DNA from: a virus | DNA: 64,000 nt | Virus record (IMG/VR): IMGVR_UViG_3300027721_000734 | Span: 49,477-113,476 of that record | Direction: 5' to 3' (one strand) | Shown: positions 1 to 64,000 of the stretch, one piece after another | Layout: the number at the start of each line of letters is the position of its first letter | Position numbering within the stretch: position 1 is the stretch's first letter | Notes under the pieces: model-generated | Databases searched by the model: none | What the model was told of the DNA's origin: nothing | The model's input: only the letters and a program-made list of their open reading frames with translations | Position numbers and translations under genes: made by a program

Positions 1-32
1 AGAGAAATACCGCAATTAGAATTCAAAATAAA

Positions 33-293
33 ATGTTAACAATGATGAAGGAACCGGAAGATATGACTATCATAGGACCTGTGATTGAGAAACAACAAAA
101 AATAATTAATGATTGTGTTGAGAAAAAATTAACTCTTTCTAAACTCCAATCCGGTATGTGGGAAAAATCTAATAACAATAATAATAACGAAAGTTTTTCT
201 ATTACTGATTTAGGTGATGACGACGATTTATTAAAAACCTTAATTGAAAAAGACATATCCAAAAGTTCTGATTCTTATAAAATGAAAAAATAA
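33..293 (+). CDS. Hypothetical protein, probably 5'-truncated by window edge
   Basis: An 86-residue reading from the first ATG. The frame stays open to base 3, so the true start may lie outside the window. The visible part is acidic and low in complexity near the end, with runs of Asn (about residues 48-53) and Asp (about 62-65). No domain is recognised. It lies 6 bases upstream of the next structural gene on the same strand, so it probably belongs to the baseplate/tail operon. Confidence 0.6.
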   Translation: MLTMMKEPEDMTIIGPVIEKQQKIINDCVEKKLTLSKLQSGMWEKSNNNNNNESFSITDLGDDDDLLKTLIEKDISKSSDSYKMKK

Positions 294-299
294 TTTAAA

Positions 300-2222
300 A
301 TGGGATTAGATTTAAACTTTGACTATAATTCTGTTCAAAATAAAATAAATGCAACAAAATCATATACCGATTTAAAAGGTCAGTATGATGATACTACTAA
401 AAAAGCGGGTGAATCATTTGAGAAAGCAAAATCAGACGTTACCGGTCAAATCCAAAATTTAAAAAATCAATCTAAAAGATATCAAAAAGAGATTAAAACT
501 CAACTTGAACAACTATTAGATATTAACAAAATCACTGGTGGTAAGGGAGGGAATTCAACTAAATATGTTAAAAGATTATTTTTAACAGCCCTTAAAAATA
601 TTGAACCTAAAATCGCTAAAATTTTATCTGAAGAGGCTTTAAATGCTGTTGGATGTGACCAACAGCAATCTTTTAGTGCTCAAACTATCTATATTAAAGT
701 TAAGTCCATTGATTTAATCAATCTTTTAAAATTATCACCAACTGAAGATGATGGAAAACCATTGTACGAAAAACAACCAATATCTGTACAAAATTATCCA
801 TTTGCAATGAATAAAGAATTATACGAATTAATTCAAAATGGTAATCCATATTCAACTACTAATGGTCAATTATATAAAGGACAATCGGGTAAAGATTTAT
901 TTGATATTCAATATGTTGAACAAAACAATTTAGGTCTTACTGGACCTTGGTACAAAGTAACTTTAAAAGACCGTATTGGGATTGGGGGTGGAACACCAAA
1001 TAAAGTCGGTGAATTTATGGTAGATTATTTCAAAACAATTAGAGTTGTTGATACCACAAATATAATGGCAAATATTATGGAAGCCTTATCAGGGGCGGTT
1101 TCAATAAAAGCCAACGCTGGTATTGGTCAAATTGGTGACCAAACTAAATTTGGAGCAATTGTTCAAAGAATATTAGGGTTATGTTTTGATAATAGAAAAG
1201 AAATTGATGTTAGTGGAATTGCCAAATTAGCCGATTTAGATGGTGTTGATGAATCATTTTTTGAATTTAATGAAATTGATTTAAGAAAAATAGAACAGAC
1301 AATCACAAATATAAAAAATGGGGTTATAGAATTTGAAGGATGTGATAACATTAAAGTTCCTGTGAATGCAAATGCAATTTTTGAAGATTTAAATAATTTA
1401 AATTTTGTATCCGATAATGATTTGGTTGATGCGATGGATAATTTAACCAATTCGTTAATTAATGACCCTGTTTGGGGTTTATCACCTCAAATAGATGTGC
1501 AAGCGGCGGTTGATTTTAATTTTATAAAATTAATGTGTCAAGGAATTGCGTCATCATTATTATCTCCAAAAATATTATTGCCAATTTACATTATGTTAAA
1601 ATCTTTAGGTCAATCAGCGGTTGATTTAATTAATTCTTTTATGACTTTTATTAAAGAATTTAAAAAATTTGCAATTAATGTTATCTCAAAAGTTGGTGCG
1701 ATTTTTATTGAAGAATTATTTGAATTGATTAAAAGAGACATTATGGTATTAATTCAGAAAGTAGTTACTGATTTAATAAAAGAAAAAATTAATAAAAGAT
1801 TAACGATGATTTTAAAATTAGTACAATTATTATTAATTGTGTCAAGTTTTATTAGTGATTGGAGACGATGTAAAAGCGTTGTTGATGAAATATTATCAAT
1901 GTTATCGTTAATAACATCATCAATACCTGGTCTTGGTGGTGGAATACCATTACCATTATTATTCGCCTCACAATTATTGGACGGGTATTCAGCATCAAGA
2001 GCTTTTATTGGTTCTATTGAGGAATTCCAAAAAATTGGGGTCCCAACAGGTGCATTACCAGATGGGAGTCCAAATTTAGACATATTATCAAAATTTGGAC
2101 AAATGAAAGCTATGGCAAATGAAGAAGATTCAAATGGTAAATTAGAGATAGCTATAGGACCATTAACAATGACACCAGCAGGTTTAACTATCCCATCTAA
2201 AGCCTCCGGAAAAAAAATATAA
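300..2222 (+). CDS. Putative virion structural protein (640 aa)
   Basis: The N-terminal 80 residues are coiled-coil-like (Lys/Glu-rich, KAKSDVTGQIQNLKNQ). A mixed alpha/beta region follows. Residues about 415-560 form a long hydrophobic helical section (for example ILLPIYIMLKSLGQSAVDLI and MILKLVQLLLIVSSFISDW), and the C-terminus is Gly/Pro-rich. The size, the helical membrane-like section and its place directly before the OB-fold baseplate gene suggest a baseplate or injected virion protein. It shares general character (long helices, Gly-rich tail) with the protein at the far right edge of the window. The family is not recognised, so the function is inferred from context only. Confidence 0.7.
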   Translation: MGLDLNFDYNSVQNKINATKSYTDLKGQYDDTTKKAGESFEKAKSDVTGQIQNLKNQSKRYQKEIKTQLEQLLDINKITGGKGGNSTKYVKRLFLTALKNIEPKIAKILSEEALNAVGCDQQQSFSAQTIYIKVKSIDLINLLKLSPTEDDGKPLYEKQPISVQNYPFAMNKELYELIQNGNPYSTTNGQLYKGQSGKDLFDIQYVEQNNLGLTGPWYKVTLKDRIGIGGGTPNKVGEFMVDYFKTIRVVDTTNIMANIMEALSGAVSIKANAGIGQIGDQTKFGAIVQRILGLCFDNRKEIDVSGIAKLADLDGVDESFFEFNEIDLRKIEQTITNIKNGVIEFEGCDNIKVPVNANAIFEDLNNLNFVSDNDLVDAMDNLTNSLINDPVWGLSPQIDVQAAVDFNFIKLMCQGIASSLLSPKILLPIYIMLKSLGQSAVDLINSFMTFIKEFKKFAINVISKVGAIFIEELFELIKRDIMVLIQKVVTDLIKEKINKRLTMILKLVQLLLIVSSFISDWRRCKSVVDEILSMLSLITSSIPGLGGGIPLPLLFASQLLDGYSASRAFIGSIEEFQKIGVPTGALPDGSPNLDILSKFGQMKAMANEEDSNGKLEIAIGPLTMTPAGLTIPSKASGKKI

Positions 2223-2224
2223 TT

Positions 2225-2440
2225 ATGACAAAAATAGAAGAATCAGAAAAGGCGTTAGATATTATAAAAAATTATAAATCTTCATCAAACAAAGATTTAA
2301 TTTTTGTTATGGATTTTATCCAAGAAGATTTTAAATTAACAAAAGAAACTATTATCAAATTAACAGAACATTTAGATAAGGTTGAGGTTACCTATAACAC
2401 AATTTTAAAAGAATATCAAAAAAGAACAAATACTAAATAA
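2225..2440 (+). CDS. Small helical protein of the baseplate operon
   Basis: A 71-residue Lys/Glu-rich protein predicted to be almost wholly helical. It starts 2 bases after the previous stop, and its last base overlaps the ATG of the next gene (TAATG), which indicates translational coupling. The position between two virion genes suggests a small chaperone or connector for baseplate assembly. No family is recognised. Confidence 0.7.
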   Translation: MTKIEESEKALDIIKNYKSSSNKDLIFVMDFIQEDFKLTKETIIKLTEHLDKVEVTYNTILKEYQKRTNTK

Positions 2441-4017
2441 TGCAAATAGATAGTCAAAATAAGTATCAAATATTATTTGCCGGTAGAGTATATGATAACC
2501 AAGACCCCACTATGCTTGGTCGTTTACGTGTTTTACCTGAAAGTAAAGATTATTCAGCCATAATAGGCGCTGTTCCAGATTGGGATGAAGAGATTGATAA
2601 ATGGACAATTAAAGACCCAATTGTTTTTATACCATTATTACCTTTCTACTTTAGTCAAACACCTAAAATTGATGAATATGTTCATATAATTTATATGAAC
2701 AAAAAATTTCCAAATCAAAATCAATTTTATATTCAAGGACCATTTTCTTCACCAACAAAAACATCGTTTGAACAATTTAATGCTGCTCAAACATTTTTAG
2801 CGGCAGGTGATAAAATAAAAGAGGGGTTATCAATTAAAAATCAAAATGGTGAATACAGAAACCCAACTTTAAATAAGGGTATTTATCCTGAGCCCGGAGA
2901 TAACGCTTTATTAGGTAGAGGGTCTGCTGATGTCATTGTAAAAGAACAAGAAGTGTTAATTAGAGCTGGTAAATCAAAACCTCTTACCGGAGCATTACCT
3001 GAAGTTAACACAAAAAGGGGGTTTTTACAATTATCTAATTTCTCAACACAAGAAATTCCTGGTACACCAACAATGGACACTAGGTTTGAGGAGGTCGTTG
3101 ATATGGTTAAAAAAATGATAATATGGGATATTTCAAATTTAGAGAGTAATTTTAATTTTACCGGAACTGTTAGTTTACATAATGTAATACCAAGTATTTC
3201 AGTTAATACTAAAAATTTTAAACCGGAAAGTATTACATCTTTAAGTATTGGAACTAACTATACAAATGCGGTTGAAAATTATTCTTTTGTTGGTGATACC
3301 TTTGAAACTTGTATCAATAAAATTAATAAATTTATTTCTTCTGTTTTTAATGGTCATATTGATATTCCAGGATATGCCGTTAAAAACCCACAAAATTTTG
3401 TAAAAGGAGCTAATCTACCTTTAATTGTTACACCATCAAAATTATCTTATGAAACAGGTAATAAATTTGATGCAACTCAAACCTCTAACGATGTGTTAGA
3501 ATTAACAAATTACATTAAATTTTACTCTAAAATTAAATGTAATTCAACACAAACTAAAACTGGTTTTTTTCTTATATCAACAACAAATTCAAAAGGGGCT
3601 CCATTTATCGGACCACAATTTGATAAAAAAGAGGAGATTTCAATATTAAACAATTTTAATAATTCTGACATAACTTATGGAGTATTAGGTAGTCAAAGAA
3701 TCTATTTATTATCTCACGATTCAAGAGGGCCAAAAGGTTTAATTGATTTATCCGATACTCTTTACGGTATTCCCCAAGATAAATTTGTTAGAGGTGAAGG
3801 GAGTATTCTCAATAAAACTTACCCTGTTGTTAGAGGAGACCAATTGATGATATTACTCCGAAAAATGTTTGCGTTTGTTACCGGTCACGTACACCCCATA
3901 GCTACAATGCCACCTGTTCCGATAGCGGCGGGTAACGCACAATCTAGTTTTGAAATAGAAAGTATCTTAGCTAATGCGGAAAATGACATATTAAATCAAA
4001 ATATTCGAATTAATTGA
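2440..4017 (+). CDS. Baseplate hub/spike-type protein with N-terminal OB-like domain (T4 gp5-like)
   Basis: A 525-residue protein. Residues about 10-100 carry FAGRVYDNQDPTMLGRLRV, which matches the OB-fold start of T4 gp5-type and VgrG-type hub proteins (G-x-V-x-D..DP...GR-x-x-V). Next comes an FIPLLPFY..P..DEYVHIIY segment typical of the same fold. The middle is beta-rich. A late segment near residue 485 (VTGHVHPIATMPPVP) resembles the H-x-H/Pro-rich part of spike proteins. No lysozyme motif is visible. It would sit at the centre of the contractile-tail baseplate. Confident as a baseplate protein, less so for the exact gp5 equivalence. Confidence 0.75.
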   Translation: MQIDSQNKYQILFAGRVYDNQDPTMLGRLRVLPESKDYSAIIGAVPDWDEEIDKWTIKDPIVFIPLLPFYFSQTPKIDEYVHIIYMNKKFPNQNQFYIQGPFSSPTKTSFEQFNAAQTFLAAGDKIKEGLSIKNQNGEYRNPTLNKGIYPEPGDNALLGRGSADVIVKEQEVLIRAGKSKPLTGALPEVNTKRGFLQLSNFSTQEIPGTPTMDTRFEEVVDMVKKMIIWDISNLESNFNFTGTVSLHNVIPSISVNTKNFKPESITSLSIGTNYTNAVENYSFVGDTFETCINKINKFISSVFNGHIDIPGYAVKNPQNFVKGANLPLIVTPSKLSYETGNKFDATQTSNDVLELTNYIKFYSKIKCNSTQTKTGFFLISTTNSKGAPFIGPQFDKKEEISILNNFNNSDITYGVLGSQRIYLLSHDSRGPKGLIDLSDTLYGIPQDKFVRGEGSILNKTYPVVRGDQLMILLRKMFAFVTGHVHPIATMPPVPIAAGNAQSSFEIESILANAENDILNQNIRIN

Positions 4018-4039
4018 TATTTATAAATAAAACACTTAA

Positions 4040-5515
4040 ATGTCAATTAATAACTCGTATTTCAGCAAGAACAATACAATTACTTCAAATAGTTTTGTAA
4101 ATACAGGAAGAAATCCTGTCACAGAACTATTTTTTGGTTCAGTTATTAGTTCTCAATACCCAAACGGGTATAGTAGATTTATCTTTGATTTAGATTTTAC
4201 CTTATTAAATCAAAAAGTCTCTGATGGTACCATAAATTTAAATTGTGGTGAACTACCTACACATACTTTAAGAATGGTGAACACCTCATCATTTAATGAA
4301 GAACTATTAAATACTACCACATCTCAAGGTAGAATGAGAGCCACTTCATTTGATTTAATTTTATTTAGAATACCATATATTGATAATGACCCTGACCAAC
4401 CCCAAGTTTGGGATGAAGGTGTTGGGTATGATTTTGCCGATTTAATTTACGATTATAGTCCATCAGATAAAAACTTTTCTGATAGAGCATCAAATTGGTT
4501 TCAAACAACCACTATTGGTACTTGGGAAGAAGAAGGTATATATAATAATCAAAACATTGGTAATGTTCCTTATAGTGGGTTAACCATTGTTGATACCCAA
4601 CATTTTGAATTTGGTAATGAAAATGTTAGTTTTAATATGTCGGACGAAATTAATGCTATATTAACCGGTCAATTAACTAATGTTTCAGGATGGGGAATTG
4701 CTTACAAACCACAAGTTGAGAACATAACAGGTATTACCGATAACTACGAAGTTCAATTTTTTACTCGTCATACACAAACATTTTACGAACCATTTTTAGA
4801 AACATCTTACGATGATTTAATTCAAGATGATAGAAATTTATTTAGTTTGGGAAAAGTAAATAAATTATACCTATATCTTTTTGATAATGGTAATCCGATT
4901 AATTTAGATAATAATCCAATGGTGGATATTTTAGATTCGACAGGTACTGAAATATCTGGTCTAATTGGTCTTAGTACTTGTCAAAAAACTAAAGGTGTGT
5001 ATGAAGTTATTATCCCTCCTCTTTTAGGTTATAAAACACCTTGCACATTTTCTGATAGATGGTATAATTTAAATTTAAACGGATTTGGATTACCTCAAAT
5101 GACTAACGATTTTGTTATATACCCATTAAAAAATTCAATTCAAATGGGGGTTGTTTCATCTGAACCTAAATTATATGGTTTTGACTTTTATGGTTTAAAA
5201 CAAGATGAAAAAATATATAATACCGACATGAGAAAAGTTGGTGTGGTTATTAAACAAGCATATTCTACACAAAAATTATTGCAAAATGTTAGTGCGTATT
5301 ATAGAATTTATGTTAGAGAAGGTCAAACAGAAGTTCAAGTACAAGATTGGACAAAAATTAATCGAACACCAAATGAATATTATTTTATGTTCGACACAAG
5401 AGATAAAATACCAAATGAATATTACATAGATATAAAAGTCGAAAGTAGTGGGGAAATAAACACTTACAAAAAACAAATCAAATTTCAGATTGTTAATGTA
5501 AAATATTCAGAATAA
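4040..5515 (+). CDS. Putative tail/baseplate fibre-like structural protein (491 aa)
   Basis: A beta-rich, Asn/Thr/Tyr/Phe-rich protein with no signal peptide and no transmembrane segment. Many short aromatic strands and Gly turns (for example SGWGIAYKPQ, NLNGFGLPQM) look like a carbohydrate-binding or fibre protein. It sits between the hub protein and two small beta-rich proteins on the same strand. The start is preceded by an A/T-rich leader containing TTTATAAATAAAA, as are the next genes. No family is recognised. Confidence 0.65.
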   Translation: MSINNSYFSKNNTITSNSFVNTGRNPVTELFFGSVISSQYPNGYSRFIFDLDFTLLNQKVSDGTINLNCGELPTHTLRMVNTSSFNEELLNTTTSQGRMRATSFDLILFRIPYIDNDPDQPQVWDEGVGYDFADLIYDYSPSDKNFSDRASNWFQTTTIGTWEEEGIYNNQNIGNVPYSGLTIVDTQHFEFGNENVSFNMSDEINAILTGQLTNVSGWGIAYKPQVENITGITDNYEVQFFTRHTQTFYEPFLETSYDDLIQDDRNLFSLGKVNKLYLYLFDNGNPINLDNNPMVDILDSTGTEISGLIGLSTCQKTKGVYEVIIPPLLGYKTPCTFSDRWYNLNLNGFGLPQMTNDFVIYPLKNSIQMGVVSSEPKLYGFDFYGLKQDEKIYNTDMRKVGVVIKQAYSTQKLLQNVSAYYRIYVREGQTEVQVQDWTKINRTPNEYYFMFDTRDKIPNEYYIDIKVESSGEINTYKKQIKFQIVNVKYSE

Positions 5516-5539
5516 ATGGATATTTATAAATAAAAAATT

Positions 5540-5905
5540 ATGGCAAATATATATTACTCAGGGACATCTTGTATTGATGATTCACCAATTGAACTTATTT
5601 CGGTTGAGGGTCTTTTAACCGGAAAAACATATCAAGATACTAATTTAAATTGTATTTCATTGGATTTTAGCGCGTCTACAACCGGAGAAACTAATACAAC
5701 ATTCGTATATGGTCCGTTCGACGATTGTACCGAGTGTAATGCTCCACTATCAGCAGGAACTGAATATAATGTATGTGTATTAGATTGTAGTGGTAACACT
5801 ATATCTATAATACCCCCTCATCCGACTTATACAAATGGATTAGGTAAAGCGGTAGTTCAATTAAACGCAATTGCGTTAGGAGGAATAAACGGATTAAACA
5901 ATTAA
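5540..5905 (+). CDS. Small beta-rich virion protein
   Basis: A 121-residue protein with seven cysteines (for example TSCIDDSP, NLNCISL, DDCTECNAP, VCVLDCSG). The spacing is suggestive of metal or disulfide sites, though no known zinc finger fits. It is part of the same plus-strand structural run; the leader TTTATAAATAAAAAATT resembles that of the previous gene. Function unknown. Confidence 0.65.
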   Translation: MANIYYSGTSCIDDSPIELISVEGLLTGKTYQDTNLNCISLDFSASTTGETNTTFVYGPFDDCTECNAPLSAGTEYNVCVLDCSGNTISIIPPHPTYTNGLGKAVVQLNAIALGGINGLNN

Positions 5906-5920
5906 AAATAAATAAAAATT

Positions 5921-6262
5921 ATGTTATACGCACAAATTACACCGGCAGCTGAAAAAACAACACAAGTAACCCCTTTCTCAGCAATTACTGAATCCGCAGA
6001 CTTAATGTTTGCTGTGGCAAGACCATACACATTAGGAGCTTCAAGAGTTAACTTCCAAGTAACTTTCGGAAATGGAACTATCGCCGACGGTTTAGTTTCT
6101 AACTTTCAAGAATTATTATCGTCAAATGTTACTCTAACGAGTGATGAACTTTCAAATTGGGGTACTGATGATTCCGTTGTATTAGGAACTATCGCAACCA
6201 AATTAGGAACAACATCTTTAGGTGTTTATACCTCAGCTCCACAACAAGGAAACAATTTTTAA
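5921..6262 (+). CDS. Small virion protein, possible tail tube/decoration type
   Basis: A 113-residue protein, neutral and Thr/Ser/Ala-rich, with alternating strands and little charge. This composition fits a repeated virion subunit. The codon pattern differs slightly from its neighbours (more GCT, GGA and AAC), as often seen in highly expressed structural genes. It ends the plus-strand structural operon; the next gene has its own promoter-like element. No family is recognised. Confidence 0.65.
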   Translation: MLYAQITPAAEKTTQVTPFSAITESADLMFAVARPYTLGASRVNFQVTFGNGTIADGLVSNFQELLSSNVTLTSDELSNWGTDDSVVLGTIATKLGTTSLGVYTSAPQQGNNF

Positions 6263-6302
6263 TTAAAAGTTTAATTTTTCTTTTTTATATCATTTTTATT
6301 AT

Positions 6303-6310
6303 TATCTTTG
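6303..6310 (+). promoter_or_regulatory. Bacteroidota -7 promoter element
   Basis: TATCTTTG matches TAnnTTTG 21 bases before the next ATG. No good -33 TTG is seen, so the site is weaker than the others in the window. Confidence 0.5.
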
Positions 6311-6331
6311 TAGAATAATCTAAAAATAAAA

Positions 6332-6742
6332 ATGATGAAAATTTTAAGGAGATTAAGGAAAAAAATTAATTATAAGATTGTTAAATTCTTCAGAAATCTA
6401 ACAAGTAATGATAGACCAATACTTGAGGATAATGAAAGAATATGTACATCTGTATGTAGAAAATTAATTAATCACCCAAATTCTAAATTTTTAATCGCCC
6501 CCCTTTCAATGAAGAGGTACATTAAGAATAGCGAATTAGAATTATTTATTGTTTTACAAGATAGACAAATTAGTATCACTAACCATGTATATCATTATGA
6601 TGTTGTTATTAGTAATAGAAATTGGGAAAGAGTTACAACTATGTACGATAATAAAACCGAGAAGATTAGACAAGAATTTGAAACTGAAATGAGTTCTCAA
6701 ATAAAACATTCTTTATCAACAATACTGTCTAAATTAGATTAG
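6332..6742 (+). CDS. Hypothetical basic protein
   Basis: A 136-residue protein. The first 25 residues are strongly basic (RRLRKKINYKIVKFF) and the rest is mixed alpha/beta. The start is double (ATGATG); the first ATG is used here. A TATCTTTG element lies just upstream and a bidirectional terminator lies just after, so it is probably monocistronic. The basic N-terminus may bind nucleic acid or membrane. No family is recognised. Confidence 0.65.
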   Translation: MMKILRRLRKKINYKIVKFFRNLTSNDRPILEDNERICTSVCRKLINHPNSKFLIAPLSMKRYIKNSELELFIVLQDRQISITNHVYHYDVVISNRNWERVTTMYDNKTEKIRQEFETEMSSQIKHSLSTILSKLD

Positions 6743-6769
6743 TGTTTTTCAGATAAAACCTTTTTAATT

Positions 6770-6800
6770 AAATCCCTTAACGATTCGTTTTGGGATTTTT
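6770..6800. terminator. Bidirectional terminator
   Basis: An AAATCCC/GGGATTT hairpin with T-runs on both sides, lying between convergent genes. Confidence 0.65.
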
Positions 6801-6804
6801 TATT

Positions 6805-7800
6805 TTAAAACATATCTTCTAATTTATCTAAATGTTTTTTAACAACATCTAAATCACTTATGTCGGTATAAGTCATACCTTGTTTTTTTAATATTTGAAC
6901 TTGGTTATGTAATTGTGTCATCATCTGTTTAACCATAGAAGACATCATAGGGTAGTTTGTAATCATTTGGTCTAATTGATAATACTCATTAGGTAGTCCT
7001 AAACCTTTCCCAATTTTATTAACCCAATCTTTACCATAATTATCAGCATCCATTTCCATATCCCAATAAATTTGGTAGAACTCTTCAAAGTCCTCAATAT
7101 CCCCCATATAGGAATCTGCTAAACCAAAATCTATCATTTGTTGTTCGTGTTTTAATTCGTGAAATAAAACATAAACGAACCCCGCTAAATTAGGTATTGT
7201 ATCCGGAGAACATAAAATAATTGAATCTCTTGTACGAACACCTCTATATCCTGTCTGACATCCATTAATAACTTTTATGTTAAATCCTCGGTCTTGTATA
7301 AACTCCTTTACCTTATTAAACATAACATCAAGTTTATGATGATACTCTTGTGGTATCTTACTTTTAAATTTGTTAATTACTCTATCGTAATTAGAGGGTG
7401 TTTTTAGACCGTTTGGGGTAATATCTTCTAAAATGGTGTCTTTGGTTATCTCAAACCATTCCGTTACAATAGGGACTATCTCCTTCTTCTTACCGGGGGT
7501 TTGATTAATATTATTTCCGTCCTCATCACTTGATGTTAACTCCGGATGTTTTTCCATATACTTGGAAATTTTTTTAGATTTAGACTCAATCTTTTTGATT
7601 TGTTTTTTTGGTTCATCCATAGACCCATCATAACTATCGTACTCCAACATTGCGTCATCATATTTAGAAACAGGGATGTTAAACGGTTGCATATCAGATT
7701 TTTTAAATATTCTAATTCCCGGTTGCATTGGCCCAACATAAGAACCTCTTCCCCCACCATCACTTGTTCCCTCGTTAATATGTATTTTATTATTTTTCAT
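6805..7800 (-). CDS. HExxH-type putative metallopeptidase, virion-associated
   Basis: A 331-residue protein. Around residues 210-220 it has FHELKHEQQ, a zinc-binding HExxH helix. About 40 residues later comes EMDADNYGKDW, which could supply the third ligand as in gluzincin-type folds. The N-terminus reads KIHINEGTSDGGG. This closely parallels the predicted maturation site of the major capsid protein in this window (FLINE before ATSDGSSG). The protein is therefore probably packaged in the head and trimmed by the prohead protease (inference). The middle third is charged and low in complexity. Confidence 0.7.
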   Translation of the reverse strand: MKNNKIHINEGTSDGGGRGSYVGPMQPGIRIFKKSDMQPFNIPVSKYDDAMLEYDSYDGSMDEPKKQIKKIESKSKKISKYMEKHPELTSSDEDGNNINQTPGKKKEIVPIVTEWFEITKDTILEDITPNGLKTPSNYDRVINKFKSKIPQEYHHKLDVMFNKVKEFIQDRGFNIKVINGCQTGYRGVRTRDSIILCSPDTIPNLAGFVYVLFHELKHEQQMIDFGLADSYMGDIEDFEEFYQIYWDMEMDADNYGKDWVNKIGKGLGLPNEYYQLDQMITNYPMMSSMVKQMMTQLHNQVQILKKQGMTYTDISDLDVVKKHLDKLEDMF

Positions 7801-7832
7801 AGTATAATTATAAATATCTTATATAATTAAAT

Positions 7833-8069
7833 ATGGAACAACAACCTGAAATATTCGGAAAACTATTTGAATCAATCCCCCTACACACTGAAGAGCACTT
7901 AGATATTCTTTTAGATACTATGGATAATGATAGAGCAAACTACTTTTTAATACAAGCCGTTAAATACGCCTTCCATTCTGGAATATACTCTTTGGGTGAA
8001 GCCGAAGTGATTTCTAAATCAATTAGGGTTTTATCTAAAAAAAATGTAGAAAAAGTTGTAGAGGAATAA
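7833..8069 (+). CDS. Small conserved-looking phage protein
   Basis: A 78-residue acidic helical protein (PLHTEEHLDILLDTMDNDRA; FHSGIYSLGEAEVISKSIRVL). The composition and clean amphipathic helices look like a real gene. It is divergent from the HExxH gene, with 32 bases between the starts. Function unknown. Confidence 0.65.
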   Translation: MEQQPEIFGKLFESIPLHTEEHLDILLDTMDNDRANYFLIQAVKYAFHSGIYSLGEAEVISKSIRVLSKKNVEKVVEE

Positions 8070-8085
8070 TTTTTTTGTATCTTTG
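8056..8085 (+). promoter_or_regulatory. Bacteroidota promoter TTG-N19-TATCTTTG
   Basis: TTG at 8056-8058, a 19-base spacer, and TATCTTTG at 8078-8085. The start codon of the next gene lies 18 bases downstream. Confidence 0.75.
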
Positions 8086-8103
8086 TACTCTAAATTAATT
8101 GGT

Positions 8104-8415
8104 ATGAAAAAATATACATTAATAACTTTACTTATATTATTAACTTATTTCTCATTTAAAAAAGATAAAATTTACTACATTCCTTTTAATATCCCCGGAA
8201 GTCAAATGGCTGCAACAATACCACCATTTGGGACTTTTATCGAATCTAAATATAAAACAGATAAAACAATGCTAAAACATGAAATGATACATTGGGAACA
8301 ATTTCATAGAATGGGATTCATTACTTTTTATTCCACATACATATCTGAATACATTAAATACGGTAGAAAATACGGGCCTATGGAGATTGAGGCTAGAAAA
8401 TTAAGTAAATCGTAA
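8104..8415 (+). CDS. Membrane-anchored HExxH putative metallopeptidase
   Basis: The start at 8104 (MKKYTLITLLILL) is chosen because it follows a consensus promoter and gives a classic N-terminal membrane helix or signal (residues 4-17). The next part is KTDKTMLKHEMIHWEQFHRMG, an HExxH zinc motif in the style of small M56/M48-like or DUF-type peptidases. The protein has 103 residues, too short for a full peptidase family, so it may be a degenerate or minimal enzyme. It is monocistronic and convergent with the lytic transglycosylase gene. Confidence 0.65.
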   Translation: MKKYTLITLLILLTYFSFKKDKIYYIPFNIPGSQMAATIPPFGTFIESKYKTDKTMLKHEMIHWEQFHRMGFITFYSTYISEYIKYGRKYGPMEIEARKLSKS

Positions 8416-8419
8416 TATA

Positions 8420-9304
8420 TTATTTAACACAACCAAACTTATTGGCGTACCCAACAACTTCTTTCAAATACCCAGTACTTGAAATATATTTATTATCGGA
8501 TGTTTTGGTTTTAAATGTTGGTACATAATTTCTAACCACTTGATTTTTATCTACTTTTAATTTTAAATTAGGGTTATCTTTAGGGTATGGTTGATATATC
8601 CCATTTGGTGATTCACAAGACGCCAAATATTCAGGACTATTTGTTTTACAATATTTTTTTTTAAATTTAGTCGGACCTAAATTATAAGACATAATAGCGG
8701 CATCTAAAGCCGCGTTACCCGTAGATGAAGGATTATTAATTAATTGTTTATTATAAATTATTTTTGAAGGTTGATTTGTGTCGTAAAAATTTTTAGTCTC
8801 GGAGTATAAGTCAATCAAATAATTAGATGCTGCAAATAATGACCCTGAAACAGACATTAATTGTTCCAAATTTACATTATATTTTTTAGCAATATCCGGT
8901 GTCATTTGAGCAACACCCATACTCGGTACCCAATTAGTTTTATTAAATACTTTTTTTGCCCCCCATTGTAATAAACTTTTAAATCCCGGAATAACTTCAG
9001 ACATTTTATTCATAATATATTCAGGAGCGGCTTTAACACCAAACTTACCCATAACTTTACCAAAATCAGACTCTCTACCCAAAATACCCATTGCGTATTT
9101 AACATAAAATGAATCAACACCGTGTGAAATTGTATATTGTGCCGCAGCAGAAAGTTCTGGTGTTGTACAACTAAACTTTTGAGGTAGGGACGATGGTTGA
9201 GTTATCGCCCCACCATTAGGGGCTCCCGCAACTGATTGTTCGTCTAACACTCTTTTAATAATGTCAACCAAATCGGATTCTTTTAATTTTACAACTTTTT
9301 TCAT
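8420..9304 (-). CDS. Lytic transglycosylase (SLT-type) virion/endolysin protein
   Basis: The start at 9304 is chosen because it lies one base after the upstream stop. The 294-residue product carries an SLT lysozyme-like core: GILGRESDFG (catalytic Glu about residue 78), then SMGVAQMTPDIAKKY and ASNYLIDLY, as in goose-type/Slt70 transglycosylases that cut peptidoglycan. The first 23 residues (KLKESDLVDIIKRVLDEQ) form an amphipathic helix ending in an hxE site suitable for the prohead protease. This suggests packaging in the head as a targeting signal (inference). It is coupled to the NlpC/P60-like gene upstream, so the two would act on the cell wall together. Confidence 0.8.
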   Translation of the reverse strand: MKKVVKLKESDLVDIIKRVLDEQSVAGAPNGGAITQPSSLPQKFSCTTPELSAAAQYTISHGVDSFYVKYAMGILGRESDFGKVMGKFGVKAAPEYIMNKMSEVIPGFKSLLQWGAKKVFNKTNWVPSMGVAQMTPDIAKKYNVNLEQLMSVSGSLFAASNYLIDLYSETKNFYDTNQPSKIIYNKQLINNPSSTGNAALDAAIMSYNLGPTKFKKKYCKTNSPEYLASCESPNGIYQPYPKDNPNLKLKVDKNQVVRNYVPTFKTKTSDNKYISSTGYLKEVVGYANKFGCVK

Positions 9305-9305
9305 A

Positions 9306-10484
9306 TTATGATACAGCATTACCCGACCAAACAATTGATAATCCATCACCACCTAATTTAGTAACCGGATAAGCAAATACTTGATTATGGACATTATGAA
9401 CAACATATGGAGTACCTTTACTATCAATATAACCTATAAACCCTAAATGAGTATTAGGTGAAAACGCTTTACCACTTGATAATGTATTACCAGGATAAAA
9501 TTTAACATTCTTATTTAAATCATTTTGAGACCAAGTGGTTGATGAACAATTTTTTGGGTTTTTACAAAAATAAGGTTTAGAAATTACATCGTGTAATTTA
9601 CCACTATCATCACGAGATTTTCCAATTGCCGACTGAAAGAACGCTAAGTCGTAATTTACTGAACCCGGAAAATATAATCCAACCACAGTACCAATTGGTA
9701 AATTTTTAAATTTAGATTGATTCGGTATTAATTGTTGTATAATTGATTTAGCCTCAGAATCAAAAGGTCCTTCTTCTCCTAATTTTGGTATAGACCCCGA
9801 TTTATTCATTTTATTAAATAAATTAGTCATTTGCTGAACTAACGATGGTGACACCCCAACTTCAGCATTAACTTTAGAATACGCTTGCCAAGCATCTCCC
9901 AAACTTGTATTTAACATATTATTGGTGAATTCAGCACATCCTTGTTCTTTACACGCAGAAACAAAATATCCTAAATTTGGCTCAAAACCCGCTTTAACAT
10001 CAACAGTGAACCCTTTATTTTTTAAAGATTTAAGAATTTTTGCACCACCAACTTTTTCTCCACCTAATTTAGTTTTTTTAACAGGTGTTTTATCTGTAGT
10101 CTTTACTTGTTGAGGTGTAGTTCTTTTTTTTGTTGGGGGTGTTATTGTTTTCGCAACAGGAATTTTTTCGTTAAATATTTTACTTTTAATCGCATTAATC
10201 GCATTTTGTTTTGTCGCCAATATCCAATTAGGGTTGTCCCCATCAGATAATTTACCATAATAATAATCATTCCCAAATTTGGCGTAAACATAGGGGTCTT
10301 TTCCTAACCCTTGTTTAATTACTGTTCCTGATGTATCTTGGAGATTTTGTGGACCCGCAATTGGTTGAGTTGGTTGTCCTAACTCTAAACCTTGTTCTGA
10401 TAAGTATTGTCTCTTTGTTGCACTCTCGTGAAGATTTAAAATCCTATCTTTTTCCCCTCCATCCAAGAAATATAAATTTTTCAT
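9306..10484 (-). CDS. Putative NlpC/P60-like cysteine peptidase, virion-associated
   Basis: A 392-residue protein. The N-terminus (RILNLHESATKRQYLSEQG) looks like a packaging/cleavage segment. Residues about 110-150 are a Lys/Thr/Pro linker. The C-terminal half has CAEFTNNML (candidate nucleophile Cys), then NTHLGFIGYID and PYVVHNVHN (candidate His and polar residue), in the order expected for NlpC/P60 or related papain-fold amidases. It sits directly upstream of the lytic transglycosylase with a one-base gap to its start. Together they could cut peptide and glycan bonds of the wall. The family call is by motif only. Confidence 0.6.
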   Translation of the reverse strand: MKNLYFLDGGEKDRILNLHESATKRQYLSEQGLELGQPTQPIAGPQNLQDTSGTVIKQGLGKDPYVYAKFGNDYYYGKLSDGDNPNWILATKQNAINAIKSKIFNEKIPVAKTITPPTKKRTTPQQVKTTDKTPVKKTKLGGEKVGGAKILKSLKNKGFTVDVKAGFEPNLGYFVSACKEQGCAEFTNNMLNTSLGDAWQAYSKVNAEVGVSPSLVQQMTNLFNKMNKSGSIPKLGEEGPFDSEAKSIIQQLIPNQSKFKNLPIGTVVGLYFPGSVNYDLAFFQSAIGKSRDDSGKLHDVISKPYFCKNPKNCSSTTWSQNDLNKNVKFYPGNTLSSGKAFSPNTHLGFIGYIDSKGTPYVVHNVHNQVFAYPVTKLGGDGLSIVWSGNAVS

Positions 10485-10514
10485 AAAATTCTTTTAATAT
10501 AAATATCCAATAAT

Positions 10515-11195
10515 TTATAATAATTTATTGGATTTACGAATATTCTCCTCACCCCACATAGGTTGGAGATTGTCCAAACACCAACATCTCATAAATTCCT
10601 TATCTCCCATCTCCCGTATATCAAATGATGTTATGGGTAGTTTGTGGTCAACATGCCAAACCCCATAGTTATCCCAACTCATCGTGTCCGTAAATTGTTT
10701 TTCTAAATGATTAATCAATTCCTCCGGTGTGTATTGTAGGATGTCAAAGTAATGACCGTATTTATCTACATTACTTTCTTTTAGTACTGTGTAAATTGCC
10801 GTTCTGAAATTACTGATTAGTTTATAGAGGGGGTCACTTGATTTACGATTTCTTTCGTAATCACGTTTGGTTTTTCTCCACTTATCAACATTTTCAGTTC
10901 TCCATTGTTTATGGTATTCTCTACGATGTTCTTGATTATTTTTTTGCCATTCCGCAAAATATTCTAATCGTTTTTCTCTATTTTTTAGATAATGTCTTTT
11001 ATCCGATTCTGATTTACCACCTTTGAATTTTCTACCTGAAGGTCCAATAACCGCATTGTTTTCTTTTAGTGTTCGTAACACTACTTGTTTAGTTATATTT
11101 AATTTTTCAGATATAGATGGGGAACCTAACATTTCCTCATTATATAATCTTAAAATTTCATCAATAACCGATTTTTCTAATATTATTTTTTTCAT
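10515..11195 (-). CDS. HNH homing endonuclease with N-terminal helix-turn-helix
   Basis: A 226-residue protein. Residues about 10-35 form a helix-turn-helix (SISEKLNITKQVVLRTL). The middle (residues 45-100) is very Lys/Arg/Glu-rich. The C-terminus carries MSWDNYGVWHVDHKLPITSF and LDNLQPMWGEENIRKSNK, the H-D-H...N...N/K signature of phage HNH endonucleases. It is a free-standing gene between the cell-wall hydrolases and the major capsid gene, a common insertion site in T4-type phages. Its relative near the smpB gene shares the MSWDNYG-H/DIDHK arrangement. It is likely a mobile gene. Confidence 0.85.
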   Translation of the reverse strand: MKKIILEKSVIDEILRLYNEEMLGSPSISEKLNITKQVVLRTLKENNAVIGPSGRKFKGGKSESDKRHYLKNREKRLEYFAEWQKNNQEHRREYHKQWRTENVDKWRKTKRDYERNRKSSDPLYKLISNFRTAIYTVLKESNVDKYGHYFDILQYTPEELINHLEKQFTDTMSWDNYGVWHVDHKLPITSFDIREMGDKEFMRCWCLDNLQPMWGEENIRKSNKLL

Positions 11196-11240
11196 ATATT
11201 ATAAATACAATCATAAAATTGATTGTTTACAAATATAAAT

Positions 11241-11269
11241 AAAAAAAGGGACATTAGTCCCTTTTTTTT
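11241..11269. terminator. Terminator downstream of major capsid gene
   Basis: A GGGAC-TAAT-GTCCC hairpin flanked by A-runs and T-runs, so it works in both directions. It ends the capsid transcript on the minus strand. Confidence 0.75.
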
Positions 11270-11288
11270 AATTATTTTAAGATTTTGA

Positions 11289-13148
11289 TTATCTCAATTC
11301 TCTTAAATCGAATGTTCTTACACCATCAACAGTAATTCGTGCGTAAAATCTATTATTCACCATCTTTTTTGCGTAACGGGTCATAATACCTTTAATCGGT
11401 GTAAAGTTGAATGGGTTGTACATTGTTGGAGTTAATTGTAACGGTACGTATGGTGCGTAGATGTATCCTGTGTCTAACAATGATGTTCCTTTATGTCCAA
11501 TTAACACTGTGTTAGCTGGGAAGTAAGGGTCACGGTAAACTTGGTAACGACCTGCTAATGTTCCAACTCTTTCAATACCCATGTTATATTGGTCTTGTTC
11601 AGGAGAAGCATTAGATACGTGGAAGTACTCTAAATCATCAAAGATAGCAGAAACCTCAGAAGATACAACAATCCAGTTTGCTCCACCTCTTAAAGTAGAT
11701 TTGTGGATTTGTGCAGACAATTGGTTGATTGCTGTAATTAATGTTTGGTTCCAATCTTTTTGAGTATAAGAAGTTGTCAAAGATAAACGTTTCCAACCAT
11801 TGTAATCCCATCTCAAGTTCCAAGCAGCACCTTTACGTAAATCTCTTAAGATTTCACGGTCAATTTCAGCAGCAACTTGTTCAGATAATAAAGCTGTTAA
11901 TTCAGCTTCAGCATCGATGTTGTGGAAAGCAGCAACGTCTTGAGCTAACTCAGGAGACCATTGTGCTCTTAATTTTCTTTCTGTAACAGTAACAGTAACT
12001 GAATCTAATTCGAAAGAAACCTCACCGATTTTATCTTCAAATTCTAATTCTTTATATCTTCTGAAAACAGCGCTGAAGTCATTATTTGCTAATGTTCCGA
12101 TTGTTGTTCCTGTGTAACCGTCTAAAGAGTCAGCACCACATGAAATACATACAGGACAAGATAAATCAACTTCTAAGTAAATAACACCATCAATATCACA
12201 GATATCATTGTAGCTACCACCATTACCATTAGTTGCCCAAGTAGTAGATGATTGACCACCGTAAGATACGATACCTTTACCATATTGTTGAGTAACAACT
12301 CTGAACAATAAAGAATTAGCTGTACCTGCAGCGTTAAATACTACATCACAAGGAGAATCTCCAGACCAAGTACTATCTGTTGCAGTACCGTTAGCGAAAA
12401 TTTTCAAATCAGATAAGAAAGTTTCTGAATCATATTCGTTACCATCAGGTCCGATTAATTTACCAGCACCAGTGTTAGCGAAACCTGACATTTTAACAAT
12501 AATTTTTCTAATGTTTTGACCATTATATTCTGTACCAGCGTTAACTAATCCACCATCTTGCCATACTTGAACTGTTGTTGTAGCAGTAACTGCTGACCAT
12601 TGTCCTTTAGAATAATCAAACAATCCTGGAGGGTCTAATTGACCTTCATTTCCTTCATAGAATAAATCATAAAGATTTTTCTTGTAAGTTGGGTTGTATG
12701 TTCCTGAAGAATCAGCCTCATTATAACCTGCACCTATTGAAGTTGCGTTACTGTTTGGTGCTCCGTATGGAGAATAGTGTTCTCCTGATTCAGATGCACT
12801 TCCACCGTCATACCCTTGAATTTTAGGTACAAAGAAGAATAATTTACCGATTGGTAAATTCATTGCTTGTACAGATACGATTTCATTCGCTAATAATTTA
12901 GAGAATACTCTTCTTACGATAGGGAATACAACAGTTTCGAATGAACCTGAAGACCCGTCAGAAGTAGCTTCGTTGATTAGGAAAGACGCTTGGTTCTCAT
13001 ATAATTGAGCTACGTTTTCTTTTAAGTGACCTTTAAGTCCTTCTAGGAATCCTAATTTATCCCATTTGTTAATTGTGTCTTCTTTAATAACTTTAAGGTG
13101 TTTTAACCCTATGTTACCAACTAGACCTGATTCTAATAATGCTCCCAT
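11289..13148 (-). CDS. Major capsid protein (T4 gp23-like)
   Basis: A 619-residue protein. The C-terminal half matches gp23-type capsid proteins: ERKLRAQWSPELAQDVAAFH, DIDAEAELTALLSEQ-type helix, RGGANWIVVSSEVS, DPYFPANTVLIGHKG, YAPYVPLQLTPTMYNPFNF and VNNRFYARITV. A likely prohead protease site (hxE) falls after Glu60 (FLINE before ATSDGSSG), giving a mature protein of about 559 residues. Residues about 100-370 hold a large Gly/Ser/Asn-rich region absent from compact gp23. This fits an added surface domain. The gene follows scaffold and protease in the classical order. It is longer than T4 gp23 (521 residues). Confidence 0.92.
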   Translation of the reverse strand: MGALLESGLVGNIGLKHLKVIKEDTINKWDKLGFLEGLKGHLKENVAQLYENQASFLINEATSDGSSGSFETVVFPIVRRVFSKLLANEIVSVQAMNLPIGKLFFFVPKIQGYDGGSASESGEHYSPYGAPNSNATSIGAGYNEADSSGTYNPTYKKNLYDLFYEGNEGQLDPPGLFDYSKGQWSAVTATTTVQVWQDGGLVNAGTEYNGQNIRKIIVKMSGFANTGAGKLIGPDGNEYDSETFLSDLKIFANGTATDSTWSGDSPCDVVFNAAGTANSLLFRVVTQQYGKGIVSYGGQSSTTWATNGNGGSYNDICDIDGVIYLEVDLSCPVCISCGADSLDGYTGTTIGTLANNDFSAVFRRYKELEFEDKIGEVSFELDSVTVTVTERKLRAQWSPELAQDVAAFHNIDAEAELTALLSEQVAAEIDREILRDLRKGAAWNLRWDYNGWKRLSLTTSYTQKDWNQTLITAINQLSAQIHKSTLRGGANWIVVSSEVSAIFDDLEYFHVSNASPEQDQYNMGIERVGTLAGRYQVYRDPYFPANTVLIGHKGTSLLDTGYIYAPYVPLQLTPTMYNPFNFTPIKGIMTRYAKKMVNNRFYARITVDGVRTFDLRELR

Positions 13149-13180
13149 TTTTTTGGTTTTTATTAATTTTTAGTTTATTT

Positions 13181-14650
13181 TTATTTTAATTTACCCATTA
13201 AATCTTTCATTCTAAGGAATTGAGGATTTTCATAAGTTTTTGATTCAATTAAGTTAATCGCTGAACCTGATACAGGAGCTTTTTGAATTGCTCTTTCCAT
13301 CGATTCGTTCATTGGTTGACTTGTATTAACTGAAAGTTCATCTTTAAGACTTTGATATAAATTTTTAGATTCTTTGATAGTTTCAACACCATCAAATCTT
13401 CTTAAGATATTTATTTTTTCTTGTTTTGATGTTGAGTGTTCTGTAAACAAACGAGTAGCGTAAGCTAAGTTTGAATTAAATACCGCAACTTCATTCAATT
13501 TATTTCTAAATACATTAAGTGCTTTTCTATACTCTTCATTCTTTTCTCTAAGAATTGTTAATTCATTTGATTCTGTATTTTCAAATGTTAGATTTCTGTT
13601 AGGAGTAATTCCTTTTCTTAATCCTCTACCTGATTTAGAACCATTTCCGTATGTGTGAGCAGCTTCTTTAGTTTCTACTTTTTTAACGGACGCTTTTTTA
13701 ACCGGTGCTTTTTTAATGGCTTTAAATTCACCATCAAGATTTTCACCTTCTTTGTATTCAAATTTAGCTTTACCTGTTCCAACTGATTTTGGTGCTTCTT
13801 TTTTCTTCACATCAAATCCTTTTCCTTGGTTTGGTTTAGCATCGTATTTGAATTTAGGACTTCCGATTCCAGTACCTTTAGGTTTTACAGACATTTTAGA
13901 TTCCATAACAGGCTCCTCTTCGTCACCCATATCGTCATCTTCATTCATCTCTTCTTCCTCTTCTTCGTCTTCATCGTCTTGTTCGTCTTGTTCGTCCATT
14001 TCAATTTCATAAACTAATTCTTCAGACTCATCGAATTCTTCAAAATCTTCTTCATCGTCAAAACTTTCTTCTTCGTCATCAAAAGAAAATTCCTCTTCTT
14101 CGTCGTTGTCGTTTCCAAAAATTCTTTCAACAATAGATTCGATAGATTCATCTAATTCATCAAATTCTTCTGATTCATCAAATTCTTGATATTCATTATC
14201 ATCTTCTTCACCTTCTGTAACAACCATATATTCAGCATCGGTTTCGTTGTCTTTAATACTAATGTTACCAGAATCATCTTTAGTAACAACAATATTATCG
14301 TCCGGTCCCATCAATTTGAATACACGTAAGATTTCTTCGTCATCTTTAATGTTAGTTAGGTCGATAACATCTTCATCATCTGAATCGTCATCGTCCATAT
14401 CAAGGTTATCCATATCCATTTCATCACCTTCTTCATCGTCAGACTCTTCGTCATCCATGTCAGGTAATTCCATGTCAATGTCAGTTTCAATCTCATCTTC
14501 TTCTTGTTCAGTTAGAGATTCTTTTACTAGTTCGTTGATTTCTTCCTTCATAGTAGAAGCAAGTATTCCTTTTGCATTTTCAGCTACCGCTTCTTCCAAA
14601 TTTTTCATTTGGATGATAGCTTCTTCAACTAAAGATTTTTCTTTTGCCAT
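13181..14650 (-). CDS. Prohead core scaffold protein (gp22-like)
   Basis: A 489-residue, extremely acidic protein: residues about 45-245 are mostly Asp/Glu. A basic Lys/Pro linker (about 255-345) and a helical C-terminus follow (ILREKNEEYRKALNVFRNKLNEV, a probable coiled coil). The position between protease and capsid genes and the charge pattern fit the gp22 prohead core, which is digested by the gp21 protease during head maturation. Many hxE sites are present. The assignment rests on context and composition rather than on conserved motifs. Confidence 0.75.
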   Translation of the reverse strand: MAKEKSLVEEAIIQMKNLEEAVAENAKGILASTMKEEINELVKESLTEQEEDEIETDIDMELPDMDDEESDDEEGDEMDMDNLDMDDDDSDDEDVIDLTNIKDDEEILRVFKLMGPDDNIVVTKDDSGNISIKDNETDAEYMVVTEGEEDDNEYQEFDESEEFDELDESIESIVERIFGNDNDEEEEFSFDDEEESFDDEEDFEEFDESEELVYEIEMDEQDEQDDEDEEEEEEMNEDDDMGDEEEPVMESKMSVKPKGTGIGSPKFKYDAKPNQGKGFDVKKKEAPKSVGTGKAKFEYKEGENLDGEFKAIKKAPVKKASVKKVETKEAAHTYGNGSKSGRGLRKGITPNRNLTFENTESNELTILREKNEEYRKALNVFRNKLNEVAVFNSNLAYATRLFTEHSTSKQEKINILRRFDGVETIKESKNLYQSLKDELSVNTSQPMNESMERAIQKAPVSGSAINLIESKTYENPQFLRMKDLMGKLK

Positions 14651-14769
14651 TTGTTTTATGTTATTTTAATATATAAATATATGAAATTATGAAAAAAGCA
14701 CATTTGTACTAATATTCATAACATCTTTTTATTTATTAATAAATATCACAAAAATGTAAAAAACAAAAA

Positions 14770-14793
14770 AAGGAGACAAAATGTCTCCTTTTA
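14770..14793 (-). terminator. Terminator
   Basis: A GGAGACA-AAA-TGTCTCC hairpin followed on the minus strand by a T-run. It lies just after the small gene at 14815. Confidence 0.7.
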
Positions 14794-14814
14794 GTTTAAT
14801 CAATTAAAATTTTT

Positions 14815-15024
14815 TTATTCTATAACTTCGTTAATTTTACTCTCAACGATTGCAGTTATTCTCCACTCCATAGAATAATTTTCAAATACTTTAGTGACTT
14901 TCGCCTCTACGTCGGTGGGATTGTAACCACTAACTAATTTTTCTTCTCTTAACTTTTTAAGTTTTCCTGTTTCAGTATCTACTGAATCCAATGTAATTTT
15001 TGCGATGAAATACTTTTCGTCCAT
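14815..15024 (-). CDS. Small protein resembling DUF4494-type proteins
   Basis: A 69-residue protein. The pattern YFIAKITLDSVDTETGKLKK..EEKLVSGYNPTDVEAKVTKVFEN resembles the small Bacteroidota phage-associated DUF4494 group in the order of its strands and final helix (from memory, not confirmed). It lies between the prohead protease and its terminator. Role in head assembly unknown. Confidence 0.6.
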   Translation of the reverse strand: MDEKYFIAKITLDSVDTETGKLKKLREEKLVSGYNPTDVEAKVTKVFENYSMEWRITAIVESKINEVIE

Positions 15025-15040
15025 AATGTTTAATTTTTTT

Positions 15041-15766
15041 TTAGTATCCTAAATAATCGTTTAATTTTTTCATTAAGTCAAGCGATTTGTTTCCAGATTC
15101 GCCAACTTGTCTTTCTACTTTCATTTTTTTCTCTTCTTCCAAATTCTCATCAAAATTAAACCTATCATCAGGATTTTGAAAAAGGTATGCTCCCGGTGTT
15201 GATGGTGATGAAACTAAGTCAAAACAGATTAATTCAAAATCATCTTGTACTTCATTTTGTTCACCCACTTTTTTAAGAGACCCTACACCTCTTGAAGATA
15301 TACCCAATGTTACACCTTGTCTAAGATAGTTTGCCGCCAAATCACCTTTGGTTGATACAATCCCTCTTTCGTGGAAACCAGGAGATGTTAATAGTTTTAT
15401 TTTACCCATTAAAACAGGTCCTTCCCACCATATCTCTGTAATTGCGTGAGATACTCTATCTAAATCAATTAACGATGATTCAGGATGATTTAATTCTGAA
15501 AGGGCAGTTCCTTTGTTAATCATCTTTTTATAATTCTCAGCCTCTCTTTTTAAGATTCTTTCAGGGTACAATCTACCATTTCTATTTGGTGTATTATATT
15601 TTTGTAGAACCGCATAAAATTCAAAAGGTTTTGAATGGTCTAAATCTTCTTTAGACTCTTTAATCATTGCAGCATTTTTCTTATCTGTTGGGGAAATAAA
15701 TCCGGCATCTTCCTCAATTAATATCCCTCTCCCTATTTCATTTGGTTTTAAAATTGTTAAATTCAT
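15041..15766 (-). CDS. Prohead maturation protease (gp21-like, peptidase S80)
   Basis: A 241-residue protein with the herpes-type protease triad of gp21 proteins. FYAVLQKYNTPNRNGRLYPE starts the fold, ELNHPES holds the catalytic His, and LGISSRGVGS holds the catalytic Ser. FDLVSSPSTPGAYLF follows. It cleaves scaffold, capsid and other head proteins at hxE sites. It is upstream of scaffold and capsid on the same strand, as in T4. Confidence 0.92.
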   Translation of the reverse strand: MNLTILKPNEIGRGILIEEDAGFISPTDKKNAAMIKESKEDLDHSKPFEFYAVLQKYNTPNRNGRLYPERILKREAENYKKMINKGTALSELNHPESSLIDLDRVSHAITEIWWEGPVLMGKIKLLTSPGFHERGIVSTKGDLAANYLRQGVTLGISSRGVGSLKKVGEQNEVQDDFELICFDLVSSPSTPGAYLFQNPDDRFNFDENLEEEKKMKVERQVGESGNKSLDLMKKLNDYLGY

Positions 15767-15789
15767 TTTGAATGTTTTATTTATAAATA

Positions 15790-16260
15790 TTAAACATTCT
15801 CAATTTGTACTGGTTCCTCTGACGATTTGATTTTTTTTGTTAGATAAAATTTAAAATTTTCATTTTCTAAAAAGTTATCTAAAAAGATTTGGTTAATAAT
15901 TTCTTTTAACGAATTTTTAATTTCATCGGATTTAAAGTCCATATCAGTTTGAATTATAAAAAAATTAATTTCTAAATTCATAAAAGATTTTTTTCCGGTT
16001 GTTAGACCGCTTGACCTTAAATCCAAGTCAACAATGAAATTTGTGTCAAAAATTGTTTTGTCTAATGATTCATAGACTGAATGTTTTATACCTCTACTCA
16101 TATTAAGAACTGTCCTTGTCCAGTTATTAGCTTCGTAAATTGGTTCTACCCATGTTTGAATGTTTAGGTAGAGAGATTTTAAACTCATTGAGTCGACTGT
16201 TCCATATATTATTTTAGCAGTCTTAAACCCATGAATTTGTGAGGTTTTCCCCTTTTTCAT
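15790..16260 (-). CDS. Hypothetical head-module protein
   Basis: A 156-residue mixed alpha/beta protein between the protease and a gene next to the portal. The starting segment (KKGKTSQIHGFKTAKIIYGT) is basic. In T4-type head clusters small neck/completion or core proteins lie here, but no motif allows a choice. Function unknown. Confidence 0.65.
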   Translation of the reverse strand: MKKGKTSQIHGFKTAKIIYGTVDSMSLKSLYLNIQTWVEPIYEANNWTRTVLNMSRGIKHSVYESLDKTIFDTNFIVDLDLRSSGLTTGKKSFMNLEINFFIIQTDMDFKSDEIKNSLKEIINQIFLDNFLENENFKFYLTKKIKSSEEPVQIENV

Positions 16261-16354
16261 TAATTTCCATATTTTCTCGTTTATTTTTTAAAAAAATAAG
16301 TGAAATTACCACAATAGTCAAAACTTTTTGAAAAGATGGGGATATATGTATTAT

Positions 16355-16549
16355 ATGTTAATAGTTAAATTAGATAAAAACACTACGATTGAGCGAGCTT
16401 TAAAACTTTATAAAAGTAAGGTAATAAAAACTCGACAAAGTTCTGAACTTGTTAAAAGAAAAGAATTTGTTAAAGAGTCTGTTATTAAAAGAGCTGAACT
16501 TTCTAAGGCAAAGTATGTCCAAAAGAAGTTTAAGTCGAATAACGACTAA
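16355..16549 (+). CDS. rpsU: Ribosomal protein bS21 (phage-encoded)
   Basis: The start at 16355 is chosen because it gives the typical bS21 beginning (MLIVKLDKNTTIERALKLYK). The 64-residue product then follows the family pattern: the ALKLYKSKV helix, SELVKRKEFVKES (the conserved R-x-R/K-x-x-F/Y region) and a basic helical tail (VIKRAELSKAKYVQKKFK). The length is normal for Bacteroidota bS21. In these bacteria bS21, with bS6 and bS18, hides the 3' end of 16S rRNA and so helps abolish Shine-Dalgarno use; a phage copy could replace the host protein. It is on the plus strand inside a minus-strand head cluster and overlaps the stop of the next gene by four bases. A longer TTG-started reading from 16328 is open but unlikely. 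Confidence 0.88.
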   Translation: MLIVKLDKNTTIERALKLYKSKVIKTRQSSELVKRKEFVKESVIKRAELSKAKYVQKKFKSNND

Positions 16550-17265
16550 AGAGTTTCGTTTAAACTTTTAAGTTTAAAATAAGTTAGTTTGTCGTATTTC
16601 TCAGATATTACCTTGGATAAGGTATCATTAATTCTGCTGTTAACTGAACTATCTTCGGAGGTAGATTTCATTTTAGTTAATTTACCAACAACACTTTCTT
16701 TAATCACATTAAAATCTTCATTAAGTTTACTATCGTCTTCAGATAGTAATTTAATCAATTCATCTTTATCGGATTCATTTAAAGATTCTATATAACTATT
16801 AATTGTTTGGTTGGCAATACTAACCATTGCTTTTAATGGTATATTAACACTTTCAGTTTTAGTGATAGGTAATTTTCTTAAATTTTCTGAAATAATTTTT
16901 TTACTTTTAATTCTTGATTCAATTGTTAAAACATCTCTTGAAAATAAGTTATCAATATTATCGTAAGCGTCATTTGATTTAGAATCTTTAACCCACTCAT
17001 TTAGACTTTTAATTTCAGATGTGGATATTTTATTTACGGTATTTTCATATATAGTAATACATTCGTGAATATATTCGGTGATATACGATTCGGATAATGC
17101 TTTTGGTGAATTTAATTCATCATACATATAAAAAATTTTACTGATGTTTTTATTCTCTAACACCAATTTTTTAAAATTTTTTATTTCTTGTTTAAATGTT
17201 CCATTATTATACGATTCTAATAATACATTTTCTATTTTCGATTTTAAGATACCAAATTTTGTCAT
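16546..17265 (-). CDS. Hypothetical helical head-module protein
   Basis: The start at 17265 (MTKFGILKSKIENVLLES) is preferred: it lies after the portal stop and has an A-rich leader. An upstream ATG would overlap the portal gene. The product is about 239 residues, nearly all helical and Lys/Ser/Glu-rich. The N-terminal KIENVLLESYNNG contains an hxE-type site (LLE), consistent with a prohead core/internal protein next to the portal. No family is recognised. Confidence 0.65.
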   Translation of the reverse strand: MTKFGILKSKIENVLLESYNNGTFKQEIKNFKKLVLENKNISKIFYMYDELNSPKALSESYITEYIHECITIYENTVNKISTSEIKSLNEWVKDSKSNDAYDNIDNLFSRDVLTIESRIKSKKIISENLRKLPITKTESVNIPLKAMVSIANQTINSYIESLNESDKDELIKLLSEDDSKLNEDFNVIKESVVGKLTKMKSTSEDSSVNSRINDTLSKVISEKYDKLTYFKLKSLNETL

Positions 17266-17287
17266 TTTTCTTTTTTTATTATAAATA

Positions 17288-19153
17288 TCAATCATTTAGA
17301 AGTTTATCTAATTCCTTTGAAATATCTCCTAAAGAATTTCTAGATTTGGATAAATCTATATAAGAATCATCATCAGTCATATTACCACTTTCCAGTAAAA
17401 TATTCCAATTTTCTTTTCTATTAAATGATTCCGGAGTTATTTCAGCTTCTCCACCTGCTTCAGGTGCTGGTGGGAGTTCTTCTCCACCTAATTCAGGTTC
17501 TCCACCCAATTCTGATTCACCTCCAAAACTACCTCCACCAAAACTACTTCCACCGCCCGGTGGTGGTGGTGCAGGAACTTCAGCTGATTGTGTTGTTCCT
17601 GATTTACTACCATATAACTTATCAATATTATCAAATATACCTGTGTGAGATATTATTGTAGCAGTGTTTGTTAATTCAGAGCCAACAGCTTTTTCTATTC
17701 TTTGTTGTTGTAAATCTAATTTAATTTCATCATCAGAGAATCCTAATACATGTTTTTTAGCCCAAGTAACCGATACAGGTGCAATACCTTCTATCGCCGT
17801 TACAGCGTCTTTATACAATAATATTTTTTCTTTCCAAACATCAATTTTTAATAAATCTGCTTGGGTTGATGGATTGGTTAAACTTAATCTAAAGTTGGAT
17901 AATTCATCTTCAAACCCTAATAAAAATAAATGAACAATAGCGATTTTATTTAATTCGGCTATCATACATTTTTGTATTCTATTGATAGTTCTTGCAAAAC
18001 GAATATCCTGTAATGATAAATTTTTTCCATCACCAACAGTTTCTTCAAACCCTAAAAAGGCTTTAGGAACACGAAGTGCTGTTAATAATTTCTTTTGGAT
18101 ATATTCAATATCGGCAATTTCCGCTAAATTCTGAGCTCCAGGTAATGTTTCTATTGGAGATGTTGCGGCTGGGTCACGAACAGGAATAAAATAATCTTGG
18201 TCAACCGCCATTTGATTAAATCTCATATCCACGTTTCCGGTTTTAGAATCGACAACTTGGTCTCTTTTAAATTTATTGGCAACTCTTTGTACGTATGGTT
18301 CAACATCCTTATCGTCCATATTACCAACAAACACTTTAAAAACTCTTCTTTCCGGTGCTCTGGATGTTCTATAAATTAACATTGCATCTTCAGATAATAA
18401 TAATTGTTTCCAAATACGACGAGCTTTTTCTAACATAGAAGTACCGTAAGGAAGTTTTCTATCATCACCCAATAATCTAAAATGAGCCACTTCCCAAGAG
18501 TTAAACTCCATATCTTTAGCTTTCCACTTAAATCGTAACCCTTTGTTTTCAGCAGGTTCATCAACATTTGCCGATTTTGCTGCCATACCTCGTTCTAATC
18601 TTTCAATCTCAATATTTGGTAATTGCATACAACCAACAATACCTTTTTCAGCATCAAGTTTTAAATAGACAAAATTATCACCGTATTTACAAGTGTTTCT
18701 TGTCCACATTGGTAAATTGGTGTTAAGGTCTAAAATATTATTAAATAAATCTGAAATAATTCCTTTTATCCTTTTTGATTCTGAATAAATTTGTAACATA
18801 TGACCATTTTGGTCAACTGTAGTTGATTCCTCACCATAAATGTCTAACGCTGCTGAAATTTCTGGTGTATATTCCATACTTTCGTAATCATAAAATGAGG
18901 CTAAACGAGTTGGCTCGTAATAAACTGCTTGAGTATATAAATTACTCTCAATTTTTGTCCATTGATTTGCTAAGTAATAAGTTTGTTGAGCCTGAAGTTT
19001 TTCTTTTTCGTACTCGGCTTGAGATGTGGTTTTTAATAATTCTTTTTTATCTAACTTATATGTTGGGTAATCTTGATTCAATAGAGCATTTGGTCCAAAA
19101 GCTCTGGATAATCTTTGCCAAACAGTTAAGTCGTTATTTTGATTGTTTTCCAT
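17288..19153 (-). CDS. Portal protein (T4 gp20-like)
   Basis: A 621-residue protein. Typical gp20 features: WTKIESNLYTQAVYYEPTRL, YESMEYTPEISAALDIYGEE, LPMWTRNTCKYGDNFVYLKL, WEVAHFRLLGDDRKLPYGTSML, RAPERRVFKVFVGN and VPKAFLGFEETVGDGKNLS. The C-terminal 90 residues are Gly/Pro/Glu-rich (PPPGGGSSFGGGSFGGE) and probably flexible. It forms the dodecameric DNA channel at the head vertex. It lies between terminase/fibre genes and the protease, as expected. Confidence 0.93.
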   Translation of the reverse strand: MENNQNNDLTVWQRLSRAFGPNALLNQDYPTYKLDKKELLKTTSQAEYEKEKLQAQQTYYLANQWTKIESNLYTQAVYYEPTRLASFYDYESMEYTPEISAALDIYGEESTTVDQNGHMLQIYSESKRIKGIISDLFNNILDLNTNLPMWTRNTCKYGDNFVYLKLDAEKGIVGCMQLPNIEIERLERGMAAKSANVDEPAENKGLRFKWKAKDMEFNSWEVAHFRLLGDDRKLPYGTSMLEKARRIWKQLLLSEDAMLIYRTSRAPERRVFKVFVGNMDDKDVEPYVQRVANKFKRDQVVDSKTGNVDMRFNQMAVDQDYFIPVRDPAATSPIETLPGAQNLAEIADIEYIQKKLLTALRVPKAFLGFEETVGDGKNLSLQDIRFARTINRIQKCMIAELNKIAIVHLFLLGFEDELSNFRLSLTNPSTQADLLKIDVWKEKILLYKDAVTAIEGIAPVSVTWAKKHVLGFSDDEIKLDLQQQRIEKAVGSELTNTATIISHTGIFDNIDKLYGSKSGTTQSAEVPAPPPPGGGSSFGGGSFGGESELGGEPELGGEELPPAPEAGGEAEITPESFNRKENWNILLESGNMTDDDSYIDLSKSRNSLGDISKELDKLLND

Positions 19154-19238
19154 CTTAATAATTTAAATATTTTTTTTTATTAATAAATAGTTTATAAGTT
19201 GGATTAACCTTGGTGGTTATTATTGTTATCTATCATTA

Positions 19239-21014
19239 TTAATAAATTTTAGTAAGTGTAAAATTTCTTGAAAATATTTTATTTCCCTCATTATTGGTAT
19301 CCCATTGGATATTCACCTCTATTGTGTTGATTATTGTAGTGTCAAATGTTGTATTATTAACCTCACTTAATGGATATCCTTCATAGGTAAGACCAGAATC
19401 TTTAAGGTAGGAGAATAGTCCACCGGATGATATTGAAGCAACTGTAGTTCCTCCGATTTGCCTTATTGTGAAATATAAAGTCAACAACCAAGGTCTTGAT
19501 GTTGAGGTGTCTAAATCTATTACTCCCGTATCAATGAGTAATACACCACCTGTTGTTCTAATATGAATATGAATTGTTGCGGTGTTAATACACGATAGAA
19601 CACCATCAAACGACGCCAAAAACGAATCACCTACACTGAAACTATTTGCAGGAACAGACAAAGTCCCAACACCCGGTCCTATTACACTAGTCTCGACAGT
19701 GGTTGCGGATACCGTAGCGCTATCACCTGTTTGAGCAAATAAACCATATGATATTGATGGTGGTAAAACTGGTGAACTTCCACTTGTTCCTGATGAACCA
19801 CTTGTTCCACTAGAACCATTCGCACCTGATGTTCCCGAAGAACCGCTAGTTCCTGATGAACCATCAATCCCCGCAATTGATGGTGATAATGTTGTTGTTA
19901 CTTGTCCGATAGTGGCGTCGTTAAAGTACATTGTAAGTTCTTTAGTATAAGGTGAATTGATTGCGATACCATACAATTCTATAAGAATTCTATCTGTCGG
20001 CAGAACATTAGTTGCATCAATTGGGATTGACCATAACTTTATGGTAGGGACAAGATACTTGTCTATTGGAACAGGAACGGGAGTAACAATAGATAATAAC
20101 GTAGTTGTTCCTCCAGTATGATACGCATATATTCTCGCATATATTCCATGGTCGGCATTTGCCGCAGTAGTATTAGCATATAATTCAAAATTCCAATTCC
20201 CACCCACAATATTACTAATATTGGGGTCATTATTAGGTGTTATGAATGTCCCAAATAATTGTGCTGTTGCTCCTGATAATGTTTGAGATAAAGATGTTTG
20301 TCCGCTAATACTAATTAACCGGTTTAAATCATAATATGATGCACTTCCATCACCTTGGTTAGGTGTATCTCTATTGAGGTAATAAACTAACCCTGTTGAA
20401 AATCCGTTAATACCGCTAGACCCTGAAGAACCACTAGTACCTGAAGAACCACTTGTTCCACTTGTTCCCGAAGAACCACTTGAACCATTTCCTCCGGCAG
20501 CACCTTCTAAATTAACCGTCCAACCTGAATATAACCCACTACCAGTTATTGTTTCAACATCAACCACCATATCACCATTTGACGAGTTATAACTAACAAC
20601 CATACCAATCATGTGATTAGATAAGTCATATGCGATTAACACATCTTGAGCAACACTATAACCTAAGTTAGTCCCAACAACAAAAGTCCCAGTACTTCCT
20701 GTTTGGATTGTTAAAGGTGTTGTAGATGTTGTTCTATATAAATCCCCAGAAAATCCACTAGAACCTGATGAACCTGATTCACCGCTTGTCCCACTAGTTC
20801 CTGATGAACCTGATTCACCGCTTGTCCCACTAGTTCCTGATGAACCACTAGTCCCTGATGAACCACTAGCACCCGAAAATTGTTGAGTTAATGCTGAAAA
20901 ATAGATTGAATTGGTTTCTCCTGACGAAATAACATCGTAGTTTACAATAACCATCAACGATTCTGGTTGACCGGATAACGCTAAAGGTAATTGTGATATA
21001 GGTAAATTAGGCAT
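19239..21014 (-). CDS. Collagen-like fibre protein with SGTSGSSG repeats
   Basis: A 591-residue protein with three blocks of G-S/T-S repeats (residues about 50-90, 178-202 and 388-415), for example SGTSGSSGTSG. They separate beta-rich globular sections. The G-x-y periodicity resembles collagen-like phage fibres, and the ends (KIFSRNFTLTKIY) look like a trimerising beta tip. It is placed between portal and terminase, so it may be a head or whisker fibre rather than a tail fibre. It is 2 bases downstream of the Thr/Pro-repeat gene, with which it is probably co-translated. Confidence 0.7.
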   Translation of the reverse strand: MPNLPISQLPLALSGQPESLMVIVNYDVISSGETNSIYFSALTQQFSGASGSSGTSGSSGTSGTSGESGSSGTSGTSGESGSSGSSGFSGDLYRTTSTTPLTIQTGSTGTFVVGTNLGYSVAQDVLIAYDLSNHMIGMVVSYNSSNGDMVVDVETITGSGLYSGWTVNLEGAAGGNGSSGSSGTSGTSGSSGTSGSSGSSGINGFSTGLVYYLNRDTPNQGDGSASYYDLNRLISISGQTSLSQTLSGATAQLFGTFITPNNDPNISNIVGGNWNFELYANTTAANADHGIYARIYAYHTGGTTTLLSIVTPVPVPIDKYLVPTIKLWSIPIDATNVLPTDRILIELYGIAINSPYTKELTMYFNDATIGQVTTTLSPSIAGIDGSSGTSGSSGTSGANGSSGTSGSSGTSGSSPVLPPSISYGLFAQTGDSATVSATTVETSVIGPGVGTLSVPANSFSVGDSFLASFDGVLSCINTATIHIHIRTTGGVLLIDTGVIDLDTSTSRPWLLTLYFTIRQIGGTTVASISSGGLFSYLKDSGLTYEGYPLSEVNNTTFDTTIINTIEVNIQWDTNNEGNKIFSRNFTLTKIY

Positions 21015-21016
21015 AA

Positions 21017-21397
21017 TTAATTGATTAGAATTTTATTATTATTTTCTTGGTCTAATGTAAAATAATTCTCTTGTAATAAATAGTTTGTGTCTACAATTTG
21101 TGTTGAAGTCGGTGTTGGTGTTGGAGTTGGTGTTGAAGTTGGCGTTTCTGTGTTTGTTGGGGTATTACTTGGTGTTGGTGACAATCCAGATGTTGGTGTC
21201 ATTGATGGTGTCGGAGTTATTGTCGGTGTCGGTGTTGGTGTCGAGGAAACTTCAACATAAGAATCATTATCTTGTTTACTACTTAATTTATTGAAACCTG
21301 GTGGGATAACCTGAACATTAAAGATATTTTGCCCATTAACAACTAGTCGTGAACCCCCAATAATATTCCCTGATTTTTTTCTATTAACAAATCCCAT
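21017..21397 (-). CDS. Short virion protein with Thr/Pro repeat stalk
   Basis: A 126-residue protein. Residues about 1-50 are an ordered head (SRLVVNGQNIFNVQVIPPG). Residues 53-100 are a Thr/Pro/Ser repeat (TPTPTITPTPSMTPTSGLSP). A short tail follows. The same repeat style occurs in the two large plus-strand surface proteins at 46-48.7 kb, so these may share a spacer type. It probably displays or anchors the adjacent collagen-like fibre (inference). Confidence 0.65.
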   Translation of the reverse strand: MGFVNRKKSGNIIGGSRLVVNGQNIFNVQVIPPGFNKLSSKQDNDSYVEVSSTPTPTPTITPTPSMTPTSGLSPTPSNTPTNTETPTSTPTPTPTPTSTQIVDTNYLLQENYFTLDQENNNKILIN

Positions 21398-21417
21398 CTT
21401 CTTTTAATTAATAAATA

Positions 21418-23187
21418 TTATCTTCCACCAAATAACCAACCATATTTCATATAATCGTCTTTGGAAACTTGACTGGAACTAAATTGGTTTATTCTTTCGG
21501 TTAAATTTGGCATAACCGGATTAAAAGAAATAGATTGTCCTATGTTCTGATTATTACTAACCGACCAAGAATCAATCATTGCTTTGGTATGTTCTGTTAC
21601 TTTGGTTAAATTACTAAATGATGATTCCGCTACATATGTCGCCATAGCAATTGACATAATTAAATCATCGTGGTGTCCTTTTTGATGGTCAGGTCTACCA
21701 TTCATATAGATAAAAGTATTCATTTCCCCACATAAACGAGTACTATAAATCTTAAATCCGTGTCTTAATACCTCTTCAAAAGACGCAATAATCTGAACCC
21801 TTTTATTATTAAAATTTATTCCTGGTATTTTATCTAAAGCTTTTGGGTCGTATTTCCATTTATTTGATGCGTCAATACCATCAATATATAAATTTCTATA
21901 CCCCATCTCTTGCATTTTTCTTGCTGTTGATACACCCATTCCTCCGGTAATATCAATAACAACAAAACATGAATACATTGTTGCCCATTTATAGGCTATT
22001 TCTGCCATAACATCTGGTGGTATCTTCCCAACATATTCGGCAACTTGTTCATTAGTATCAAAATCAACAATTTGGAATGAACTAAAATCTTCACTATCAC
22101 CCCTAGATACATCACAACCCATAATATATTTATGACCAATAACAGGTTCTTTCCATATCCAAAGAGCATTACCCATCATTTTACTAATAGGGTCTTTAAC
22201 CATATTTTCACGAATACCTTGCATCATTTTAGAATCAAATACATTATCTCCGGAACCCAAAAAGTTACATTCTAACTCTTGTGATACTTTACGTTTGTCG
22301 TATTTTAATTTTTTAACCATCGCCTCAAACCAAGAAGAACAAGGTTTGTATCCGTCATCCATTAAAACTCTTAATTCTTTATAATCTCTTTCGTATGGTG
22401 ATATGCTCTCCCAACTAATAATTTCCTTTTCATTGTAATCTTCTTTATTTAAAAGGTAATGAATTATATCCTCGGTTTTAACTAAATATAAATCTTTAGT
22501 ATAACGAGGGTCACGATACCAATACATTTCGGTAATCTTGAAGTCATTCATACCTCTTAACGCTTGGTCATAAATTTCGTAGTAAATTGGGTCGTATCCA
22601 TTGGGTGTTGAAACCACAATTACTTTACCCCCCGTAGATAGGGATGCCATACAAGCAGACCAGAAATCATTATCGGCCTCAATAAACGCCGCCTCATCAA
22701 ATATTAGGATTGTAGGTGTAAATCCACGAAGTGCATCCTTTGATGTTGCAACCGCTTTAACTTCACTACCATTAAGTAATTTATAATGTTTTTGAGCGTT
22801 TTTGTCAGGGGAAAATCCAATACCAACCCATTCAGGCCATTGGGCAACAAATGCTCTAATCTTGTTCGCCATCTCAATGGATGTATCAAGCTTATTGGCA
22901 ATAATCAAAACTTTTTCTGGTTTTGTTTTTTTGGCAAACGATAATTTCATTGACGCCCAAGCTGCGGTAACGGTTGTTACACCTGCTTGTCGGTATTTTA
23001 ACGCAATGTTTTCGTTGTTGTTTTCGTAATCCTCAAGTAAGGTTATTTGGTCGGGGAATAATTCTAATGGGACATATTTTGAAACAGTATTGTCATAAGT
23101 CTGTAGATACGTCTTTAACGCGTAACTTACATCCTTATGACATTTTACATATTCTATTAATACTTGTTCTCTTGTTAAATTTGACAT
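21418..23187 (-). CDS. Terminase large subunit (T4 gp17-like)
   Basis: A 589-residue protein. The ATPase half has a variant Walker A (LKYRQAGVTT, residues about 64-72) and Walker B ILIFDEAAF, with a following SLSTGGKVIVVSTPNG coupling motif. The nuclease half has MGCDVSRGDSEDFSSF (first Asp), FVVIDITGGMG and HHDDLIMSIAMA (final Asp pair) of the RNase H-like fold. It packages DNA through the portal. Length matches T4 gp17 (610). No small terminase gene was identified next to it. Confidence 0.93.
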   Translation of the reverse strand: MSNLTREQVLIEYVKCHKDVSYALKTYLQTYDNTVSKYVPLELFPDQITLLEDYENNNENIALKYRQAGVTTVTAAWASMKLSFAKKTKPEKVLIIANKLDTSIEMANKIRAFVAQWPEWVGIGFSPDKNAQKHYKLLNGSEVKAVATSKDALRGFTPTILIFDEAAFIEADNDFWSACMASLSTGGKVIVVSTPNGYDPIYYEIYDQALRGMNDFKITEMYWYRDPRYTKDLYLVKTEDIIHYLLNKEDYNEKEIISWESISPYERDYKELRVLMDDGYKPCSSWFEAMVKKLKYDKRKVSQELECNFLGSGDNVFDSKMMQGIRENMVKDPISKMMGNALWIWKEPVIGHKYIMGCDVSRGDSEDFSSFQIVDFDTNEQVAEYVGKIPPDVMAEIAYKWATMYSCFVVIDITGGMGVSTARKMQEMGYRNLYIDGIDASNKWKYDPKALDKIPGINFNNKRVQIIASFEEVLRHGFKIYSTRLCGEMNTFIYMNGRPDHQKGHHDDLIMSIAMATYVAESSFSNLTKVTEHTKAMIDSWSVSNNQNIGQSISFNPVMPNLTERINQFSSSQVSKDDYMKYGWLFGGR

Positions 23188-23206
23188 ACATTGTCGTTTT
23201 GTTTGT

Positions 23207-24568
23207 TTAGAACCCTAGTTCTGACAAATCAAAATCATCAAAGTCGTCATCACCGTAGTCGTCGTTATCTTCATCATCGGAACCCATTTTTTCATCATAT
23301 TCGTCTTTTTTCAAATCCTCAACGATTTCATTTACCATTCTTTGGATAAATTCACCACCTTTTGGGTCACCTTGTAAAATTAATTTAGCAACTCTCATAA
23401 ATTCTGGTGCCGATAATTTTGAAAATCTAACAAATAAGTAATGTTGGATATGTTTCATATCATCGTCAAATAATTTGTCAGGATATGATTCAATAAATTT
23501 TTCCCAAAATATTGGTCCTAATCTAGAATCCCATACCTCAGCAGGTAAAGTATCTTCAGCGCCTAAAACCATTTCAGCTTGTCTTGGGTCATCAGGTAAA
23601 CCGTGAGTACCAAACACTTCATAAACACCTTTCACTAATTCGTGAATTAATAAAGGGAATGTCATTGCTTTCGCTTTAACTGTTGGTGGGTCAGTTTCTT
23701 CATCAACCTCACTTTGACCCATTTGACCACCACCTCCGGCTGCCATACCTTCCATATCCGGATATAACCAATATAAATGTTCCATTAATGATTGGGTTAC
23801 ACCATAAAGATTTAATAAATTAGGGTCTAGTCTATTGATTTCGTCGCTAAGTAAAACATACATATGTCCACCTTTAAACGCTGCTCCTTGTATAAGAGAA
23901 TTAATCATTCTTCTTTTTGCCTTCTCTAAATTAAATTGTTCAAATTCGTCGGCAAAATCTTGTAATTCTTCACTATGTTCTTCAGCCTTTTTAAACGCGT
24001 CTTTAACTTCTTCTTCACTAGGTTGTGTCGGTTCCGCTTGCATTCCTTGAGCAGCACCCATTGGTCGTTGGATAAGTTGAGCATCAAATTGTAAAGACCC
24101 TTCAGGTATACCCAATTCTTTTTTAACTAAATTAACTGCCAAATTCTCAAGATATTCTTTATTTTGAGATTCAACTCTCATAATTTGTTGTAGACTATTC
24201 ATTACGGTTTGCATAATGTTCATCATAGGGTTATTTCCTTGTATAGCGGAAGTATCACCCAAGTAACGTCTTACTTTATCAACAGAGTCTTTAAAACGCT
24301 TTGAGGAGATAACCTCAATATAATCAGTATCACCATCTTTTGGTAATGCTGGATGTTCAGCGTAAGGAGTTTGTCTTGAAGTTATTTTTCTCTCAATACC
24401 TGGTTCCATTCTTTCAGGACCTTCATAACTAATTGGAGCCTCTTTTAAATTAGATTTAATTTCGTTTAAAATTGACTGTTCTCTTTTTGTTAAACCTTCG
24501 TTAACTAATTTTTTTTCTAAATTCGCCTTTGATTTCAATATCTTTTCCATTTTTAAATTTACACTCAT
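23207..24568 (-). CDS. Hypothetical protein upstream of terminase
   Basis: A 453-residue, acidic, helical protein. The N-terminus (KLVNEGLTKREQSILNEIKS) is amphipathic. The C-terminus is Asp-rich (DDEDNDDYGDDDFDDFDLSE). Its ATG overlaps the preceding stop (TAATG). The central part has long helices and Met/Gln-rich stretches. The place next to the terminase suggests a packaging or head-completion role, but no motif proves it. It could also be an internal head protein. Confidence 0.65.
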   Translation of the reverse strand: MSVNLKMEKILKSKANLEKKLVNEGLTKREQSILNEIKSNLKEAPISYEGPERMEPGIERKITSRQTPYAEHPALPKDGDTDYIEVISSKRFKDSVDKVRRYLGDTSAIQGNNPMMNIMQTVMNSLQQIMRVESQNKEYLENLAVNLVKKELGIPEGSLQFDAQLIQRPMGAAQGMQAEPTQPSEEEVKDAFKKAEEHSEELQDFADEFEQFNLEKAKRRMINSLIQGAAFKGGHMYVLLSDEINRLDPNLLNLYGVTQSLMEHLYWLYPDMEGMAAGGGGQMGQSEVDEETDPPTVKAKAMTFPLLIHELVKGVYEVFGTHGLPDDPRQAEMVLGAEDTLPAEVWDSRLGPIFWEKFIESYPDKLFDDDMKHIQHYLFVRFSKLSAPEFMRVAKLILQGDPKGGEFIQRMVNEIVEDLKKDEYDEKMGSDDEDNDDYGDDDFDDFDLSELGF

Positions 24569-25497
24569 TACCCTTTAAGTTTAATACCTATTTCATTAAA
24601 AGACAACCAACTTGGTAAATTCTTTTTAATTGCTTTCGGAGCTGGTTTAGGACCTGGTTTAGGACTATATGGTGACCCCGGTTTTTTAGGTTTTGTTCCC
24701 GGTTTAACCGTTGGTCTTGCCGGAGCAATTTCAGGAGATTGTTCACCAATTTCTTTTTTCGCCTTTGGAGCTGGTTTAACACCAGGTTTAGGTTTGTAAG
24801 GAGAATCAGTTCCCGGTTTTGTTGTTGGTTTAGTTTTTGGTTTTGCCGGAGCAATTTCTGACCCTTCATCTAAAAGACTTAAAAAATCTTTTTTACTCAT
24901 TTTTGGGGTAATGTGTTTCTCAACTAATTTTGTAATTCTATTTTCTAATTCACTTACAAATTTAGGGTTTGGTTGGACTTGTCCTACTTTATTTGACATA
25001 ATTTTAGTGTGTGCGTTTTGTACCATATCTAAATAACCTTCTTTAGTTTCCGTTTTCTTTTCAGGTAGTTTGGCAAAGTTAGTCTTTTTTGAGAATTCAT
25101 CCGCCATTTTACACCATTTTTTTTGTTCTTTGGTTTTTCCGTCACCACATTTAGAGAAGAAATATTTTTGTTGTTTTTTAGATTCAAATTTTTCATCTAC
25201 TTCTCCTTCAACTGTTTCATCTTTTTCAGACACAACCGTTAATTTTTTAGTTGCCGGGTCTATACTCATTGGAACACCTTTTTTAGACATCAAATCTTGA
25301 GCAGCTTTTCTATCAGCATCTACCGCTGGGTCAAATGTAGTTGTTGTTGAGGTTTTTGTGACCGATTCTTTAGTGTCTTTTTTAGATTCCACTAATTTAC
25401 CAAACAATAGATTAACTTGAGATTCAGTCAAATTTTCTAAAGTGGATGGTTTTAATCCGTGACCAATTAATTTTAATTTTTTTTGATTAGTGTTCAT
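24568..25497 (-). CDS. Lys/Pro-rich virion-type protein with repeated linker
   Basis: The start at 25497 is chosen (MNTNQKKLKLIGHGLKPS). The 309-residue product has an N-terminal helical part with hxE sites (NLTESQVNLLFGKLVESKK). It also has a C-terminal low-complexity region in which EIAPAKPKTKP / EIAPARPTVKP-type segments with PGxxSPYKPKPG are repeated twice (residues about 215-300). It is translationally coupled to both neighbours. A disordered basic protein in this operon may be packaged with DNA (inference). Confidence 0.6.
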   Translation of the reverse strand: MNTNQKKLKLIGHGLKPSTLENLTESQVNLLFGKLVESKKDTKESVTKTSTTTTFDPAVDADRKAAQDLMSKKGVPMSIDPATKKLTVVSEKDETVEGEVDEKFESKKQQKYFFSKCGDGKTKEQKKWCKMADEFSKKTNFAKLPEKKTETKEGYLDMVQNAHTKIMSNKVGQVQPNPKFVSELENRITKLVEKHITPKMSKKDFLSLLDEGSEIAPAKPKTKPTTKPGTDSPYKPKPGVKPAPKAKKEIGEQSPEIAPARPTVKPGTKPKKPGSPYSPKPGPKPAPKAIKKNLPSWLSFNEIGIKLKG

Positions 25498-25897
25498 ATA
25501 TAATTGTTTTTTCAAATTCTAAAACGATATCTCGTTCATATAATTTATTTTTAACCGATTCTTCGGTTTCTCCAAATTTAAAAACCAACCTTTTTTGGTG
25601 GTTAAAATCAACATCATCGTTTTCATTTTCCCAAGACAATGAGATAATACCATCAATAGTATCAATCATTGAGAAATAGTCAGAGTTTTGAATTACTGAC
25701 ATTGTTATAACGTCATTCTTCAAAACTCCTACTTTTTTTATATGTTCTAAATCAGGTGGTAATGGGTAACCGTTAGATGGTTTTGAATCCCAATTTTCCC
25801 CCCAAATATTTTCTGAACTATCCGAAAAAATAAATTCATATATGTTATCACCCTTATAATTTGGTCCTAATTCATTAACATATATTAAATAATTCAT
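25487..25897 (-). CDS. Hypothetical protein
   Basis: A 136-residue mixed alpha/beta protein rich in aromatic and acidic residues (FIFSDSSENIWGENWDSKP; GIISLSWENENDDVDFNHQ). The start codon overlaps the upstream stop (TAATG), and its end overlaps the next start by 11 bases. It is in the same operon as terminase. Possibly a tail completion or neck protein by position; no recognised family. Confidence 0.65.
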   Translation of the reverse strand: MNYLIYVNELGPNYKGDNIYEFIFSDSSENIWGENWDSKPSNGYPLPPDLEHIKKVGVLKNDVITMSVIQNSDYFSMIDTIDGIISLSWENENDDVDFNHQKRLVFKFGETEESVKNKLYERDIVLEFEKTIIYEH

Positions 25898-27651
25898 TAC
25901 AATATTTGACCTTTGGTGTTTACTCTTAATTGTTTATTGTTCATTTCAAACACTAAATTATTTTTGTTAGTTTTACCAATTAATTTTGCTTCAGGATATT
26001 TGTTAATCACTTTAGTTGATGCAACTTCTTGAGAAATACTTTCAGAAAGTTTTTTAATATTACTAATTTTTTCTTTTCTATCTTCTTTTAATGAAGTTGA
26101 TTTTTGTATTTTAGATTCTAAAAGTTGTTTTTCTTTTTCATTAACTTTAAAATATTTTTCTAAAATACTATCAACTTTTGATTCGCTAAACAATCCTTCT
26201 ATCATTTCTTCCATACGACTAGAGTGGTCATTGTTCATTTCGTTTTTTCTAGTTTTCACTTTAAATGGTTTACCTGTTGTTTTTTTATAGTAATCAAAAT
26301 GTTTTTCTCCATCATTTGGACCAAACCAGTTTTGTTTATCACCATATTTATCGTGTAATTGTTTAAAAGTTTCAAATTCTTCAGTATCAAAATCGTCATC
26401 ATTTGAAATTCCATATAACTCAGAATCTTTAGGTGTTCTATCTTTTTCATCAAAATATTTATCACCTTTGAAATCTTTTCTATCTAAATTACCAAATGAA
26501 CCATACATTCCTTCACCCATTTCTTCCATACGACTAGAGTGGTCATTATCCATTTTATCTTTTTTAGTTCTTACTTTAAATGGTTTACCGCCAGATTTTT
26601 CTTTATAAGCATTAAAGAATTTTTCTCCATTATCTTTATCAAACCAACGTTGTTCACTATCACTATGTCTATTCATTAAAGAAGGGAAATCTTCAAATTC
26701 TTCCTCATCAAAATCAAAATCAAAGTCATCTGAACTATGTCGTCTATCTTTATGGTCATACCATTCATTATCATCAAATGAACCATACATTGCTTCACCC
26801 ATTTCACCACTTGGTACTTCAGGTTGTAATTCGTCGTCACCCATTTCTTCAGAACCCATTTCGTCTTGACCTTCATCATTTCCACCATCAAAAGGATTTT
26901 CATCTTCAATACCTTCTAATTTATTCATAATATCTTCTTTATCTTCTTCTTCTAAAGATTCTAAATCTAAAGCCGATAAAATAGAGTTAATTACATATTT
27001 CACATCTTTTGATGAAAGATTTTCTTCTTCACTATCTTCAAGGATTCTTAATTTTTGAGCTAATTTCCCTGTCAATTTTTGAATAACTTTAAGGTTAACA
27101 ACCTCATCGTCCATTTCTTGGTCATCACCTAAATCCATATCTTCTTCCGGTTCAGGTAAATCTAATTCTTCTTCAGGTGCAGGAGCGGGAGCAGGTGCCG
27201 GAGCGGGTGCTGGTGCAGGTGCCGGAGCGGCTGCAGGAGCTACTTGTTCTGTAGCATCTATTTTTAAAATATATTTCGTAGCGTCATTATCGCTTTCAAA
27301 AAATAAATTAACATTATTTTCTTGACCTTCGTTAACATTAATTTCTTTCGCAATTAAGTTAAGTCTTTTAAAGGCTTGTGAATATGATGAATAATATTTT
27401 CTATTTTTCATAGGGTCTAAATAATCACCTTCACCGGTAGATTCTGATATTGTTTTTTTAATTACATAACCATTTCTTTCTTTAACAATTTGATAATTGT
27501 TTCCGTCAGCCAATACTTTATTATATTCAACTGATTTATTCTCATTAATTGAATTTGGAGTATTTTCTTTATATCTGGCAATTTCCATTATACGAGCAAT
27601 TTTTTCCATACCCTCTAATTTTTCACTACCAATTGGTTTTAATTTTCCCAT
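25897..27651 (-). CDS. Large acidic protein with internal tandem duplication
   Basis: A 584-residue protein. Parts in order: a folded N-terminus (residues 1-130), an Ala/Pro linker (PAPAPAPAPAP, about 140-160), a highly acidic middle, then two copies of a domain of about 95 residues. Copy 1 begins near residue 287 (MYGSFDDNEWYDHKD) and copy 2 near 381 (MYGSFGNLDRKDFKG). Each contains a W-F-x-x-x-D/N-G-E-K-x-F segment and ends KPFKV(R/K)T..NDHSSRMEEM. A helical C-terminus rich in hxE sites follows. It looks like a second core/internal head protein. Function unknown. Confidence 0.65.
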   Translation of the reverse strand: MGKLKPIGSEKLEGMEKIARIMEIARYKENTPNSINENKSVEYNKVLADGNNYQIVKERNGYVIKKTISESTGEGDYLDPMKNRKYYSSYSQAFKRLNLIAKEINVNEGQENNVNLFFESDNDATKYILKIDATEQVAPAAAPAPAPAPAPAPAPAPAPEEELDLPEPEEDMDLGDDQEMDDEVVNLKVIQKLTGKLAQKLRILEDSEEENLSSKDVKYVINSILSALDLESLEEEDKEDIMNKLEGIEDENPFDGGNDEGQDEMGSEEMGDDELQPEVPSGEMGEAMYGSFDDNEWYDHKDRRHSSDDFDFDFDEEEFEDFPSLMNRHSDSEQRWFDKDNGEKFFNAYKEKSGGKPFKVRTKKDKMDNDHSSRMEEMGEGMYGSFGNLDRKDFKGDKYFDEKDRTPKDSELYGISNDDDFDTEEFETFKQLHDKYGDKQNWFGPNDGEKHFDYYKKTTGKPFKVKTRKNEMNNDHSSRMEEMIEGLFSESKVDSILEKYFKVNEKEKQLLESKIQKSTSLKEDRKEKISNIKKLSESISQEVASTKVINKYPEAKLIGKTNKNNLVFEMNNKQLRVNTKGQIL

Positions 27652-27727
27652 TTTTTTATTTTTGTTTTTTAAATTAATTTATATATAAATATATTCAGAA
27701 TTAAAAATGTTGAGATTTTAATTCTTT

Positions 27728-28474
27728 TTATTGTATTTCATTTAAGGATAATGATTTATCAATGTACTCATTTTGAAAATTAAACAATTTTTCTAGGTAT
27801 CCATTTCTTCTCAATACCTTGAAAACTAAATTTTCATTTGATAGTTCCCCACCTTTTTCTAGTCCTGAAGTTCTATACTTTTTTAACTTATCTTTATATC
27901 TATCTATCAATTTTTTTGCGTCGTCCAATGACTCATCTTTAGCGTTTTCGATAACATCATCTATGGTTTTCATCCATTCTTCCGATTTTATTTTAACTGA
28001 TTGGGTATCAATTTCCACATTTTCTTTTTTTGGTTCGCTAACCCATTCATCAAATAATACAGAATATTCTCCACTACTAAAATGTTTTTCAACATCATCC
28101 TGAACATACAATTCAACATCATATCCATATATGGTGATATTATGTTTATCGTTATATAAAGTTTTTTTTAATCTAAATAATTCTTCGTATAATGGTAATT
28201 CTTTTTCCGAAAATTGTTTAAAATCCACAATTATATGTAAATCCACATCGGAATATTTTGACCAATTAAAATTTGCCAATGAACCGGTCATTACCACATC
28301 GGAGACAATTATATCAACACCCAAAAAATCAATAAACTCATAAGCAATTTCTAAAAGACGCTCCCTAACTTTAGGGTTTATCGTTTCTGTTTTATTTTCT
28401 TTTGAGTTCCAAAATTTAGGGTTTAATTTGTCCTGTAGTTTAAAACTTGATAATATACTTTTTAAATTACTCAT
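27728..28474 (-). CDS. Nucleotidyltransferase-fold protein
   Basis: A 248-residue protein. MTGSLANFNWSKYSDVDLHIIVDF is the G-S-x(9-10)-D-x-D signature of the DNA polymerase beta-like nucleotidyltransferase superfamily (residues about 62-85). A later acidic residue lies in GYDVELYVQDD (third carboxylate candidate). Members add nucleotides to RNA, proteins or small molecules; similar lone domains occur in T4-type phages. With the RNA-repair genes in this genome, tRNA 3'-end or RNA modification is possible but unproven. Confidence 0.75.
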   Translation of the reverse strand: MSNLKSILSSFKLQDKLNPKFWNSKENKTETINPKVRERLLEIAYEFIDFLGVDIIVSDVVMTGSLANFNWSKYSDVDLHIIVDFKQFSEKELPLYEELFRLKKTLYNDKHNITIYGYDVELYVQDDVEKHFSSGEYSVLFDEWVSEPKKENVEIDTQSVKIKSEEWMKTIDDVIENAKDESLDDAKKLIDRYKDKLKKYRTSGLEKGGELSNENLVFKVLRRNGYLEKLFNFQNEYIDKSLSLNEIQ

Positions 28475-28504
28475 TAACTATAAATACTTAATTATTTATA
28501 ATTG

Positions 28505-28747
28505 TTACAATTTTTTGTATTTGAATACTTTTGAAATATCTGTGGTAAAAAACTTACCCTGTGATTCAGCCATTCTAAATTTTGTATATACATTATGAGG
28601 AACAGCCTCATACTCGTATTTCATACCATTTTTAAATTCTGCTATTAATTTTTTAGTTTCTGTATCGTATTCAGTTTTTACGATATTTGTTGACTCAATT
28701 TCGTTAATAATTTTAGTCCCGTCTATTGTTTCTTTTTTTATTGCCAT
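28505..28747 (-). CDS. KTSC-domain protein
   Basis: An 80-residue protein. STNIVKTEYDTETKKLIAEFKNG, then YEYEAVPHNVYTKFRMAESQGKFF and a final YKKL, match the small KTSC domain (short strands, YxY-x-x-VP, then A-x-S-x-G-x-F/Y-F). The domain is common in phages and is often linked to nucleic-acid or lysyl-tRNA-synthetase-related proteins. Its exact role is unknown. It overlaps the end of the upstream gene by 35 bases. Confidence 0.75.
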   Translation of the reverse strand: MAIKKETIDGTKIINEIESTNIVKTEYDTETKKLIAEFKNGMKYEYEAVPHNVYTKFRMAESQGKFFTTDISKVFKYKKL

Positions 28748-29045
28748 TTTTTAAAGGTGTTTCTAAATCAATTATTTGTAATTTATTCATAAGATAATTG
28801 TTAAACTCATTATTATCAACATCACCGAAAAAACTTCTTAATTCTGAATAGACATTATCCCTTAATGTTGAGAATTTTTGAAAATTTCTCATAATATCAT
28901 TTGGGTAATATGGTGGTTTTTTAATATCTTCATCTGACCAACCTTCTCGTTGGAAAGCCAACCTAAGATTCCTATAAGTCTCTATTAGTTCATTATCAAT
29001 ACCTAAAGCCTCAATATATTTTTTCCAAGCGTCTTTATATTCCAT
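28713..29045 (-). CDS. Hypothetical helical protein
   Basis: The start at 29045 (MEYKDAWKKYIEALGID) is chosen; earlier codons in this frame run antisense to the Clp gene. The protein has 110 residues and is helical (NLRLAFQREGWSDEDIKKPPYYP; TLRDNVYSELRSFFGD). It overlaps the KTSC gene. Function unknown. Confidence 0.6.
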   Translation of the reverse strand: MEYKDAWKKYIEALGIDNELIETYRNLRLAFQREGWSDEDIKKPPYYPNDIMRNFQKFSTLRDNVYSELRSFFGDVDNNEFNNYLMNKLQIIDLETPLKNGNKKRNNRRD

Positions 29046-29071
29046 TTTTATAAATATATTCAAAAAATGTT

Positions 29072-29101
29072 TTGTTATTTCAAAAATAGGTATTACTTTT
29101 G
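29072..29101 (+). promoter_or_regulatory. Bacteroidota promoter of the Clp ATPase gene
   Basis: TTG at 29072-29074, a 19-base spacer, and TACTTTTG at 29094-29101. The leader to the ATG is about 50 bases. Confidence 0.75.
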
Positions 29102-29157
29102 TCCAATCATTTGAAATAATGAAATTAACCCTTATACTTAAATAAAACAAATTAATT

Positions 29158-31209
29158 ATGATAGAATCTATGGATGGTAACGAAGGAAGAGGTAAAAACA
29201 CAAGTATTACCGAATCAGCAACACCAGTGTTGGACAATTTTAGTCGAGATTTAATAAAATTGGCTGAAGAAGGGAAATTAGACCCCGTTATTGGTAGAGA
29301 AAGTGAAATTACGAGAATCGCCCAAATTCTTTCTCGTAGAAAGAAAAATAACCCAATTATTATTGGAGAACCTGGTTGTGGTAAAACCGCCATCGTTGAG
29401 GGTCTGGCAATTAAAATCTACAATGGGGATTGTCCAAGAAATTTAATGGATAAAAGAATTGTATCGTTAGATATGATATCAATCGTTGCTGGAACAAAGT
29501 ATCGTGGTCAATTTGAAGAACGAATGAAAGTAATTATTGAAGAATTACAAAACGCACCAAATATCATCGTATTCATTGATGAGATTCATACCATCGTTGG
29601 TGCGGGAAATTCATCCGGGTCAATGGATGCGTCAAACATCTTTAAACCAGCTCTTGCTCGTGGAGAAATCCAATGTGTTGGAGCAACAACATTAGATGAA
29701 TATAGAAAAAACTTTGAAAAAGATGGAGCGTTAGAAAGACGTTTTCAAAAAGTTGTTGTTGATTCACCAACCAAAGAAGAGACATTACTTATCTTGGAAC
29801 AATCAAAAGAAAAATATGAATCTTACCACAAGGTTACCTATTCCAATGAGATTTTAAATCTATGTGTTGATTTGGCGGAGAGATATATCACCGATAGAGA
29901 ATTTCCGGACAAAGCGTTTGACATCCTTGATGAGGTTGGTGCAAGAAGTCAGGTGGAAATTAAGATGCCAGACTCAATAGAAAAGTTGAAACTCCAAGCG
30001 TCCGATATTAAACAACAAAAAATGGATGTTGTTAAACGACAAGATTATGAGGAAGCTGCAAATCTTCGTGATAAAGAAAAGAGAGTGTTAAATAAACTTG
30101 AGTCTGAAAAGAAAAAGTTTGAAGAGGACCTTCTTACTAATAAGAAAGAAATCACCATTGATTTGGTTTATGAGGTTGTATCCAACATCACCAAAATTCC
30201 AATCACCAAATTAAACTCTGATGAGACTAAATTATTATCCGAAATGGAAGGTAATTTATGTGATAAGGTTATTGGACAATCTGAAGCTGTTTCAAAAATT
30301 GCCAAGTCAATCAGAAGAAATAGAATCGGGATTAAAGACCCAAACAAACCAATTGGTTCATTTATCTTTTTAGGGTCAACCGGTGTTGGTAAAACATATT
30401 TAGCAAAACAACTCGCCAAACAAATGTTCGGTAGTGAGGATAATATGATTCGTGTGGATATGTCAGAATACCAAGAAAAACATACCATATCAAGATTAAT
30501 CGGAGCACCTAGCGGATATGTTGGGTATGAAGATGGGGGACAACTAACCGAACAGGTTAAAAATAAACCATATTCTGTTATTCTATTTGATGAGGTTGAG
30601 AAAGCTCATAAAGATATTTTCTCCACACTTCTTCAAGTATTGGATGAAGGACACCTAACCGATAGTTTAGGGAAAAAAATCAATTTCAAAAATTGTGTGA
30701 TTATTATGACCTCAAATGTCGGAGCAAAAAAATTACAAGATTTTGGTTCAGGTGTTGGTTTTAAAACTGGGTCAAGTACCTATGTTGAGGAAGAATATCG
30801 TAGAGATGTTTTGAAAAAGGAATTAAAGAAATTCTTTACTCCGGAATTCTTAAATCGTGTAGACGAGATTGTAATCTTTAATTCTTTAGTGAAAGAAGAT
30901 GTTAAAAAAATTGTGAAATTAGAATTGGATATTCTAACTAAAAGATTAGTTGGAATGAAATACAACATCACTTTTGATGGTAGTGTTTTAGATTTAATAT
31001 CTGATGTTGGATTTGATGAGACCTACGGAGCAAGACCGATTAAACGAGCTATCCAAGACAAACTTGAGGATTTTGTATCAGAGGAGATTATAAAAGGAAA
31101 TGTGGTTGAAAACACCCCATACACAATTATCTCTGTGGATAAAGAAATTAAATTTCAAGAGGTTGTTGAAGTTGTGAAAAAGACAAGAAAGAAAAAGGGG
31201 GATGTATAA
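29158..31209 (+). CDS. ClpC/ClpA-type double AAA+ unfoldase without N-domain
   Basis: A 683-residue protein with no Clp N-domain. The first AAA+ domain has DPVIGRESEI, Walker A GEPGCGKT (residues 70-77), Walker B IVFIDEIHT and an ALERRFQKV arginine finger. The middle helix includes KRQDYEEAANLRDKEKRVL, a UVR-type segment as in ClpC. The second AAA+ domain has Walker A GSTGVGKT, Walker B VILFDEVEKAH, EFLNRVDEI and YGARPIKRAIQ. Between MTSNVGAKKLQ and the final helices lies GSGVGFKTG. It sits at the position of the ClpP-docking loop of ClpC, and VGF is the ClpC tripeptide. It therefore probably feeds host ClpP. It has its own promoter and a strong terminator and lies next to an aminopeptidase and the tmRNA/SmpB pair. 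Confidence 0.9.
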   Translation: MIESMDGNEGRGKNTSITESATPVLDNFSRDLIKLAEEGKLDPVIGRESEITRIAQILSRRKKNNPIIIGEPGCGKTAIVEGLAIKIYNGDCPRNLMDKRIVSLDMISIVAGTKYRGQFEERMKVIIEELQNAPNIIVFIDEIHTIVGAGNSSGSMDASNIFKPALARGEIQCVGATTLDEYRKNFEKDGALERRFQKVVVDSPTKEETLLILEQSKEKYESYHKVTYSNEILNLCVDLAERYITDREFPDKAFDILDEVGARSQVEIKMPDSIEKLKLQASDIKQQKMDVVKRQDYEEAANLRDKEKRVLNKLESEKKKFEEDLLTNKKEITIDLVYEVVSNITKIPITKLNSDETKLLSEMEGNLCDKVIGQSEAVSKIAKSIRRNRIGIKDPNKPIGSFIFLGSTGVGKTYLAKQLAKQMFGSEDNMIRVDMSEYQEKHTISRLIGAPSGYVGYEDGGQLTEQVKNKPYSVILFDEVEKAHKDIFSTLLQVLDEGHLTDSLGKKINFKNCVIIMTSNVGAKKLQDFGSGVGFKTGSSTYVEEEYRRDVLKKELKKFFTPEFLNRVDEIVIFNSLVKEDVKKIVKLELDILTKRLVGMKYNITFDGSVLDLISDVGFDETYGARPIKRAIQDKLEDFVSEEIIKGNVVENTPYTIISVDKEIKFQEVVEVVKKTRKKKGDV

Positions 31210-31235
31210 TCCCCCCTTTAAATACCAAAAAAAAT

Positions 31236-31262
31236 AACCCCACCTTTCGGAGGGGTTTTTTA
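31236..31262. terminator. Bidirectional terminator
   Basis: An ACCCCACC/CGGAGGGGT hairpin with T-runs on both strands, between the convergent Clp and aminopeptidase genes. Confidence 0.75.
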
Positions 31263-31263
31263 T

Positions 31264-32085
31264 TTAAAACTTATAAAAATATTTTGAATCCGTTTTATAT
31301 AAATATTTTTTATATCCCAAATCCTGAATCATCTTTTTACCGGTCTCTATTCCACTATAAACATCCTCAACAACCACATATTCATTTTTAGTGTGATAGT
31401 TGTAATAACCTATCGCAAAATTGATACAGGAGAAGTCAAAAATGTTTTTTAAAGCGTAAACATCGGTATAAGGATGTGATTGGTAATCGTGTCTACCCTG
31501 AAACCCCTCGTTTAACGCAACATCACAAATTTTAAAGAACTCCCCATCTCTATCAAATAATTGAGTCCCCATACAAAATTCACTAACCATAACATTTCCT
31601 GGAGCATCAAACTGAATCCCATAACCAACATTCATAAAGAAGTCAGGGCTTGCTTTTTTGGACCCGTGACATCCGGTTTCTTCTGATACAAAGAATGCCG
31701 CCTTTAGATTTGGTAATTCTTTTAATAATTCCAAACAAGCATAAACACCACATTTATCATCACCACCAATTCCGGTTGGATGTCCAAAATGATTATAAGC
31801 CTTTAATGATGGTTTTTTTTGACCTTGTTCATTTAATAAAATTTCTTCAGTTACGATAATATTATCTAATGAATGAACGGTGTCTGTATGAGCAATAACA
31901 CAAGGAAAATAATCAATAAATTCGTCTGTTTGTTTTATAGCGTAGATATTATTATGTTCATCCACATTGAAGGGAATCCCATTTTCCTCTAACCAATTGA
32001 TTAGAAATTCTACCATAAGGTCTTCTTGATATGTTTTTGTCGGAACCGACAATACATCTTTTAATAATTGATAATTTCTTTCCAT
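31264..32085 (-). CDS. Small M20/M42-type zinc aminopeptidase
   Basis: A 273-residue protein with the metal-site motifs of the MH clan in order: VIAHTDTVHS (His, Asp), GIGGDDKCGVYACLELL (bridging Asp), VSEETGCHGS (Glu-Glu), QFDAPG (Asp) and YHTKNEYVVVED (final His). The order resembles peptidase T-like enzymes, which remove N-terminal residues from short peptides. It is shorter than typical members (about 350-410), so the lid/dimer domain seems absent. It is convergent with the Clp unfoldase gene and could recycle the peptides made by ClpP (inference). Confidence 0.8.
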   Translation of the reverse strand: MERNYQLLKDVLSVPTKTYQEDLMVEFLINWLEENGIPFNVDEHNNIYAIKQTDEFIDYFPCVIAHTDTVHSLDNIIVTEEILLNEQGQKKPSLKAYNHFGHPTGIGGDDKCGVYACLELLKELPNLKAAFFVSEETGCHGSKKASPDFFMNVGYGIQFDAPGNVMVSEFCMGTQLFDRDGEFFKICDVALNEGFQGRHDYQSHPYTDVYALKNIFDFSCINFAIGYYNYHTKNEYVVVEDVYSGIETGKKMIQDLGYKKYLYKTDSKYFYKF

Positions 32086-32126
32086 AGCACAAATATAGGG
32101 AAAATAATTAACATAAAAACATTATT

Positions 32127-33488
32127 TTAATTTATTCTAACAAAACCCTCAAATAATTCGGGTGAAACTAAAAAGTTATTAAATTCTTCTTCGGTATAAC
32201 TTCTACGAGCAACACCAGTTTTAGTGAAAACATCCATGTGTATTCTATTTGTTTCCGGGTCAATTTCTCTAAGAAAAAATTCTCTACCATATGAAGTTTT
32301 ACTTCTAGTATTAATTGGGTATTTAGAGACAACTCTATCGTAGATATTTGAATATTCTAAAATATCCACATACTTATCAGATTCTTCTAATTCCTCAAGT
32401 ATTTCATCTAATTCTTCACCTATTACGCGATTAAGTCGTTCTTCATCAAAATCATTACATTGTATTTCATATCTATATTCATCCCACCCACCAGTGTTAA
32501 ATGTGTGTCCGATATCTGTTAAAACACCATTGATATTTTTGGTGGGGTCTTGACTAATCTTAAACATTGACAATAAAAGTCCAACAGTGGTATAATAAGT
32601 TTCAAAACAATCTATGTTGATTAACCCATAATTTTGGAAAATTTCACAAAGTTCATCTTTAATTTCTTTTTTAGCCTTATCGTGACGACACCCATTTTCA
32701 AGGTCCACATATTCTTCTAACATACTTTCAACTTTACCTCTGAACATATCCATTAATTTTTTAGCAGCCTTTTCTTTGGTTTCCTCGCCATCTAACGAAA
32801 TTAAATCAGGTGAAATATATTTTAAAATTTGTTTTAATTTACCCTTATTTTCATCTGAAAACCAACCGAAAAAATACCCCCCTTCCCAATCATCGGCGGC
32901 TACATTATAATCAACATAATCATATGTGTCACCGTAATATGAAAATAAACTATTAACATAATAAACATCATCTTCCTCAACATCAAATAATTTAACATAA
33001 TCTTCTATATTGTCAAATCGTAATTTGATTGTGCTTTTACCTGGATTTTTTTCGTTGTAATTAAATTTATAAACTAAATCGTCAGCACGTTCCATTTCAT
33101 TAGATGACACCGGTTCACCATTCTTAATCTTAACCAATAATTCATAAATTGGACTATAACCAATTATGGGTTCAAGTTCCGATTTAACTTCATTAGGTAA
33201 CTCATAAAATAATTCTTTCCTATCAATAAGTCTATATCTCATAGCCTCACTGCCCAAATAAAGTATTTCATTATCGGGACCTTTATGAATAACATATATT
33301 TGGATAGGTTCTTTATCTTTATCAATAATAAAGTAAGTATTTCCATCCCGAAATTCATCCCATTTAGATTTTATCGAAGGAGGAGCGTAATATATAAAAG
33401 AATCGTAATCCATTGGTTCAACAATTAACCAATCGTCATTGTCAAATATTGTTTTAAATTCCCCGTGAGAGTCGTTTTTATCGGGCAT
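32127..33488 (-). CDS. Hypothetical acidic protein (453 aa)
   Basis: A 453-residue protein, acidic and Tyr-rich. NDDWLIVEPMDYDSFIYYAP, GNTYFIIDKDKEPIQIYVIHKG and ADDWEGGYFFGWFSDENKG are distinctive. The N-terminal 100 residues have an alternating strand pattern resembling small phage domains that read their own protein context, but no family is recognised. It is transcribed away from the tmRNA gene; the two starts are 78 bases apart. Confidence 0.65.
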   Translation of the reverse strand: MPDKNDSHGEFKTIFDNDDWLIVEPMDYDSFIYYAPPSIKSKWDEFRDGNTYFIIDKDKEPIQIYVIHKGPDNEILYLGSEAMRYRLIDRKELFYELPNEVKSELEPIIGYSPIYELLVKIKNGEPVSSNEMERADDLVYKFNYNEKNPGKSTIKLRFDNIEDYVKLFDVEEDDVYYVNSLFSYYGDTYDYVDYNVAADDWEGGYFFGWFSDENKGKLKQILKYISPDLISLDGEETKEKAAKKLMDMFRGKVESMLEEYVDLENGCRHDKAKKEIKDELCEIFQNYGLINIDCFETYYTTVGLLLSMFKISQDPTKNINGVLTDIGHTFNTGGWDEYRYEIQCNDFDEERLNRVIGEELDEILEELEESDKYVDILEYSNIYDRVVSKYPINTRSKTSYGREFFLREIDPETNRIHMDVFTKTGVARRSYTEEEFNNFLVSPELFEGFVRIN

Positions 33489-33521
33489 AGATATTTATTT
33501 TAATAATAAATATATTTTTAT

Positions 33522-33551
33522 TTGGAATTATCTAAAAATGTATTATCTTTG
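33522..33551 (+). promoter_or_regulatory. Consensus Bacteroidota promoter of the tmRNA gene
   Basis: TTTGG with TTG at 33522-33524, 19 bases, then TATCTTTG at 33544-33551. The tmRNA 5' end lies about 14 bases downstream. Confidence 0.85.
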
Positions 33552-33565
33552 TATCAGAATAATAA

Positions 33566-33976
33566 GGGGATGACCGGTATTGATTGGTATTATTAATTAT
33601 TCGGGGCACGTAGTGAGATGTTCTCTATCACTTAAATCTATGGGTAACAAAATTCTAAATGGCAACATTTTAAACAAAATGGCTCTAGTAGGTCTTGTAC
33701 GTCAAGATGAGCTTGTGAACGTAGCGTAAGCAAACACACATTAGGGTCGGTGGACAGATACCCAGTAACAGGAGTCCAATAAGGTGTAATACCACCCGAA
33801 GATGTATTAGGAGTCTCGTTCAGGGAGCTACTTCAACACAAGTGAACCCGACACAGTTATTGGTAACGATGTTAAAATAGGAACCAAATATTTGTCAGTT
33901 GAGAATTAATTGAATAAACGTGTAGTCCTTAATTTTTAAGGTAAACAAGAAAGGGGTTCGATTCCCCTCATCTCCA
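33566..33976 (+). ncRNA. ssrA: Transfer-messenger RNA (tmRNA)
   Basis: The 5' end GGGGATGACCGGTATTGATTGG and the 3' end GGGGTTCGATTCCCC-TCATCTCC-A form the tRNA-like part. GGGGATG pairs with CATCTCC with one G-U, and the T-arm is perfect. The section GCACGTAGTGAG matches Bacteroidota tmRNA. An internal frame begins after TAGTA, as in the resume-codon context, at GGT 33691 and ends at TAA 33727-33729. It encodes GLVRQDELVNVA. CCA is not encoded. The RNA is about 411 nt, with its own promoter and a terminator at 34006. It rescues stalled ribosomes with SmpB, encoded 500 bases away. Confidence 0.92.
33691..33729 (+). other. Proteolysis-tag reading frame of the tmRNA
   Basis: The 12-codon frame GLVRQDELVNVA plus TAA. 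The Gly resume codon follows CTAGTA, matching the conserved TAGTN before resume codons; Bacteroidota tags also start with Gly. The end NVA differs from the usual LAA end. An alternative start three codons upstream (GCT) is possible. Confidence 0.7.
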
Positions 33977-34005
33977 CTGGTGAGTCCCATCACCTCCACA
34001 CAAAA

Positions 34006-34031
34006 AAGAGACCTAAATGGTCTCTTTTTTT
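34006..34031 (+). terminator. Terminator of the tmRNA
   Basis: A GAGACC-TAAAT-GGTCTC hairpin followed by eight T. Confidence 0.8.
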
Positions 34032-34049
34032 ATTGATAATCACCAATAA

Positions 34050-34074
34050 AAAAACCACCCGAAGGTGGTTTGTT
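34050..34074 (-). terminator. Terminator after the gene at 34096
   Basis: An ACCACC-TTCG-GGTGGT hairpin read on the minus strand, followed by a T-run. Confidence 0.7.
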
Positions 34075-34095
34075 ATCAGTTCAAATGTTTATTTT

Positions 34096-34440
34096 TTAAT
34101 CTTTTAATACTTGTTTATCCCCAACCGGAGATGTAAATTTATTTGTTAATTTATCTAATCTTGAATCAAAAATTCTATATGTGTCGTTGATTGTCTTATT
34201 GATATACTGATTTATTTCAGTATGTAATCTATTAACCCTATCAACCTCACCATCTATACGACGATTAAGAGTGTCTCCTTCTCTATTTATCTCATTAAAG
34301 ATATGTCCTTGGACTTGTTCTAATTGCTTACATTTATTTTTTAATCTGTTAATCTGAATGCACATTATAACCATAACCACAACTCCCAGTACCCCGAGAA
34401 CCAAACCTATACCCATAATGAACGATGTTAAATCTACCAT
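34096..34440 (-). CDS. Membrane-anchored coiled-coil protein
   Basis: A 114-residue protein. Residues 4-28 form one strong transmembrane helix (IMGIGLVLGVLGVVVMVIMC). The rest is a charged coiled coil (LKNKCKQLEQVQGHIFNEIN) ending in a short loop. The layout resembles small phage spanin-like or holin-accessory proteins, but the lysis genes are elsewhere, so function remains open. It sits between tmRNA and smpB on the minus strand. Confidence 0.65.
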   Translation of the reverse strand: MVDLTSFIMGIGLVLGVLGVVVMVIMCIQINRLKNKCKQLEQVQGHIFNEINREGDTLNRRIDGEVDRVNRLHTEINQYINKTINDTYRIFDSRLDKLTNKFTSPVGDKQVLKD

Positions 34441-34490
34441 AATTTCTTTTTTTTATTTGTTTATTATTGAACTGATGATTAAATATAATA

Positions 34491-34519
34491 AAAAAAAGGG
34501 ACTATTTCAAGTCCCTTTT
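34491..34519 (-). terminator. Terminator overlapping the smpB stop
   Basis: AAGGGACTTGAAATAGTCCC followed by a T-run on the minus strand. The upstream arm lies inside the last smpB codons. Confidence 0.7.
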
Positions 34520-34939
34520 CATATCCCTCTCTATGTCCCGAGATTTTATGGTATCTCGTTTATCGTGTATCTTCTTCCCTTTGGCAAGAGCAATTTCCAT
34601 CTTAATCAATCCGGTGTCGTTTATGAAGACGCGATAAGGAACGATTGTGGTACCGTTGATTAACTCATTCTCCAACTTAATAAGTTCTTTTCGTTTGGCT
34701 AATAGTTTTCTATCCTTTACGGTCTCGTGGAACGACCCAAACCCATAATCGGAGATGTTCATCCCCTTTATAAATAACTCCCCGTTATTGAAATAGCAAT
34801 ACCCTTCAGAGATGGACACCTTTCCCTGACGAATGGACTTTACCTCTGAACCAACTAGTTTGATTCCCACAATTAGTGTCTGTAGGAATGAATACTCAAA
34901 CTTGGCTTTCTTATTGACTATGTTAATTGATTTTTTCAT
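34502..34939 (-). CDS. smpB: SsrA-binding protein SmpB
   Basis: A 145-residue protein with the full SmpB pattern. NKKAKFEYSFLQTLIVGIKLVGSEVKS is the start of the OB barrel, followed by GKVSISEGYCYFNNGELFIKG, then KLLAKRKELIKLENEL. ALAKGKKIHDKRDTIKSRD is the tmRNA-binding and decoding-centre tail. The length is normal. SmpB carries tmRNA into the empty A site. It lies 0.5 kb from the phage ssrA gene on the opposite strand, with a -7 element (TATCTTTG) about 5 bases before the ATG, and is thus nearly leaderless. Confidence 0.93.
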   Translation of the reverse strand: MKKSINIVNKKAKFEYSFLQTLIVGIKLVGSEVKSIRQGKVSISEGYCYFNNGELFIKGMNISDYGFGSFHETVKDRKLLAKRKELIKLENELINGTTIVPYRVFINDTGLIKMEIALAKGKKIHDKRDTIKSRDIERDMKRDLK

Positions 34940-34943
34940 TGGA

Positions 34944-34951
34944 CAAAGATA
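34944..34951 (-). promoter_or_regulatory. -7 promoter element before smpB
   Basis: TATCTTTG on the minus strand, 4 bases from the ATG. No good -33 TTG is seen. Initiation here would give a nearly leaderless message. Confidence 0.55.
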
Positions 34952-35016
34952 ATGATTTTTTTTATATAAAGTATGAATTTTGGTATTTTATTAGATATTT
35001 ATAATAAAGAGACATT

Positions 35017-35169
35017 ATGAAATTAAGAAAAAAAGAAGAAGATAAAAAAGTAAAATTCACCATTTGTGTTGACCCGGTGATATATCAAAAAATGGAAGAT
35101 GAGATGATTAAAAAATCTCGTCTGATTGAAACATTATTAAAAGAACATTATGGAAAAAAAAGTTTGTAG
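35017..35169 (+). CDS. Small ribbon-helix-helix-like protein
   Basis: A 50-residue ORF: a basic start (KLRKKEEDKKV), one strand (KFTICVDPVIYQKM) and two helices (EDEMIKKSRLIETLLKEHY). This is the order of CopG/Arc-type DNA-binding proteins. Its last 20 bases overlap the start of the HNH gene, so the two are co-translated. It may regulate that mobile gene. Confidence 0.6.
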   Translation: MKLRKKEEDKKVKFTICVDPVIYQKMEDEMIKKSRLIETLLKEHYGKKSL

Positions 35170-35872
35170 TAAGTGTAAGGAGGAAAAAGAAGTTTGTGAG
35201 TTTGGGAAACGTAAAGATTCTAAAGATGGTTACAACCAAGAATGTAAATGTTGTCATAACGAATATTTTAAAAAATACAGACAAACAAACGACACTAAAA
35301 AATATAAAATAAAATATTTTGAGAAAAATAAAGATAAAATTAACAAATCAAATAGAAAACGACGAGAAGATAATAAAGAAAAAATAAACGAATATTTACG
35401 TGAATGGAGAAAATTAAATAAAGAAAAACTCAAACAATATTCCGAAAAAAGTAAAGAAACAAATAAAAGATACATCACTAACAATCTTGATAAAGTTAGG
35501 GAACGAAGAAATAAATATTTTAGAGAACGAAAAAATAATGACCCTTTATTTAAGTTATCTTGTAATTTAAGAACCTTAATAGGGGTATCCTTAATTAATT
35601 ATGGTTATAGTAAAAACACTAAATCATATGAAATACTTGGAATTTCGTTTAATGAATTATTATTATATTTTGAAGGGTTATTTGAAAATTGGATGAGTTG
35701 GGATAATTACGGGAAATACAACGGAGAATATAGTTATGGATGGGATATAGACCATAAAGTTCCTTTATCTTCAGCAAAAAATGAGGAAGAAATAATTAAA
35801 CTAAATCATTATACCAATTTACAACCTCTCTGTGGTAAAATAAATAGAGAGATTAAAAAAGATAATTATTAA
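35150..35872 (+). CDS. HNH homing endonuclease with zinc-binding N-terminus
   Basis: A 240-residue protein. It has two CxxC pairs at the N-terminus (VCSKCKEEKEVCEF and QECKCCHNEYF), then a long Lys/Asn-rich helical spacer (residues 45-130). A C-terminal HNH module follows: MSWDNYGKYN, GWDIDHKVPLSSA, NHYTNLQPLCGKINREIK. It is related to the HNH gene next to the capsid. It is followed by the terminator of the large RNA on the other strand. Probably a selfish insertion beside the tmRNA/SmpB region. Confidence 0.85.
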   Translation: MEKKVCSKCKEEKEVCEFGKRKDSKDGYNQECKCCHNEYFKKYRQTNDTKKYKIKYFEKNKDKINKSNRKRREDNKEKINEYLREWRKLNKEKLKQYSEKSKETNKRYITNNLDKVRERRNKYFRERKNNDPLFKLSCNLRTLIGVSLINYGYSKNTKSYEILGISFNELLLYFEGLFENWMSWDNYGKYNGEYSYGWDIDHKVPLSSAKNEEEIIKLNHYTNLQPLCGKINREIKKDNY

Positions 35873-35875
35873 AAC

Positions 35876-35911
35876 AAAAAAAGGTAACACAAATGAATGT
35901 GTTACCTTTTT
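35876..35911. terminator. Terminator (used by the large RNA on the minus strand)
   Basis: A GGTAACACA/TGTGTTACC hairpin of nine pairs with A/T-runs on both sides. Confidence 0.8.
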
Positions 35912-36795
35912 GGCTAAATACGATGAGAATACTCGTCTTACTAAGAATCTTTTGAAGGATTATTGTTTCCCTTCGTTTCCATCAACTTTTGGTTGATAAT
36001 TCTTAACACCGGTTATTTAGGATAACCATACCTTAGGGTCTTAATTACTCTCCTGATACTCAATCCTATTCAAGTTTGCGACCTGATTCGGGGTTCGACC
36101 CCCTATAAGTTTTTCACAGAAATCTAATCAGTCTTGCGGACATCTTAGGCTACCGACAGCCGGTAACTAAGTTGGTGTCTTACATCAAAACCCGGTAAAC
36201 ACTTTTGCTCTTTTCTGTTTAGTTTTTCACCATATGAAAATAGTTAATGTGTTGTGGATGAATCAAAGAAGTGGTCTACCATAAGCTCCATAACCTTTTG
36301 GGTTAAAGAATACTAAACTTCTTCGTGAGATATCCCTATCTCGGTAATTTAAGAATTCTTCGAATCAAAATCTTGGTAGATTTTTGATAAGGATAATGAC
36401 AGCACCACCTGTTACTTATCTTGTCTTTCGACTTTAAGATTTCTCTTGTACTGGAACTCGCAATTATAAGGTTGGATAACCTTACTTCTCACATAGACCC
36501 TATGAGTTATTTTTATTGGTGTTCCCACCTCAAACAGACAATCCACATTGCCCGTTCAGTTTTCCATTTCCCTACGAAGTCATCCTCGGTACTACAGGCT
36601 CACTGATATCTCACTTGTATACTCGAGCCCCATTTCTGAAGCCGCAAACCTATTAACACAATAGGTTCACTTTACATCAATTTTCATTGACTTATTTAAG
36701 GATGATATACCACCCATTATCGTTTTTTACACCACCGAAGTGGGTAAAGGATAATCTAAAATTTCTAAGAACGTCTTTAAGGTTTCCCTTAATTG
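35880..36795 (-). ncRNA. Large structured noncoding RNA (about 0.9 kb), GOLLD/ROOL-like candidate
   Basis: There is no plausible ORF, but there is a strong promoter at 36801-36830 and a nine-pair terminator at the 3' end. Read on the minus strand it is full of stable hairpins with GNRA or UUCG loops: CCACTTCGGTGG, AACCTATT-GTGTT-AATAGGTT, GGTG-GGAA-CACC, AAGGTT-ATCC-AACCTT, GTC-GAAA-GAC, AAAATCT-ACCA-AGATTTT, GAGATA-GGGA-TATCTC, CTTAG..ACCG-GCTGT-CGGT..CTAAG and ACGAG-TATT-CTC-A-TCGT. Size, ornateness and a place beside phage tRNA genes fit the giant phage RNAs GOLLD and ROOL. Membership was not verified by a covariance model. Confidence 0.75.
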
Positions 36796-36800
36796 TTTTA

Positions 36801-36830
36801 CAAAGGTAAGTGATTTTTTTCATTTGTCAA
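36801..36830 (-). promoter_or_regulatory. Bacteroidota promoter of the large RNA
   Basis: On the minus strand TTG (36830-36828), 19 bases, TACCTTTG (36808-36801). Confidence 0.8.
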
Positions 36831-36861
36831 GCACTTTATAAAACTTTTTTTTAAAAAATAA

Positions 36862-36953
36862 AATGTGTTGTGTAAGCTCTACCACTGCAGCTAAACCTTG
36901 GTCACCAGGATTACGGTTGTTGGAATCGAACCAACGACTCTACACGACACATT
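36862..36953 (-). tRNA. tRNA-like gene with permuted order (T-arm before D-arm), copy 1
   Basis: In RNA order: AATGTGTC-GTGTA, then GAGTC, then T-arm GTTGG-TTCGATT-CCAAC, AACCGTA, a linker, CAAGGTT, TA, D-arm GCTGCAGTGGTAGAGC, T, then TACAC-AACACATT. GTGTA/TACAC fits an anticodon stem with exact canonical spacing: five variable bases before the T-arm and one base after the D-arm. AACCGTA/CAAGGTT pair at five of seven positions as an acceptor. The RNA ends lie where the anticodon loop should be and pair as an eight-base extension. This is the layout of a circularly permuted tRNA; a decayed element is the alternative. Confidence 0.55.
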
Positions 36954-36955
36954 TA

Positions 36956-37049
36956 TGGTGGTATCAGATGGGCTCGAACCACCGGCACAGAGACTTTCGG
37001 GACTCCTGCTCTACCAAGGGAAATAAATCTCCCACTGAGCTATAATACC
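36956..37049 (-). tRNA. tRNA-like gene with extended D-loop and encoded CCA
   Basis: Acceptor GGTATTA/TGATACC (7 pairs), A73 and CCA encoded. T-arm GGTGG-TTCGAGC-CCATC. The D-stem GCTC/GAGC encloses a 25-base loop that itself can form GGGA/TCCC. The anticodon region GAGTC-CCGAAA-GTCTC gives a 6-base loop without U33, so identity (perhaps GAA) cannot be set. It lies between the two permuted-order genes. Confidence 0.55.
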
Positions 37050-37060
37050 ATATAAAATAA

Positions 37061-37135
37061 TGTGGGTGTATGCTCTACCATCTGAGCTACGGATTTGAAA
37101 CCGGAGGGATTTGAAACCTCGACACAACACCCACA
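37061..37135 (-). tRNA. tRNA-like gene with permuted order, copy 2
   Basis: The ends TGTGGGTGT/ACACCCACA pair perfectly. In RNA order a T-arm-like GAGGT-TTCAAAT-CCCTC comes first. Then come CGGTTTC and AAATCCG, which pair at five of seven positions like an acceptor with no linker, then TA and a canonical D-arm GCTCAGATGGTAGAGC. One base and TACAC follow. The order matches copy 1. Position 53 is mismatched and the T-arm motif is duplicated in the acceptor region, so decay is possible. Confidence 0.45.
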
Positions 37136-37165
37136 CCATTACTTCAATGAACTTATTTTCTTCTA

Positions 37166-37196
37166 CAAAGATAATACATTTATTTTAATCTGTCAA
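37166..37196 (-). promoter_or_regulatory. Bacteroidota promoter before the odd tRNA cluster
   Basis: TTG (37196-37194), 20 bases, TATCTTTG (37173-37166) on the minus strand. Confidence 0.75.
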
Positions 37197-37214
37197 ATAT
37201 TTTTTGAAATTTTT

Positions 37215-37424
37215 TTAATTCATGTTATCTAAAAACATTTCAATAATCTCATCTTCCTCTTCATCTGTCCCTTCGGCTCCGTTAAGCCATTCTATGGTAT
37301 CTACAGTATAGTCATCCCAATTATCCCAGAATGCGTGAATTGTAAATCCTCTTCCATCCTCTGTTTGACCATCATAATCATAATTTGCTGAAGTTAAAAT
37401 TTCACTCGAATAATTTATTTCCAT
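37215..37424 (-). CDS. Small acidic hypothetical protein
   Basis: A 69-residue acidic, Trp/Asp-rich protein (FTIHAFWDNWDDYTVDTIEWL; GTDEEEDEIIEMFLD). It has the composition of a real small phage gene. It lies between the odd tRNA cluster and a composite tRNA-like element. Function unknown; many such acidic phage proteins inhibit host factors, but nothing here shows that. Confidence 0.6.
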   Translation of the reverse strand: MEINYSSEILTSANYDYDGQTEDGRGFTIHAFWDNWDDYTVDTIEWLNGAEGTDEEEDEIIEMFLDNMN

Positions 37425-37446
37425 TTTTTTTTATTTTTTAATTTGT

Positions 37447-37538
37447 AGTCAGGAGAGGAATCGAACCTCTCTACAGGGAGCTACCCGTCATCCATGACCT
37501 TCCATCGGACTCGAACCGACCTTGTATCCAACCTGACT
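37447..37538 (-). tRNA. Composite tRNA-like element with two T-arms
   Basis: The ends AGTCAGG/CCTGACT form a perfect 7-pair acceptor helix. A canonical T-arm AGAGG-TTCGATT-CCTCT is next to the 3' side. A second perfect T-arm-like hairpin GTCGG-TTCGAGT-CCGAT lies near the 5' side where the D-arm should be. No normal anticodon arm is seen. It may be a recombinant of two tRNA genes. Confidence 0.5.
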
Positions 37539-37552
37539 ATTTTTCGCTAATG

Positions 37553-37689
37553 TTAAAAACTGACTCAATCTTCCAAAAAAACATCAACTTGGTACTTACT
37601 ATATCGGCTCCCCCATCCTAGTTATATATTCACCTGAAACTTCAGCGGGTTGTTGATTGACCACTCCCACCTACTCAAGTAGTTTTTAC
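37553..37689 (-). ncRNA. Structured RNA closed by a terminal helix
   Basis: TAAAAACT at 37554 pairs with AGTTTTTA at 37681, with further pairs inside (one bulge). Internal hairpins include CTGAA-GT-TTCAG. It is transcribed after the gene at 37686, whose stop lies in the helix. It has the same style as other helix-bounded RNAs in the 50-62 kb array. Confidence 0.4.
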
Positions 37690-37940
37690 ACACTCATCAT
37701 CCAACCCATCCGGTTTTGAGATTGATACTCACTATAAGTACATTTTCTCATTGAGGAATAGTCGGGTCTCAACTTAACATGAGTCGGATATTTCTTCTCG
37801 TGTTCTTTACTCTCTCTCACCACCTTAGCGTACGCTTCTCTTTTACTTGGAGCCCACACGTCATTAAATCCACCACCTATCCAATTAAACAAATAAAGGT
37901 ATTCACCGTTAACACTTCTATACAATTTCTCTTTAGCCAT
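37686..37940 (-). CDS. Small hypothetical protein
   Basis: The start at 37940 (MAKEKLYRSVNGEYLYLF) is chosen because the transcription start set by the promoter lies just upstream. The protein has 84 residues and is basic, with NWIGGGFNDVWAPSKREAYAKV and a Tyr/Met-rich end. It looks like a compact nucleic-acid or ribosome-binding protein only by charge. No family is recognised. Confidence 0.65.
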   Translation of the reverse strand: MAKEKLYRSVNGEYLYLFNWIGGGFNDVWAPSKREAYAKVVRESKEHEKKYPTHVKLRPDYSSMRKCTYSEYQSQNRMGWMMSV

Positions 37941-37963
37941 AATGATTAGTTTTAAATCCGATA

Positions 37964-37993
37964 CAAAGATAAGCATTAAATCCACACTTCCAA
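37964..37993 (-). promoter_or_regulatory. Bacteroidota promoter
   Basis: TTG (37993-37991), 19 bases, TATCTTTG (37971-37964), minus strand, 23 bases before the ATG. Confidence 0.75.
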
Positions 37994-38061
37994 ACTTTAT
38001 TTCATTTTTTTTAAAAAATTTTTTTACGATAACGATTCCGTAAGTTTATTTACTATTTTTC

Positions 38062-38090
38062 TTGACATGTCGGACATATTTATCTATAAT
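38062..38090 (+). promoter_or_regulatory. Exact E. coli-type sigma-70 promoter
   Basis: TTGACA (38062-38067), 17-base spacer, TATAAT (38085-38090), 26 bases before the lipoprotein ATG. This form is unlike the other promoters of the window. Confidence 0.6.
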
Positions 38091-38116
38091 TTAACAGAAT
38101 TAAAAAACAAACTATT

Positions 38117-38293
38117 ATGAAAAAGTTATTATTGGCGATTGTTATCGCAGGGTCTTTATCTCTAACTTCTTGTTGGAAAGGTACAAAAAATGAAGAATCA
38201 ACAACAGAAGTTGCAACCGATACCACACAAGTGGATTCAGTACAGGTTGATTCAGTGGAAGTGGATACTATAAAAGTAGATACGGTTAAGTAA
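38117..38293 (+). CDS. Small lipoprotein
   Basis: A 58-residue protein. It has an N-terminal signal peptide with lipobox (LLLAIVIAGSLSLTSC, Cys19). The mature part is short and acidic with repeats of D-S/T-x-x-V-D (DTTQVDSVQVDSVEVDTIKV). It would be exported and lipid-anchored, and is a candidate superinfection-exclusion or envelope protein by analogy with other phage lipoproteins. It has its own sigma-70-like promoter and terminator, so it is transcribed alone and perhaps at an unusual time. Confidence 0.75.
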   Translation: MKKLLLAIVIAGSLSLTSCWKGTKNEESTTEVATDTTQVDSVQVDSVEVDTIKVDTVK

Positions 38294-38296
38294 TCA

Positions 38297-38325
38297 GAAA
38301 CCCCTCTTAACGGAGGGGTTTTTTA
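38297..38325. terminator. Terminator
   Basis: ACCCCTC-TTAAC-GGAGGGGT followed by a T-run on the plus strand and preceded by A bases for the minus-strand gene. Confidence 0.75.
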
Positions 38326-38883
38326 TTTTAAAAGTTGTTTAATTCTATTAATATCTTCATTAAGTTCATCGTCTTTTTTCTTTGGTTTGTCGGATAACGC
38401 TTTTTTAATAAAAGATATTGGACTTAAAAGTATGTCAGTAAAAATGTCTGACCCACCGATTCTAGGCTCATTTGATTTTACAATAGGTTCTTTGGTTTCA
38501 GATTTTTTAACATCTTTTTTCTCATCTTTTTTAAACTGATGACCACTTAAAAAATCATTAACATTTTGTTTTGATTTTTTTTTATTTAGGATTGAGAATG
38601 ATATTTCTTTATCTGAAAAATATCCAATAGTGTGTCCTTGTTTCACTGTACTACCAATTCCAACAATAACTCTACCTATTTCACAAAAATCTGAATAAAA
38701 GGTTTCACCATTAACATTATGCTCAATAGTAAGATTTCCGTCACAACGATTAATAGATGGTACAACTATACCATCATAAGGGCTAACTAACCTATCATTT
38801 TCATATGATGAAAGACCGACAGTTTTTGATAACATTCCTTGGTTTAAGTTACCATTAGGTGAAGGTGAGATGAAATGATTCAT
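38323..38883 (-). CDS. Degenerate M23 (LytM)-like domain protein
   Basis: A 186-residue protein. Residues about 30-115 follow the M23 fold: LVSPYDGIVVPS, GNLTIEHNVNGETFYSDFCEI, VGIGSTVKQGHTIGYFS. The zinc His of HxxxD and of the final HxH are missing (IEHNVN; ISFSILNKKK), so catalysis is unlikely. A Lys-rich linker follows. The C-terminus (DINRIKQLL) is almost the same as that of the upstream gene (SINRIKNLL). It is coupled to the M15-like gene and perhaps binds peptidoglycan for it. Confidence 0.6.
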   Translation of the reverse strand: MNHFISPSPNGNLNQGMLSKTVGLSSYENDRLVSPYDGIVVPSINRCDGNLTIEHNVNGETFYSDFCEIGRVIVGIGSTVKQGHTIGYFSDKEISFSILNKKKSKQNVNDFLSGHQFKKDEKKDVKKSETKEPIVKSNEPRIGGSDIFTDILLSPISFIKKALSDKPKKKDDELNEDINRIKQLLK

Positions 38884-39500
38884 TATAATAAATTTTTTAT
38901 ACGATTAATACTCTCAAGTATTCTTTTATTTTTAAAAAAATTTTCATTATTTAACGACATAATTTTTGATATTCCAGCCGATAATAAATCACCACCAAGT
39001 TCCGGTTTTCCATCAACATAAGTGGTTGTTGTGTTATCATCATTATTGGTTATGCCGCTCTTTGTCGAACCCTTACCTTCCGGTTGACCACTTCTATATG
39101 AAATATGAAAATGTCCGCCAGTTGCTTTAGAGGTTGGACTTGTATATTCGTCAATATATGAAAATCCATTGTATTTTGTCTTATATGAATCTAATAATGA
39201 CTTAAAATCTGAACGACACGCACTATCTAAAGTCACATCAACCGCCTCTCCTTTAGTATGACGACTAGTATAACTTGTGATTTTTTTATGAAAAGAATCA
39301 TTACCGGATGTAAAAGTTAAAGGACAATTACTTTTTAGTTTTTTCCAATCATCCATAAATTTAGATAATATGTCTAAAAAATCGGGTTGTAAATCACCAC
39401 CAGAGGTTAATTCATTACCCTTTTCAACATTCCCAACACTTTTAAGTTTAGATTTGAATTCTGATGAAGATATTTCTAATAATGTTATTAATTTTTCCAT
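38883..39500 (-). CDS. M15-type peptidoglycan peptidase
   Basis: A 205-residue protein. SRHTKGEAVDVTLDS and ATGGHFHISY give the H-x(6)-D and H-x-H zinc ligands of M15 (D-Ala-D-Ala carboxypeptidase/endolysin) proteins, residues about 79-135. The N-terminal LLEISSSEF and C-terminal NRILESINRIKNLL contain hxE sites and an amphipathic helix, like other probable head proteins here. It is coupled to the M23-like gene. It would cut the peptide part of peptidoglycan during entry or lysis. Confidence 0.75.
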   Translation of the reverse strand: MEKLITLLEISSSEFKSKLKSVGNVEKGNELTSGGDLQPDFLDILSKFMDDWKKLKSNCPLTFTSGNDSFHKKITSYTSRHTKGEAVDVTLDSACRSDFKSLLDSYKTKYNGFSYIDEYTSPTSKATGGHFHISYRSGQPEGKGSTKSGITNNDDNTTTTYVDGKPELGGDLLSAGISKIMSLNNENFFKNKRILESINRIKNLL

Positions 39501-39501
39501 A

Positions 39502-40107
39502 TTATTGTTGTAGATGGTTCATTAAAACACCACCCAATGAGGCTGAATACATTTTTAAATGTTGAATATCCTCTTCGTCCAATTTAGTTTTTCTTTTTGT
39601 ATAATCTAAACCTAATGTCCCAATATATTTTCCATCAATAGATTTGATTGGAAATAAGTATCCGGATTTACATCCGGTGTCTTCAGCAACATATTTTAAT
39701 CCAAAAGTCGCTATTGTCTCATCTTTATAATCAGAAATTTCAATAGATTCATTCTCTAATAAATAGTTGATAGATTTTGAAAATAAATTAACGGGGATAT
39801 TTTGAAAGTTTGATTGGATGGATGAGACACCGGTTTTCACTGTTTCGTAGATAACACTAAACTTAGCCATTGATTTACCTGTTGGGTAGAAATTTCCACC
39901 ATTATGAAATTGGGTTACCCAAACTCTATCAGGTTTTAATTCGTCTTTGATACGGTCTAATTTAGACATTACGAGCTCACTAACTTTTAAGGTTTCTATA
40001 ACCATATCAGGTTTTTGATTTTTTTTATCTAATTTATTTTTAATAAATAATAATATAACTGGACCTAAAACTCCCGTGATAAATGCTACTATTACTGATG
40101 TATTCAT
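39502..40107 (-). CDS. Membrane-anchored GAF-like protein
   Basis: A 201-residue protein. Residues 3-22 form a transmembrane helix (SVIVAFITGVLGPVILLFI). The rest resembles a GAF-type sensor: KPDRVWVTQFHNGGNFYPTG, CKSGYLFPIKSIDGKYIGTLG, and a final helix. The motif VTQFHNGG is seen in phage proteins of this kind (from memory). It may sense or bind a small ligand at the membrane. It is first in the operon with the M15 and M23-like genes. Confidence 0.6.
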   Translation of the reverse strand: MNTSVIVAFITGVLGPVILLFIKNKLDKKNQKPDMVIETLKVSELVMSKLDRIKDELKPDRVWVTQFHNGGNFYPTGKSMAKFSVIYETVKTGVSSIQSNFQNIPVNLFSKSINYLLENESIEISDYKDETIATFGLKYVAEDTGCKSGYLFPIKSIDGKYIGTLGLDYTKRKTKLDEEDIQHLKMYSASLGGVLMNHLQQ

Positions 40108-40142
40108 AATTTGTTAATATATCAAGATAAATAGTTTAAAAA

Positions 40143-40174
40143 TAAAAAAAGTGAGGGCAACCCCTCACTTTTAA
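40143..40174 (-). terminator. Terminator of the RNA-repair operon
   Basis: An AGTGAGGG-GTTGC-CCTCACT-type hairpin, then a T-run on the minus strand. Confidence 0.75.
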
Positions 40175-40183
40175 TCATTTTTC

Positions 40184-41209
40184 CTACAACTTTTTAAACT
40201 CCGGTCTGATTAAGTTCCATATGATTTCAGAATAATCTTTTTTATCGAACATCCTAAATAATATCCCTGATAAATGTTTATTTTGTTGTGACACCCACTC
40301 AGCGTATTCTTTTCTATCTGTGATAGGTTCTTTGTCGTTATATTTACCATACATTTTACCATCAAATTTTTTACCAGCATCTTCAGATATTTGGAAATAA
40401 AAATACCTTAATTCTTTTACATAATTTTTAATTTTGGTGTAAAATTCATCCGGAACATCTTTTAATAATTCCATCACATCTTCACCATTTTTTAGATATT
40501 CCCAAACTCCGGTTGTTGATACATTGGTCATAATTTTATGAAGACGCAAATACTCAACACCTTTAACTTTAACTCTATCCCCATTTGAAAACTTCACCAC
40601 AAACCCTTCTTGGTTGTTTTTAACCATTTCTTTAAGTTCTTTGAAGTCCTTAATACCATCGTATTTTTTAACCACATCAAAACCCCACTCATCCCAATCT
40701 GACATGTCATAATCTTTACCCCAATTATCGAATGCTCCCAATAGGACCAGTTTCTCTTCACCTTTATAATCCAAAACAATTCTGTTTTCCGGATAGATAA
40801 TCTCAAAACAAAATGTCATATGTCTGAACATTATGTCTGTATTGTATTTCTTTAAGAGTTCTCTCGCTTTGATTGCTTGGTCTGATGTAAATGAACCACG
40901 AGTGGCAACCACCCATTGACCCTGATACCAAAATACAATACCTAATGAACCGTCCATTTTTTCATAAACCTCAAAGGTTTCAGTTGGAGTATATTTCCCT
41001 TCCTCAATATTAAAGAACTTTTTAAATGGTGTCGCAACAATATCTCCTTTGTCGTCAGTAACTAAACCTCTACACATAAGAGTCACCTCATCCCACAGGT
41101 TCTCGTACTGAACTTTCTCAGTATAATTCCATATGGTTAATGGAAGTGATGGATGTACTTGTTTGTAAAGTAATCCGTCTTCGTAATATTTGTTTAGTTT
41201 TTCTAACAT
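40184..41209 (-). CDS. RNA ligase, T4 Rnl1 type
   Basis: A 341-residue protein. Nucleotidyltransferase motifs: I YEKMDGSLG (Lys84 is the AMP-accepting residue), Ia-like VVATRGSFTS, III-like FEIIYPENRIVLDY, IV EGFVVKF and V KVKGVEYLRLHK. MCRGLVTDDKGDIVATPFKKFFN before motif I is typical of Rnl1, which seals tRNAs cut in the anticodon loop. It is the last gene of a cluster that also holds a second ligase, a kinase and a phosphoesterase. Confidence 0.9.
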   Translation of the reverse strand: MLEKLNKYYEDGLLYKQVHPSLPLTIWNYTEKVQYENLWDEVTLMCRGLVTDDKGDIVATPFKKFFNIEEGKYTPTETFEVYEKMDGSLGIVFWYQGQWVVATRGSFTSDQAIKARELLKKYNTDIMFRHMTFCFEIIYPENRIVLDYKGEEKLVLLGAFDNWGKDYDMSDWDEWGFDVVKKYDGIKDFKELKEMVKNNQEGFVVKFSNGDRVKVKGVEYLRLHKIMTNVSTTGVWEYLKNGEDVMELLKDVPDEFYTKIKNYVKELRYFYFQISEDAGKKFDGKMYGKYNDKEPITDRKEYAEWVSQQNKHLSGILFRMFDKKDYSEIIWNLIRPEFKKL

Positions 41210-41210
41210 C

Positions 41211-41540
41211 TTATTTTATTTTTTTCAAATTTTCTTCTAATCTACTTAAGAATGATTCTTCACCATCATCACCGGATAATAACCAATCCACTCGTTGAGC
41301 GTATTCTTGAGCGATATGAAGAGCTTTAACCGCTTCTTTCATCTTCTCAATAACCTCATCCGGATATTTGTAATGGAATTTATCTTCAGGGTATTTTTTA
41401 TACCATTCAGGGTCTCTCCAACCTTCGTCTTTAATTTCTTTGGGTGTTTTCTTAACACCATTCTTAATAATTGTTTCCTCTATTTGGTCTGCAATACGAC
41501 CAATATTATATTGCTGGTAATCAAATGCCCCTCCACTCAT
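41211..41540 (-). CDS. Conserved-looking small phage protein (MSGGAFDY type)
   Basis: A 109-residue protein. The start MSGGAFDYQQYNIGRIADQIE is a hallmark of a small phage/bacterial protein family of unknown function. The rest is helical with RVDWLLSGDDGEESFL. It sits between the two RNA ligase genes with gaps of 1-3 bases, so it may assist RNA repair. Confidence 0.7.
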   Translation of the reverse strand: MSGGAFDYQQYNIGRIADQIEETIIKNGVKKTPKEIKDEGWRDPEWYKKYPEDKFHYKYPDEVIEKMKEAVKALHIAQEYAQRVDWLLSGDDGEESFLSRLEENLKKIK

Positions 41541-41543
41541 CTC

Positions 41544-42638
41544 TTATTTTTCGTTTAATAAAAATTTATTTGATATTACTTTGAATGAGATTTTTCTATC
41601 CAAACTTCTAATTACAACACCCTCTCTATCGAAGTTGGGGTTCAAATCTGATTTACCATCAGCCATCTTTAATAACTCATCAATCGTGTCCGGTAAATGG
41701 AAATGTGTGTCTAACACCGGTACGGTCTCTATACCTAATTCAGTCACCAGTGATTGAAATAAAGATAATGAATCATACTCTTGTAAATCAATATGAAACA
41801 GGTTGAAGAATCTTACGGTTTGTCCTTTGATTTTATATGGGTTCCCTTGGATACCCTCACCAATAAGTTCTCCTTGAATAGAGATGTTCGCGTTCTCACC
41901 ATATTCTCTCATTTTGTTTTCCAAATCCAATTCACGAGCAACTTTCCAAAATGTGTTACCTTCAGTTTCCAATAACTCCAAATTACGAGAACAAACACCA
42001 AACTCTCCGTTATTGTAGTAGAATGTTGAGGAAGAACCATCTAATTTTTCTGTTACATAGTAAGTATGTTTCTTCATTTCTTCATACTCGGATGCCAAGT
42101 TCTGAATTCTCTCTTCATCAGTTTTACGAATGAAACTTGGGAACATACCTTTAACCTTTCCGGCTAGTTCTGCTGGAATTGGTGGTTCGTACTTAACGAT
42201 TCCCAATTTTTCAGTCACATCAGTTCCCGGAACCAATTCAATCATATCTGATGGTGAAATAACGGTTCTATTTGGTTCCAAAGCAACATTCTCATTTAAT
42301 AACGTTTCAGAAACTCTATAACCATAACCTTCAAATAAAACAGATAAAGGTAAAATTAATCCTTGGGATACCTGCCCGCGAAGTTTCACGGTCCTCAAAC
42401 GGAATCCTTCTTCATCACCCATTTTCTTATATGAACTCTTACGTAAGAATTCAAATTCTTCTCTGATTGGTAAGAATGAATCAATCTCACAATATACAAC
42501 CAAATCATTTATTCTGTGACCAACTTCTTTTGCCACAACCACTTTCCAACCATCCACGATTGACAATTCAATCATATCGGCCCCGGGAATTTCTTGAATA
42601 TCACTAATTCTTCTAATACTAGCTAACTTTCTTTCCAT
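41544..42638 (-). CDS. RNA ligase, DRB0094/Rnl5 type
   Basis: A 364-residue protein. An N-terminal OB-like domain (KLASIRRISDIQEIPGADMI; residues about 1-150) is followed by the ligase core. Motif I is VTEKLDGSSSTFY (Lys near residue 196), then FGVCSRNLEL, NISIQGELIGEGIQGN, EGVVIRS and SFKVISNKFLL. An N-terminal OB domain before the ligase core marks the DRB0094 family, which seals 3'-OH/5'-phosphate nicks in duplex RNA. It is coupled by a TAATG-type overlap to the upstream gene. Confidence 0.88.
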   Translation of the reverse strand: MERKLASIRRISDIQEIPGADMIELSIVDGWKVVVAKEVGHRINDLVVYCEIDSFLPIREEFEFLRKSSYKKMGDEEGFRLRTVKLRGQVSQGLILPLSVLFEGYGYRVSETLLNENVALEPNRTVISPSDMIELVPGTDVTEKLGIVKYEPPIPAELAGKVKGMFPSFIRKTDEERIQNLASEYEEMKKHTYYVTEKLDGSSSTFYYNNGEFGVCSRNLELLETEGNTFWKVARELDLENKMREYGENANISIQGELIGEGIQGNPYKIKGQTVRFFNLFHIDLQEYDSLSLFQSLVTELGIETVPVLDTHFHLPDTIDELLKMADGKSDLNPNFDREGVVIRSLDRKISFKVISNKFLLNEK

Positions 42639-43021
42639 TATATCAATTCAAATTTTGTTAATGTATCTCTTCTTTCTTCTTTGTTAATACCCAATAAATA
42701 ATTCTTAACATTACTCACAATTGTCTTACTATAAATCTGAGCAATAGCACTGAATGTTATAGTTTTTTTTACAATATGGTCGGGATTACTTTTTAACCTA
42801 TCGTTTTTATAATCACTTATCGCTTTAAGGATGTTGTTTTTATAACCACTAGACCCATCAACTAAATTAATAGTGTGTTCGGTAAATTGGCCATTTACAA
42901 CAATTCTCAATAAATGAACTTTCTTAGATTTACAAAAGGTTATGACGTATTCGTCATAACCCATATGTGTAAATCCGGTATCGGTTTTTTGGTATTTAGC
43001 TACCTTGAAGATGTTCTCCAT
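42638..43021 (-). CDS. Hypothetical protein in RNA-repair cluster
   Basis: A 127-residue mixed alpha/beta protein (YDEYVITFCKSKKVHLLRIVVNG; VKKTITFSAIAQIYSKT). Start and stop overlap both neighbours by single bases. No motif is recognised. Context suggests a link to RNA repair or to the gene upstream. Confidence 0.65.
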   Translation of the reverse strand: MENIFKVAKYQKTDTGFTHMGYDEYVITFCKSKKVHLLRIVVNGQFTEHTINLVDGSSGYKNNILKAISDYKNDRLKSNPDHIVKKTITFSAIAQIYSKTIVSNVKNYLLGINKEERRDTLTKFELI

Positions 43022-43392
43022 TATACTCTTACCATTTTTTTAGGGTCTTTACCCAATTTTTTCAAAATCTCATTTCTCTCGTATGTGTCTTGGTCAATGA
43101 TTGATTTACTCAATTTCATCAGTTCCATTTTAGACATTTCACCACACTCGTTATACACTTCTGATTGTAGTTTTGAGTAATCACTCAAAGCTCTTTCAGA
43201 CTCACCCATTAATCCACGGAAGTTGGCTGATTGCATTTTCAACGAACCTAATGAAGAACCAATCCATTTAGCCAATGAAGTTTCATCTTTTAAATACAAA
43301 CCGTAAGTTCCGTATTTTGTGTAATAGAACGCTAAGATGTTATCTTCTTTTGTCCATTCGTGTAATCCTAAAGTTTTGCTACGTGTTGCCAT
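43021..43392 (-). CDS. Hypothetical helical protein
   Basis: The start at 43392 (MATRSKTLGLHEWTKEDNI) is chosen because the promoter at 43441-43470 places transcription start just before it. The 123-residue protein resembles short HTH-like or SAM-like helical folds in its first half (ILAFYYTKYGTYGLYLKDET; LAKWIGSSLGSLKMQSANF). It could be a DNA-binding protein. It heads the ligase operon. Confidence 0.65.
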   Translation of the reverse strand: MATRSKTLGLHEWTKEDNILAFYYTKYGTYGLYLKDETSLAKWIGSSLGSLKMQSANFRGLMGESERALSDYSKLQSEVYNECGEMSKMELMKLSKSIIDQDTYERNEILKKLGKDPKKMVRV

Positions 43393-43440
43393 AATTTTTA
43401 AATTTGTAAATGTTAATGTATTTGTTACTATTTGATGGTA

Positions 43441-43470
43441 CAAAGATACTACTTTATTTTAATCCACCAA
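43441..43470 (-). promoter_or_regulatory. Bacteroidota promoter of the ligase operon
   Basis: TTG (43470-43468), 19 bases, TATCTTTG (43448-43441), minus strand. Confidence 0.8.
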
Positions 43471-43475
43471 ATTTT

Positions 43476-43892
43476 TTACAAAGAAATTTCAAATCTTTTT
43501 CGCATTAGTTCTAACTTATCTTCCGGAACCCCGTGTTCATTGACTCCTCCGTGTCTGTTTTCTACGATAAGTGAGTAAGTTTTATAACCGTATTTTTCAG
43601 CCAAGTCAAAATATGGTTGCATTTCCCATTCCTGAGTGAATGTATTAGAGACCACAATTTTAGAAACCCCCGCTGATAAAAATTCTATTTCAGGATTCTC
43701 ATCCCAAGTCATTGCTTCCTCCACAGAGTCTTGACACCATTGATGAGCATCTTTTAATCTAGTAATATCAAATTGATATCCACCATCTTCCATAAAATAC
43801 ATATCAGCCTCAAGATGAGTTCCACCGATTGATTTCGCCAACGTTGATTTTCCGGAACCACAAATTCCACGAACTAAAAATAACTCTCTCAT
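43476..43892 (-). CDS. P-loop kinase, polynucleotide-kinase-like
   Basis: A 138-residue protein. Walker A FLVRGICGSGKSTLAKSI (residues about 4-21) is followed by HLEADMYFMEDGGYQFD and VVSNTFTQEWEMQPYFDLAEKYGYKTYSL, the pattern of small zeta-toxin/PNK-like kinases such as the N4BP2L group. An Arg-rich lid is short. A 5'-OH RNA kinase would complete an RNA-repair set with the two ligases. Protein-level specificity cannot be read from sequence. Confidence 0.75.
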   Translation of the reverse strand: MRELFLVRGICGSGKSTLAKSIGGTHLEADMYFMEDGGYQFDITRLKDAHQWCQDSVEEAMTWDENPEIEFLSAGVSKIVVSNTFTQEWEMQPYFDLAEKYGYKTYSLIVENRHGGVNEHGVPEDKLELMRKRFEISL

Positions 43893-43893
43893 A

Positions 43894-44175
43894 TTAATTT
43901 TTTAAATATTTTACAATCTTCTCAATTCCGTCAGTATCATCCGGATTTATGATGAACTCATCAAATGCTCCGTACCTACATTGATACCCAAAAATATATT
44001 TTAAACCATAACTAACTCTTTCCCAAAAAGGTCGTTTAGTTAAATGAGTATGGATATAAACCATTGGATATTTTACACCATCAATTTCATCTTCATCATA
44101 TAAAACAACCATTTGATGTTCCGTATTATGACAGGAACAAATGAATAAATCTTTTTGTGTTTGTTTAATTTCCAT
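43894..44175 (-). CDS. Small conserved-looking phage protein
   Basis: A 93-residue protein with DLFICSCHNTEHQMVVLYDED and the central SYGLKYIFGYQCRYGAFDEFI. The Cys and His residues (CSCHNTEH, C near residue 70) might bind metal. Proteins of this style occur in many Bacteroidota phages (from memory). It overlaps the upstream gene by 11 bases. Confidence 0.65.
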   Translation of the reverse strand: MEIKQTQKDLFICSCHNTEHQMVVLYDEDEIDGVKYPMVYIHTHLTKRPFWERVSYGLKYIFGYQCRYGAFDEFIINPDDTDGIEKIVKYLKN

Positions 44176-44668
44176 GTTTTTTTAATCGTTTTTTTATTTT
44201 TTTTAACACTATTTTATCATTCGCAGCATCTTTTAGTGAATTATATTTAGAGTAGGATTCTTTAGTTAATTTTAATAAATCAACACTTTCTTCATCCGAT
44301 AAATCAAATAAAATATGACCACAAATTACTTTTGTTATAAATCTATAAGTCGTAACTGTTGTCCAAAATTTCTTTAATCCAAAATATTTTGTCTTATAAA
44401 TCTCATCCGCTGAACTATAATCCCACTGCGTATAAACTCTAATATCGGGTTCACCATCATCAAATTTTAAAGTAAACTCCATTATATCGGGACTTATGTG
44501 TTCTGATGTGTCGTCATTTTCTTTAACTTTAAACCGCTTTGTAATGTATGGTGATGGAGTATAACTACCACAATATATGTGATTAGCAAAATAACAATTG
44601 TGAAAAATATTTTCACCACCAACATTCTTTAATTCTTTATGAATTAATTCTAAAATTTTTTCTTTCAT
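44165..44668 (-). CDS. Hypothetical protein
   Basis: A 167-residue protein: helical N-terminus (KEKILELIHKELKNVGGENIF), beta-rich centre, basic C-terminus (KKIKKRLKKHG). It is one base from the phosphoesterase gene upstream and overlaps the gene downstream. No family is recognised. Confidence 0.6.
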   Translation of the reverse strand: MKEKILELIHKELKNVGGENIFHNCYFANHIYCGSYTPSPYITKRFKVKENDDTSEHISPDIMEFTLKFDDGEPDIRVYTQWDYSSADEIYKTKYFGLKKFWTTVTTYRFITKVICGHILFDLSDEESVDLLKLTKESYSKYNSLKDAANDKIVLKKIKKRLKKHGN

Positions 44669-44669
44669 C

Positions 44670-45332
44670 TTATTTTCTTTTTCGACCTTCGTCAGTTATC
44701 ATATCATCTGTGTGATGGTCATCATCCATATTTGATTTAATTTCTCTCAATTTTACAATCTTAATAACATTGTCTAATGAGTATGGAGCAAAAAACAATG
44801 AACCATCAATACCAACATCCATTCTACGACCCTTACCAAAGATTTTACCCGTTGGGAGATGTACATGTCCATGGAGGTGAATATGACCCTTATTTAACCC
44901 ATCCCAAGAATCTATAGGATAGTGCATTAAAACCAAAGTATCAAATTTATACATCAATTTTGTGTAATGATTAACACTAGCAAATAATTCCTGACAATCA
45001 CTTCGGTTATTTTCAATGTGATGGTCGTGATTACCTAATATAAGGTGAATCTCTTGACACACAATTCTGTCTCTAAAAATTTTAATATTTTCAAAACCAC
45101 CAAAACTCCAATCACCAAGATGAATTAACACATCGTCTTGACCAACAACACTATTAATACCATTTACAATGGCGTCATTCATTTGACCAATTGAATCAAA
45201 ATCTCTTGTTTGGTGAATTGGAACACTTCCATCTGGAAGCCTCCATTCGGTTACACCACGACATATATTCTTATGTCCAAAGTGTGTATCGGATATAATC
45301 CAAACTTTTCTATCGTTATCTATCTTAATCAT
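44670..45332 (-). CDS. Calcineurin-type metallophosphoesterase
   Basis: A 220-residue protein with all metal motifs in order: SDTHFGHKNI, LIHLGDWSFGG, LILGNHDHHIE, LMHYPIDSWDG and HLHGHVHLPTG. The fold removes phosphate groups from nucleic acids or small molecules. In this cluster it may act on RNA ends (2',3'-phosphate) before ligation. The Asp-rich C-terminal tail is unusual. Confidence 0.88.
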   Translation of the reverse strand: MIKIDNDRKVWIISDTHFGHKNICRGVTEWRLPDGSVPIHQTRDFDSIGQMNDAIVNGINSVVGQDDVLIHLGDWSFGGFENIKIFRDRIVCQEIHLILGNHDHHIENNRSDCQELFASVNHYTKLMYKFDTLVLMHYPIDSWDGLNKGHIHLHGHVHLPTGKIFGKGRRMDVGIDGSLFFAPYSLDNVIKIVKLREIKSNMDDDHHTDDMITDEGRKRK

Positions 45333-45374
45333 ACTGCAAATCTAATTCTTTTTTTCCAAACCAATAATGTTTGG

Positions 45375-45845
45375 TTATTTAATAGGTATTCGAACCCTAA
45401 CACAGGTCTCAGGTTGTTTTTCATTTTTTAAGAAATTGTTAATCCAACCACAAATATTATGTGCTCCGACAGGATTTGCCGAATGAACATAAACTAACGG
45501 AAAAATAAATTTACTATCCTTTTTTTCATTTTTAGTCATATTAACTCTTTCCGGAAATTCGTTGTAAAATTGATTAACTAACCATTTAGCAGCATCATAA
45601 CCAGTTTTCTCATTAATATTGTTATAGTCCAAAGTGTAGTTTGGAGAAACATTATTAAAATACTCTTTCATTGCAGAATCACCTAAATCGTGGTCCAAAG
45701 ATATAATATCAATATTCTCCAACCCAATCTTATTAACTTGTACAACAAATTCATCGTAATCTCTAACTACAATCCAATCATCACCAGTAGGAGTTCTCAC
45801 ATCATCAAGATATATTCTACAAGGTGGTTTCATATTATTTTCCAT
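45375..45845 (-). CDS. Cyclic-phosphate-processing receiver-like (cREC) protein
   Basis: A 156-residue protein. CRIYLDDVRTPTGDDWIVVRD, then IDIISLDHDLGD, GYDAAKWLV and VYVHSANPVGAHNICGWIN match the receiver-fold family predicted to process cyclic phosphates in RNA repair (Burroughs and Aravind). The Asp pairs take the place of the receiver metal site. It stands upstream of the phosphoesterase, kinase and ligase genes. A downstream in-frame ATG (residue 5) is an alternative start. Confidence 0.75.
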   Translation of the reverse strand: MENNMKPPCRIYLDDVRTPTGDDWIVVRDYDEFVVQVNKIGLENIDIISLDHDLGDSAMKEYFNNVSPNYTLDYNNINEKTGYDAAKWLVNQFYNEFPERVNMTKNEKKDSKFIFPLVYVHSANPVGAHNICGWINNFLKNEKQPETCVRVRIPIK

Positions 45846-45916
45846 ATCTAATTATTTAGATACAAATATAATCATTTTTTTTTAATAAAAAAAACTATTT
45901 ATACTAAAATAACAAT

Positions 45917-47671
45917 ATGAACGGTCAAAAGTTAGAGATTAGAAATAATGGTAATTCAAAAATAATAATAAGTTATCAAAACTTAAACGATTCTTCGTGG
46001 AAAAATGGTGTAGTATTAAACCCTAAACAAACAAAATCTATATGGTGTGTTAAAGGGTCTTTCACACATTCTTTAGGTAAATTAGAGATTTTATCAAATA
46101 TTAATTGGCCTCAATTAAATCAAAACAACACCTTACACACATGTGTTTTACCGAGCGGATTAACCCCAATTACTATTTTAAAGTCTGTAACATTGGAAAA
46201 CCCAATTGAAACAATAGTGTTTGACCTATCTATTGAACCCATTTGTTATTGGTTAAATATATTAAATTCGCCATCATATAGTAACAGAAACGGGATAATC
46301 ACTGTTTATACTAACTATAGTTATAACCCTCAACGAATGATTATGTATAATAGAAATAATGGTTGTAAAGTTACTAATGGTTATTATTTAACCGATAATC
46401 TAATTTCGGTACAAAACGGTGTTATGATAACAATTAATATTGGAGACATTTGTCAATTCCCAACACCAACTCCAACAGAAACTTTAACACCAACACCTAC
46501 AAAAACTCCAACTCAAACACCAACAATAACGCTAACATCTGGATTATCACCGTCAGAAACACCAACCAATACACCAACAGTTACACCAACCAACACGCCA
46601 ATATCAAATCTTGAGGATTATTTAAGATTAACATTTGATAATACCGGAAACATAAATTCATTAGTTGGCGACCCAACAGACATTACAAATTGGAACAATT
46701 TTTTTAATTTACCTGATTACGGTAATTCTTTTACATCAGTAACTATAAATGATGTGAATGTGTTATTATTTGGCGGTAGTGATATTACAATAAAAAATAA
46801 TTTATTTAATGGTGATAATTCTTTAATAGAGATTGTTGATGGTATTGATTGTATTATTCAAATTGACCCTAACGCATTTTTATCTTGTTTAAATTTAACA
46901 ACTATTGTTTTACCAAATAATCAATATTGTAACGATAGTTGTTTTAATATAACACCAAACGTTACTTATATTTATTTACCAAATCTAACAACCGCTGGTC
47001 AACTATCATTTGGAGGAGAATCAGTTTTAACTACTTTAAATTTACCAAAGTTAATAAATTCAGGTCCGTATTGTTTTTATTCATGTAATAATGTAACAAA
47101 TTTTAATCTACCAAAATTAATCTCAATAGGTAATAATGGTTTTGAAAATTGTACATCAATTACAGAATTATATATACCATCAATACTATCTTTAGGTGAT
47201 GATACTAATACTAATAATAACATTTTTAACGGTATTACGGGTAACACAATAAATCTAACCGTTTCGTCATATATTATGACATGTAATGATGGATACCCTG
47301 ATTATGATATACAGTATTTATTATCCAACAATAATGTGACAGTTACAACAATATTACCAACATCAACACCTACTAAAACTCCAACAAAAACACCCACTCC
47401 AACAGAAACTGAAATACCTGTGGAAACACCAACACCCACACCAACATCTACACCAATAACAATAACAACACTCACACTTGGTAATTGTAACAGTGATATT
47501 TTTACCGCTTACACAACTTCACCATCATTTGCTGTTGGAATTATGATATACCAAGATAGTGGTTTAACAATTCCTTATGATTCAGTATTATTAGGCACGG
47601 ACACCTATCAATCCTACAAATATAATATTGTAAATGGTCTTGTTACAAACACACCAATAATATGTGATTAA
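45917..47671 (+). CDS. Surface/fibre protein with Thr/Pro linkers and BspA-like leucine-rich repeats
   Basis: A 584-residue protein. The N-terminal module (residues 1-75, [20 protein letters not shown]) is shared with the next gene. A Thr/Pro linker lies at about 185-235. BspA-type LRRs occur at about 300-430 ([50 protein letters not shown]). A second Thr/Pro linker (about 480-515) leads to a C-terminal domain. Such LRRs bind proteins or glycans, so this is a receptor-binding or decoration candidate. It is on the plus strand in an otherwise minus-strand region. Confidence 0.75.
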
Positions 47672-47706
47672 AAAATAAAAAATAAGTATTTATAAATAAA
47701 CAAATT

Positions 47707-48672
47707 ATGAAAGGACAAAGATTAATAATTAGAAATAGTGGTATAACAAAAATTATAATAAATTATCAAAATTTAAACGATTTCTCATTGAGGAATGGGG
47801 TAATATTAAACCCAAATCAAATTAGACACATATGGTGCGTTAAAGGAACTTTTACACACACATTTGGTGCGTTAGAGATAATATCAAATATTGATTGGCC
47901 GCCAGTTAAATCTGTTCGTAAATCACCAACACCAACACCTACACCAACACCTACTATAACACCAACACCTACACCAACACCTACTATAACTCCAACACCG
48001 ACAAATACACCTACGCCTACTATAACTCCAACGAACACACCAACACCAACACAATTACCGTTGTCGTTAAATTTAACATTTGATAATATAACAAATGCCG
48101 ATATTTTAGTTGGAGATTCTACTAATGTTGCCGATTGGAACACGTTCTTTGATTTACCTACCAATGGAAACCCATTTACAAGTGTAAATATTATTGGAAA
48201 TGAAGTAAGTTTATTTGGAGGTAGTAATATTACAGTGAAAAATGATTTATTTTCTAGTAGTGATTTAGTAGAAATTAATGATTACCTTGGATGTTTAATA
48301 ATTGCTGGTGATTATTCTTTTTATGATTGTAGTCTATTAAGTGTTGTTAATTTACCTGTTTTAACACAACTTGGTAAATCTTGTTTAGAAAGTAGTGGAA
48401 ATTTTCAACCAACCTTAATTGTTAATTTACCTTTAGTAACAACTATTGGAAATACTTGTTTTCAAGGAAGTTCTACAATGATAAATATTAATATATCAAG
48501 TTGTATTAATTTAGGAACTTCAGTAGCAAATAATAGTGTATTTAGTTATATTACAGGACAAAATATTACCTTAACTATTCCAGCAACATTAATGACTTGT
48601 AATTCTGGTTCACCAGATGGCGATATTCAATACTTACAAGCTAATAATACAGTAACAATAATAGAAATATAA
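47707..48672 (+). CDS. Paralogous surface protein with Thr/Pro linker and LRR-like domain
   Basis: A 321-residue protein that repeats the plan of the gene before it. It starts with the same module (GQRLIIRNSGITKIIINYQN), then has a Thr/Pro linker (residues about 76-120, PTPTPTITPTPTPTP) and an LRR-like domain (SVVNLPVLTQLGKSCLESS, VNLPLVTTIGNTCFQGSS). It lacks the second linker and C-terminal domain. Probable product of gene duplication; the leader TTTATAAATAAACAAATT resembles those of other virion genes. Confidence 0.75.
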   Translation: MKGQRLIIRNSGITKIIINYQNLNDFSLRNGVILNPNQIRHIWCVKGTFTHTFGALEIISNIDWPPVKSVRKSPTPTPTPTPTITPTPTPTPTITPTPTNTPTPTITPTNTPTPTQLPLSLNLTFDNITNADILVGDSTNVADWNTFFDLPTNGNPFTSVNIIGNEVSLFGGSNITVKNDLFSSSDLVEINDYLGCLIIAGDYSFYDCSLLSVVNLPVLTQLGKSCLESSGNFQPTLIVNLPLVTTIGNTCFQGSSTMININISSCINLGTSVANNSVFSYITGQNITLTIPATLMTCNSGSPDGDIQYLQANNTVTIIEI

Positions 48673-48710
48673 ACATTATTTTCATAAAATAACACAATTA
48701 ATTAAATAAA

Positions 48711-48742
48711 AAAAACCCCCTCTGAAAAGAAGGGGTTTTTTT
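48711..48742. terminator. Bidirectional terminator
   Basis: AAACCCCCT...AAGGGGTTT with A- and T-runs, between convergent genes. Confidence 0.75.
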
Positions 48743-48768
48743 ATGAAACCTTGTTATTTGTTTATTTT

Positions 48769-49614
48769 TTAAAATTTAGTTCCACAAGATGAACAAAATT
48801 TATCAGAATCTTTTTTTCTTTTTTTACCACAATTACCACAATAAACTTTTAAATCTTTATTGTCATATTGTTTTTGTGATTCAGGTAATATCTTCCATAT
48901 AGAAGTAGAACATGCGTAGTGATTAAACGATTTATTTACCGTTTGGAATGATTGGTCACTTTTACCACCTTTCTCAACTCTACCGGTCTCTAATGAATCC
49001 ATAGTGACCTCTTTTTTACCACCGATATTTAAATTTCCCGATGAGGCATTAAACATTGCTGAATTAATCCCCGCTGTTAATGTACTGTACGATGCCGTTC
49101 CGGTTGTTGAACCAGCAAATCCATTAGTTGTAAATGTAACTCCACCAGTATTTGTTGTGTGGGTATGTGTTTGAATTGACCCACCGGTGTTTGTAGAATA
49201 AGTATGGATTGGTCCGCCAAATGACCCACCACAATAACTAATATTATTTGTCCACACCGGTTGTTTATACTCATCAAAAAAGTCAATAACAACATCCCCA
49301 TTTCCGGAGATGGCATTCAACACCTCATTTGATGTCCCGTCAACCTCATAAGTTTCAAACTTGAATTTACGAGCATCGTCAAGATATCTCTCAAGAAAAA
49401 TTCGTTGTCCCGGTTTAAGAACAATTCCTCCTCCGGAGATATAATTTCCGTCAAGTTTAATTTTAGATAATACTGTGTTAGTGGAGGGATTAAATAATTC
49501 CAGTTGGAATTCATCCCCATTTTTAAGATAGACATTTTGTCCAACTTGTTTAAGACGTTTTTTGTCTTTTGTGATATACGCACAAGGCGTACCTGTTTTT
49601 GTTTGGTAATACAT
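48769..49614 (-). CDS. Zinc-ribbon protein with Gly/Thr-rich centre
   Basis: A 281-residue protein. The N-terminal domain (MYYQTKTGTPCAYITKDKKR; GGGIVLKPGQRIFLERYLDD) looks like a conserved phage module. A Thr/Gly/His-rich low-complexity part follows (residues about 130-190), then a C-terminal zinc ribbon VYCGNCGKKRKKDSDKFCSSCGTKF (two CxxC). It lies at the head of the tRNA region. A role in virion or nucleic-acid binding is open. Confidence 0.7.
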   Translation of the reverse strand: MYYQTKTGTPCAYITKDKKRLKQVGQNVYLKNGDEFQLELFNPSTNTVLSKIKLDGNYISGGGIVLKPGQRIFLERYLDDARKFKFETYEVDGTSNEVLNAISGNGDVVIDFFDEYKQPVWTNNISYCGGSFGGPIHTYSTNTGGSIQTHTHTTNTGGVTFTTNGFAGSTTGTASYSTLTAGINSAMFNASSGNLNIGGKKEVTMDSLETGRVEKGGKSDQSFQTVNKSFNHYACSTSIWKILPESQKQYDNKDLKVYCGNCGKKRKKDSDKFCSSCGTKF

Positions 49615-49754
49615 AATTTCCTTATTTTATTTTTTATGTTTATTGAACTTCTCTTCGTTGGTATCAATTCCAACTCAAATGCCACTTTGGACACGAGAAC
49701 CTCAGCAACAAGGTTTCATTTATAAATATAAGGATGTTTTATTTTTTTGTAAAT

Positions 49755-49785
49755 AAAAAACCCCCAAGTTTCCTTGAAGGTTTTA
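49755..49785 (-). terminator. Terminator at the end of the tRNA array
   Basis: AACCTTCAAGG-AAA-CTTGGGGGTT, then a T-run on the minus strand. Confidence 0.65.
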
Positions 49786-49787
49786 TG

Positions 49788-49880
49788 TAGGAGTTCCCGG
49801 GTATCTACACTGATTAACGACAATCAGACCATCGTTCGCGACCTGTAAGAGTCCAACGACTGATATTATACTATACTTAC
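49788..49880 (-). ncRNA. Structured RNA, unassigned
   Basis: Hairpins CTGATT-GTCGTT-AATCAG and GTAG...CTAC around CCCGGG. A loop triplet GTC is present, but no canonical tRNA fold could be drawn. It is transcribed with the Met tRNA upstream. Confidence 0.3.
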
Positions 49881-49896
49881 ACTCAAATATCTATTG

Positions 49897-49969
49897 TGGT
49901 CCCGGAGAATTACGATATCCCGACTTCTACATTATGAGTGTAGCACTCTAACCTCTGAGTTACGAGACC
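49897..49969 (-). tRNA. tRNA-Met/Ile2 (CAT) with altered T-loop
   Basis: Acceptor GGTCTCG/CGGGACC, D-loop with GG, anticodon arm CTACA-CTCATAA-TGTAG. The T-loop is ATCGTAA instead of TTCGANN (54 and 58 exchanged). CCA is not encoded. Confidence 0.8.
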
Positions 49970-50009
49970 AATTATGGGTTTTTAATGAACCCATAAAACA
50001 TATGTCAAT

Positions 50010-50240
50010 CTATTGGTGGTGCTTAATGTACCTCCCAAATTTATCAACCCTCACAGAGAGTTTCTCCAATCTAAAGTTCCAATTATCGAACTTTCCTAAG
50101 CCAGATTTTACTCTCGCCTGTTTAACCGCAGATACTTCTGCCTTCTCACGTCCTTCTTCCGTAGTTTCTACGAAAAAAGTGGGAGCCTGAACACCGTTTC
50201 TAACGGGAACTACTCTCCAAATTCTCAATTTCTGAGTCAT
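50010..50240 (-). CDS. Small basic hypothetical protein
   Basis: A 76-residue protein. MTQKLRIWRVVPVRNGVQAPTF then TTEEGREKAEVSAVKQARV and a basic C-terminus. Codon use and strand pattern look genuine although it lies among tRNAs. A palindrome TTTTAGCT-ATT-AGCTAAAA lies just before the start (50245-50264) and may regulate it. Function unknown; a ribosome- or RNA-binding role is only suggested by charge. Confidence 0.65.
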   Translation of the reverse strand: MTQKLRIWRVVPVRNGVQAPTFFVETTEEGREKAEVSAVKQARVKSGLGKFDNWNFRLEKLSVRVDKFGRYIKHHQ

Positions 50241-50308
50241 AAATTTTAGCTAATAGCTAAAACTATGTGGAGTTGGGTTGGTTGTTTTTCATATTTTTAA
50301 ATTTTTTG

Positions 50309-50388
50309 TATCCCCGGTGGGAGTCGAACCCACACGCCGAAGCAACAAGTCTTAAGCCTGTCGTGTATACCAGTTTCACCACGGAGAT
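50309..50388 (-). tRNA. tRNA-Leu (TAA)
   Basis: Acceptor ATCTCCG/CGGGGAT, anticodon arm ACAGG-CTTAAGA-CTTGT, long variable arm TGC-TTCGG-CGT, canonical T-arm GTGGG-TTCGACT-CCCAC. No CCA encoded. Confidence 0.9.
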
Positions 50389-50603
50389 GTGTTCCCCCAA
50401 TGAGATTAGTTTGGGGTAGATTTTTTCTGTTTTCCTATTCAAAAGTCGAGACGGTCTTACCCGCACATAAAAGTCAACTATTACTTGGAGGTGAGTTAGT
50501 ATGCTCCCTTTTCCCAAAGACCTCATCTGTAAAACCGTTTGAGGCGTCAGCCACATCATTATTTCGAACGATGCCAAATCATTGAGTATCTCTATCTCAA
50601 TTG

Positions 50604-50683
50604 TAGTCAGGACAGGACTCGAACCTGTAATTCCGGTTAAACCCCTCGACGGGGCCGCGTCTATCCAATTCCGCCACCCGACT
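50604..50683 (-). tRNA. tRNA-like gene, Leu/Ser-type body with defective anticodon loop
   Basis: Acceptor AGTCGGG/CCTGACT, D-arm GCGGAATTGGATAGACGC, canonical T-arm ACAGG-TTCGAGT-CCTGT, variable part about 12 bases. The anticodon arm GCCCC-GTCGA-GGGGT has only five loop bases and no U33. Identity unknown; it may be inactive. Confidence 0.5.
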
Positions 50684-50757
50684 ATTTTCCCGTCTTTCCG
50701 AGATGTCAACTACTTACCAATTAGCCTCATTGGTCAATCCTCTTATAGTCGATTTTG

Positions 50758-50834
50758 ATGGTAAGGTGGGATTCGAACCCACATCCTTTCGGCCAATTAA
50801 GACCGAACGCTTTCGCCGTTTGAGCTTCTTACCA
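50758..50834 (-). tRNA. tRNA-like gene with eight-base anticodon loop
   Basis: Acceptor TGGTAAG/CTTACCA (7 pairs), T-arm GTGGG-TTCGAAT-CCCAC. The anticodon arm TCGGT-CTTAATTG-GCCGA has an 8-base loop, and position 8 is A. TAA (Leu) is the most natural reading, but frame is uncertain. Confidence 0.6.
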
Positions 50835-51066
50835 AACATTTTGGAAAAACTTGATGATTACGTTTACCATCTTCGACTTGAGTTTGTCTTATTCATTTTC
50901 CCATTTTTTTTTGAGAGATTTCCCTGTAAAATACAGTCAATCTCGTCCTAAACCAAATCATTCTTTCTTTTAAGGTTAAGAAACATTTAACTACCTATTT
51001 GACACCACTGACTTTTCTTAACTACAAAAAACAGACTCTCAAACTGAACCCCGGAAAAACGACTCG

Positions 51067-51139
51067 AGCTTCCGACCGGTCTCGAACCGACAACTTCGAC
51101 CTTACAAGGGACGCACTCTACCAATTGAGTTACGGAAGC
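51067..51139 (-). tRNA. tRNA-Thr (TGT)
   Basis: Acceptor GCTTCCG/CGGAAGC, D-loop AATTGGTA, anticodon loop CTTGTAA, T-arm GTCGG-TTCGAGA-CCGGT. One mismatch lies in the anticodon stem. Confidence 0.88.
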
Positions 51140-51181
51140 CTGTTGCAGAGTATTTTTTTTAAGTAGAAGTCAACTCTGTCT

Positions 51182-51305
51182 CTTAAACTACTAAAAGAAA
51201 CTGTCCAAGGTCTATCCTGCTTTCGCTGTCCAGATTTTTCTCTGTTTCTTAAAACATCATCACTTCGGCCACATTGGGAGAACCGCAGTTCCCACGTAGT
51301 TTAAG
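51182..51305 (-). ncRNA. Helix-bounded structured RNA
   Basis: CTTAAACTAC (51182) pairs with GTAGTTTAAG (51296), and nested AAGAAAC/GTTTCTT closes an inner domain with an AGC-GAAA-GCA hairpin. There is no ORF. It lies between two tRNAs. Confidence 0.4.
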
Positions 51306-51354
51306 GAGGTAGTTGGCGGCGTATCACACCGAGTTATGATAATGTATTAAAAAA

Positions 51355-51480
51355 AAAACCAACAACCGGATTTGAAACTTACCTACGCACAGTGAGGTAT
51401 CCGGTCTTCATCGTTCGCATTGCCTAATCATTGAGTACTATTTCATTTCGGCTGCCGTGCGTGTCATTAGTGATGGTTTT
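51355..51480 (-). ncRNA. Helix-bounded structured RNA
   Basis: AAAACCA/TGGTTTT ends. Inside are ACGCAC/GTGCGT and CCGGAT/ATCCGG with nested ACCT/AGGT, some mutually exclusive. On the minus strand it ends in a run of ten T, which could terminate transcription. Confidence 0.4.
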
Positions 51481-51491
51481 AATCTTTATTG

Positions 51492-51564
51492 TACCCCAGG
51501 AGGGAATCGAACCCTCAAAATCTTGTGCCTAAAACAAGCGTGTCTACCGTTCCACCACCGGGGC
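51492..51564 (-). tRNA. tRNA-Leu (TAG) with short variable region
   Basis: Acceptor GCCCCGG/CTGGGGT, anticodon arm CTTGT-TTTAGGC-ACAAG, T-arm GAGGG-TTCGATT-CCCTC. The variable part is only five bases (ATTTT), unlike the class II arm usual for Leu. Confidence 0.85.
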
Positions 51565-51674
51565 GTTTTGGTGGGTCTCGACCCCACCTGTTTGAATTAC
51601 TTGTTGATTCCTCTTACTTTTCTCACCTAACTAGTATGTGGTGTGTAAAACCAATCTACCATCACTCAACCCAT

Positions 51675-51938
51675 TTACTTCGTCTCAATAATATTATAGG
51701 TTCCTTGAACCATTCCGAAACTTGAATCCTCGTGGAATTTGTAAGTCTCAGGGACTTCTCCTTCTCTCATAGGCCTTGAAACAGTCCAAAGATGTTCATC
51801 TTTCCAAGTAACGTTTACCAACTTTTCACCCTGAGGTAATTTGATGGTTCCGGTCCCTCCAAAACTTTTCACTCTTTGATTCTCTGTACAAGATGCCAAA
51901 GATACTAATAATATTAAACTTAAAACAACTTTTTTCAT
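51675..51938 (-). CDS. Small lipoprotein
   Basis: An 87-residue protein. Signal peptide with lipobox VVLSLILLVSLASC (Cys17); mature part FGGTGTIKLPQGEKLVNVTW, DEHLWTVSRPMREGEVPETY and FGMVQGTYNI. This compact beta domain is seen in several phages as a short protein of unknown function (from memory). It is exported and lipid-anchored by prediction. It lies inside the tRNA array. Confidence 0.75.
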   Translation of the reverse strand: MKKVVLSLILLVSLASCTENQRVKSFGGTGTIKLPQGEKLVNVTWKDEHLWTVSRPMREGEVPETYKFHEDSSFGMVQGTYNIIETK

Positions 51939-51966
51939 AAAAATAACAAATAAAATTAAAAAATTG

Positions 51967-52038
51967 TGACCCCACAGGGATTCGAACCCCGATTGAAAGC
52001 TTAGAAGGCTTTAGTCCTATCCGTTGAACGATGGAGCC
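51967..52038 (-). tRNA. tRNA-Arg (TCT)
   Basis: Acceptor GGCTCCA/TGGGGTC, D-arm with GG, anticodon arm AAAGC-CTTCTAA-GCTTT, T-arm CGGGG-TTCGAAT-CCCTG. Confidence 0.9.
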
Positions 52039-52042
52039 AAAG

Positions 52043-52116
52043 AGCAACATGCCGGTCTCGAACCGGCCTTATTTCACATTGGAAGTGTGATGCCATACCT
52101 ACTAGGCGAATGTTGC
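52043..52116 (-). tRNA. tRNA-Gly (TCC)
   Basis: Acceptor GCAACAT/ATGTTGC, anticodon arm TCACA-CTTCCAA-TGTGA, T-arm GCCGG-TTCGAGA-CCGGC. It is four bases from tRNA-Arg. Confidence 0.9.
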
Positions 52117-52120
52117 AGTT

Positions 52121-52198
52121 TAGATGAACTTCGGACTTGTGTACCGAAATGAGACCCAATAATTAAATCACTAACCCTAGGTGTGGTCTATTCATCTA
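52121..52198 (-). ncRNA. tRNA-sized helix-bounded RNA
   Basis: TAGATGAA/TTCATCTA ends, 78 nt. An inner TTCGG/CCGAA hairpin stands near the T-arm place, but no clear D or anticodon arm is seen. Followed by T-rich DNA on its 5' side only. Confidence 0.35.
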
Positions 52199-52249
52199 TT
52201 TTTTTAAGCTTATACCTTTAAAATAAATTTAAATTTTAAGCTTATAAGT

Positions 52250-52423
52250 TTAAACTTTTGTTTTAAGGATGTTAATCTCCTTCTCGATTCTTTTCTTATC
52301 AAAATCGGTTAAAGGGATTTTAGTACTCATAGTACCCTTTTCGGTTTTTACACCATTTTTTAATTGTTTCTCCAACATATCAAGAACTCTTTGTTGTCTT
52401 GACCTTTTTGCTACTGTAGCCAT
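52250..52423 (-). CDS. Small basic protein
   Basis: A 57-residue helical protein (MATVAKRSRQQRVLDMLEKQ; TKIPLTDFDKKRIEKEINIL). Highly basic and soluble; a clean reading frame among RNA genes. It may bind RNA or DNA (inference from charge). No family recognised. Confidence 0.65.
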   Translation of the reverse strand: MATVAKRSRQQRVLDMLEKQLKNGVKTEKGTMSTKIPLTDFDKKRIEKEINILKTKV

Positions 52424-52447
52424 ACGGATTTAGTTATTAAATTAGTA

Positions 52448-52518
52448 GCGTAGGGCAGGTAACGCTCCTGCTTTAGTCGGCTTATGAGACCGATGAGATA
52501 CTATACCTCCCCCTCGCG
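52448..52518 (-). tRNA. tRNA-Met/Ile2 (CAT) with altered D- and T-loops
   Basis: Anticodon arm TCGGT-CTCATAA-GCCGA, T-arm GCAGG-AGCGTTA-CCTGC, D-arm GAGG-TATAGTA-TCTC without GG. The acceptor pairs with one bulge. Confidence 0.75.
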
Positions 52519-52530
52519 ATGTATTATTTT

Positions 52531-52604
52531 TGGCGGTCTATGACGGTAACGCTCCGTCTACTCAACAGTGACAGTGTTGGATGATGCTTCTTCACTAATA
52601 GACC
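52531..52604 (-). tRNA. tRNA-Asp (GTC) with altered D- and T-loops
   Basis: Acceptor GGTCTAT/ATAGACC, G73 and CCA encoded. D-arm GTGA-AGAAGCA-TCAT, anticodon arm CAACA-CTGTCAC-TGTTG, T-arm GACGG-AGCGTTA-CCGTC. Confidence 0.85.
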
Positions 52605-52647
52605 AAAATTTTCAATCCAAAGGTGACAAACCTATAACAATTGAAAG

Positions 52648-52696
52648 AGAAAGAACCGTGTTTCCCGGGTAGTGACTTCCCGTATCCTGTCTTTCT
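52648..52696 (-). ncRNA. Short helix-bounded RNA (49 nt)
   Basis: AGAAAGA/TCTTTCT ends with inner CGGG-AAGTCACTA-CCCG. It lies directly after a promoter and is the first RNA of its transcript. Confidence 0.35.
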
Positions 52697-52707
52697 GTTT
52701 TGTTTTA

Positions 52708-52738
52708 CAAAGATAGTAATTAAATCTTTAATAACCAA
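52708..52738 (-). promoter_or_regulatory. Bacteroidota promoter inside the tRNA array
   Basis: TTG (52738-52736), 20 bases, TATCTTTG (52715-52708), minus strand. It would drive the Asp, Met and Gly/Arg tRNAs. Confidence 0.7.
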
Positions 52739-52759
52739 ATTTATCTTTGTTTTTTTTTG

Positions 52760-52831
52760 TGGAGCTACACGGTAACGCTCCGTGTTCTATGATTTGCAAA
52801 ACCATTGTAATTGCTTTTATACGACAGCCCC
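52760..52831 (-). tRNA. tRNA-Ala (TGC) with altered D- and T-loops
   Basis: Acceptor GGGGCTG/TAGCTCC, D-loop AAAAGCA, anticodon arm ATGGT-TTTGCAA-ATCAT, T-arm CACGG-AGCGTTA-CCGTG. Confidence 0.82.
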
Positions 52832-52892
52832 AATTTTGGATAGATGAGGTTCTATCCGGACCAGGACCTTCTCCCTGGGGAGATGTCAGTTG

Positions 52893-52964
52893 TAGCCCGA
52901 CGGGTAATCGAAACCCGATTGCAAGGATGAAAACCTTGATTCCTAGCCATTAGAAGACCGGGCC
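52893..52964 (-). tRNA. tRNA-Glu (TTC)
   Basis: Acceptor GGCCCGG/TCGGGCT, anticodon arm CAAGG-TTTTCAT-CCTTG, canonical T-arm CGGGT-TTCGATT-ACCCG. Confidence 0.88.
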
Positions 52965-53011
52965 ATTTTATATTACCAATATTTCAAATAACTTGTTTCT
53001 TTTTGATGGTA

Positions 53012-53041
53012 CAAAGATAATACTTTATTTCATTATACCAA
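53012..53041 (-). promoter_or_regulatory. Bacteroidota promoter before tRNA-Glu
   Basis: TTG (53041-53039), 19 bases, TATCTTTG (53019-53012), minus strand. Confidence 0.8.
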
Positions 53042-53044
53042 ACT

Positions 53045-53152
53045 TTATTCTTCTTTTTTTTCTGTTGAATCATCCTCAACTAAAACATTTTTCAATCCGT
53101 AGGTTACTCCCAATATCGGTGAGTAATCCATAACCAATTCTTCTCTAATCAT
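53045..53152 (-). CDS. Very small acidic protein
   Basis: A 35-residue ORF (MIREELVMDYSPILGVTYGL then an acidic/basic tail). It follows a small membrane-protein gene region on the same strand and ends just before the tRNA-Glu promoter. Coding potential is supported only by the clean frame and codon use. Confidence 0.45.
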   Translation of the reverse strand: MIREELVMDYSPILGVTYGLKNVLVEDDSTEKKEE

Positions 53153-53160
53153 AATAATTA

Positions 53161-53271
53161 TTATTTTTTTGTTATTTTATCAACATATCCTTTACCTAGA
53201 ACTACCAATACCACTAAACATACCAATAATCCCCCCATTATAACAATTATTTGTTCTCCTGTATAATCCAT
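53161..53271 (-). CDS. Single-pass membrane peptide
   Basis: The start at 53271 is chosen because a longer reading overlaps the lipoprotein gene. The 36-residue product has one hydrophobic helix (IIVIMGGLLVCLVVLVVLG) and a basic end. Possibly a small membrane effector; no family. Confidence 0.55.
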   Translation of the reverse strand: MDYTGEQIIVIMGGLLVCLVVLVVLGKGYVDKITKK

Positions 53272-53287
53272 ATCTTTAATTTGTTTT

Positions 53288-53518
53288 TTACCAATTATTG
53301 GTGTTATAAATACAAAATTGTGAACCCACTTGGGCGTTTCTCCAATCATTCGGGTATAGATAAAACAATTTATCGTCTCCGGTACATTCATTTCTAATTA
53401 CAACAGAATAATCTCGTACTCTATTACTAATTACTAACCCACAATTACAACTCACATATCCATCAACAGAACAAGATAAGAATAGTGGGATGACCATAAT
53501 TAAAATCAATTTTTTCAT
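53288..53518 (-). CDS. Small Cys-rich lipoprotein
   Basis: A 76-residue protein. Lipobox ILIMVIPLFLSCS (Cys16). The mature part has four more Cys (SCNCGL, NECTG, QFCIY), so disulfides are likely after export. It lies in a run of tiny genes on the minus strand driven by the promoter at 53742. Function unknown; superinfection exclusion is a common role of phage lipoproteins. Confidence 0.65.
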   Translation of the reverse strand: MKKLILIMVIPLFLSCSVDGYVSCNCGLVISNRVRDYSVVIRNECTGDDKLFYLYPNDWRNAQVGSQFCIYNTNNW

Positions 53519-53538
53519 AAATTATTTCTTTTAAACTT

Positions 53539-53724
53539 CTAATTCCAATCTTCATATTCTACACTACCATCATCATCCCAAGCGTCTTCCTCTTCATCTT
53601 CATCCTTTAATCCACACTCACCTCTAAAATCTAAGTAAGGTATCATATCATCTTCGTGACCATTCTTTTGATGTTTCTCCCAAGATTCTCTACATTTTTC
53701 TTCTGTCATGATTTCTTGTTTCAT
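53539..53724 (-). CDS. Small acidic protein
   Basis: A 61-residue protein with very acidic second half (KDEDEEEDAWDDDGSVEYED). First gene after a consensus promoter 18 bases upstream. The composition recalls DNA-mimic or host-takeover proteins, but nothing specific is seen. Confidence 0.6.
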   Translation of the reverse strand: MKQEIMTEEKCRESWEKHQKNGHEDDMIPYLDFRGECGLKDEDEEEDAWDDDGSVEYEDWN

Positions 53725-53741
53725 AATCCTTTTATTTGATA

Positions 53742-53771
53742 CAAAGGTAATACATTATTTCATTCTGCCAA
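53742..53771 (-). promoter_or_regulatory. Bacteroidota promoter
   Basis: TTG (53771-53769), 19 bases, TACCTTTG (53749-53742), minus strand. Confidence 0.8.
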
Positions 53772-53780
53772 ATAAAAACC

Positions 53781-53970
53781 AAAAAAAAATCCACCTTTTT
53801 TTGAAGATGGATTTTAAAATATTTTTTTACTTAAATATATATCATACCATCGACTTCCAAGTTGTATCTCTACCCTCAGTTCCCGCTATCGTAAGTAATA
53901 TGTTTAAAGTTTGCATTTTTTGTGTTATTGTAATTTCTTATAAATATACGCTAATTTACCAAAGTGTCAA
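53781..53970 (-). ncRNA. Short monocistronic transcript, possible sRNA or 24-codon ORF
   Basis: TTGACA (53970-53965), 16 bases, TATATT (53948-53943), then about 150 bases ending in a strong terminator (53781-53816). Inside is a 24-codon ORF (53842-53916, MQTLNILLTIAGTEGRD). It shares an 11-base block with the short transcript at 62.2 kb. Confidence 0.45.
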
Positions 53971-54046
53971 GTGATTTTAAAATTAATTTTTTAATTAATC
54001 TCAATTTCAAGATATTTATAGTAAATAAACTTTTAAAAATTCAATT

Positions 54047-54211
54047 ATGAATAAAGAACAAATTTTTGGTGTTATTCGCCACGTATTCACTGCCATTGGT
54101 GGTATTGTCATTGCACAAGGGTATATATCTGATAGTATGTACACTGAATTATCCGGAGCGGTATTAACATTAACTGGTGTAATTTGGTCAATTGTTTCTA
54201 AAAAACAGTAG
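54047..54211 (+). CDS. Small holin-like protein (Pam3 gp28-like)
   Basis: A 54-residue protein with two hydrophobic segments (VFTAIGGIVIAQGYI and LSGAVLTLTGVIWSIV) joined by a short polar turn and a basic C-terminus (SKKQ). The plan N-K-E-Q-I..-VR-x-x-F/L-x-A-x-G-G matches small phage holins of the Pam3 gp28 type. It would permeabilise the inner membrane for the wall hydrolases. It is alone on the plus strand with a terminator. Confidence 0.65.
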   Translation: MNKEQIFGVIRHVFTAIGGIVIAQGYISDSMYTELSGAVLTLTGVIWSIVSKKQ

Positions 54212-54222
54212 TATAATAAACA

Positions 54223-54256
54223 GAAAAAAGGTTAGAGAAATCTAACCTTTTTTTTA
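54223..54256. terminator. Bidirectional terminator
   Basis: GGTTAGA-GAAA-TCTAACC with A- and T-runs. Confidence 0.75.
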
Positions 54257-54278
54257 TGCCTATAAGTTAAATAAAAAA

Positions 54279-54485
54279 AGTTTAACAACCCCGCCCTCGG
54301 GTCGTAGCGGGCAACTTGAGAATCACTTCTCGTGGGAATTCCGGAATTGGTTGTGTTCCTCACCGGCGTACCAGTCCTTATTTATCCTTTACCGTATTTC
54401 TACGGTGCTACTGTTGGGAGGTCACCCCTATCAACACAACTAGTCCATTAGTTTTTTAGAGTATGGACACCCCGGTTGTTAAACT
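54279..54485 (-). ncRNA. Helix-bounded structured RNA (207 nt) ending in a terminator-like stem
   Basis: The 12-pair end helix AGTTTAACAACC/GGTTGTTAAACT is followed by T-run on the minus strand. Inside are GTCCAT/ATGGAC, GTTGTGTT/AACACAAC (long-range) and ACCGTA-GAAA-TACGGT. A second ACCGTA-type GAAA hairpin lies just upstream at 54502-54515. No ORF. Confidence 0.5.
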
Positions 54486-54549
54486 TTTTAATTTACATTC
54501 ACCGTATTTCTACGGCGATAATCGCCGGTATCTCACCGTATTAATAAAT

Positions 54550-54701
54550 AAAAACAGACAATGAGGATTCTCCGATATTTCAGTCTTAGGGGACTAGACG
54601 GGCATCATACCCGTGTTTACCCTCGGCGGTCTCTTGGTTTGGTTGATTACTCCGAACCTCACCTCTACACTACCACTGACGTAAGTTATAGGTCTGTTTT
54701 T
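54550..54701 (-). ncRNA. Helix-bounded structured RNA (152 nt)
   Basis: AAAAACAGAC/GTCTGTTTTT ends. Contains ACGGG-TATGATG-CCCGT, an arm of anticodon-arm size, and a D-arm-like GTCAGTGGTAGTGTAGAGG. May be an expanded tRNA-like RNA. Confidence 0.45.
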
Positions 54702-54855
54702 AATTCTTTGTAAAACAACAGACGGCTTTGAAGTACATCCACACCAACAATTATGACCGACTTCACCTTATGTGGAAGTTTAGTTTTACAATATCTATCA
54801 AGATTTACCCCAGTCTTTAGGTCGCTATTAATACCTTTAGTCCTTATTCTCAAAT

Positions 54856-54917
54856 TAATTAATACAGGAATCGAACCTGCGTCTGGGCCGTCACCCCGTA
54901 GTACCACTCTACTAATT
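54856..54917 (-). tRNA. Short tRNA-like gene (62 nt)
   Basis: Acceptor AATTAGT/ATTAATT and canonical T-arm GCAGG-TTCGATT-CCTGT. The anticodon region GGG-TGACGG-CCC has a 3-pair stem. GTAG-AGTGGTA-CTAC could be a D-arm but overlaps the acceptor. Decay or an armless tRNA. Confidence 0.4.
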
Positions 54918-54987
54918 TTTCATTTTACCTTCCGGAGATAACTTTCGTCATGTCACCTTATCCAACCTTATATGGATAAATCTTTTG

Positions 54988-55049
54988 CCCTTCCAGTGGG
55001 AATCGAACCCACATACTCTTAATACATTCTTGGGATGGTTACCGGAGGG
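54988..55049 (-). tRNA. Short tRNA-like gene (62 nt)
   Basis: Acceptor CCCTCCG/TGGAAGG (one mismatch), G73, canonical T-arm GTGGG-TTCGATT-CCCAC. No D-arm is seen, and the anticodon stem would be only CAT/ATG. Confidence 0.4.
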
Positions 55050-55100
55050 AGATATATTCGTCTCTGTGTTTTGCTCTTTTTAAACTACAGAAGGATTTTG

Positions 55101-55172
55101 CACGCCATTCAGAATTCGAATCTGAAACTTTAGTTTTGGAGACTAAAATGATAACCATTTCACCAATGACGC
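55101..55172 (-). tRNA. tRNA-Trp (CCA)
   Basis: Acceptor GCGTCAT/ATGGCGT, G73, D-loop with GG, anticodon arm TTAGT-CTCCAAA-ACTAA, T-arm TCAGA-TTCGAAT-TCTGA. Confidence 0.9.
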
Positions 55173-55182
55173 ATTTTTATTG

Positions 55183-55265
55183 AGTTCAGGGTCGGATTCG
55201 AACCGACGAGGACTTTCGTCATTGGTTTTGCAGACCAATCTAATCAACCACTCTAGCACCTGAAC
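55183..55265 (-). tRNA. tRNA-Cys (GCA) with long variable arm
   Basis: Acceptor GTTCAGG/CCTGAAC, T73 as in Cys tRNAs, anticodon arm TTGGT-CTGCAAA-ACCAA, T-arm GTCGG-TTCGAAT-CCGAC. The variable region is about 14 bases with GAC-GAAA-GTC hairpin, which is unusual for Cys. Confidence 0.85.
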
Positions 55266-55278
55266 ATTTAATGTTAAT

Positions 55279-55521
55279 TTAATATCCTATTTCATCTTTA
55301 ACCTCCCATTGTTTATCAATGGGGATTCTTTCAATCTTTTCCACCGGAACAAATCCGTCAAATCCTTTGTCTTTAACATCTTCAAAATGTTCTATAGTGT
55401 CCAAGTAAAATCCAAATTGATATCTTACATATTGGAACTTTTCACCATCCCAATAAGCGACGTGGTTGTTTCTACAGAAACCATTATACCACCCCTCAAC
55501 CATTTCATTTTTTGGTATCAT
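55279..55521 (-). CDS. Small hypothetical protein
   Basis: An 80-residue Tyr/Trp/Phe-rich protein (EGWYNGFCRNNHVAYWDGEK; YVRYQFGFYLDTIEHFED). The ATG overlaps the stop of the tiny gene upstream (ATGA), showing coupled translation. Sits inside the tRNA array. Function unknown. Confidence 0.65.
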   Translation of the reverse strand: MIPKNEMVEGWYNGFCRNNHVAYWDGEKFQYVRYQFGFYLDTIEHFEDVKDKGFDGFVPVEKIERIPIDKQWEVKDEIGY

Positions 55522-55652
55522 AATTGATTATTATTGTAATTAATCATAAATTTTTTACATTCATCCATCGTTCCGATAAACATATTTCTATCATAATCTA
55601 AATCTCTTACGAAAAATAAATTTTGTTCTTTATCCCACTCGTTAATTATCAT
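55518..55652 (-). CDS. Very small protein coupled to the next gene
   Basis: A 44-residue ORF (MIINEWDKEQNLFFVRDLDY, then MFIGTMDECKKFMINYNNN). Its TGA overlaps the next ATG as ATGA. Residues are plausible for a folded mini-protein, and the overlap supports coding. Confidence 0.6.
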   Translation of the reverse strand: MIINEWDKEQNLFFVRDLDYDRNMFIGTMDECKKFMINYNNNQL

Positions 55653-55669
55653 AATTTCTAATTTTTATA

Positions 55670-56000
55670 TTATCACCCTCTTTCTTATTAACCAACAGGT
55701 TTTCACACATTAGAAGAATAAGAGTAGGGTCACATAGTTACTGGATGGAACCCAAATAACTTACTTGCCGAGAACTCATTTGTGTTATAGCAACCTTATT
55801 TGCTACTTTGTTTTTAGACAGGCAGTAAGTTCTCACCTTACTTAACACATCTACCATTACTGATAATATCTTTATGTAAATTTAATTATGGTAAGCAGGG
55901 CGCCTGGTGTTATCTTCTATAAGACAGGGACAAACTTATACTCTTACCTTTTGGACTATGCCTAGCCACTTTCCCATTTCATTTATAATCAATTTACAAA
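55670..56000 (-). ncRNA. Structured noncoding region, several hairpins
   Basis: About 330 bases without a gene. On the minus strand it contains AGCAA-ATAAGG-TTGCT, AGTAAG-GTGAGAA-CTTACT and a GGTAAG/CTTACC-bounded segment with CAGG-CGC-CCTG. No promoter with both elements is seen. Probably one or more RNAs of the array type. Confidence 0.35.
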
Positions 56001-56032
56001 GGTTTCAATGTTTAACCTATTTTATTAGTCCA

Positions 56033-56254
56033 TTAATTAAAAGTTATCTGACATTTTGATGTCTTTAACTTTTTATCTAAACTTTTTTTAGCACCAACCT
56101 CAATATACCTACGGTTATTATAATACTTGTGCATTCTCTCACAATGGGTTGAACAACTTTCTAATCCAACAATTATTAAGAATGAGATGATTGCAATAAC
56201 ATAACTTCTTAAACTACAGACATAAGGTCCGTACAAATCAAACATTTTTTTCAT
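56033..56254 (-). CDS. Small membrane protein
   Basis: A 73-residue protein. One transmembrane segment (SYVIAIISFLIIVGLESC), then a basic Cys/His-containing tail (THCERMHKYYNNRRYIEVGAKK). LESC could serve as a lipobox, but the N-terminus is long. Overlaps the upstream gene by four bases (ATGA). Function unknown. Confidence 0.6.
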   Translation of the reverse strand: MKKMFDLYGPYVCSLRSYVIAIISFLIIVGLESCSTHCERMHKYYNNRRYIEVGAKKSLDKKLKTSKCQITFN

Positions 56255-56574
56255 ATTTTCTCAAATTCGTCTTCAAATCCGTACCATTCATCACCATTTT
56301 CATCTTCGTACCAACATTTGTATTCTCGCTCGTACCGATTCCAATCAATTCTTGTTAATTCAACTTCATTTCCCCCATCTTTGTTTTTAACCACTTCACC
56401 CACTTGGAATGCTTGTGGTGCGTAATTGTCGATTGTTTTACTTTGAACAATTAAATCCCCAACACTTTTAACCTCATCGGTTTGGATGTTGGTGTAATTT
56501 CCTCCGGATGATAATTTCCACCCTTTACTATACAACCAAATCGTAAAATCTAAAATCTCTTTTTCTAATAACAT
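56251..56574 (-). CDS. Hypothetical protein
   Basis: The start at 56574 (MLLEKEILDFTIWLYSKGWK) is chosen because the -7 element at 56596 puts the transcription start after the earlier ATG. The protein has 107 residues, with a C-terminal EYKCWYEDENGDEWYGFEDEFEKI acidic/aromatic part. Similar small proteins are common in Bacteroidota phages (from memory). Confidence 0.65.
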   Translation of the reverse strand: MLLEKEILDFTIWLYSKGWKLSSGGNYTNIQTDEVKSVGDLIVQSKTIDNYAPQAFQVGEVVKNKDGGNEVELTRIDWNRYEREYKCWYEDENGDEWYGFEDEFEKI

Positions 56575-56595
56575 AATACATCTGTTTTGTGAGGA

Positions 56596-56603
56596 CAAAG
56601 ATA
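56596..56603 (-). promoter_or_regulatory. -7 promoter element
   Basis: TATCTTTG on the minus strand. The -33 TTG is poorly spaced. Confidence 0.5.
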
Positions 56604-56606
56604 ATA

Positions 56607-56939
56607 CTATTTTTTACCCAATCCTACAATTGTAACACTTTTAATCTTTTTTTTACCTTTTTTAACCTTTTTTTCAACTTTTGGTTGTGAAGCTCTATTT
56701 TGTAACGTCAATACCTTTCTAGTTACTTTACACATTTTTTCTAAAATCTCTAATGATTCAAGATTCTTAAAGAAAACAGTTAGAAGTTCTTCCGATTCGT
56801 CTGAAGAATAAATATTATCACCAATCATTCTTGGTTTTAATAATTTATTAAAACTAATAAAGGGTGTTTGAGTAATATTCTCAATTCCCGCACCCATAGA
56901 CAATTCTCCCAATCCCGCAACAACAATACTTTTTTTCAT
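56607..56939 (-). CDS. Hypothetical basic protein
   Basis: The start at 56939 (MKKSIVVAGLGELSMGAGI) follows a consensus promoter. The protein has 110 residues. The end is a Lys-rich tail (KVEKKVKKGKKKIKSV) followed by VTIVGLGKK, which echoes the N-terminal VVAGLGEL. The tail may bind nucleic acid. Function unknown. Confidence 0.65.
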   Translation of the reverse strand: MKKSIVVAGLGELSMGAGIENITQTPFISFNKLLKPRMIGDNIYSSDESEELLTVFFKNLESLEILEKMCKVTRKVLTLQNRASQPKVEKKVKKGKKKIKSVTIVGLGKK

Positions 56940-56962
56940 AATTTTTATATATTTAATTTCGA

Positions 56963-56992
56963 CAAAGATAATACAATTTTTTAAACTACCAA
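56963..56992 (-). promoter_or_regulatory. Bacteroidota promoter
   Basis: TTG (56992-56990), 19 bases, TATCTTTG (56970-56963), minus strand. Confidence 0.75.
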
Positions 56993-56996
56993 ACAA

Positions 56997-57407
56997 TTAT
57001 TCATTTTTTTTCACTATTTCTATTAATTTTTTAAGACATTCAAGTTCTGCTTTTTCGTATGTTGTAAACATTCCGCTCATTTCACAGTCTCCACTTTCTC
57101 CTGAATCACAAATATGAGTACCGCCTCTTTCTTGGTTGTAGTGTAATTCCCAAATGTAACCACTTGCATTTGAATAAACTGTGTGTACTAAATCATACTT
57201 CTCTCTAAACCATCTAAATGCTTGTGAGAATGTTGGTGCTGAGATATAATCATCAATTTCATTATTCACATTTCTCATTTTACTATTTATAACCTCTTCT
57301 AATATTTCACTTAATTGGTCATTTTTATAGTAAGAAAAACAAGGTTCATCAAACCCTAATTCTTTTAAAGATAAAGCCAAGGTGTAAGGTATAAATTCTT
57401 TTTTCAT
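56997..57407 (-). CDS. Conserved-looking phage protein (FSQAFRWFREKY family), copy 2
   Basis: The start at 57407 (MKKEFIPYTLALSLKELGFD) is set by alignment with the upstream paralogue. The 136-residue protein has EPCFSYY near the start, PTFSQAFRWFREKYDL in the centre, and AELECLKKLIEIVKKNE at the end. This family is common in Bacteroidota phages and prophages (from memory). Function unknown. It follows its paralogue by two bases, so this is a tandem duplication. Confidence 0.75.
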   Translation of the reverse strand: MKKEFIPYTLALSLKELGFDEPCFSYYKNDQLSEILEEVINSKMRNVNNEIDDYISAPTFSQAFRWFREKYDLVHTVYSNASGYIWELHYNQERGGTHICDSGESGDCEMSGMFTTYEKAELECLKKLIEIVKKNE

Positions 57408-57409
57408 AA

Positions 57410-57802
57410 CTATTTTTGTTTTACTATTTCTATTAATTTTTTTAAACATTCAAGTTCTGCTTCTTCGTGGGTAGTATATTGTTCCATTGAGTCAAAAACA
57501 ATATTGTCTAATTCATCGTAGATTGGGTTATTATAAAATATCCTATCATTTTCTTCAACACAAGTTGATGGTGTTTGAGAATATAAATCATACTTCTCTC
57601 TAAACCATCTAAATGCTTGTGAGAATGTTGGCACTACGAATGTAGTTTTAGATTCTAATCTAAATTGAAAAGGTGCCGATAGAGTTTCATTTGACATATA
57701 AACTTCTTTATCTTTACCTACATAATAACCTAAACAGGGTTCATTAAATCCAAGTTCTTTAAGTTCTAGTGCTTGTTCGTAAGGGACAAATTCTTTTTCC
57801 AT
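57410..57802 (-). CDS. Conserved-looking phage protein (FSQAFRWFREKY family), copy 1
   Basis: A 130-residue protein. EFVPYEQALELKELGFNEPC, then PTFSQAFRWFREKYDLYSQT and EEAELECLKKLIEIVKQK, matching the downstream gene closely at both ends but not in the middle. Divergence in the centre suggests different partners. Driven by the promoter at 57820. Confidence 0.75.
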   Translation of the reverse strand: MEKEFVPYEQALELKELGFNEPCLGYYVGKDKEVYMSNETLSAPFQFRLESKTTFVVPTFSQAFRWFREKYDLYSQTPSTCVEENDRIFYNNPIYDELDNIVFDSMEQYTTHEEAELECLKKLIEIVKQK

Positions 57803-57819
57803 AACTAATTTATTTTTGA

Positions 57820-57848
57820 CAAAGATAATACTATTTTTTAATTCTCAA
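57820..57848 (-). promoter_or_regulatory. Bacteroidota promoter
   Basis: TTG (57848-57846), 18 bases, TATCTTTG (57827-57820), minus strand. Confidence 0.7.
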
Positions 57849-58197
57849 AATAAAAAACAACTTTTTTTGGTATTTCTTTTATTATTCCGTAATCCAACCC
57901 CAATCTATATCCGGGGGAATCACGTTTTAATCTTTCCAATTGTAATTCAATCTCTTTACGGAATTGTTCTAAATTATGTGAGGATTTCCATTTATTACAA
58001 CGGGCACAGGTCGGTAAAAGGTTATCAAAATCATCAGTTCCCCGAGTTAAGTTATATCTTTTAATCTCCTCATCTTTCCACCCACGAAATATTGGAATAA
58101 TATGGTCGACCTGCATTTGTTTTACGGTAATCTCACCACCACAATACCCACATTGACCGTTACATTTTTCATAAACCTTTTTCCTATCTATCTTCAT
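57838..58197 (-). CDS. HNH endonuclease (119 aa)
   Basis: KCNGQCGYCGGEITVKQMQV, DHIIPIFRG, then DNLLPTCARCNKWKSSHN give the two CxxC pairs, the D-H-I/V-I/V-P helix and the N...C..C-N-K end of an HNH nuclease with a structural zinc (residues about 11-75). The short C-terminal tail is basic/hydrophobic. It lies one base after another HNH gene, so the two may be functional phage nucleases rather than single homing genes. Confidence 0.85.
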   Translation of the reverse strand: MKIDRKKVYEKCNGQCGYCGGEITVKQMQVDHIIPIFRGWKDEEIKRYNLTRGTDDFDNLLPTCARCNKWKSSHNLEQFRKEIELQLERLKRDSPGYRLGLDYGIIKEIPKKVVFYFEN

Positions 58198-58198
58198 A

Positions 58199-58708
58199 CT
58201 AAAAAAATAAATAAGGCTCCCATTCTTTTGGAATATCGTGATGAACTTGCTTCATTAACATCAAGTAATGTGGTCGTCTTGGTTGAGGTATGTCTTTACC
58301 ATACTCCTCTAACGTCAAATTGGACTTCTCACCGTTACATCTCCTACAAGCGGTAACCAAGTTATCCCAACTATCTTTACCCCCCTTAGATTGGGGAACT
58401 ACGTGGTCTAATGTTAATGTCTTTCTATTATTACATCCACAATATACACATTCAAAGTTATCTCTACGATAAACATTCTCTCTATTTAAAGGAACTTTTT
58501 GTATGATTTGATTCACATATTTATAAACTCGGATAATGGATGGTTTTTTAATATCCAATTCGGGATTCACTAATTTGAATGATTCCGGATGTTCGTTTAT
58601 AACATCGGCATTACCTTTATAAGAAATGACGAAAGCCCTCTCTGTGGAAATAATACTCCTCGCCATGAAACTTGAATCTAAAACCAAAGTTTTTTGGTAA
58701 CTACTCAC
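58199..58708 (-). CDS. HNH endonuclease (169 aa)
   Basis: The N-terminal half (KTLVLDSSFMARSIISTERAF) is a conserved leader domain of this HNH subfamily. Next come NVYRRDNFECVYCGCNNRKT, LTLDHVVPQSKGGKDSWDNL and TACRRCNGEKSNLTLEE. Typical of free-standing HNH proteins in Bacteroidota and their phages. Not inserted in a structural gene; the target is unknown. Confidence 0.87.
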   Translation of the reverse strand: MSSYQKTLVLDSSFMARSIISTERAFVISYKGNADVINEHPESFKLVNPELDIKKPSIIRVYKYVNQIIQKVPLNRENVYRRDNFECVYCGCNNRKTLTLDHVVPQSKGGKDSWDNLVTACRRCNGEKSNLTLEEYGKDIPQPRRPHYLMLMKQVHHDIPKEWEPYLFF

Positions 58709-58739
58709 GATTTCTAAATTTTTAATTAAACATTTGTTT

Positions 58740-59339
58740 TTACTCTAAACTATCAGGATAGTATAAAAGTGTAGGATTTTTCTTTTGGATATCTATTTCC
58801 GGAAATTTTTCTTGGAATCCTCTAACATCAAATTTTCTAGTAATTAAATGAACACCATTTTTTGTTGGAATAACAGCCTCAACTTTATCTCCAACCGGTT
58901 GTAAAACGATTAGAAATTTTGATACTTCAAAAAGAGTGTCTAAATCTTTAGTATCAATATCTACAATCCATCTTTTTTCCTGTGTCTTAATTTGACCCAC
59001 AACCGAATCAAATAAACCTTTTTGGTTTTGAACTCCATTCTTAATTCTCTCGGCAAGAAGTGCTAACATATCCAAAGATACATCTCTATGATTTTGTTTT
59101 TGGATGTGGATGTAAGCTCTTGCTTTAAACATCTCACATAATTGGATAATTTCATCATACCTTTTTTCCAAGTGTTCTACACTATCAATACAATAAGTTT
59201 TAATTGTTCTCACTGATTGATGATTGTCTCTTTCCTCGATTGGTTGGTCTTTTTTACGCTTAAAAACATATAACATATAAAAATCACCCTTTTCAGAGAA
59301 ATTTAATAATGTCTTTACTTGTTCGATGTTGTTTATCAT
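58740..59339 (-). CDS. Hypothetical protein, weak primase (AEP)-like pattern
   Basis: A 199-residue protein. RWIVDIDTKDLDTLFEVSKF (residues about 120-140) and VIPTKNGVHLITRKFD (about 158-173) resemble the D-x-D and (T/S)-x-x-G-x-H elements of archaeo-eukaryotic primase domains. The first half is helical with RAYIHIQKQNHRDVSLDML. The match is partial and no third motif is clear, so function stays open. Confidence 0.6.
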   Translation of the reverse strand: MINNIEQVKTLLNFSEKGDFYMLYVFKRKKDQPIEERDNHQSVRTIKTYCIDSVEHLEKRYDEIIQLCEMFKARAYIHIQKQNHRDVSLDMLALLAERIKNGVQNQKGLFDSVVGQIKTQEKRWIVDIDTKDLDTLFEVSKFLIVLQPVGDKVEAVIPTKNGVHLITRKFDVRGFQEKFPEIDIQKKNPTLLYYPDSLE

Positions 59340-59355
59340 TATTTCTATTATTTTG

Positions 59356-59428
59356 TGACCCCGGTGGGACTTGAACCCACAACCTTCTGATTAAAAGTCA
59401 GAAGCTCTACCTGTTGAGCTACGAAGTC
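59356..59428 (-). tRNA. tRNA-Lys (TTT)
   Basis: Acceptor GACTTCG/CGGGGTC, D-arm GCTCAACAGGTAGAGC, anticodon arm TCTGA-CTTTTAA-TCAGA, T-arm GTGGG-TTCAAGT-CCCAC. Confidence 0.93.
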
Positions 59429-59511
59429 AATTTGAGCTCATTTTACCTTAACATTCGGCTCAAAATATAATTAATTTGAACTTAATAATCAAAGTTTGTG
59501 AGCCGCATTTG

Positions 59512-59584
59512 TCGGTCAGGTAGGCTACGCTCCTACTACCTTTCGCGTATCAGGCGAATGCTCTACTGATTGAGCTACTGACCG
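59512..59584 (-). tRNA. tRNA-Ile (GAT) with altered D- and T-loops
   Basis: Acceptor CGGTCAG/CTGACCG, D-arm GCTC-AATCAGTA-GAGC (no GG), anticodon arm TTCGC-CTGATAC-GCGAA, T-arm GTAGG-AGCGTAG-CCTAC. Confidence 0.87.
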
Positions 59585-59591
59585 AATAATA

Positions 59592-59649
59592 AACTACCAC
59601 CTGACTCTTTTCGAACTTTGCAGGCTCGTATCATTCCCTAATGGTAGTT
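59592..59649 (-). ncRNA. Mini helix-bounded RNA, family copy 1
   Basis: AACTACCA/TGGTAGTT ends, 58 nt. Contains AATGATACGAGC and GTTCGAAAA, shared with the element at 60822. An inner CCTG/CAGG stem. Confidence 0.5.
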
Positions 59650-59655
59650 ATTTTG

Positions 59656-59730
59656 TCTAGGTGGTGAGATTTGAACTCACGTTCTCTGTCTTCCAAGGAC
59701 AGCGAGGACTCCGGACTCCTCTACACCTAG
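59656..59730 (-). tRNA. tRNA-Pro (TGG)
   Basis: Acceptor CTAGGTG/CACCTAG, anticodon arm CTGTC-CTTGGAA-GACAG, T-arm GTGAG-TTCAAAT-CTCAC. Confidence 0.92.
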
Positions 59731-59745
59731 TATTATTATTTTCTG

Positions 59746-59831
59746 CGGAGAGCAGAATATTCGAAATCCATCCATTTTACCGGACCACTCGCTTAGCAGG
59801 CGGTAACAATACCCTGATTGTTTTACTCTCC
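59746..59831 (-). tRNA. tRNA-Ser (GCT)
   Basis: Acceptor GGAGAGT/GCTCTCC, G73, D-stem AACA/TGTT, loop with TGCTAAG, long variable arm, T-arm TGGAT-TTCGAAT-ATTCT. The anticodon stem is weak (three clear pairs). Confidence 0.7.
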
Positions 59832-59837
59832 ATTTTG

Positions 59838-59909
59838 TGTCCCCAAGAGGATTTGAACCCCTATCTCTGATGCCGTAAATCAAAATTCTATCCGTTGAAC
59901 TATGGAAAC
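59838..59909 (-). tRNA. tRNA-Arg (ACG)
   Basis: Acceptor GTTTCCA/TGGGGAC, D-loop AACGGATA, anticodon arm TTGAT-TTACGGC-ATCAG, T-arm AGGGG-TTCAAAT-CCTCT. Confidence 0.9.
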
Positions 59910-59912
59910 AAT

Positions 59913-59999
59913 TTGAGGTTGAGAAGTCCTCTGTGTCGATAGAGGCGTTCTCTATACGTTTAATTTACCTTTTCCCCTCTCACAGGAACAACACATTTT
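59913..59999 (-). ncRNA. Tandem structured RNA, copy A
   Basis: On the minus strand: TGTGTTG...CGACACA helix, inner ATAGAG-AACGC-CTCTAT, then GAGG-ACTTCTCAA-CCTC. The two ends are nearly identical to copy B. Confidence 0.55.
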
Positions 60000-60093
60000 T
60001 TGAGGTTGAGAACTCCTCTGTGTTGTATATACCTATCCTAATAGGATTATTATATCTTGTCTCAATTCCCCTCTCACGGGAACAACACATTTT
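60000..60093 (-). ncRNA. Tandem structured RNA, copy B
   Basis: TGTGTTGT...ACAACACA helix, inner ATCCTA-TTAGGAT, then GAGG-AGTTCTCAA-CCTC. The ends are conserved with copy A, but the middle differs in sequence while still forming a hairpin. Confidence 0.55.
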
Positions 60094-60295
60094 ACTTCCA
60101 TTGAGTTTTTCGGTTATATTTCCAAGTTTTATGTTCTCTGTATTTGTGAGAAAATTGTCCTCTTCTGTAATGAACACCCTCATCCCAATAGGGGGGATAT
60201 TCAAACTTTAACCAAATTACTCTGTAATCTTTGGAACAAGTCGCCTTGTTCAATTTCATTCTGTTTGTGTTTACACTCATAATCTCTGAGTCCAT
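60092..60295 (-). CDS. Small basic, aromatic protein
   Basis: A 67-residue protein: KDYRVIWLKFEYPPYWDEGV, YRRGQFSHKYREHKTWKYNR. The dense pattern of aromatic and basic residues looks like a true conserved mini-protein. The start may be one of three Met codons (60295, 60280, 60259). It overlaps the end of structured RNA copy B. Function unknown. Confidence 0.55.
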   Translation of the reverse strand: MDSEIMSVNTNRMKLNKATCSKDYRVIWLKFEYPPYWDEGVHYRRGQFSHKYREHKTWKYNRKTQWK

Positions 60296-60331
60296 TGTTT
60301 AGTGGACCTCAAAGATTGTCTAATACCTTTT

Positions 60332-60589
60332 TCATAACCTTAATTTATAAATTTCTTTATAGTCATCCAAAGCGTTCTTCAGATTAACAATACATTCTCG
60401 GTAATTAACATCATCACCTAAATCAAATCTTTCATTCTCCTCTTCTCTCTTGAATAACACTTTTAACGAATTATCAATGTTAGATAAAATATCCAAGTAA
60501 ATCAATTCCTTATCTTTGGACTTCTTTAAATCAAATTTTAAATCAATAATGATTCCTTCCAATTCCTCGATTTTGTCTTCTTCTTCCAT
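60332..60589 (-). CDS. Small acidic coiled-coil protein
   Basis: An 85-residue, highly helical protein (MEEEDKIEELEGIIIDLKFD; LKVLFKREEENERFDLGDDV). Coiled-coil character suggests an oligomeric accessory. Lies between tRNA-His and the basic mini-protein gene. Function unknown. Confidence 0.6.
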   Translation of the reverse strand: MEEEDKIEELEGIIIDLKFDLKKSKDKELIYLDILSNIDNSLKVLFKREEENERFDLGDDVNYRECIVNLKNALDDYKEIYKLRL

Positions 60590-60603
60590 AACAAATAATT
60601 AAG

Positions 60604-60676
60604 TGTGAAAGGCGGGGTTCGAACCCGCACTCTTCCGGACCACAACCGGACGCTTTACCAATTCAGCTACAATCAC
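60604..60676 (-). tRNA. tRNA-His (GTG)
   Basis: Anticodon arm TCCGG-TTGTGGT-CCGGA, D-arm GCTG-AATTGGTA-AAGC, T-arm GCGGG-TTCGAAC-CCCGC. Acceptor GTGATTG/CTTTCAC has two T-T mismatches. Confidence 0.87.
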
Positions 60677-60685
60677 CATATAAAA

Positions 60686-60734
60686 CCCCACTTCCCCGGC
60701 TTAACGGACCGAGTGCCATATAGGAGGTGTGGGG
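60686..60734 (-). ncRNA. Short helix-bounded RNA (49 nt)
   Basis: CCCCAC/GTGGGG ends and an inner CTCGG/CCGGG stem. Fills the gap between two tRNAs. Confidence 0.35.
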
Positions 60735-60741
60735 AACCTCG

Positions 60742-60815
60742 CTCCTCAACCTGGATTTGAACCAGGAACTTCCACTTTAACAGAGTGGCACTCTAACCAA
60801 TTGAGTTATTGAGGA
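60742..60815 (-). tRNA. tRNA-Asn (GTT)
   Basis: Acceptor TCCTCAA/TTGAGGA, G73, anticodon arm CCACT-CTGTTAA-AGTGG, T-arm CCTGG-TTCAAAT-CCAGG. Confidence 0.93.
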
Positions 60816-60821
60816 ATATTT

Positions 60822-60880
60822 GACCACTATGTTATTTTGCGAACGTATGAAGCTCGTATCATTATTAAGTCATAGTAGTC
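60822..60880 (-). ncRNA. Mini helix-bounded RNA, family copy 2
   Basis: GACTACTATG/CATAGTGGTC ends (10 pairs), 59 nt. Contains AATGATACGAGC and CGTTCGCAAAA as in the element at 59592. Confidence 0.5.
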
Positions 60881-60961
60881 CAAGGCGTTACGCACCCATC
60901 TGGTAACTTTACTTCTCTTGAGTCCGGGTAAGCGCTTACCAACTCGGGGGTTGTTTCCTTG
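60881..60961 (-). ncRNA. tRNA-sized helix-bounded RNA
   Basis: CAAGG/CCTTG ends. A GAGT/ACTC stem closes the palindrome GGTAAGCGCTTACC. GCG-TAA-CGC lies near the 3' end where a T-arm would be. Not a recognisable tRNA. Confidence 0.35.
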
Positions 60962-60965
60962 TTTG

Positions 60966-61038
60966 TGGGGACTACCGGTTACGCTCCGGTCTCCTTGATT
61001 CTTCAGACCAATGCTTTCACTAGATTAGCTTAATCCCC
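60966..61038 (-). tRNA. tRNA-Phe (GAA) with altered D- and T-loops
   Basis: Acceptor GGGGATT/AGTCCCC, D-loop ATCTAGTGA (no GG), anticodon arm TTGGT-CTGAAGA-ATCAA, T-arm ACCGG-AGCGTAA-CCGGT. Confidence 0.85.
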
Positions 61039-61044
61039 AATTAA

Positions 61045-61140
61045 AATGATGGTGAGATACCCGTTTCGTCTCACTCTTGACTGCTTAATAGTAGTTTTAC
61101 TGTGCACAGGCAGAGGGTTCTAATTTCGTTTGTTGTAATC
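61045..61140 (-). ncRNA. Unassigned structured stretch
   Basis: GTGAGA/TCTCAC and CTGC...GCAG around CTGTGCACAG. No tRNA or gene is seen. Confidence 0.25.
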
Positions 61141-61181
61141 AGAATTGTCGACATTCTTTCATACTGAAATTCATCATTTTG

Positions 61182-61262
61182 TGGGACACTATGGAATCGA
61201 ACCATACCCTACTACAGAACGGTGTTACAGACCGCTTATCACACCAGTGACTGAAGCATCCC
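61182..61262 (-). tRNA. tRNA-Tyr (GTA)
   Basis: Acceptor GGGATGC/GTGTCCC, anticodon arm GCGGT-CTGTAAC-ACCGT, 12-base variable region, T-arm TATGG-TTCGATT-CCATA. Unusually short D-arm TCAC-TGGT-GTGA. Confidence 0.87.
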
Positions 61263-61310
61263 AATTAATTTATTCTATTTCACACGACCGGACTTTATCA
61301 GGATGTGGTT

Positions 61311-61383
61311 TTTACCTTGCAGGACTTGAACCTGCGTCTTATCGGCTCCCGCCGATTGTTCCACCAACCGCAACTAAAGGCTG
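61311..61383 (-). tRNA. tRNA-like gene with six-base anticodon loop
   Basis: T-arm GCAGG-TTCAAGT-CCTGC, D-stem GTT/AAC, anticodon stem ATCGG/CCGAT with loop CGGGAG (six bases, no U33). The acceptor pairs only at five inner positions. Identity uncertain (GGA would be Ser). Confidence 0.5.
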
Positions 61384-61393
61384 AATAAATTTG

Positions 61394-61464
61394 TACCTCG
61401 TAGTGGAATCGAACCACTGCCATTTGCATGTAAAACAAATACGCTTCCATTACGCCAACGAGGC
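61394..61464 (-). tRNA. tRNA-Val (TAC)
   Basis: Acceptor GCCTCGT/ACGAGGT, anticodon arm TTTGT-TTTACAT-GCAAA, T-arm AGTGG-TTCGATT-CCACT. Confidence 0.87.
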
Positions 61465-61529
61465 TGGCAAGAGGTTTAGGTATGGCTCACCTCTCTTTGA
61501 CTGACGTCCTACCTTAACAGTCTAATTTG

Positions 61530-61601
61530 TACCGATGGGTGGTATCGAACCACCGACAACTTCCGTATGAAAGAAGTGCTCTACCACTGAGCTACATCAG
61601 T
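61530..61601 (-). tRNA. tRNA-Met (CAT)
   Basis: Acceptor ACTGATG/CATCGGT, D-arm GCTCAGTGGTAGAGC, anticodon arm CTTCT-TTCATAC-GGAAG, T-arm GGTGG-TTCGATA-CCACC. Confidence 0.9.
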
Positions 61602-61606
61602 ATTGT

Positions 61607-61710
61607 GGTGGACATAGGCTCATCACCTACTCGTGGGTTTCCACCGAACCCCTCGTTGCCTATGAAAGTACTGACCTTCCTCCGATGCTGTCAAAGAGCA
61701 TTGTACCACC
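61607..61710 (-). ncRNA. Helix-bounded structured RNA (104 nt)
   Basis: GGTGGTACA/TGTCCACC ends. Inner CATAGGC/GCCTATG closes GGGTT-CGGTGG-AACCC; also ATGCT-CTTTGAC-AGCAT. A clear multi-branch fold. Confidence 0.45.
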
Positions 61711-61735
61711 TTTATACGAATAGGCAAAATATTTT

Positions 61736-61824
61736 TTAGTTAAAGAACGGTTACCACAATTACGTTCGCTCCCGGATTCCCTCCGGAGATTCTTTTTTGG
61801 GTGTGGATTAAACTATTTAACTAA
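61736..61824 (-). ncRNA. Helix-bounded structured RNA (89 nt)
   Basis: TTAGTTAAA/TTTAACTAA ends with inner CTCCGGAGGGAATCCGGGAG. It lies directly after tRNA-Ser. Confidence 0.4.
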
Positions 61825-61828
61825 CCCG

Positions 61829-61912
61829 AAGAGAGCGTGAGACTCGAACTCACAATGGTATCACCCATTATCACTTTTCAAGAGTGACCCCTCATCCCGC
61901 CGGATGCTCTCC
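61829..61912 (-). tRNA. tRNA-Ser (TGA)
   Basis: Acceptor GGAGAGC/GCTCTCT, anticodon arm TCACT-CTTGAAA-AGTGA, long variable arm AATGGGTGATACCATT, T-arm GTGAG-TTCGAGT-CTCAC. First tRNA after the array promoter. Confidence 0.92.
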
Positions 61913-61963
61913 ATTTTATTCTTACCAATATGTCAAATAACTAATTCCTTTATTTTGATGGGA

Positions 61964-61993
61964 CAAAGGTAATCCTTTTTTTCTAACTTCCAA
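61964..61993 (-). promoter_or_regulatory. Bacteroidota promoter of the tRNA array
   Basis: TTG (61993-61991), 19 bases, TACCTTTG (61971-61964), minus strand. Confidence 0.82.
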
Positions 61994-62012
61994 ACTTTTT
62001 TTAAAATAAATG

Positions 62013-62049
62013 TAAAAAAAAATCCCGAACTTTTTGAGTTCAGGATTTT
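62013..62049 (-). terminator. Terminator of the short transcript
   Basis: AATCCTGAAC/GTTCGGGATT followed by nine T on the minus strand. Confidence 0.75.
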
Positions 62050-62071
62050 GGTTATATTTTATGTTTAACTT

Positions 62072-62194
62072 TTATATTGTCGTTAAATCATTTAATAAAC
62101 TATCTGAACTTGTATGCGAAATACGCGGATACGAACAATTACTAAATTGTTGGTTCCAAATCACGACATTCATATGTTTATTAGTATTTTTCAT
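62072..62194 (-). CDS. Very small protein in a monocistronic transcript
   Basis: A 40-residue ORF starting at 62194 (MKNTNKHMNVVIWNQQFSNC; a second ATG lies seven codons later). The transcript has an excellent promoter and a strong terminator, so the short ORF or the RNA itself must matter. Tandem Ser/Thr/Asn residues, no family. Confidence 0.5.
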   Translation of the reverse strand: MKNTNKHMNVVIWNQQFSNCSYPRISHTSSDSLLNDLTTI

Positions 62195-62240
62195 TTTCTT
62201 TTTTTTGTGGTATCTCTACCTGTGTTTCTTATAATTATAT

Positions 62241-62270
62241 CAAACTTACGAAAAGTTTATCAAAAGTCAA
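62241..62270 (-). promoter_or_regulatory. Bacteroidota promoter of the short transcript
   Basis: TTG (62270-62268), 19 bases, TAAGTTTG (62248-62241), minus strand. Confidence 0.75.
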
Positions 62271-62291
62271 ATATTTTTTTCATTTTTTTTA

Positions 62292-62558
62292 TTATACCAA
62301 TTTTTTAATGATATTGGTTATTACAATTTCATCTTCAGATGACAGTAAATGTTTTGAATAGAACAGTTTACTTAATCCGTCTTTCCACTCATCATCTATT
62401 GTACTATTATGATTATTTGATGGTCTAACTTTCCCGTTAAACCTATCTAAATGACCATCTTCAACAAGAATCTCAATTAATTCTATAATCTCACTATGAG
62501 AACACTCTGACACATATTCCGAAGGGTCAATGTCAATATCGGTACTAAAATCCGCCAT
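62292..62558 (-). CDS. Small acidic hypothetical protein
   Basis: An 88-residue protein (MADFSTDIDIDPSEYVSECS; EIIELIEILVEDGHLDRF). The helical ELIEILVEDGHLDRF part recalls small phage proteins with a conserved short helix pair (from memory). It is three bases after the upstream gene. Function unknown. Confidence 0.65.
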   Translation of the reverse strand: MADFSTDIDIDPSEYVSECSHSEIIELIEILVEDGHLDRFNGKVRPSNNHNSTIDDEWKDGLSKLFYSKHLLSSEDEIVITNIIKKLV

Positions 62559-62561
62559 AAT

Positions 62562-62822
62562 TTATAAATTTTCTAATCTGTTAATAATTTTTGTTACTTC
62601 TTCTTTTGTGTTCCATCCCGATACATTGTCACCATCTTCAAACGGAACAAATTTATCAAGAGTTTTGTAGAACGCGGCAACTTCAAAAGTTTTTACACCA
62701 TCTCCGTATAATCCCTCACCACCAACCACAGAAACTAATATATCGTTTCCTAAATCCAATTTTGCTTGGACACCTTTTCGTATTGGATATGGTTTAAACT
62801 CTAAATCGTCAAATGTTTTCAT
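62562..62822 (-). CDS. Small hypothetical protein
   Basis: An 86-residue protein: AKLDLGNDILVSVVGGEGLYGDG then VAAFYKTLDKFVPFEDGDNV and a final helix. It looks like a compact alpha/beta fold seen in Bacteroidota phages. A TTACTTTTG element lies just upstream on the minus strand. Function unknown. Confidence 0.65.
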   Translation of the reverse strand: MKTFDDLEFKPYPIRKGVQAKLDLGNDILVSVVGGEGLYGDGVKTFEVAAFYKTLDKFVPFEDGDNVSGWNTKEEVTKIINRLENL

Positions 62823-62883
62823 AGGACAAAAGTAATATAAATTATTTAATAAACAAAATTTATTTTAAAAAAGTTTTAAGCAA

Positions 62884-62908
62884 CAAAAAGATGTCCGAAG
62901 ACATCTTT
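62884..62908 (-). terminator. Terminator after the last gene
   Basis: AAGATGTC-TTCG-GACATCTT, then T-run on the minus strand. Between it and the stop lie further hairpins (CCGG/CCGG, GGTATT/AATACC). Confidence 0.8.
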
Positions 62909-62980
62909 CTGCTAGATGTGGTATTTTCCCCTTTCTTTTTAAATGGTTAATACCATCCGGTTTCTACACCGGAGGTAAGT

Positions 62981-64000
62981 TTACTTACTTAACACTTTTT
63001 CTTTCATTTTATCGGTAGCTGTCTCTATTTTATTTTTAACACCACCTAATAGGGGACATATAAGAGTAGATAAATTTCTCTCAACAGATTGTCCGAAATC
63101 GGAATTTTCTACCATCTCAGCTAATGAGTTTCTTAATATATCATAAAAAGGACCTGTCATACCAACAGATTTTTTAATTTTATCAGCCGCCTCTTCAACA
63201 ATTGATTTTGTTAAAACAGGTACTAAAAAATTACAATTAGTTAATTTACCTATATCGGCAACATCTACGTTACCTATTGCTTTAACAACTATACCACCAA
63301 TCCATCCATCAGTATCTAACGGTGTTAATTTAGTAATAAGTTGTTTTGCCAAATATTCTTTAAAGTATTGGAATGTTCCTTCTGCACCAGTTCCAAATAA
63401 TCCTTTTAATGCGTCCCAAAATTGTTCGTTAATTAATTGTTCACTAAACCCTTGAGAATTTAAATAATTTGATTCAATTAATATTTCATTAAAGAATTTA
63501 TCTCTTTGAGATTCTGTTTTAAGTTCTCTATTCTCAATTAAAAATTTGGTTCTATTTCCAATGATATTAGATTCTGTAATTAAATTTTGTTTTTTAAGTT
63601 TAGAACTTTCCGCTAAACTATCTTTAATGATTGATTTTAATTCTTTTTTCATTGATTCGTTTTGTATTCCACCTATATGGAAAATGTAAGGACTTGGTGT
63701 TGGTAAATATTTTCTTTTATCACCTCTTAATAATTTCACAATGAAGTCAAATCTTAATTTATTTCTAAATAATTTGAAAGGATTTTTATCATCAGGAACA
63801 CCTGGATAATCAGCTTTATCTATTCCGGAGAAACTATTGTACTTACCACTACCATAACAACTATTAATCTGACCTTGCATTTTTAAAACATCGGGTCTTG
63901 ATGGTAAATTATTGTACGCGTATTGGAAAGCTGAATTTAAATAAGTTTTTAATATGGTATTACAAGTTGTTTCATCTAATTTCATATCCACAGTAGTTGG
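62981..64000 (-). CDS. Virion-type protein, 5' end outside the window
   Basis: At least 336 residues; the frame is open to the edge. Parts: N-terminal VLKMQGQINSCYGSGKYNSF, a charged helical middle with many hxE sites (LITES, FLIEN, ILIES, LINEQ), then Gly/Ala-rich and helical TDGWIGGIVVKAIGNVDVAD and a final Lys-rich helix. The hxE-rich middle is what the prohead protease would cut, so a head-internal protein is likely (inference). Confidence 0.65.
   Translation of the reverse strand, partial: PTTVDMKLDETTCNTILKTYLNSAFQYAYNNLPSRPDVLKMQGQINSCYGSGKYNSFSGIDKADYPGVPDDKNPFKLFRNKLRFDFIVKLLRGDKRKYLPTPSPYIFHIGGIQNESMKKELKSIIKDSLAESSKLKKQNLITESNIIGNRTKFLIENRELKTESQRDKFFNEILIESNYLNSQGFSEQLINEQFWDALKGLFGTGAEGTFQYFKEYLAKQLITKLTPLDTDGWIGGIVVKAIGNVDVADIGKLTNCNFLVPVLTKSIVEEAADKIKKSVGMTGPFYDILRNSLAEMVENSDFGQSVERNLSTLICPLLGGVKNKIETATDKMKEKVLSK

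Follow-up and report, generated by a model that had tools for sequence, protein, structure and literature searches.

A conserved block of tmRNA, ClpC-like unfoldase and PepT-like peptidase in very large lake viruses as a possible phage-owned trans-translation pathway

Introduction

Does a phage that carries tmRNA, SmpB, a Clp unfoldase and an aminopeptidase in one region run a trans-translation and degradation pathway of its own, or are these separate genes that happen to be neighbors? The question is raised by a stretch of 64,000 nt (hereafter the window; positions 49,477 to 113,476 of IMG/VR record IMGVR_UViG_3300027721_000734) from a very large lake virus whose hosts are Bacteroidota. tmRNA and SmpB have been reported from huge phages as termination and rescue genes (Al-Shayeb et al., 2020, PMC7162821), and tmRNA was found in 402 of 18,146 phages (PMC9004378). 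We consider that the block constitutes a self-contained, phage-owned trans-translation and degradation pathway with a probability of about 60%.

Components of the Locus

A sequence-only reading had placed four such features in this region, and profile, covariance and fold matches bear out all of them where it saw them, as a tmRNA, SmpB, a ClpC devoid of its N-domain and the catalytic domain alone of an M20/PepT-type peptidase. The features of the locus are as follows.

27728..28474, minus strand: g248, nucleotidyltransferase-like protein (polymerase beta fold), conserved upstream of ClpC by synteny
29158..31209, plus strand: ClpC-type double AAA+ unfoldase, 683 aa (profile and structure-database sequence match)
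31264..32085, minus strand: PepT/M42-like metallo-aminopeptidase, 273 aa, catalytic domain only (alignment, AlphaFold, fold match)
32127..33488, minus strand: g453, rapidly diverging protein with no recognized fold, placed between PepT and tmRNA in all loci (47/47)
33521..33551, plus strand: putative tmRNA promoter of Bacteroidota type, TTTG-N19-TATCTTTG, predicted from sequence
33566..33979, plus strand: tmRNA (ssrA), RF00023 73.7 bits
33661..33729, plus strand: tag reading frame within the tmRNA, resume codon GGC, GNILNKMALVGLVRQDELVNVA followed by a stop
~34003..34032, plus strand: putative intrinsic terminator of the tmRNA, hairpin GAGACC..GGTCTC and T run, likewise predicted
34096..34440, minus strand: g114, small protein, found by synteny between tmRNA and smpB in those loci where the two are neighbors
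34502..34939, minus strand: SmpB, 145 aa, PF01668 157.8 bits
35920..36325, minus strand: GOLLD RNA, conserved 3′ domain, RF02032 285 bits

Compared with the tmRNA covariance model, the RNA fits over model positions 1-374 of 374, far above the gathering score of 47, and RF00023 is above cut-off in 20 of 26 related records. The consensus fold of 28 relatives holds two-sided compensation in 26 of 40 pairs, and the acceptor stem GGGGAUG/CAUCUCC carries the G3-U70 alanine identity pair, which is present in all 28; CCA is not encoded, CTG following the discriminator A. Upstream, the predicted promoter consists of TTTG at 33521-33524 and TATCTTTG at 33544-33551. The −7 motif TAnnTTTG stands just 5′ of 56 of 67 related tmRNAs (background 3.6%), and the full two-part promoter was found in 41 of the 67. 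ARAGORN did not detect the window tmRNA and recovered only 4 of the 67 tmRNAs of related viruses, whereas it found 27 of 29 host tmRNAs; this is probably why papers on such phages lack these tmRNAs. Because 63 of 67 are missed in this lineage, phage tmRNAs are under-counted and covariance models are needed when phage ribosome rescue is surveyed.

The unfoldase has Staphylococcus aureus ClpC as its top solved match (E ~1e-221), aligned over residues 143-812 of the latter, and retains both Walker A/B sets, a short middle domain and the ClpP-contact loop GVGF. These motifs are kept in 29 non-redundant relatives, in which loop residues G534 and F535 are invariant. The Clp_N double repeat gave no match in this protein and all 29 relatives are 674-691 aa long; because the N-domain is missing, we name it a ClpC-like core and not a full ClpC. 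The peptidase is weak by sequence (23.0 bits against a family cut-off of 24.6; 27.5 against 255 for PepT models), and its metal ligands are kept, with H66, D68, D109, E135, E136, D160 and H231 invariant in a 46-sequence alignment. Its AlphaFold model (pLDDT 89) finds Bacillus cereus PepT (3gb0) as top fold match at E 1e-12. The second, dimerisation or lid, domain is lacking (273 aa vs. about 370-410), and since neither the score cut-off nor this domain is matched we call the protein PepT-like rather than PepT. SmpB exceeds both NCBIfam equivalog cut-offs (153.9 vs. 130 and 152.1 vs. 119.1 bits) and ends in a KKIHDKR motif (KKIHDKRDTIK in translation) with a basic tail; its closest bacterial relatives are nearly all Bacteroidota.

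Gene Order in Related Viruses

The neighborhood proved to be conserved in related phages: all 41 viral ClpC loci for which 8 kb or more of downstream DNA is available keep the order ClpC-PepT-g453-tmRNA (15/15 non-redundant), and PepT is present in all 52 ClpC loci with 5 kb downstream (18/18 without near-duplicates). Because of this conservation, a chance origin of the block is excluded, and together with the fit to the tmRNA model it supports a phage-encoded trans-translation set common to related phages. That said, shared expression, and not a shared pathway, could also keep gene order. Neither the block of the window nor its tmRNA had a DNA match among annotated phages.

The claim that tag, adaptor, unfoldase and peptide trimmer lie together holds for the constant ClpC-PepT-g453-tmRNA core and was overstated for SmpB, which joins it in one subset of loci. 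Among 34 ClpC loci followed by 10 kb of sequence, SmpB adjoins the block in only 8, so for many relatives the adaptor may come from the host or be encoded elsewhere; in relative G004, ClpC, PepT and tmRNA are still together and SmpB lies more than 100 kb away.

The protein g453, transcribed divergently from the tmRNA, has a mean column identity of 29%; considered as a candidate adaptor, it gave no solved fold or family match. g248 scores 20.8 bits with PF01909, slightly below the cut-off of 21, and belongs to phrog_36119, while g114, with no family above cut-off, likely carries a membrane anchor and a coiled coil, the anchor being read from its sequence. In many relatives GOLLD RNA shares the strand of smpB and ends no more than ~100 nt upstream of it; in the window the two are parted by an HNH-type ORF, seen as an insertion relative to G003. 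A general functional link was rejected, for only one of 74 other GOLLD loci has a flanking SmpB, 8.4 kb off, in a survey whose search pattern is biased against the GOLLD of the window lineage. We treat the adjacency as lineage synteny and not as functional evidence.

The Tag

The tag encoded in the window, GNILNKMALVGLVRQDELVNVA, ends in -VA. Across relatives the tags are 21-22 residues long with a consensus of about G-N-[VI]-[LI]-x-K-[ML]-xxx-GL-[IV]-R-xx-E-x-V-x-V-A. The frame, which ends in a stop codon inside the tmRNA, is conserved at the protein level through synonymous substitutions (32 distinct DNA versions), for instance at Leu12 (CTT/TTA), Gly11 (GGT/GGA), Arg14 (CGT/AGA/CGC) and Ala22 (GCG/GCC/GCT). 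ARAGORN independently gives the identical frame in the four relatives that it detects, and the resume context TAnnC/T is common to the window tmRNA and those of Bacteroidota. A shorter tag in the same frame, from a GCU at ~33681, was dropped in favor of the GGC start on the grounds of context, upstream conservation and the ARAGORN reading. Host Bacteroidota tags have 8-10 aa and end in [LM]AA in 28 of 29 genomes, one being unresolved. This host-type end, a common though not a defining trait of tmRNA, is missing from every relative's tag, that of L110 ending in VAA; the whole phage tag, together with its GL[IV]R core, is conserved and unlike that of the hosts from end to end. Tag-like C-termini that might represent degron mimicry were found on none of the 230 ORFs.

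ClpP in Related Viruses

The earlier view that the phage borrows only host ClpP is probably wrong, as ClpP is encoded in 11 of 26 related records, including 5 of the 6 over 280 kb, with the Ser-His-Asp triad intact by alignment. No such gene turned up in G006 (322 kb), nor in the record of the window, which is a 113 kb fragment ending before the ClpP position seen in relatives. In the closest long relative, G003 (collinear, mostly 83-97% DNA identity, ClpC 98% identical), ClpP would lie ~39 kb past the end of the truncated record if that record is read as circular.

Comparison with Known Systems

With bacterial trans-translation coupled to ClpXP/ClpAP, the phage set shares tmRNA architecture, SmpB, resume-codon context, a Clp unfoldase and ClpP; it differs in a tag twice as long that ends in -VA instead of [LM]AA, in an unfoldase that is an N-domain-less ClpC and not ClpX, and in having its genes in one block. 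Mesoplasma florum likewise pairs a long divergent SsrA tag with a protease other than ClpXP, its own Lon (PMC9382460); however, this system is cellular, uses Lon and not ClpC-ClpP, has an unrelated tag and occurs where active ClpXP is lacking. The phage isolate Melnitz has a complete ssrA, for which tagging of host proteins for recycling was suggested by its authors (PMC9004378), but its tmRNA is in two pieces, it has a riboswitch and no Clp block is described. The main text of Al-Shayeb et al. (2020, PMC7162821) contains no Clp gene or tag comparison, and its tmRNAs were found by ARAGORN, the program that misses most of this family.

The bS21 phages (PMC9723584) and moraphages (PMC12619734) resemble the window virus in genome size, freshwater Bacteroidota hosts and bS21 (found in 19 of 26 related records, the window included). 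Between them, the two studies also name a “Clp protease,” a core “ClpA” and a “putative peptidase,” matching the block; their texts mention no tmRNA or SmpB and describe no link of ClpC or peptidase to tmRNA. In huge phages tmRNA with SmpB, and phage ClpC and ClpP each singly, are already known, whereas the novelty lies in the invariant block, the ClpP that belongs to it and the private tag; no description of a phage tmRNA combined with ClpP as here was found in the open-access literature.

Proposed Pathway and Alternatives

From the parts, their conservation, the tag frame, the catalytic motifs and the ClpP of near-complete relatives, as they are read in the sequences, we propose a course of tagging, ClpC-ClpP pairing, tag reading by ClpC and trimming, along with its timing. 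The phage tmRNA would be charged with alanine by host AlaRS through G3-U70, enter stalled ribosomes with SmpB and replace the broken mRNA by its own frame, so that a tag of 21-22 residues is added and a private degron is written instead of the short [LM]AA degron of the host. The likely reader of this tag is the N-domain-less phage ClpC, docked through its GVGF loop on phage ClpP where encoded and otherwise on host ClpP, after which the PepT-like enzyme would trim the resulting peptides. The likely benefit is the return of ribosomes and amino acids to phage synthesis when broken mRNA exceeds host rescue capacity. A stronger version, in which the degron forms an orthogonal code poorly read by host ClpXP and read only by phage ClpC and ClpP, we hold as tentative, with somewhat less than even odds.

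A simpler account would confine the phage tmRNA to rescue, leave tagged products to host ClpXP and make ClpC, ClpP and the peptidase neighboring genes of general proteostasis. Host ClpXP might indeed read -VA, since tags ending in -LVA are degraded in Escherichia coli and Salmonella (PMC11003136); the VAA of L110 and the distant SmpB of G004 fit this account, as do Lak phages, which encode tmRNA, SmpB and ClpP but no close relative of the ClpC, and whose tags (DDEIDFRMAA/DDEIEFRMAA) resemble host tags. It leaves unexplained, however, why the whole tag, its core included, is conserved and unlike the host tag over its entire length, and why ClpC, PepT and tmRNA are never apart, even in G004, and we regard it as rather unlikely. 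More improbable is that the phage tmRNA outcompetes that of the host so that chains escape [LM]AA-dependent degradation, or that the RNA is a decoy for host SmpB. The lack of [LM]AA ends and the absence of SmpB close by in many relatives agree with this, and tmRNA is inhibited, perhaps through titration of SmpB, by a molecule resembling the tmRNA of phage DS6A, which has no tag (PMC4131195, PMC11915505); but a complete, conserved reading frame is unexpected for a pure decoy, the linkage to unfoldase and peptidase favors degradation, and some relatives retain their own SmpB.

The last alternative concerns the end of the pathway, which would fall to host ClpP if the PF00574 proteins of relatives were head-maturation proteases. 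Phages with ClpP-like prohead proteases exist, the window's record holds no ClpP and that of its lineage is divergent, the best model (PRK14514) giving 218-237 bits under its equivalog cut-off of 361. Nevertheless, head-maturation protease models give 58-63 bits where those of cellular ClpP give 218-237, and cellular ClpP structures are matched over full length, which disfavors a prohead role. In G002, ClpP lies ~70 kb from SmpB and ~90 kb from bS21, which the bS21 study puts in the structural region (PMC9723584), and a related published lineage has its own prohead core protease among its core genes (PMC12619734); we therefore consider this alternative very improbable.

Implications

If the phage-owned pathway holds true, what these viruses carry would be an entire viral tag-and-destroy pathway and not a set of genes borrowed one by one, and a concrete, testable question follows, namely which protein reads the phage tag. 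Should the orthogonal code also be true, the phage would command both ribosome rescue and selective proteolysis of its own within one cell, and a conserved non-host degron linked to its own unfoldase would amount to a natural orthogonal degradation system.

Conserved ClpC-tmRNA Block

The four components that the sequence-only reading had combined into a phage trans-translation set were each found at the positions claimed. The block and its neighbors are as follows:

27728-28474, -, g248, a nucleotidyltransferase-like gene (GSLANFNWSKYSDVDLH)
29158-31209, +, ClpC, a double AAA+ unfoldase
31264-32085, -, PepT-like peptidase
32127-33488, -, g453, a gene between PepT and tmRNA
33566-33979, +, tmRNA
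34502-34939, -, SmpB

SmpB scored 157.8 bits, above both NCBIfam equivalog cut-offs. The best match of the unfoldase is S. aureus ClpC, and since the alignment begins at residue 143 of the latter, the phage protein is missing the N-terminal adaptor-binding domain. Sequence-level matches of the peptidase are weak, but by fold its AlphaFold model (pLDDT 89) matches aminopeptidases of the PepT and M42 types (E 1e-12). In 46 relatives, every metal ligand that such a fold would be expected to have is unchanged.

A search through IMG/VR turned up 61 loci for SmpB and, for ClpC, at least 597 stretches; 80 of the latter were kept. The order g248(-) ClpC(+) PepT(-) g453(-) tmRNA(+) was held in all ClpC loci with enough downstream DNA (PepT in 52/52 testable loci, g453 in 47/47, tmRNA in 41/41), and removal of near-duplicates left PepT in 18/18 and tmRNA in 15/15; the sole divergent locus, L036, has its PepT match on the opposite strand. 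SmpB follows the block in 8 of 34 ClpC loci, and in the G004 group (309 kb) it lies >100 kb off with ClpC, PepT, g453 and tmRNA still together.

Between ClpC and PepT, the related record G005 carries the C-terminal portion of ClpC a second time, broken by an internal stop (213153-213662, -), and locus L111 holds one of the same kind (14498-14962), a sign that the unfoldase was once duplicated or replaced. g453, invariably located between PepT and tmRNA, evolves very fast (mean identity 29%, two invariant residues), and its confident model (pLDDT 90) matched no solved fold; it is a candidate adaptor or anti-host factor. g248 is kept just upstream of ClpC and, as the window tmRNA does not encode CCA, may be a modifier of tRNA or tmRNA ends.

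tmRNA and its Tag

The tmRNA matches RF00023 over its whole length (73.7 bits). The consensus fold of 28 relatives contains the acceptor stem, a long P2 helix and the T arm, with two-sided compensatory changes in 26 of 40 pairs and the G3-U70 alanine identity pair in 28/28. A Bacteroidota-type promoter and a terminator of its own flank the gene; the -7 element recurs just upstream of the tmRNA in 56 of the 67 relatives, compared with 3.6% for random windows. ARAGORN did not report the tmRNA in the window, and detected 4/67 phage tmRNAs of this lineage vs. 27/29 host tmRNAs, which is likely why published accounts of similar phages omit the gene.

The tag frame begins with GGC at 33661, immediately after TAAAT, a context of the kind shared by Bacteroidota tmRNAs and the phage relatives, and reads GNILNKMALVGLVRQDELVNVA; ARAGORN reads the identical frame in the relatives it detects. 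The protein sequence is kept through codon change across 32 distinct DNA versions (Leu12 CTT/TTA, Gly11 GGT/GGA, Arg14 CGT/AGA/CGC, Ala22 GCG/GCC/GCT). Bacteroidota host tags have 8-10 residues (e.g., GENNYALAA, GENNYAMAA, GNTSYAMAA) and end in [LM]AA in 28 of 29 genomes, the remaining one giving no clear tag, whereas the phage tag is about twice as long and ends in -VA, with a few exceptions in TA or AA (the L032 group has ...EEVVTA, and L110 has ...AAVAA). As read from their sequences, Lak phages of Prevotella instead have short host-like tags (DDEIDFRMAA, DDEIEFRMAA), and LR756504 has a long tag ending in AVAA.

ClpP in the Lineage

Of 26 related records, 11 have a PF00574 match, among them five of the six >280 kb; these five also carry ClpC, SmpB and tmRNA (in G001 slightly below the Rfam cut-off, tag frame intact), and the sixth, G006, gave no ClpP match. 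The phage ClpPs retain Ser, His and Asp; against cellular ClpP models they reach 218-237 bits, vs. 58-63 for head-maturation models. The suggestion that the phage borrows only host ClpP should thus not be kept for the lineage. The window is 49477-113476 of an IMG/VR virus record of 113,476 bases, and the lack of ClpP there is uninformative: the nearest long relative, G003, is collinear with the window, mostly at 83-97% DNA identity (75% in the lowest piece), and, provided that its own record is circular, encodes ClpP about 39 kb past the point at which the window's record stops.

Neighboring RNA Genes and Host

Next to smpB lie two further features:

35150-35872, +, HNH-type homing-endonuclease-like ORF
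35920-36325, -, GOLLD giant RNA

In many relatives GOLLD shares the strand of smpB and ends about 100 nt or less upstream of it, and in G004-type phages it moves with smpB, away from the tmRNA block. The link appears lineage-specific, as smpB is almost never close in 74 other GOLLD loci. The HNH-type ORF is carried by a ~0.9 kb insert between smpB and GOLLD (34954-35871), at whose position G003 has an empty site of ~15 bp (262944-262959); a related ORF lies at 10527-11099. More than 20 tRNA genes, all -, form an array (36956-37538 and 49897-61912), the first two close to GOLLD, and some have predicted four-base anticodons (36956-37049, 50757-50834). Two neighboring RNA ligase genes (40184-41209, - and 41544-42638, -), of T4 Rnl1 and PHA02142/RNA_ligase types, probably serve tRNA repair.

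The promoter type and the bacterial proteins nearest to window SmpB, almost all from Bacteroidota, point to Bacteroidota hosts, in agreement with published predictions for similar phages (PMC9723584, PMC12619734). A bS21 ribosomal protein homologue (PF01165; 16364-16522, +), shared by 19 of the 26 related records, ties the virus to the published bS21 phages.

Proposed Trans-Translation Pathway

tmRNA with SmpB was reported from huge phages in 2020 (PMC7162821), and Clp genes and a peptidase were listed for related freshwater phages (PMC9723584, PMC12619734). The open-access literature searched gave no account of the linked block or its distinct conserved tag, nor of any single phage combining tmRNA, SmpB, ClpC and ClpP.

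The sequence shows that the parts are present and conserved, with catalytic motifs intact and a tag frame in place, and established tmRNA, SmpB and Clp biology suggests how they would act. Host AlaRS would alanylate the phage tmRNA, which would enter the ribosome with SmpB; translation would resume at GGC and add the tag; ClpC would dock on ClpP via its GVGF loop, and the tagged protein would be degraded and its peptides trimmed. The least-supported step is that phage ClpC would read the phage tag. A strictly orthogonal tag is argued against by enterobacteria, which degrade tags ending in -LVA (PMC11003136). Mesoplasma florum, whose long tag is read by its own protease, Lon, offers a precedent for such a pairing of tag and protease (PMC9382460).

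What the first reader, a model, noticed from the sequence alone, without database searches (positions are those of the whole stretch)
36862..37135. Two candidate circularly permuted tRNA genes
In both elements the T-arm comes before the D-arm. In copy 1 every spacing is canonical if the ends are joined in the anticodon loop: 5-base variable region, 5-pair anticodon stem GTGTA/TACAC, one base after the D-stem, and TA before it. The 3' and 5' acceptor halves follow each other and pair at five of seven positions in both copies. Permuted tRNAs are known from algae and archaea; I know of none described in a phage. The paired extension at the ends could be the processing site.
Basis: partly seen in the sequence, partly recalled or inferred. 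Interest (0 to 1): 0.85.

Follow-up and report, generated by a model that had tools for sequence, protein, structure and literature searches.

The report
Phage Y-RNA-like tRNA mimics
The two odd 'inside-out' tRNA elements are real, conserved RNAs, but they are most likely stripped-down versions of the known bacterial Y RNA tRNA mimic (YrlA) rather than working permuted tRNA genes; in this phage family they have lost the part that binds the usual partner protein and sit near tRNA-repair genes.

Summary
On the minus strand at 36861-36954 and 37060-37136 there are two RNAs with the order T-arm, acceptor hairpin, D-arm, closed by one long helix where the anticodon stem would be, with canonical tRNA spacings. 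No other place in the window matches this descriptor; random controls gave 1 match in 20 windows. Copy 2 is conserved in about 40 related loci with compensatory changes, and its minimum-energy fold is exactly this shape.

The reading 'permuted tRNA genes' is not supported. Neither element has an anticodon loop, U33 or CCA. Circularised copies give no consistent anticodon, and the acceptor hairpin varies from 12 to 16 nt among relatives of copy 2. Both match Rfam YrlA, the tRNA-mimicking bacterial Y RNA (40.1 and 26.0 bits). Four viral records with a Ro60/TROVE gene carry YrlA cores beside it scoring 40-49 bits, the range of copy 2. Y RNAs have been reported in phages.

What may be new: this family keeps only the tRNA-like module, lacks the Ro-binding stem, and no Ro60 gene was found in 11 records. 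The modules sit in a small-RNA array upstream of GOLLD RNA, near RNA-repair genes. I favour a tRNA decoy; that function is inferred.

The parts
37060..37136 (-). Copy 2: minimal YrlA-like tRNA mimic. Outer helix 37136-37127 with 37069-37060; T-arm 37120-37104; acceptor hairpin 37103-37090; D-arm 37087-37072
   Evidence: Rfam RF02553 40.1 bits, E 4.6e-7 (below the gathering score of 69); alignment and covariation; MFE fold
36861..36954 (-). Copy 1: second YrlA-like tRNA mimic. Outer helix 36954-36941 with 36874-36861; T-arm 36935-36919; acceptor hairpin and loop 36918-36894; D-arm 36891-36876
   Evidence: Rfam RF02553 26.0 bits, E 0.0055; alignment; descriptor hit
36956..37049 (-). tRNA-like element (called tB here) between the two mimics, with an extra hairpin in the D-loop and an odd anticodon loop
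   Evidence: ARAGORN tRNA-???; Rfam tRNA 36.7 bits; conserved in 43 loci
37166..37197 (-). Promoter-like site upstream of copy 2 (TTTG-N20-TATCTTTG, Bacteroidota type; the type is from my own knowledge)
   Evidence: sequence; sigma-70-like scan hit at 37196-37168 (total hits in the region not above shuffles); present at the same place in most array-bearing relatives
35920..36325 (-). GOLLD RNA, conserved 3' domain, downstream of the array
   Evidence: Rfam RF02032 285 bits
36326..36790 (-). Probable 5' domain of GOLLD; a second promoter-like site lies at 36801-36831
   Evidence: conserved in 66 loci; position relative to Rfam GOLLD
40184..41209 (-). Rnl1-type RNA ligase (T4_1 family)
   Evidence: Pfam PF09511 2.9e-20, phrog_562 1.1e-69
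41544..42638 (-). second RNA ligase with PHA02142 OB-fold
   Evidence: Pfam PF21189 and PF09414, phrog_968 1.8e-85
43476..43892 (-). polynucleotide-kinase-like P-loop protein
   Evidence: phrog_2071 ATPase 8.9e-37, phrog_505 polynucleotide kinase 2.1e-5; PF13671
44670..45332 (-). metallophosphoesterase
   Evidence: PF00149, phrog_547
45375..45845 (-). cREC domain protein (predicted cyclic-phosphate processing)
   Evidence: PF20274 2.9e-19

Best explanation
Both elements are tRNA mimics of the bacterial Y RNA (YrlA) type, reduced to the tRNA-like effector module. The T-arm, a capped acceptor hairpin and the D-arm fold into a tRNA elbow on a continuous helix that replaces the anticodon stem-loop. 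The Ro60-binding stem is missing. They are probably made from their own promoter as members of a small-RNA array with a tRNA-like element between them; RNase P and RNase Z cuts at that element could release them (inferred). Most likely they act as decoys: they present a tRNA body without an anticodon loop or free acceptor end, and so occupy a tRNA-recognising enzyme during infection, either an anticodon nuclease of the host (whose damage the neighbouring RNA-repair enzymes would mend) or PNPase, the known partner of the YrlA tRNA-like domain. Shown: sequence, structure, conservation, family resemblance, missing Ro stem and missing TROVE gene in the records searched. Inferred: expression, processing and target. 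Identity as a YrlA-type mimic about 0.85; the decoy role about 0.35; the confidence below is for the statement as a whole.
For: Rfam YrlA aligns end to end with both; copy 2 at 40.1 bits stands 23 bits above the next place in the record (17.2). The same permuted core occurs in bacterial Y RNAs that Rfam accepts at 72-74 bits. In four viral records the YrlA hit (40.4-48.6 bits) lies beside a TROVE gene, the same score range as copy 2. No TROVE in the window's record or ten relatives, five of them 282-322 kb. Ro-stem signatures: all three in 0 of 27 family sequences. Compensatory outer-helix changes. Array order promoter, Y2, tRNA-like, Y1 conserved. RNA-repair genes 3-9 kb away. Literature: the YrlA tRNA-like domain is a substrate of DusA and TruB and binds PNPase (PMC8394870); it was proposed as a competitive inhibitor of an anticodon nuclease and is not cut by it (PMC7790460); some jumbo phages pair TROVE with RNA repair (PMC7824862).
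Against: Both Rfam scores are below the curated cut-off of 69, and weak YrlA hits also occur in control genomes at E<=0.001, so the score alone is not proof; copy 1 at 26.0 bits is near that background (24.5 bits in a Lak phage). The copy 1 MFE fold disagrees in the acceptor and D regions. No expression, binding or target data exist. The RNA-repair cluster is near but not in the same transcript. All records are fragments or of unknown completeness.
Confidence: 0.6

Rival explanations
1. They are complete Y RNAs in function: the outer helix binds the host's Ro60/Rsr protein and tethers it to PNPase or another partner, although the Ro-binding sequence has diverged.
For: YrlA similarity over the full model length. 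YrlA-type cores with Ro-stem-like flanks occur in Bacteroidota genomes such as Hymenobacter, Pontibacter and Prevotella. SmpB relatives in Prevotella Lak phages suggest a Bacteroidota host.
Against: The conserved GCGAAUGC / CUUGUCGCC or CCGUAGA / UUGUUGCC stem is absent; no TROVE gene in 11 related records, whereas records with TROVE keep a YrlA beside it.
Confidence: 0.15
2. Genuine circularly permuted tRNA genes: the ends are joined in the anticodon loop (by the phage RNA ligases), then RNase P and RNase Z cut between the acceptor halves to give a decoding tRNA.
For: Canonical spacings in both copies; two RNA ligases encoded nearby; Rnl1-type ligases seal anticodon-loop breaks (own knowledge).
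Against: No U33 or consistent anticodon on circularised copies; continuous helix without bulge-helix-bulge; acceptor hairpin of 12-16 nt in copy-2 relatives with 3-4 pairs and no discriminator or CCA; many ordinary linear tRNA genes are already present.
Confidence: 0.05
3. Processing or structural elements of the small-RNA array (or of GOLLD): tRNA-like folds that stabilise ends or mark cuts, with no decoy role.
For: They sit after the promoter-like site and just upstream of GOLLD; GOLLD often lies by tRNA islands and sometimes carries tRNAs in its linker (PMC12286853).
Against: GOLLD has its own promoter-like site, and copies come and go independently of GOLLD; capped acceptor hairpins are not standard RNase P or Z sites.
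Confidence: 0.25
4. Decayed or rearranged tRNA gene pieces without function.
For: Copy 1 has mismatches in the acceptor stem and a poor fold there.
Against: Copy 2 keeps 85-100% identity in 43 loci while the GOLLD 5' domain beside it falls to about 75%; compensatory changes in the outer helix.
Confidence: 0.03

Closest known systems
YrlA, bacterial Y RNA (Rfam RF02553; Salmonella YrlA structure 6CU1 as cited in PMC8394870)
   Same: T-arm, capped acceptor hairpin and D-arm in permuted order, tRNA elbow sequences, closing helix; near RNA-repair genes as in rsr-yrlBA-rtcBA
   Different: No Ro-binding stem, no TROVE gene found, two copies in a multi-RNA array beside GOLLD, scores below the Rfam cut-off
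Circularly permuted tRNA genes (Soma 2014 as cited in PMC10085705; red algae and Thermoproteales from own knowledge)
   Same: 3' half of the tRNA encoded before the 5' half
   Different: No anticodon loop, no bulge-helix-bulge, no mature acceptor end
Two-piece (permuted) tmRNA
   Same: acceptor halves adjacent and joined by a loop in the precursor
   Different: no tag reading frame, normal-looking D-arm, full T-arm to D-arm core; the phage has a separate one-piece tmRNA candidate at 33566-33979
GOLLD-linked phage tRNA islands
   Same: tRNA-like elements just upstream of GOLLD RNA
   Different: here permuted mimics rather than tRNAs, with their own promoter-like site

Membership tests
YrlA / bacterial Y RNA | Permuted tRNA-like domain (T-arm, acceptor hairpin, D-arm) on a closing helix | tested here: met
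   for copy 2; weaker for copy 1 (26.0 bits, MFE disagrees)
YrlA / bacterial Y RNA | Score above the Rfam gathering cut-off (69 bits) | tested here: not met
   40.1 and 26.0 bits; but TROVE-linked viral YrlA hits also score only 40-49
YrlA / bacterial Y RNA | Ro60-binding basal stem with conserved sequence | tested here: not met
   alignments, (0 of 27 with all signatures); so I describe it as YrlA-like, tRNA-mimic module only, not as a full Y RNA
YrlA / bacterial Y RNA | Ro60/Rsr (TROVE) gene in the same genome | tested here: not met
   none in own record or 10 relatives; records may be incomplete and the host may supply it
YrlA / bacterial Y RNA | Binding to Rsr and PNPase; DusA and TruB modification | not testable with these tools
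   needs biochemistry
Circularly permuted tRNA gene | 3' half before 5' half with canonical spacing | tested here: met
   sequence
Circularly permuted tRNA gene | Anticodon loop with U33 after joining the ends | tested here: not met
   and sequence
Circularly permuted tRNA gene | Seven-pair acceptor stem with discriminator, processed to CCA | tested here: not met
   5 of 7 pairs in the window; 12-16 nt hairpins in copy-2 relatives
Circularly permuted tRNA gene | Bulge-helix-bulge at the ends | tested here: not met
   continuous helix in copy 2; one mismatch or single-base bulge in copy 1
Circularly permuted tRNA gene | Circular intermediate in cells | not testable with these tools
   needs RNA sequencing or RT-PCR

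The most novel reading that the evidence does not exclude
A phage family uses Ro-independent, stripped-down Y RNAs in a dedicated small-RNA array as anti-defence tRNA decoys that blunt anticodon nucleases (or PNPase), working together with an RNA-repair cluster.
Probability: 0.25. Interest if true: 0.8.

Novelty: new variant of a known kind. Interest (0 to 1): 0.5.

Why it matters
Y RNAs are usually discussed as Ro60 partners. A conserved phage lineage that keeps only the tRNA-mimicking half, without a detectable Ro60, separates the two functions and offers a natural test of what the tRNA-like domain does alone. If it is a decoy for tRNA-cutting defence enzymes, it would be an RNA-based anti-defence strategy. 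It also warns that permuted tRNA-like cores, if read without this comparison, can be taken for permuted tRNA genes.

Tried and rejected
1) Permuted tRNA genes: rejected after the circularisation test, where nine ordinary window tRNAs rotated and doubled were all recovered. 2) Tandem tRNA artefact: the T-to-D distance in copy 2 is shorter than two abutting tRNAs allow; many genome-contig hits of the generic pattern, however, are overlapping tandem tRNAs and were not counted as Y RNAs. 3) Named phages: no match of the 781-base region; copy 2 gives only short, weak matches, mostly under annotated tRNAs. 4) Lak phages: only one weak hit, 24.5 bits. 6) The primary YrlA papers (Chen 2014, Wang 2018, Sim and Wolin 2018) are not held, so their content is cited second-hand. 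7) The motif regexes are crude: only 20 of 120 genome hits show all three signatures, partly because that set includes tandem tRNAs. 8) The script to parse the tB element returned nothing, so its anticodon loop was read by eye only.

Full report
Setting. The window is part of a 113,476-base virus record. The elements lie on the minus strand just upstream of a GOLLD RNA (Rfam RF02032, 285 bits, 36325-35920 minus). Nearby are a phage SmpB and a tmRNA candidate. The host is unknown; the SmpB relatives in named phages include the Lak phages of Prevotella, and the promoter-like sites have the Bacteroidota form (own knowledge).

The observation. Both elements have T-arm, acceptor halves, D-arm, in that order, closed by a helix in the place of the anticodon stem. 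A descriptor of this architecture finds exactly these two places in the window and 1 in 20 random windows. ARAGORN does not call either.

Conservation. Copy 2 is found by blastn in 43 loci, copy 1 in 15 and the intervening tRNA-like element in 43. Loci from the two queries overlap, and many are the same contig; nine distinct copy-2 forms and five distinct copy-1 forms were aligned. In copy 2 the outer helix is GTGGGTGT/ACACCCAC in one group and GTGGACGT/ACGTCCAC in the other, with two Watson-Crick double changes plus a UA-to-GU change; 97% of cells pair against 30-60% when the partner is slid. The number of pairs with double changes alone is not above shuffles (197 of 500), but the cells with double changes and the covariation score are (0 of 500); with so few groups this reflects few events. 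The acceptor hairpin is 12, 14 or 16 nt with 3-4 pairs. Copy 1 has one compensatory D-stem change. Copy 2 folds as drawn; copy 1 only in the outer helix and T-arm.

What it is. A generic pattern for a permuted core with too short a gap for tandem tRNAs matched viral contigs and many bacterial genomes. Some hits are overlapping tandem tRNAs, but many have tetraloop-capped acceptor hairpins and a conserved flanking stem. Rfam names three such places, in two of the eight loci tested, YrlA at 72-74 bits, and the same model aligns to copy 2 at 40.1 bits (E 4.6e-7) and copy 1 at 26.0 bits (E 0.0055). In the search of the window's whole record the next best place after copy 2 has 17.2 bits; copy 1 was not listed there, presumably lost in the first look. 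The cut-off of 69 is not met. But four viral records with a TROVE gene have YrlA hits adjacent to it at 40.4-48.6 bits, so 40 bits is the range of TROVE-linked phage Y RNAs. Weak YrlA hits in control genomes mean the score must be read with the structure.

What is missing. The Ro-binding stem is not seen in copies 1 or 2 or their relatives. No TROVE domain is found in the window's record or in ten related records, five of 282-322 kb; all may be incomplete.

Context. In 16 of 17 array-bearing relatives copy 2 is the first module after the promoter-like site; then come, in fixed order but each optional, module E, the tRNA-like element, module F, copy 1 and module D, then GOLLD. Three to nine kb away are an Rnl1-type ligase, a second RNA ligase, a polynucleotide-kinase-like protein, a metallophosphoesterase and a cREC protein, a set like those reviewed for jumbo phages in PMC7824862. 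In Salmonella Y RNAs lie within the rsr-yrlBA-rtcBA RNA-repair operon (PMC7790460).

Mechanism. [quoted passage not shown] PMC7790460 proposes that it may competitively inhibit an anticodon nuclease, and reports that it is not cut by it. A module with the elbow but no anticodon loop, no free acceptor end and no Ro stem is what one would expect of a pure decoy. This is inference; no expression or binding data exist.

Not a permuted tRNA. Joined copies do not give a stable tRNA call, while nine ordinary window tRNAs rotated in the anticodon loop are all recovered when doubled (same call). There is no U33, and no acceptor end in copy 2, whose 7+7 acceptor bases abut directly.

Verdict. Real, conserved, new variant of a known kind; identity as YrlA-type tRNA mimic about 0.85 (higher for copy 2 than copy 1), decoy role about 0.35.

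Noticed in passing
window 36956-37049 (-): tRNA-like element with an extra hairpin in the D-loop and an anticodon loop without a clear anticodon (loop ...NNGAAA... read by eye); conserved in 43 loci.
   Followed up: partly
window 37445-37538 (-): ARAGORN tRNA-Pro call that contains a second T-arm-like hairpin (TCGG-TTCGAGT-CCGA) and a D-arm-like stretch before the real T-arm; conserved in 13 loci, Rfam tRNA-Sec only 20 bits.
   Followed up: partly
L027, L018, L048, L111 upstream of GOLLD: Three further RNA modules in the array, each bounded by complementary ends: D (CTGTGATAAGATA...CTTATCACAG, about 115 or 225 nt), E and F. L027 and L018 (which hold D and E) gave no Rfam match there; F was not tested.
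   Followed up: partly
window 33566-33979 (+) and 34502-34939 (-): Phage-encoded tmRNA candidate (73.7 bits) and SmpB.
   Followed up: no
window 50757-50834 (-): tRNA call with an odd anticodon loop, reported by ARAGORN as a four-base anticodon (taat).
   Followed up: no
window 40184-45845 (-): RNA-repair cluster: two RNA ligases, PNK-like protein, metallophosphoesterase, cREC domain.
   Followed up: partly
L250, L265, L292 (L250 and L265 are Lachnospiraceae): Minimal permuted T-arm/D-arm modules closed by TTGTGT/ACACAA-type helices, without Ro-stem flanks and followed by a second T-arm.
   Followed up: no
L232 (Chitinophaga pinensis): Two permuted modules in tandem, 74 nt apart.
   Followed up: no
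Rfam RF02553: The gathering score of 69 bits misses YrlA copies that lie beside TROVE genes in viral records (40-49 bits).
   Followed up: partly
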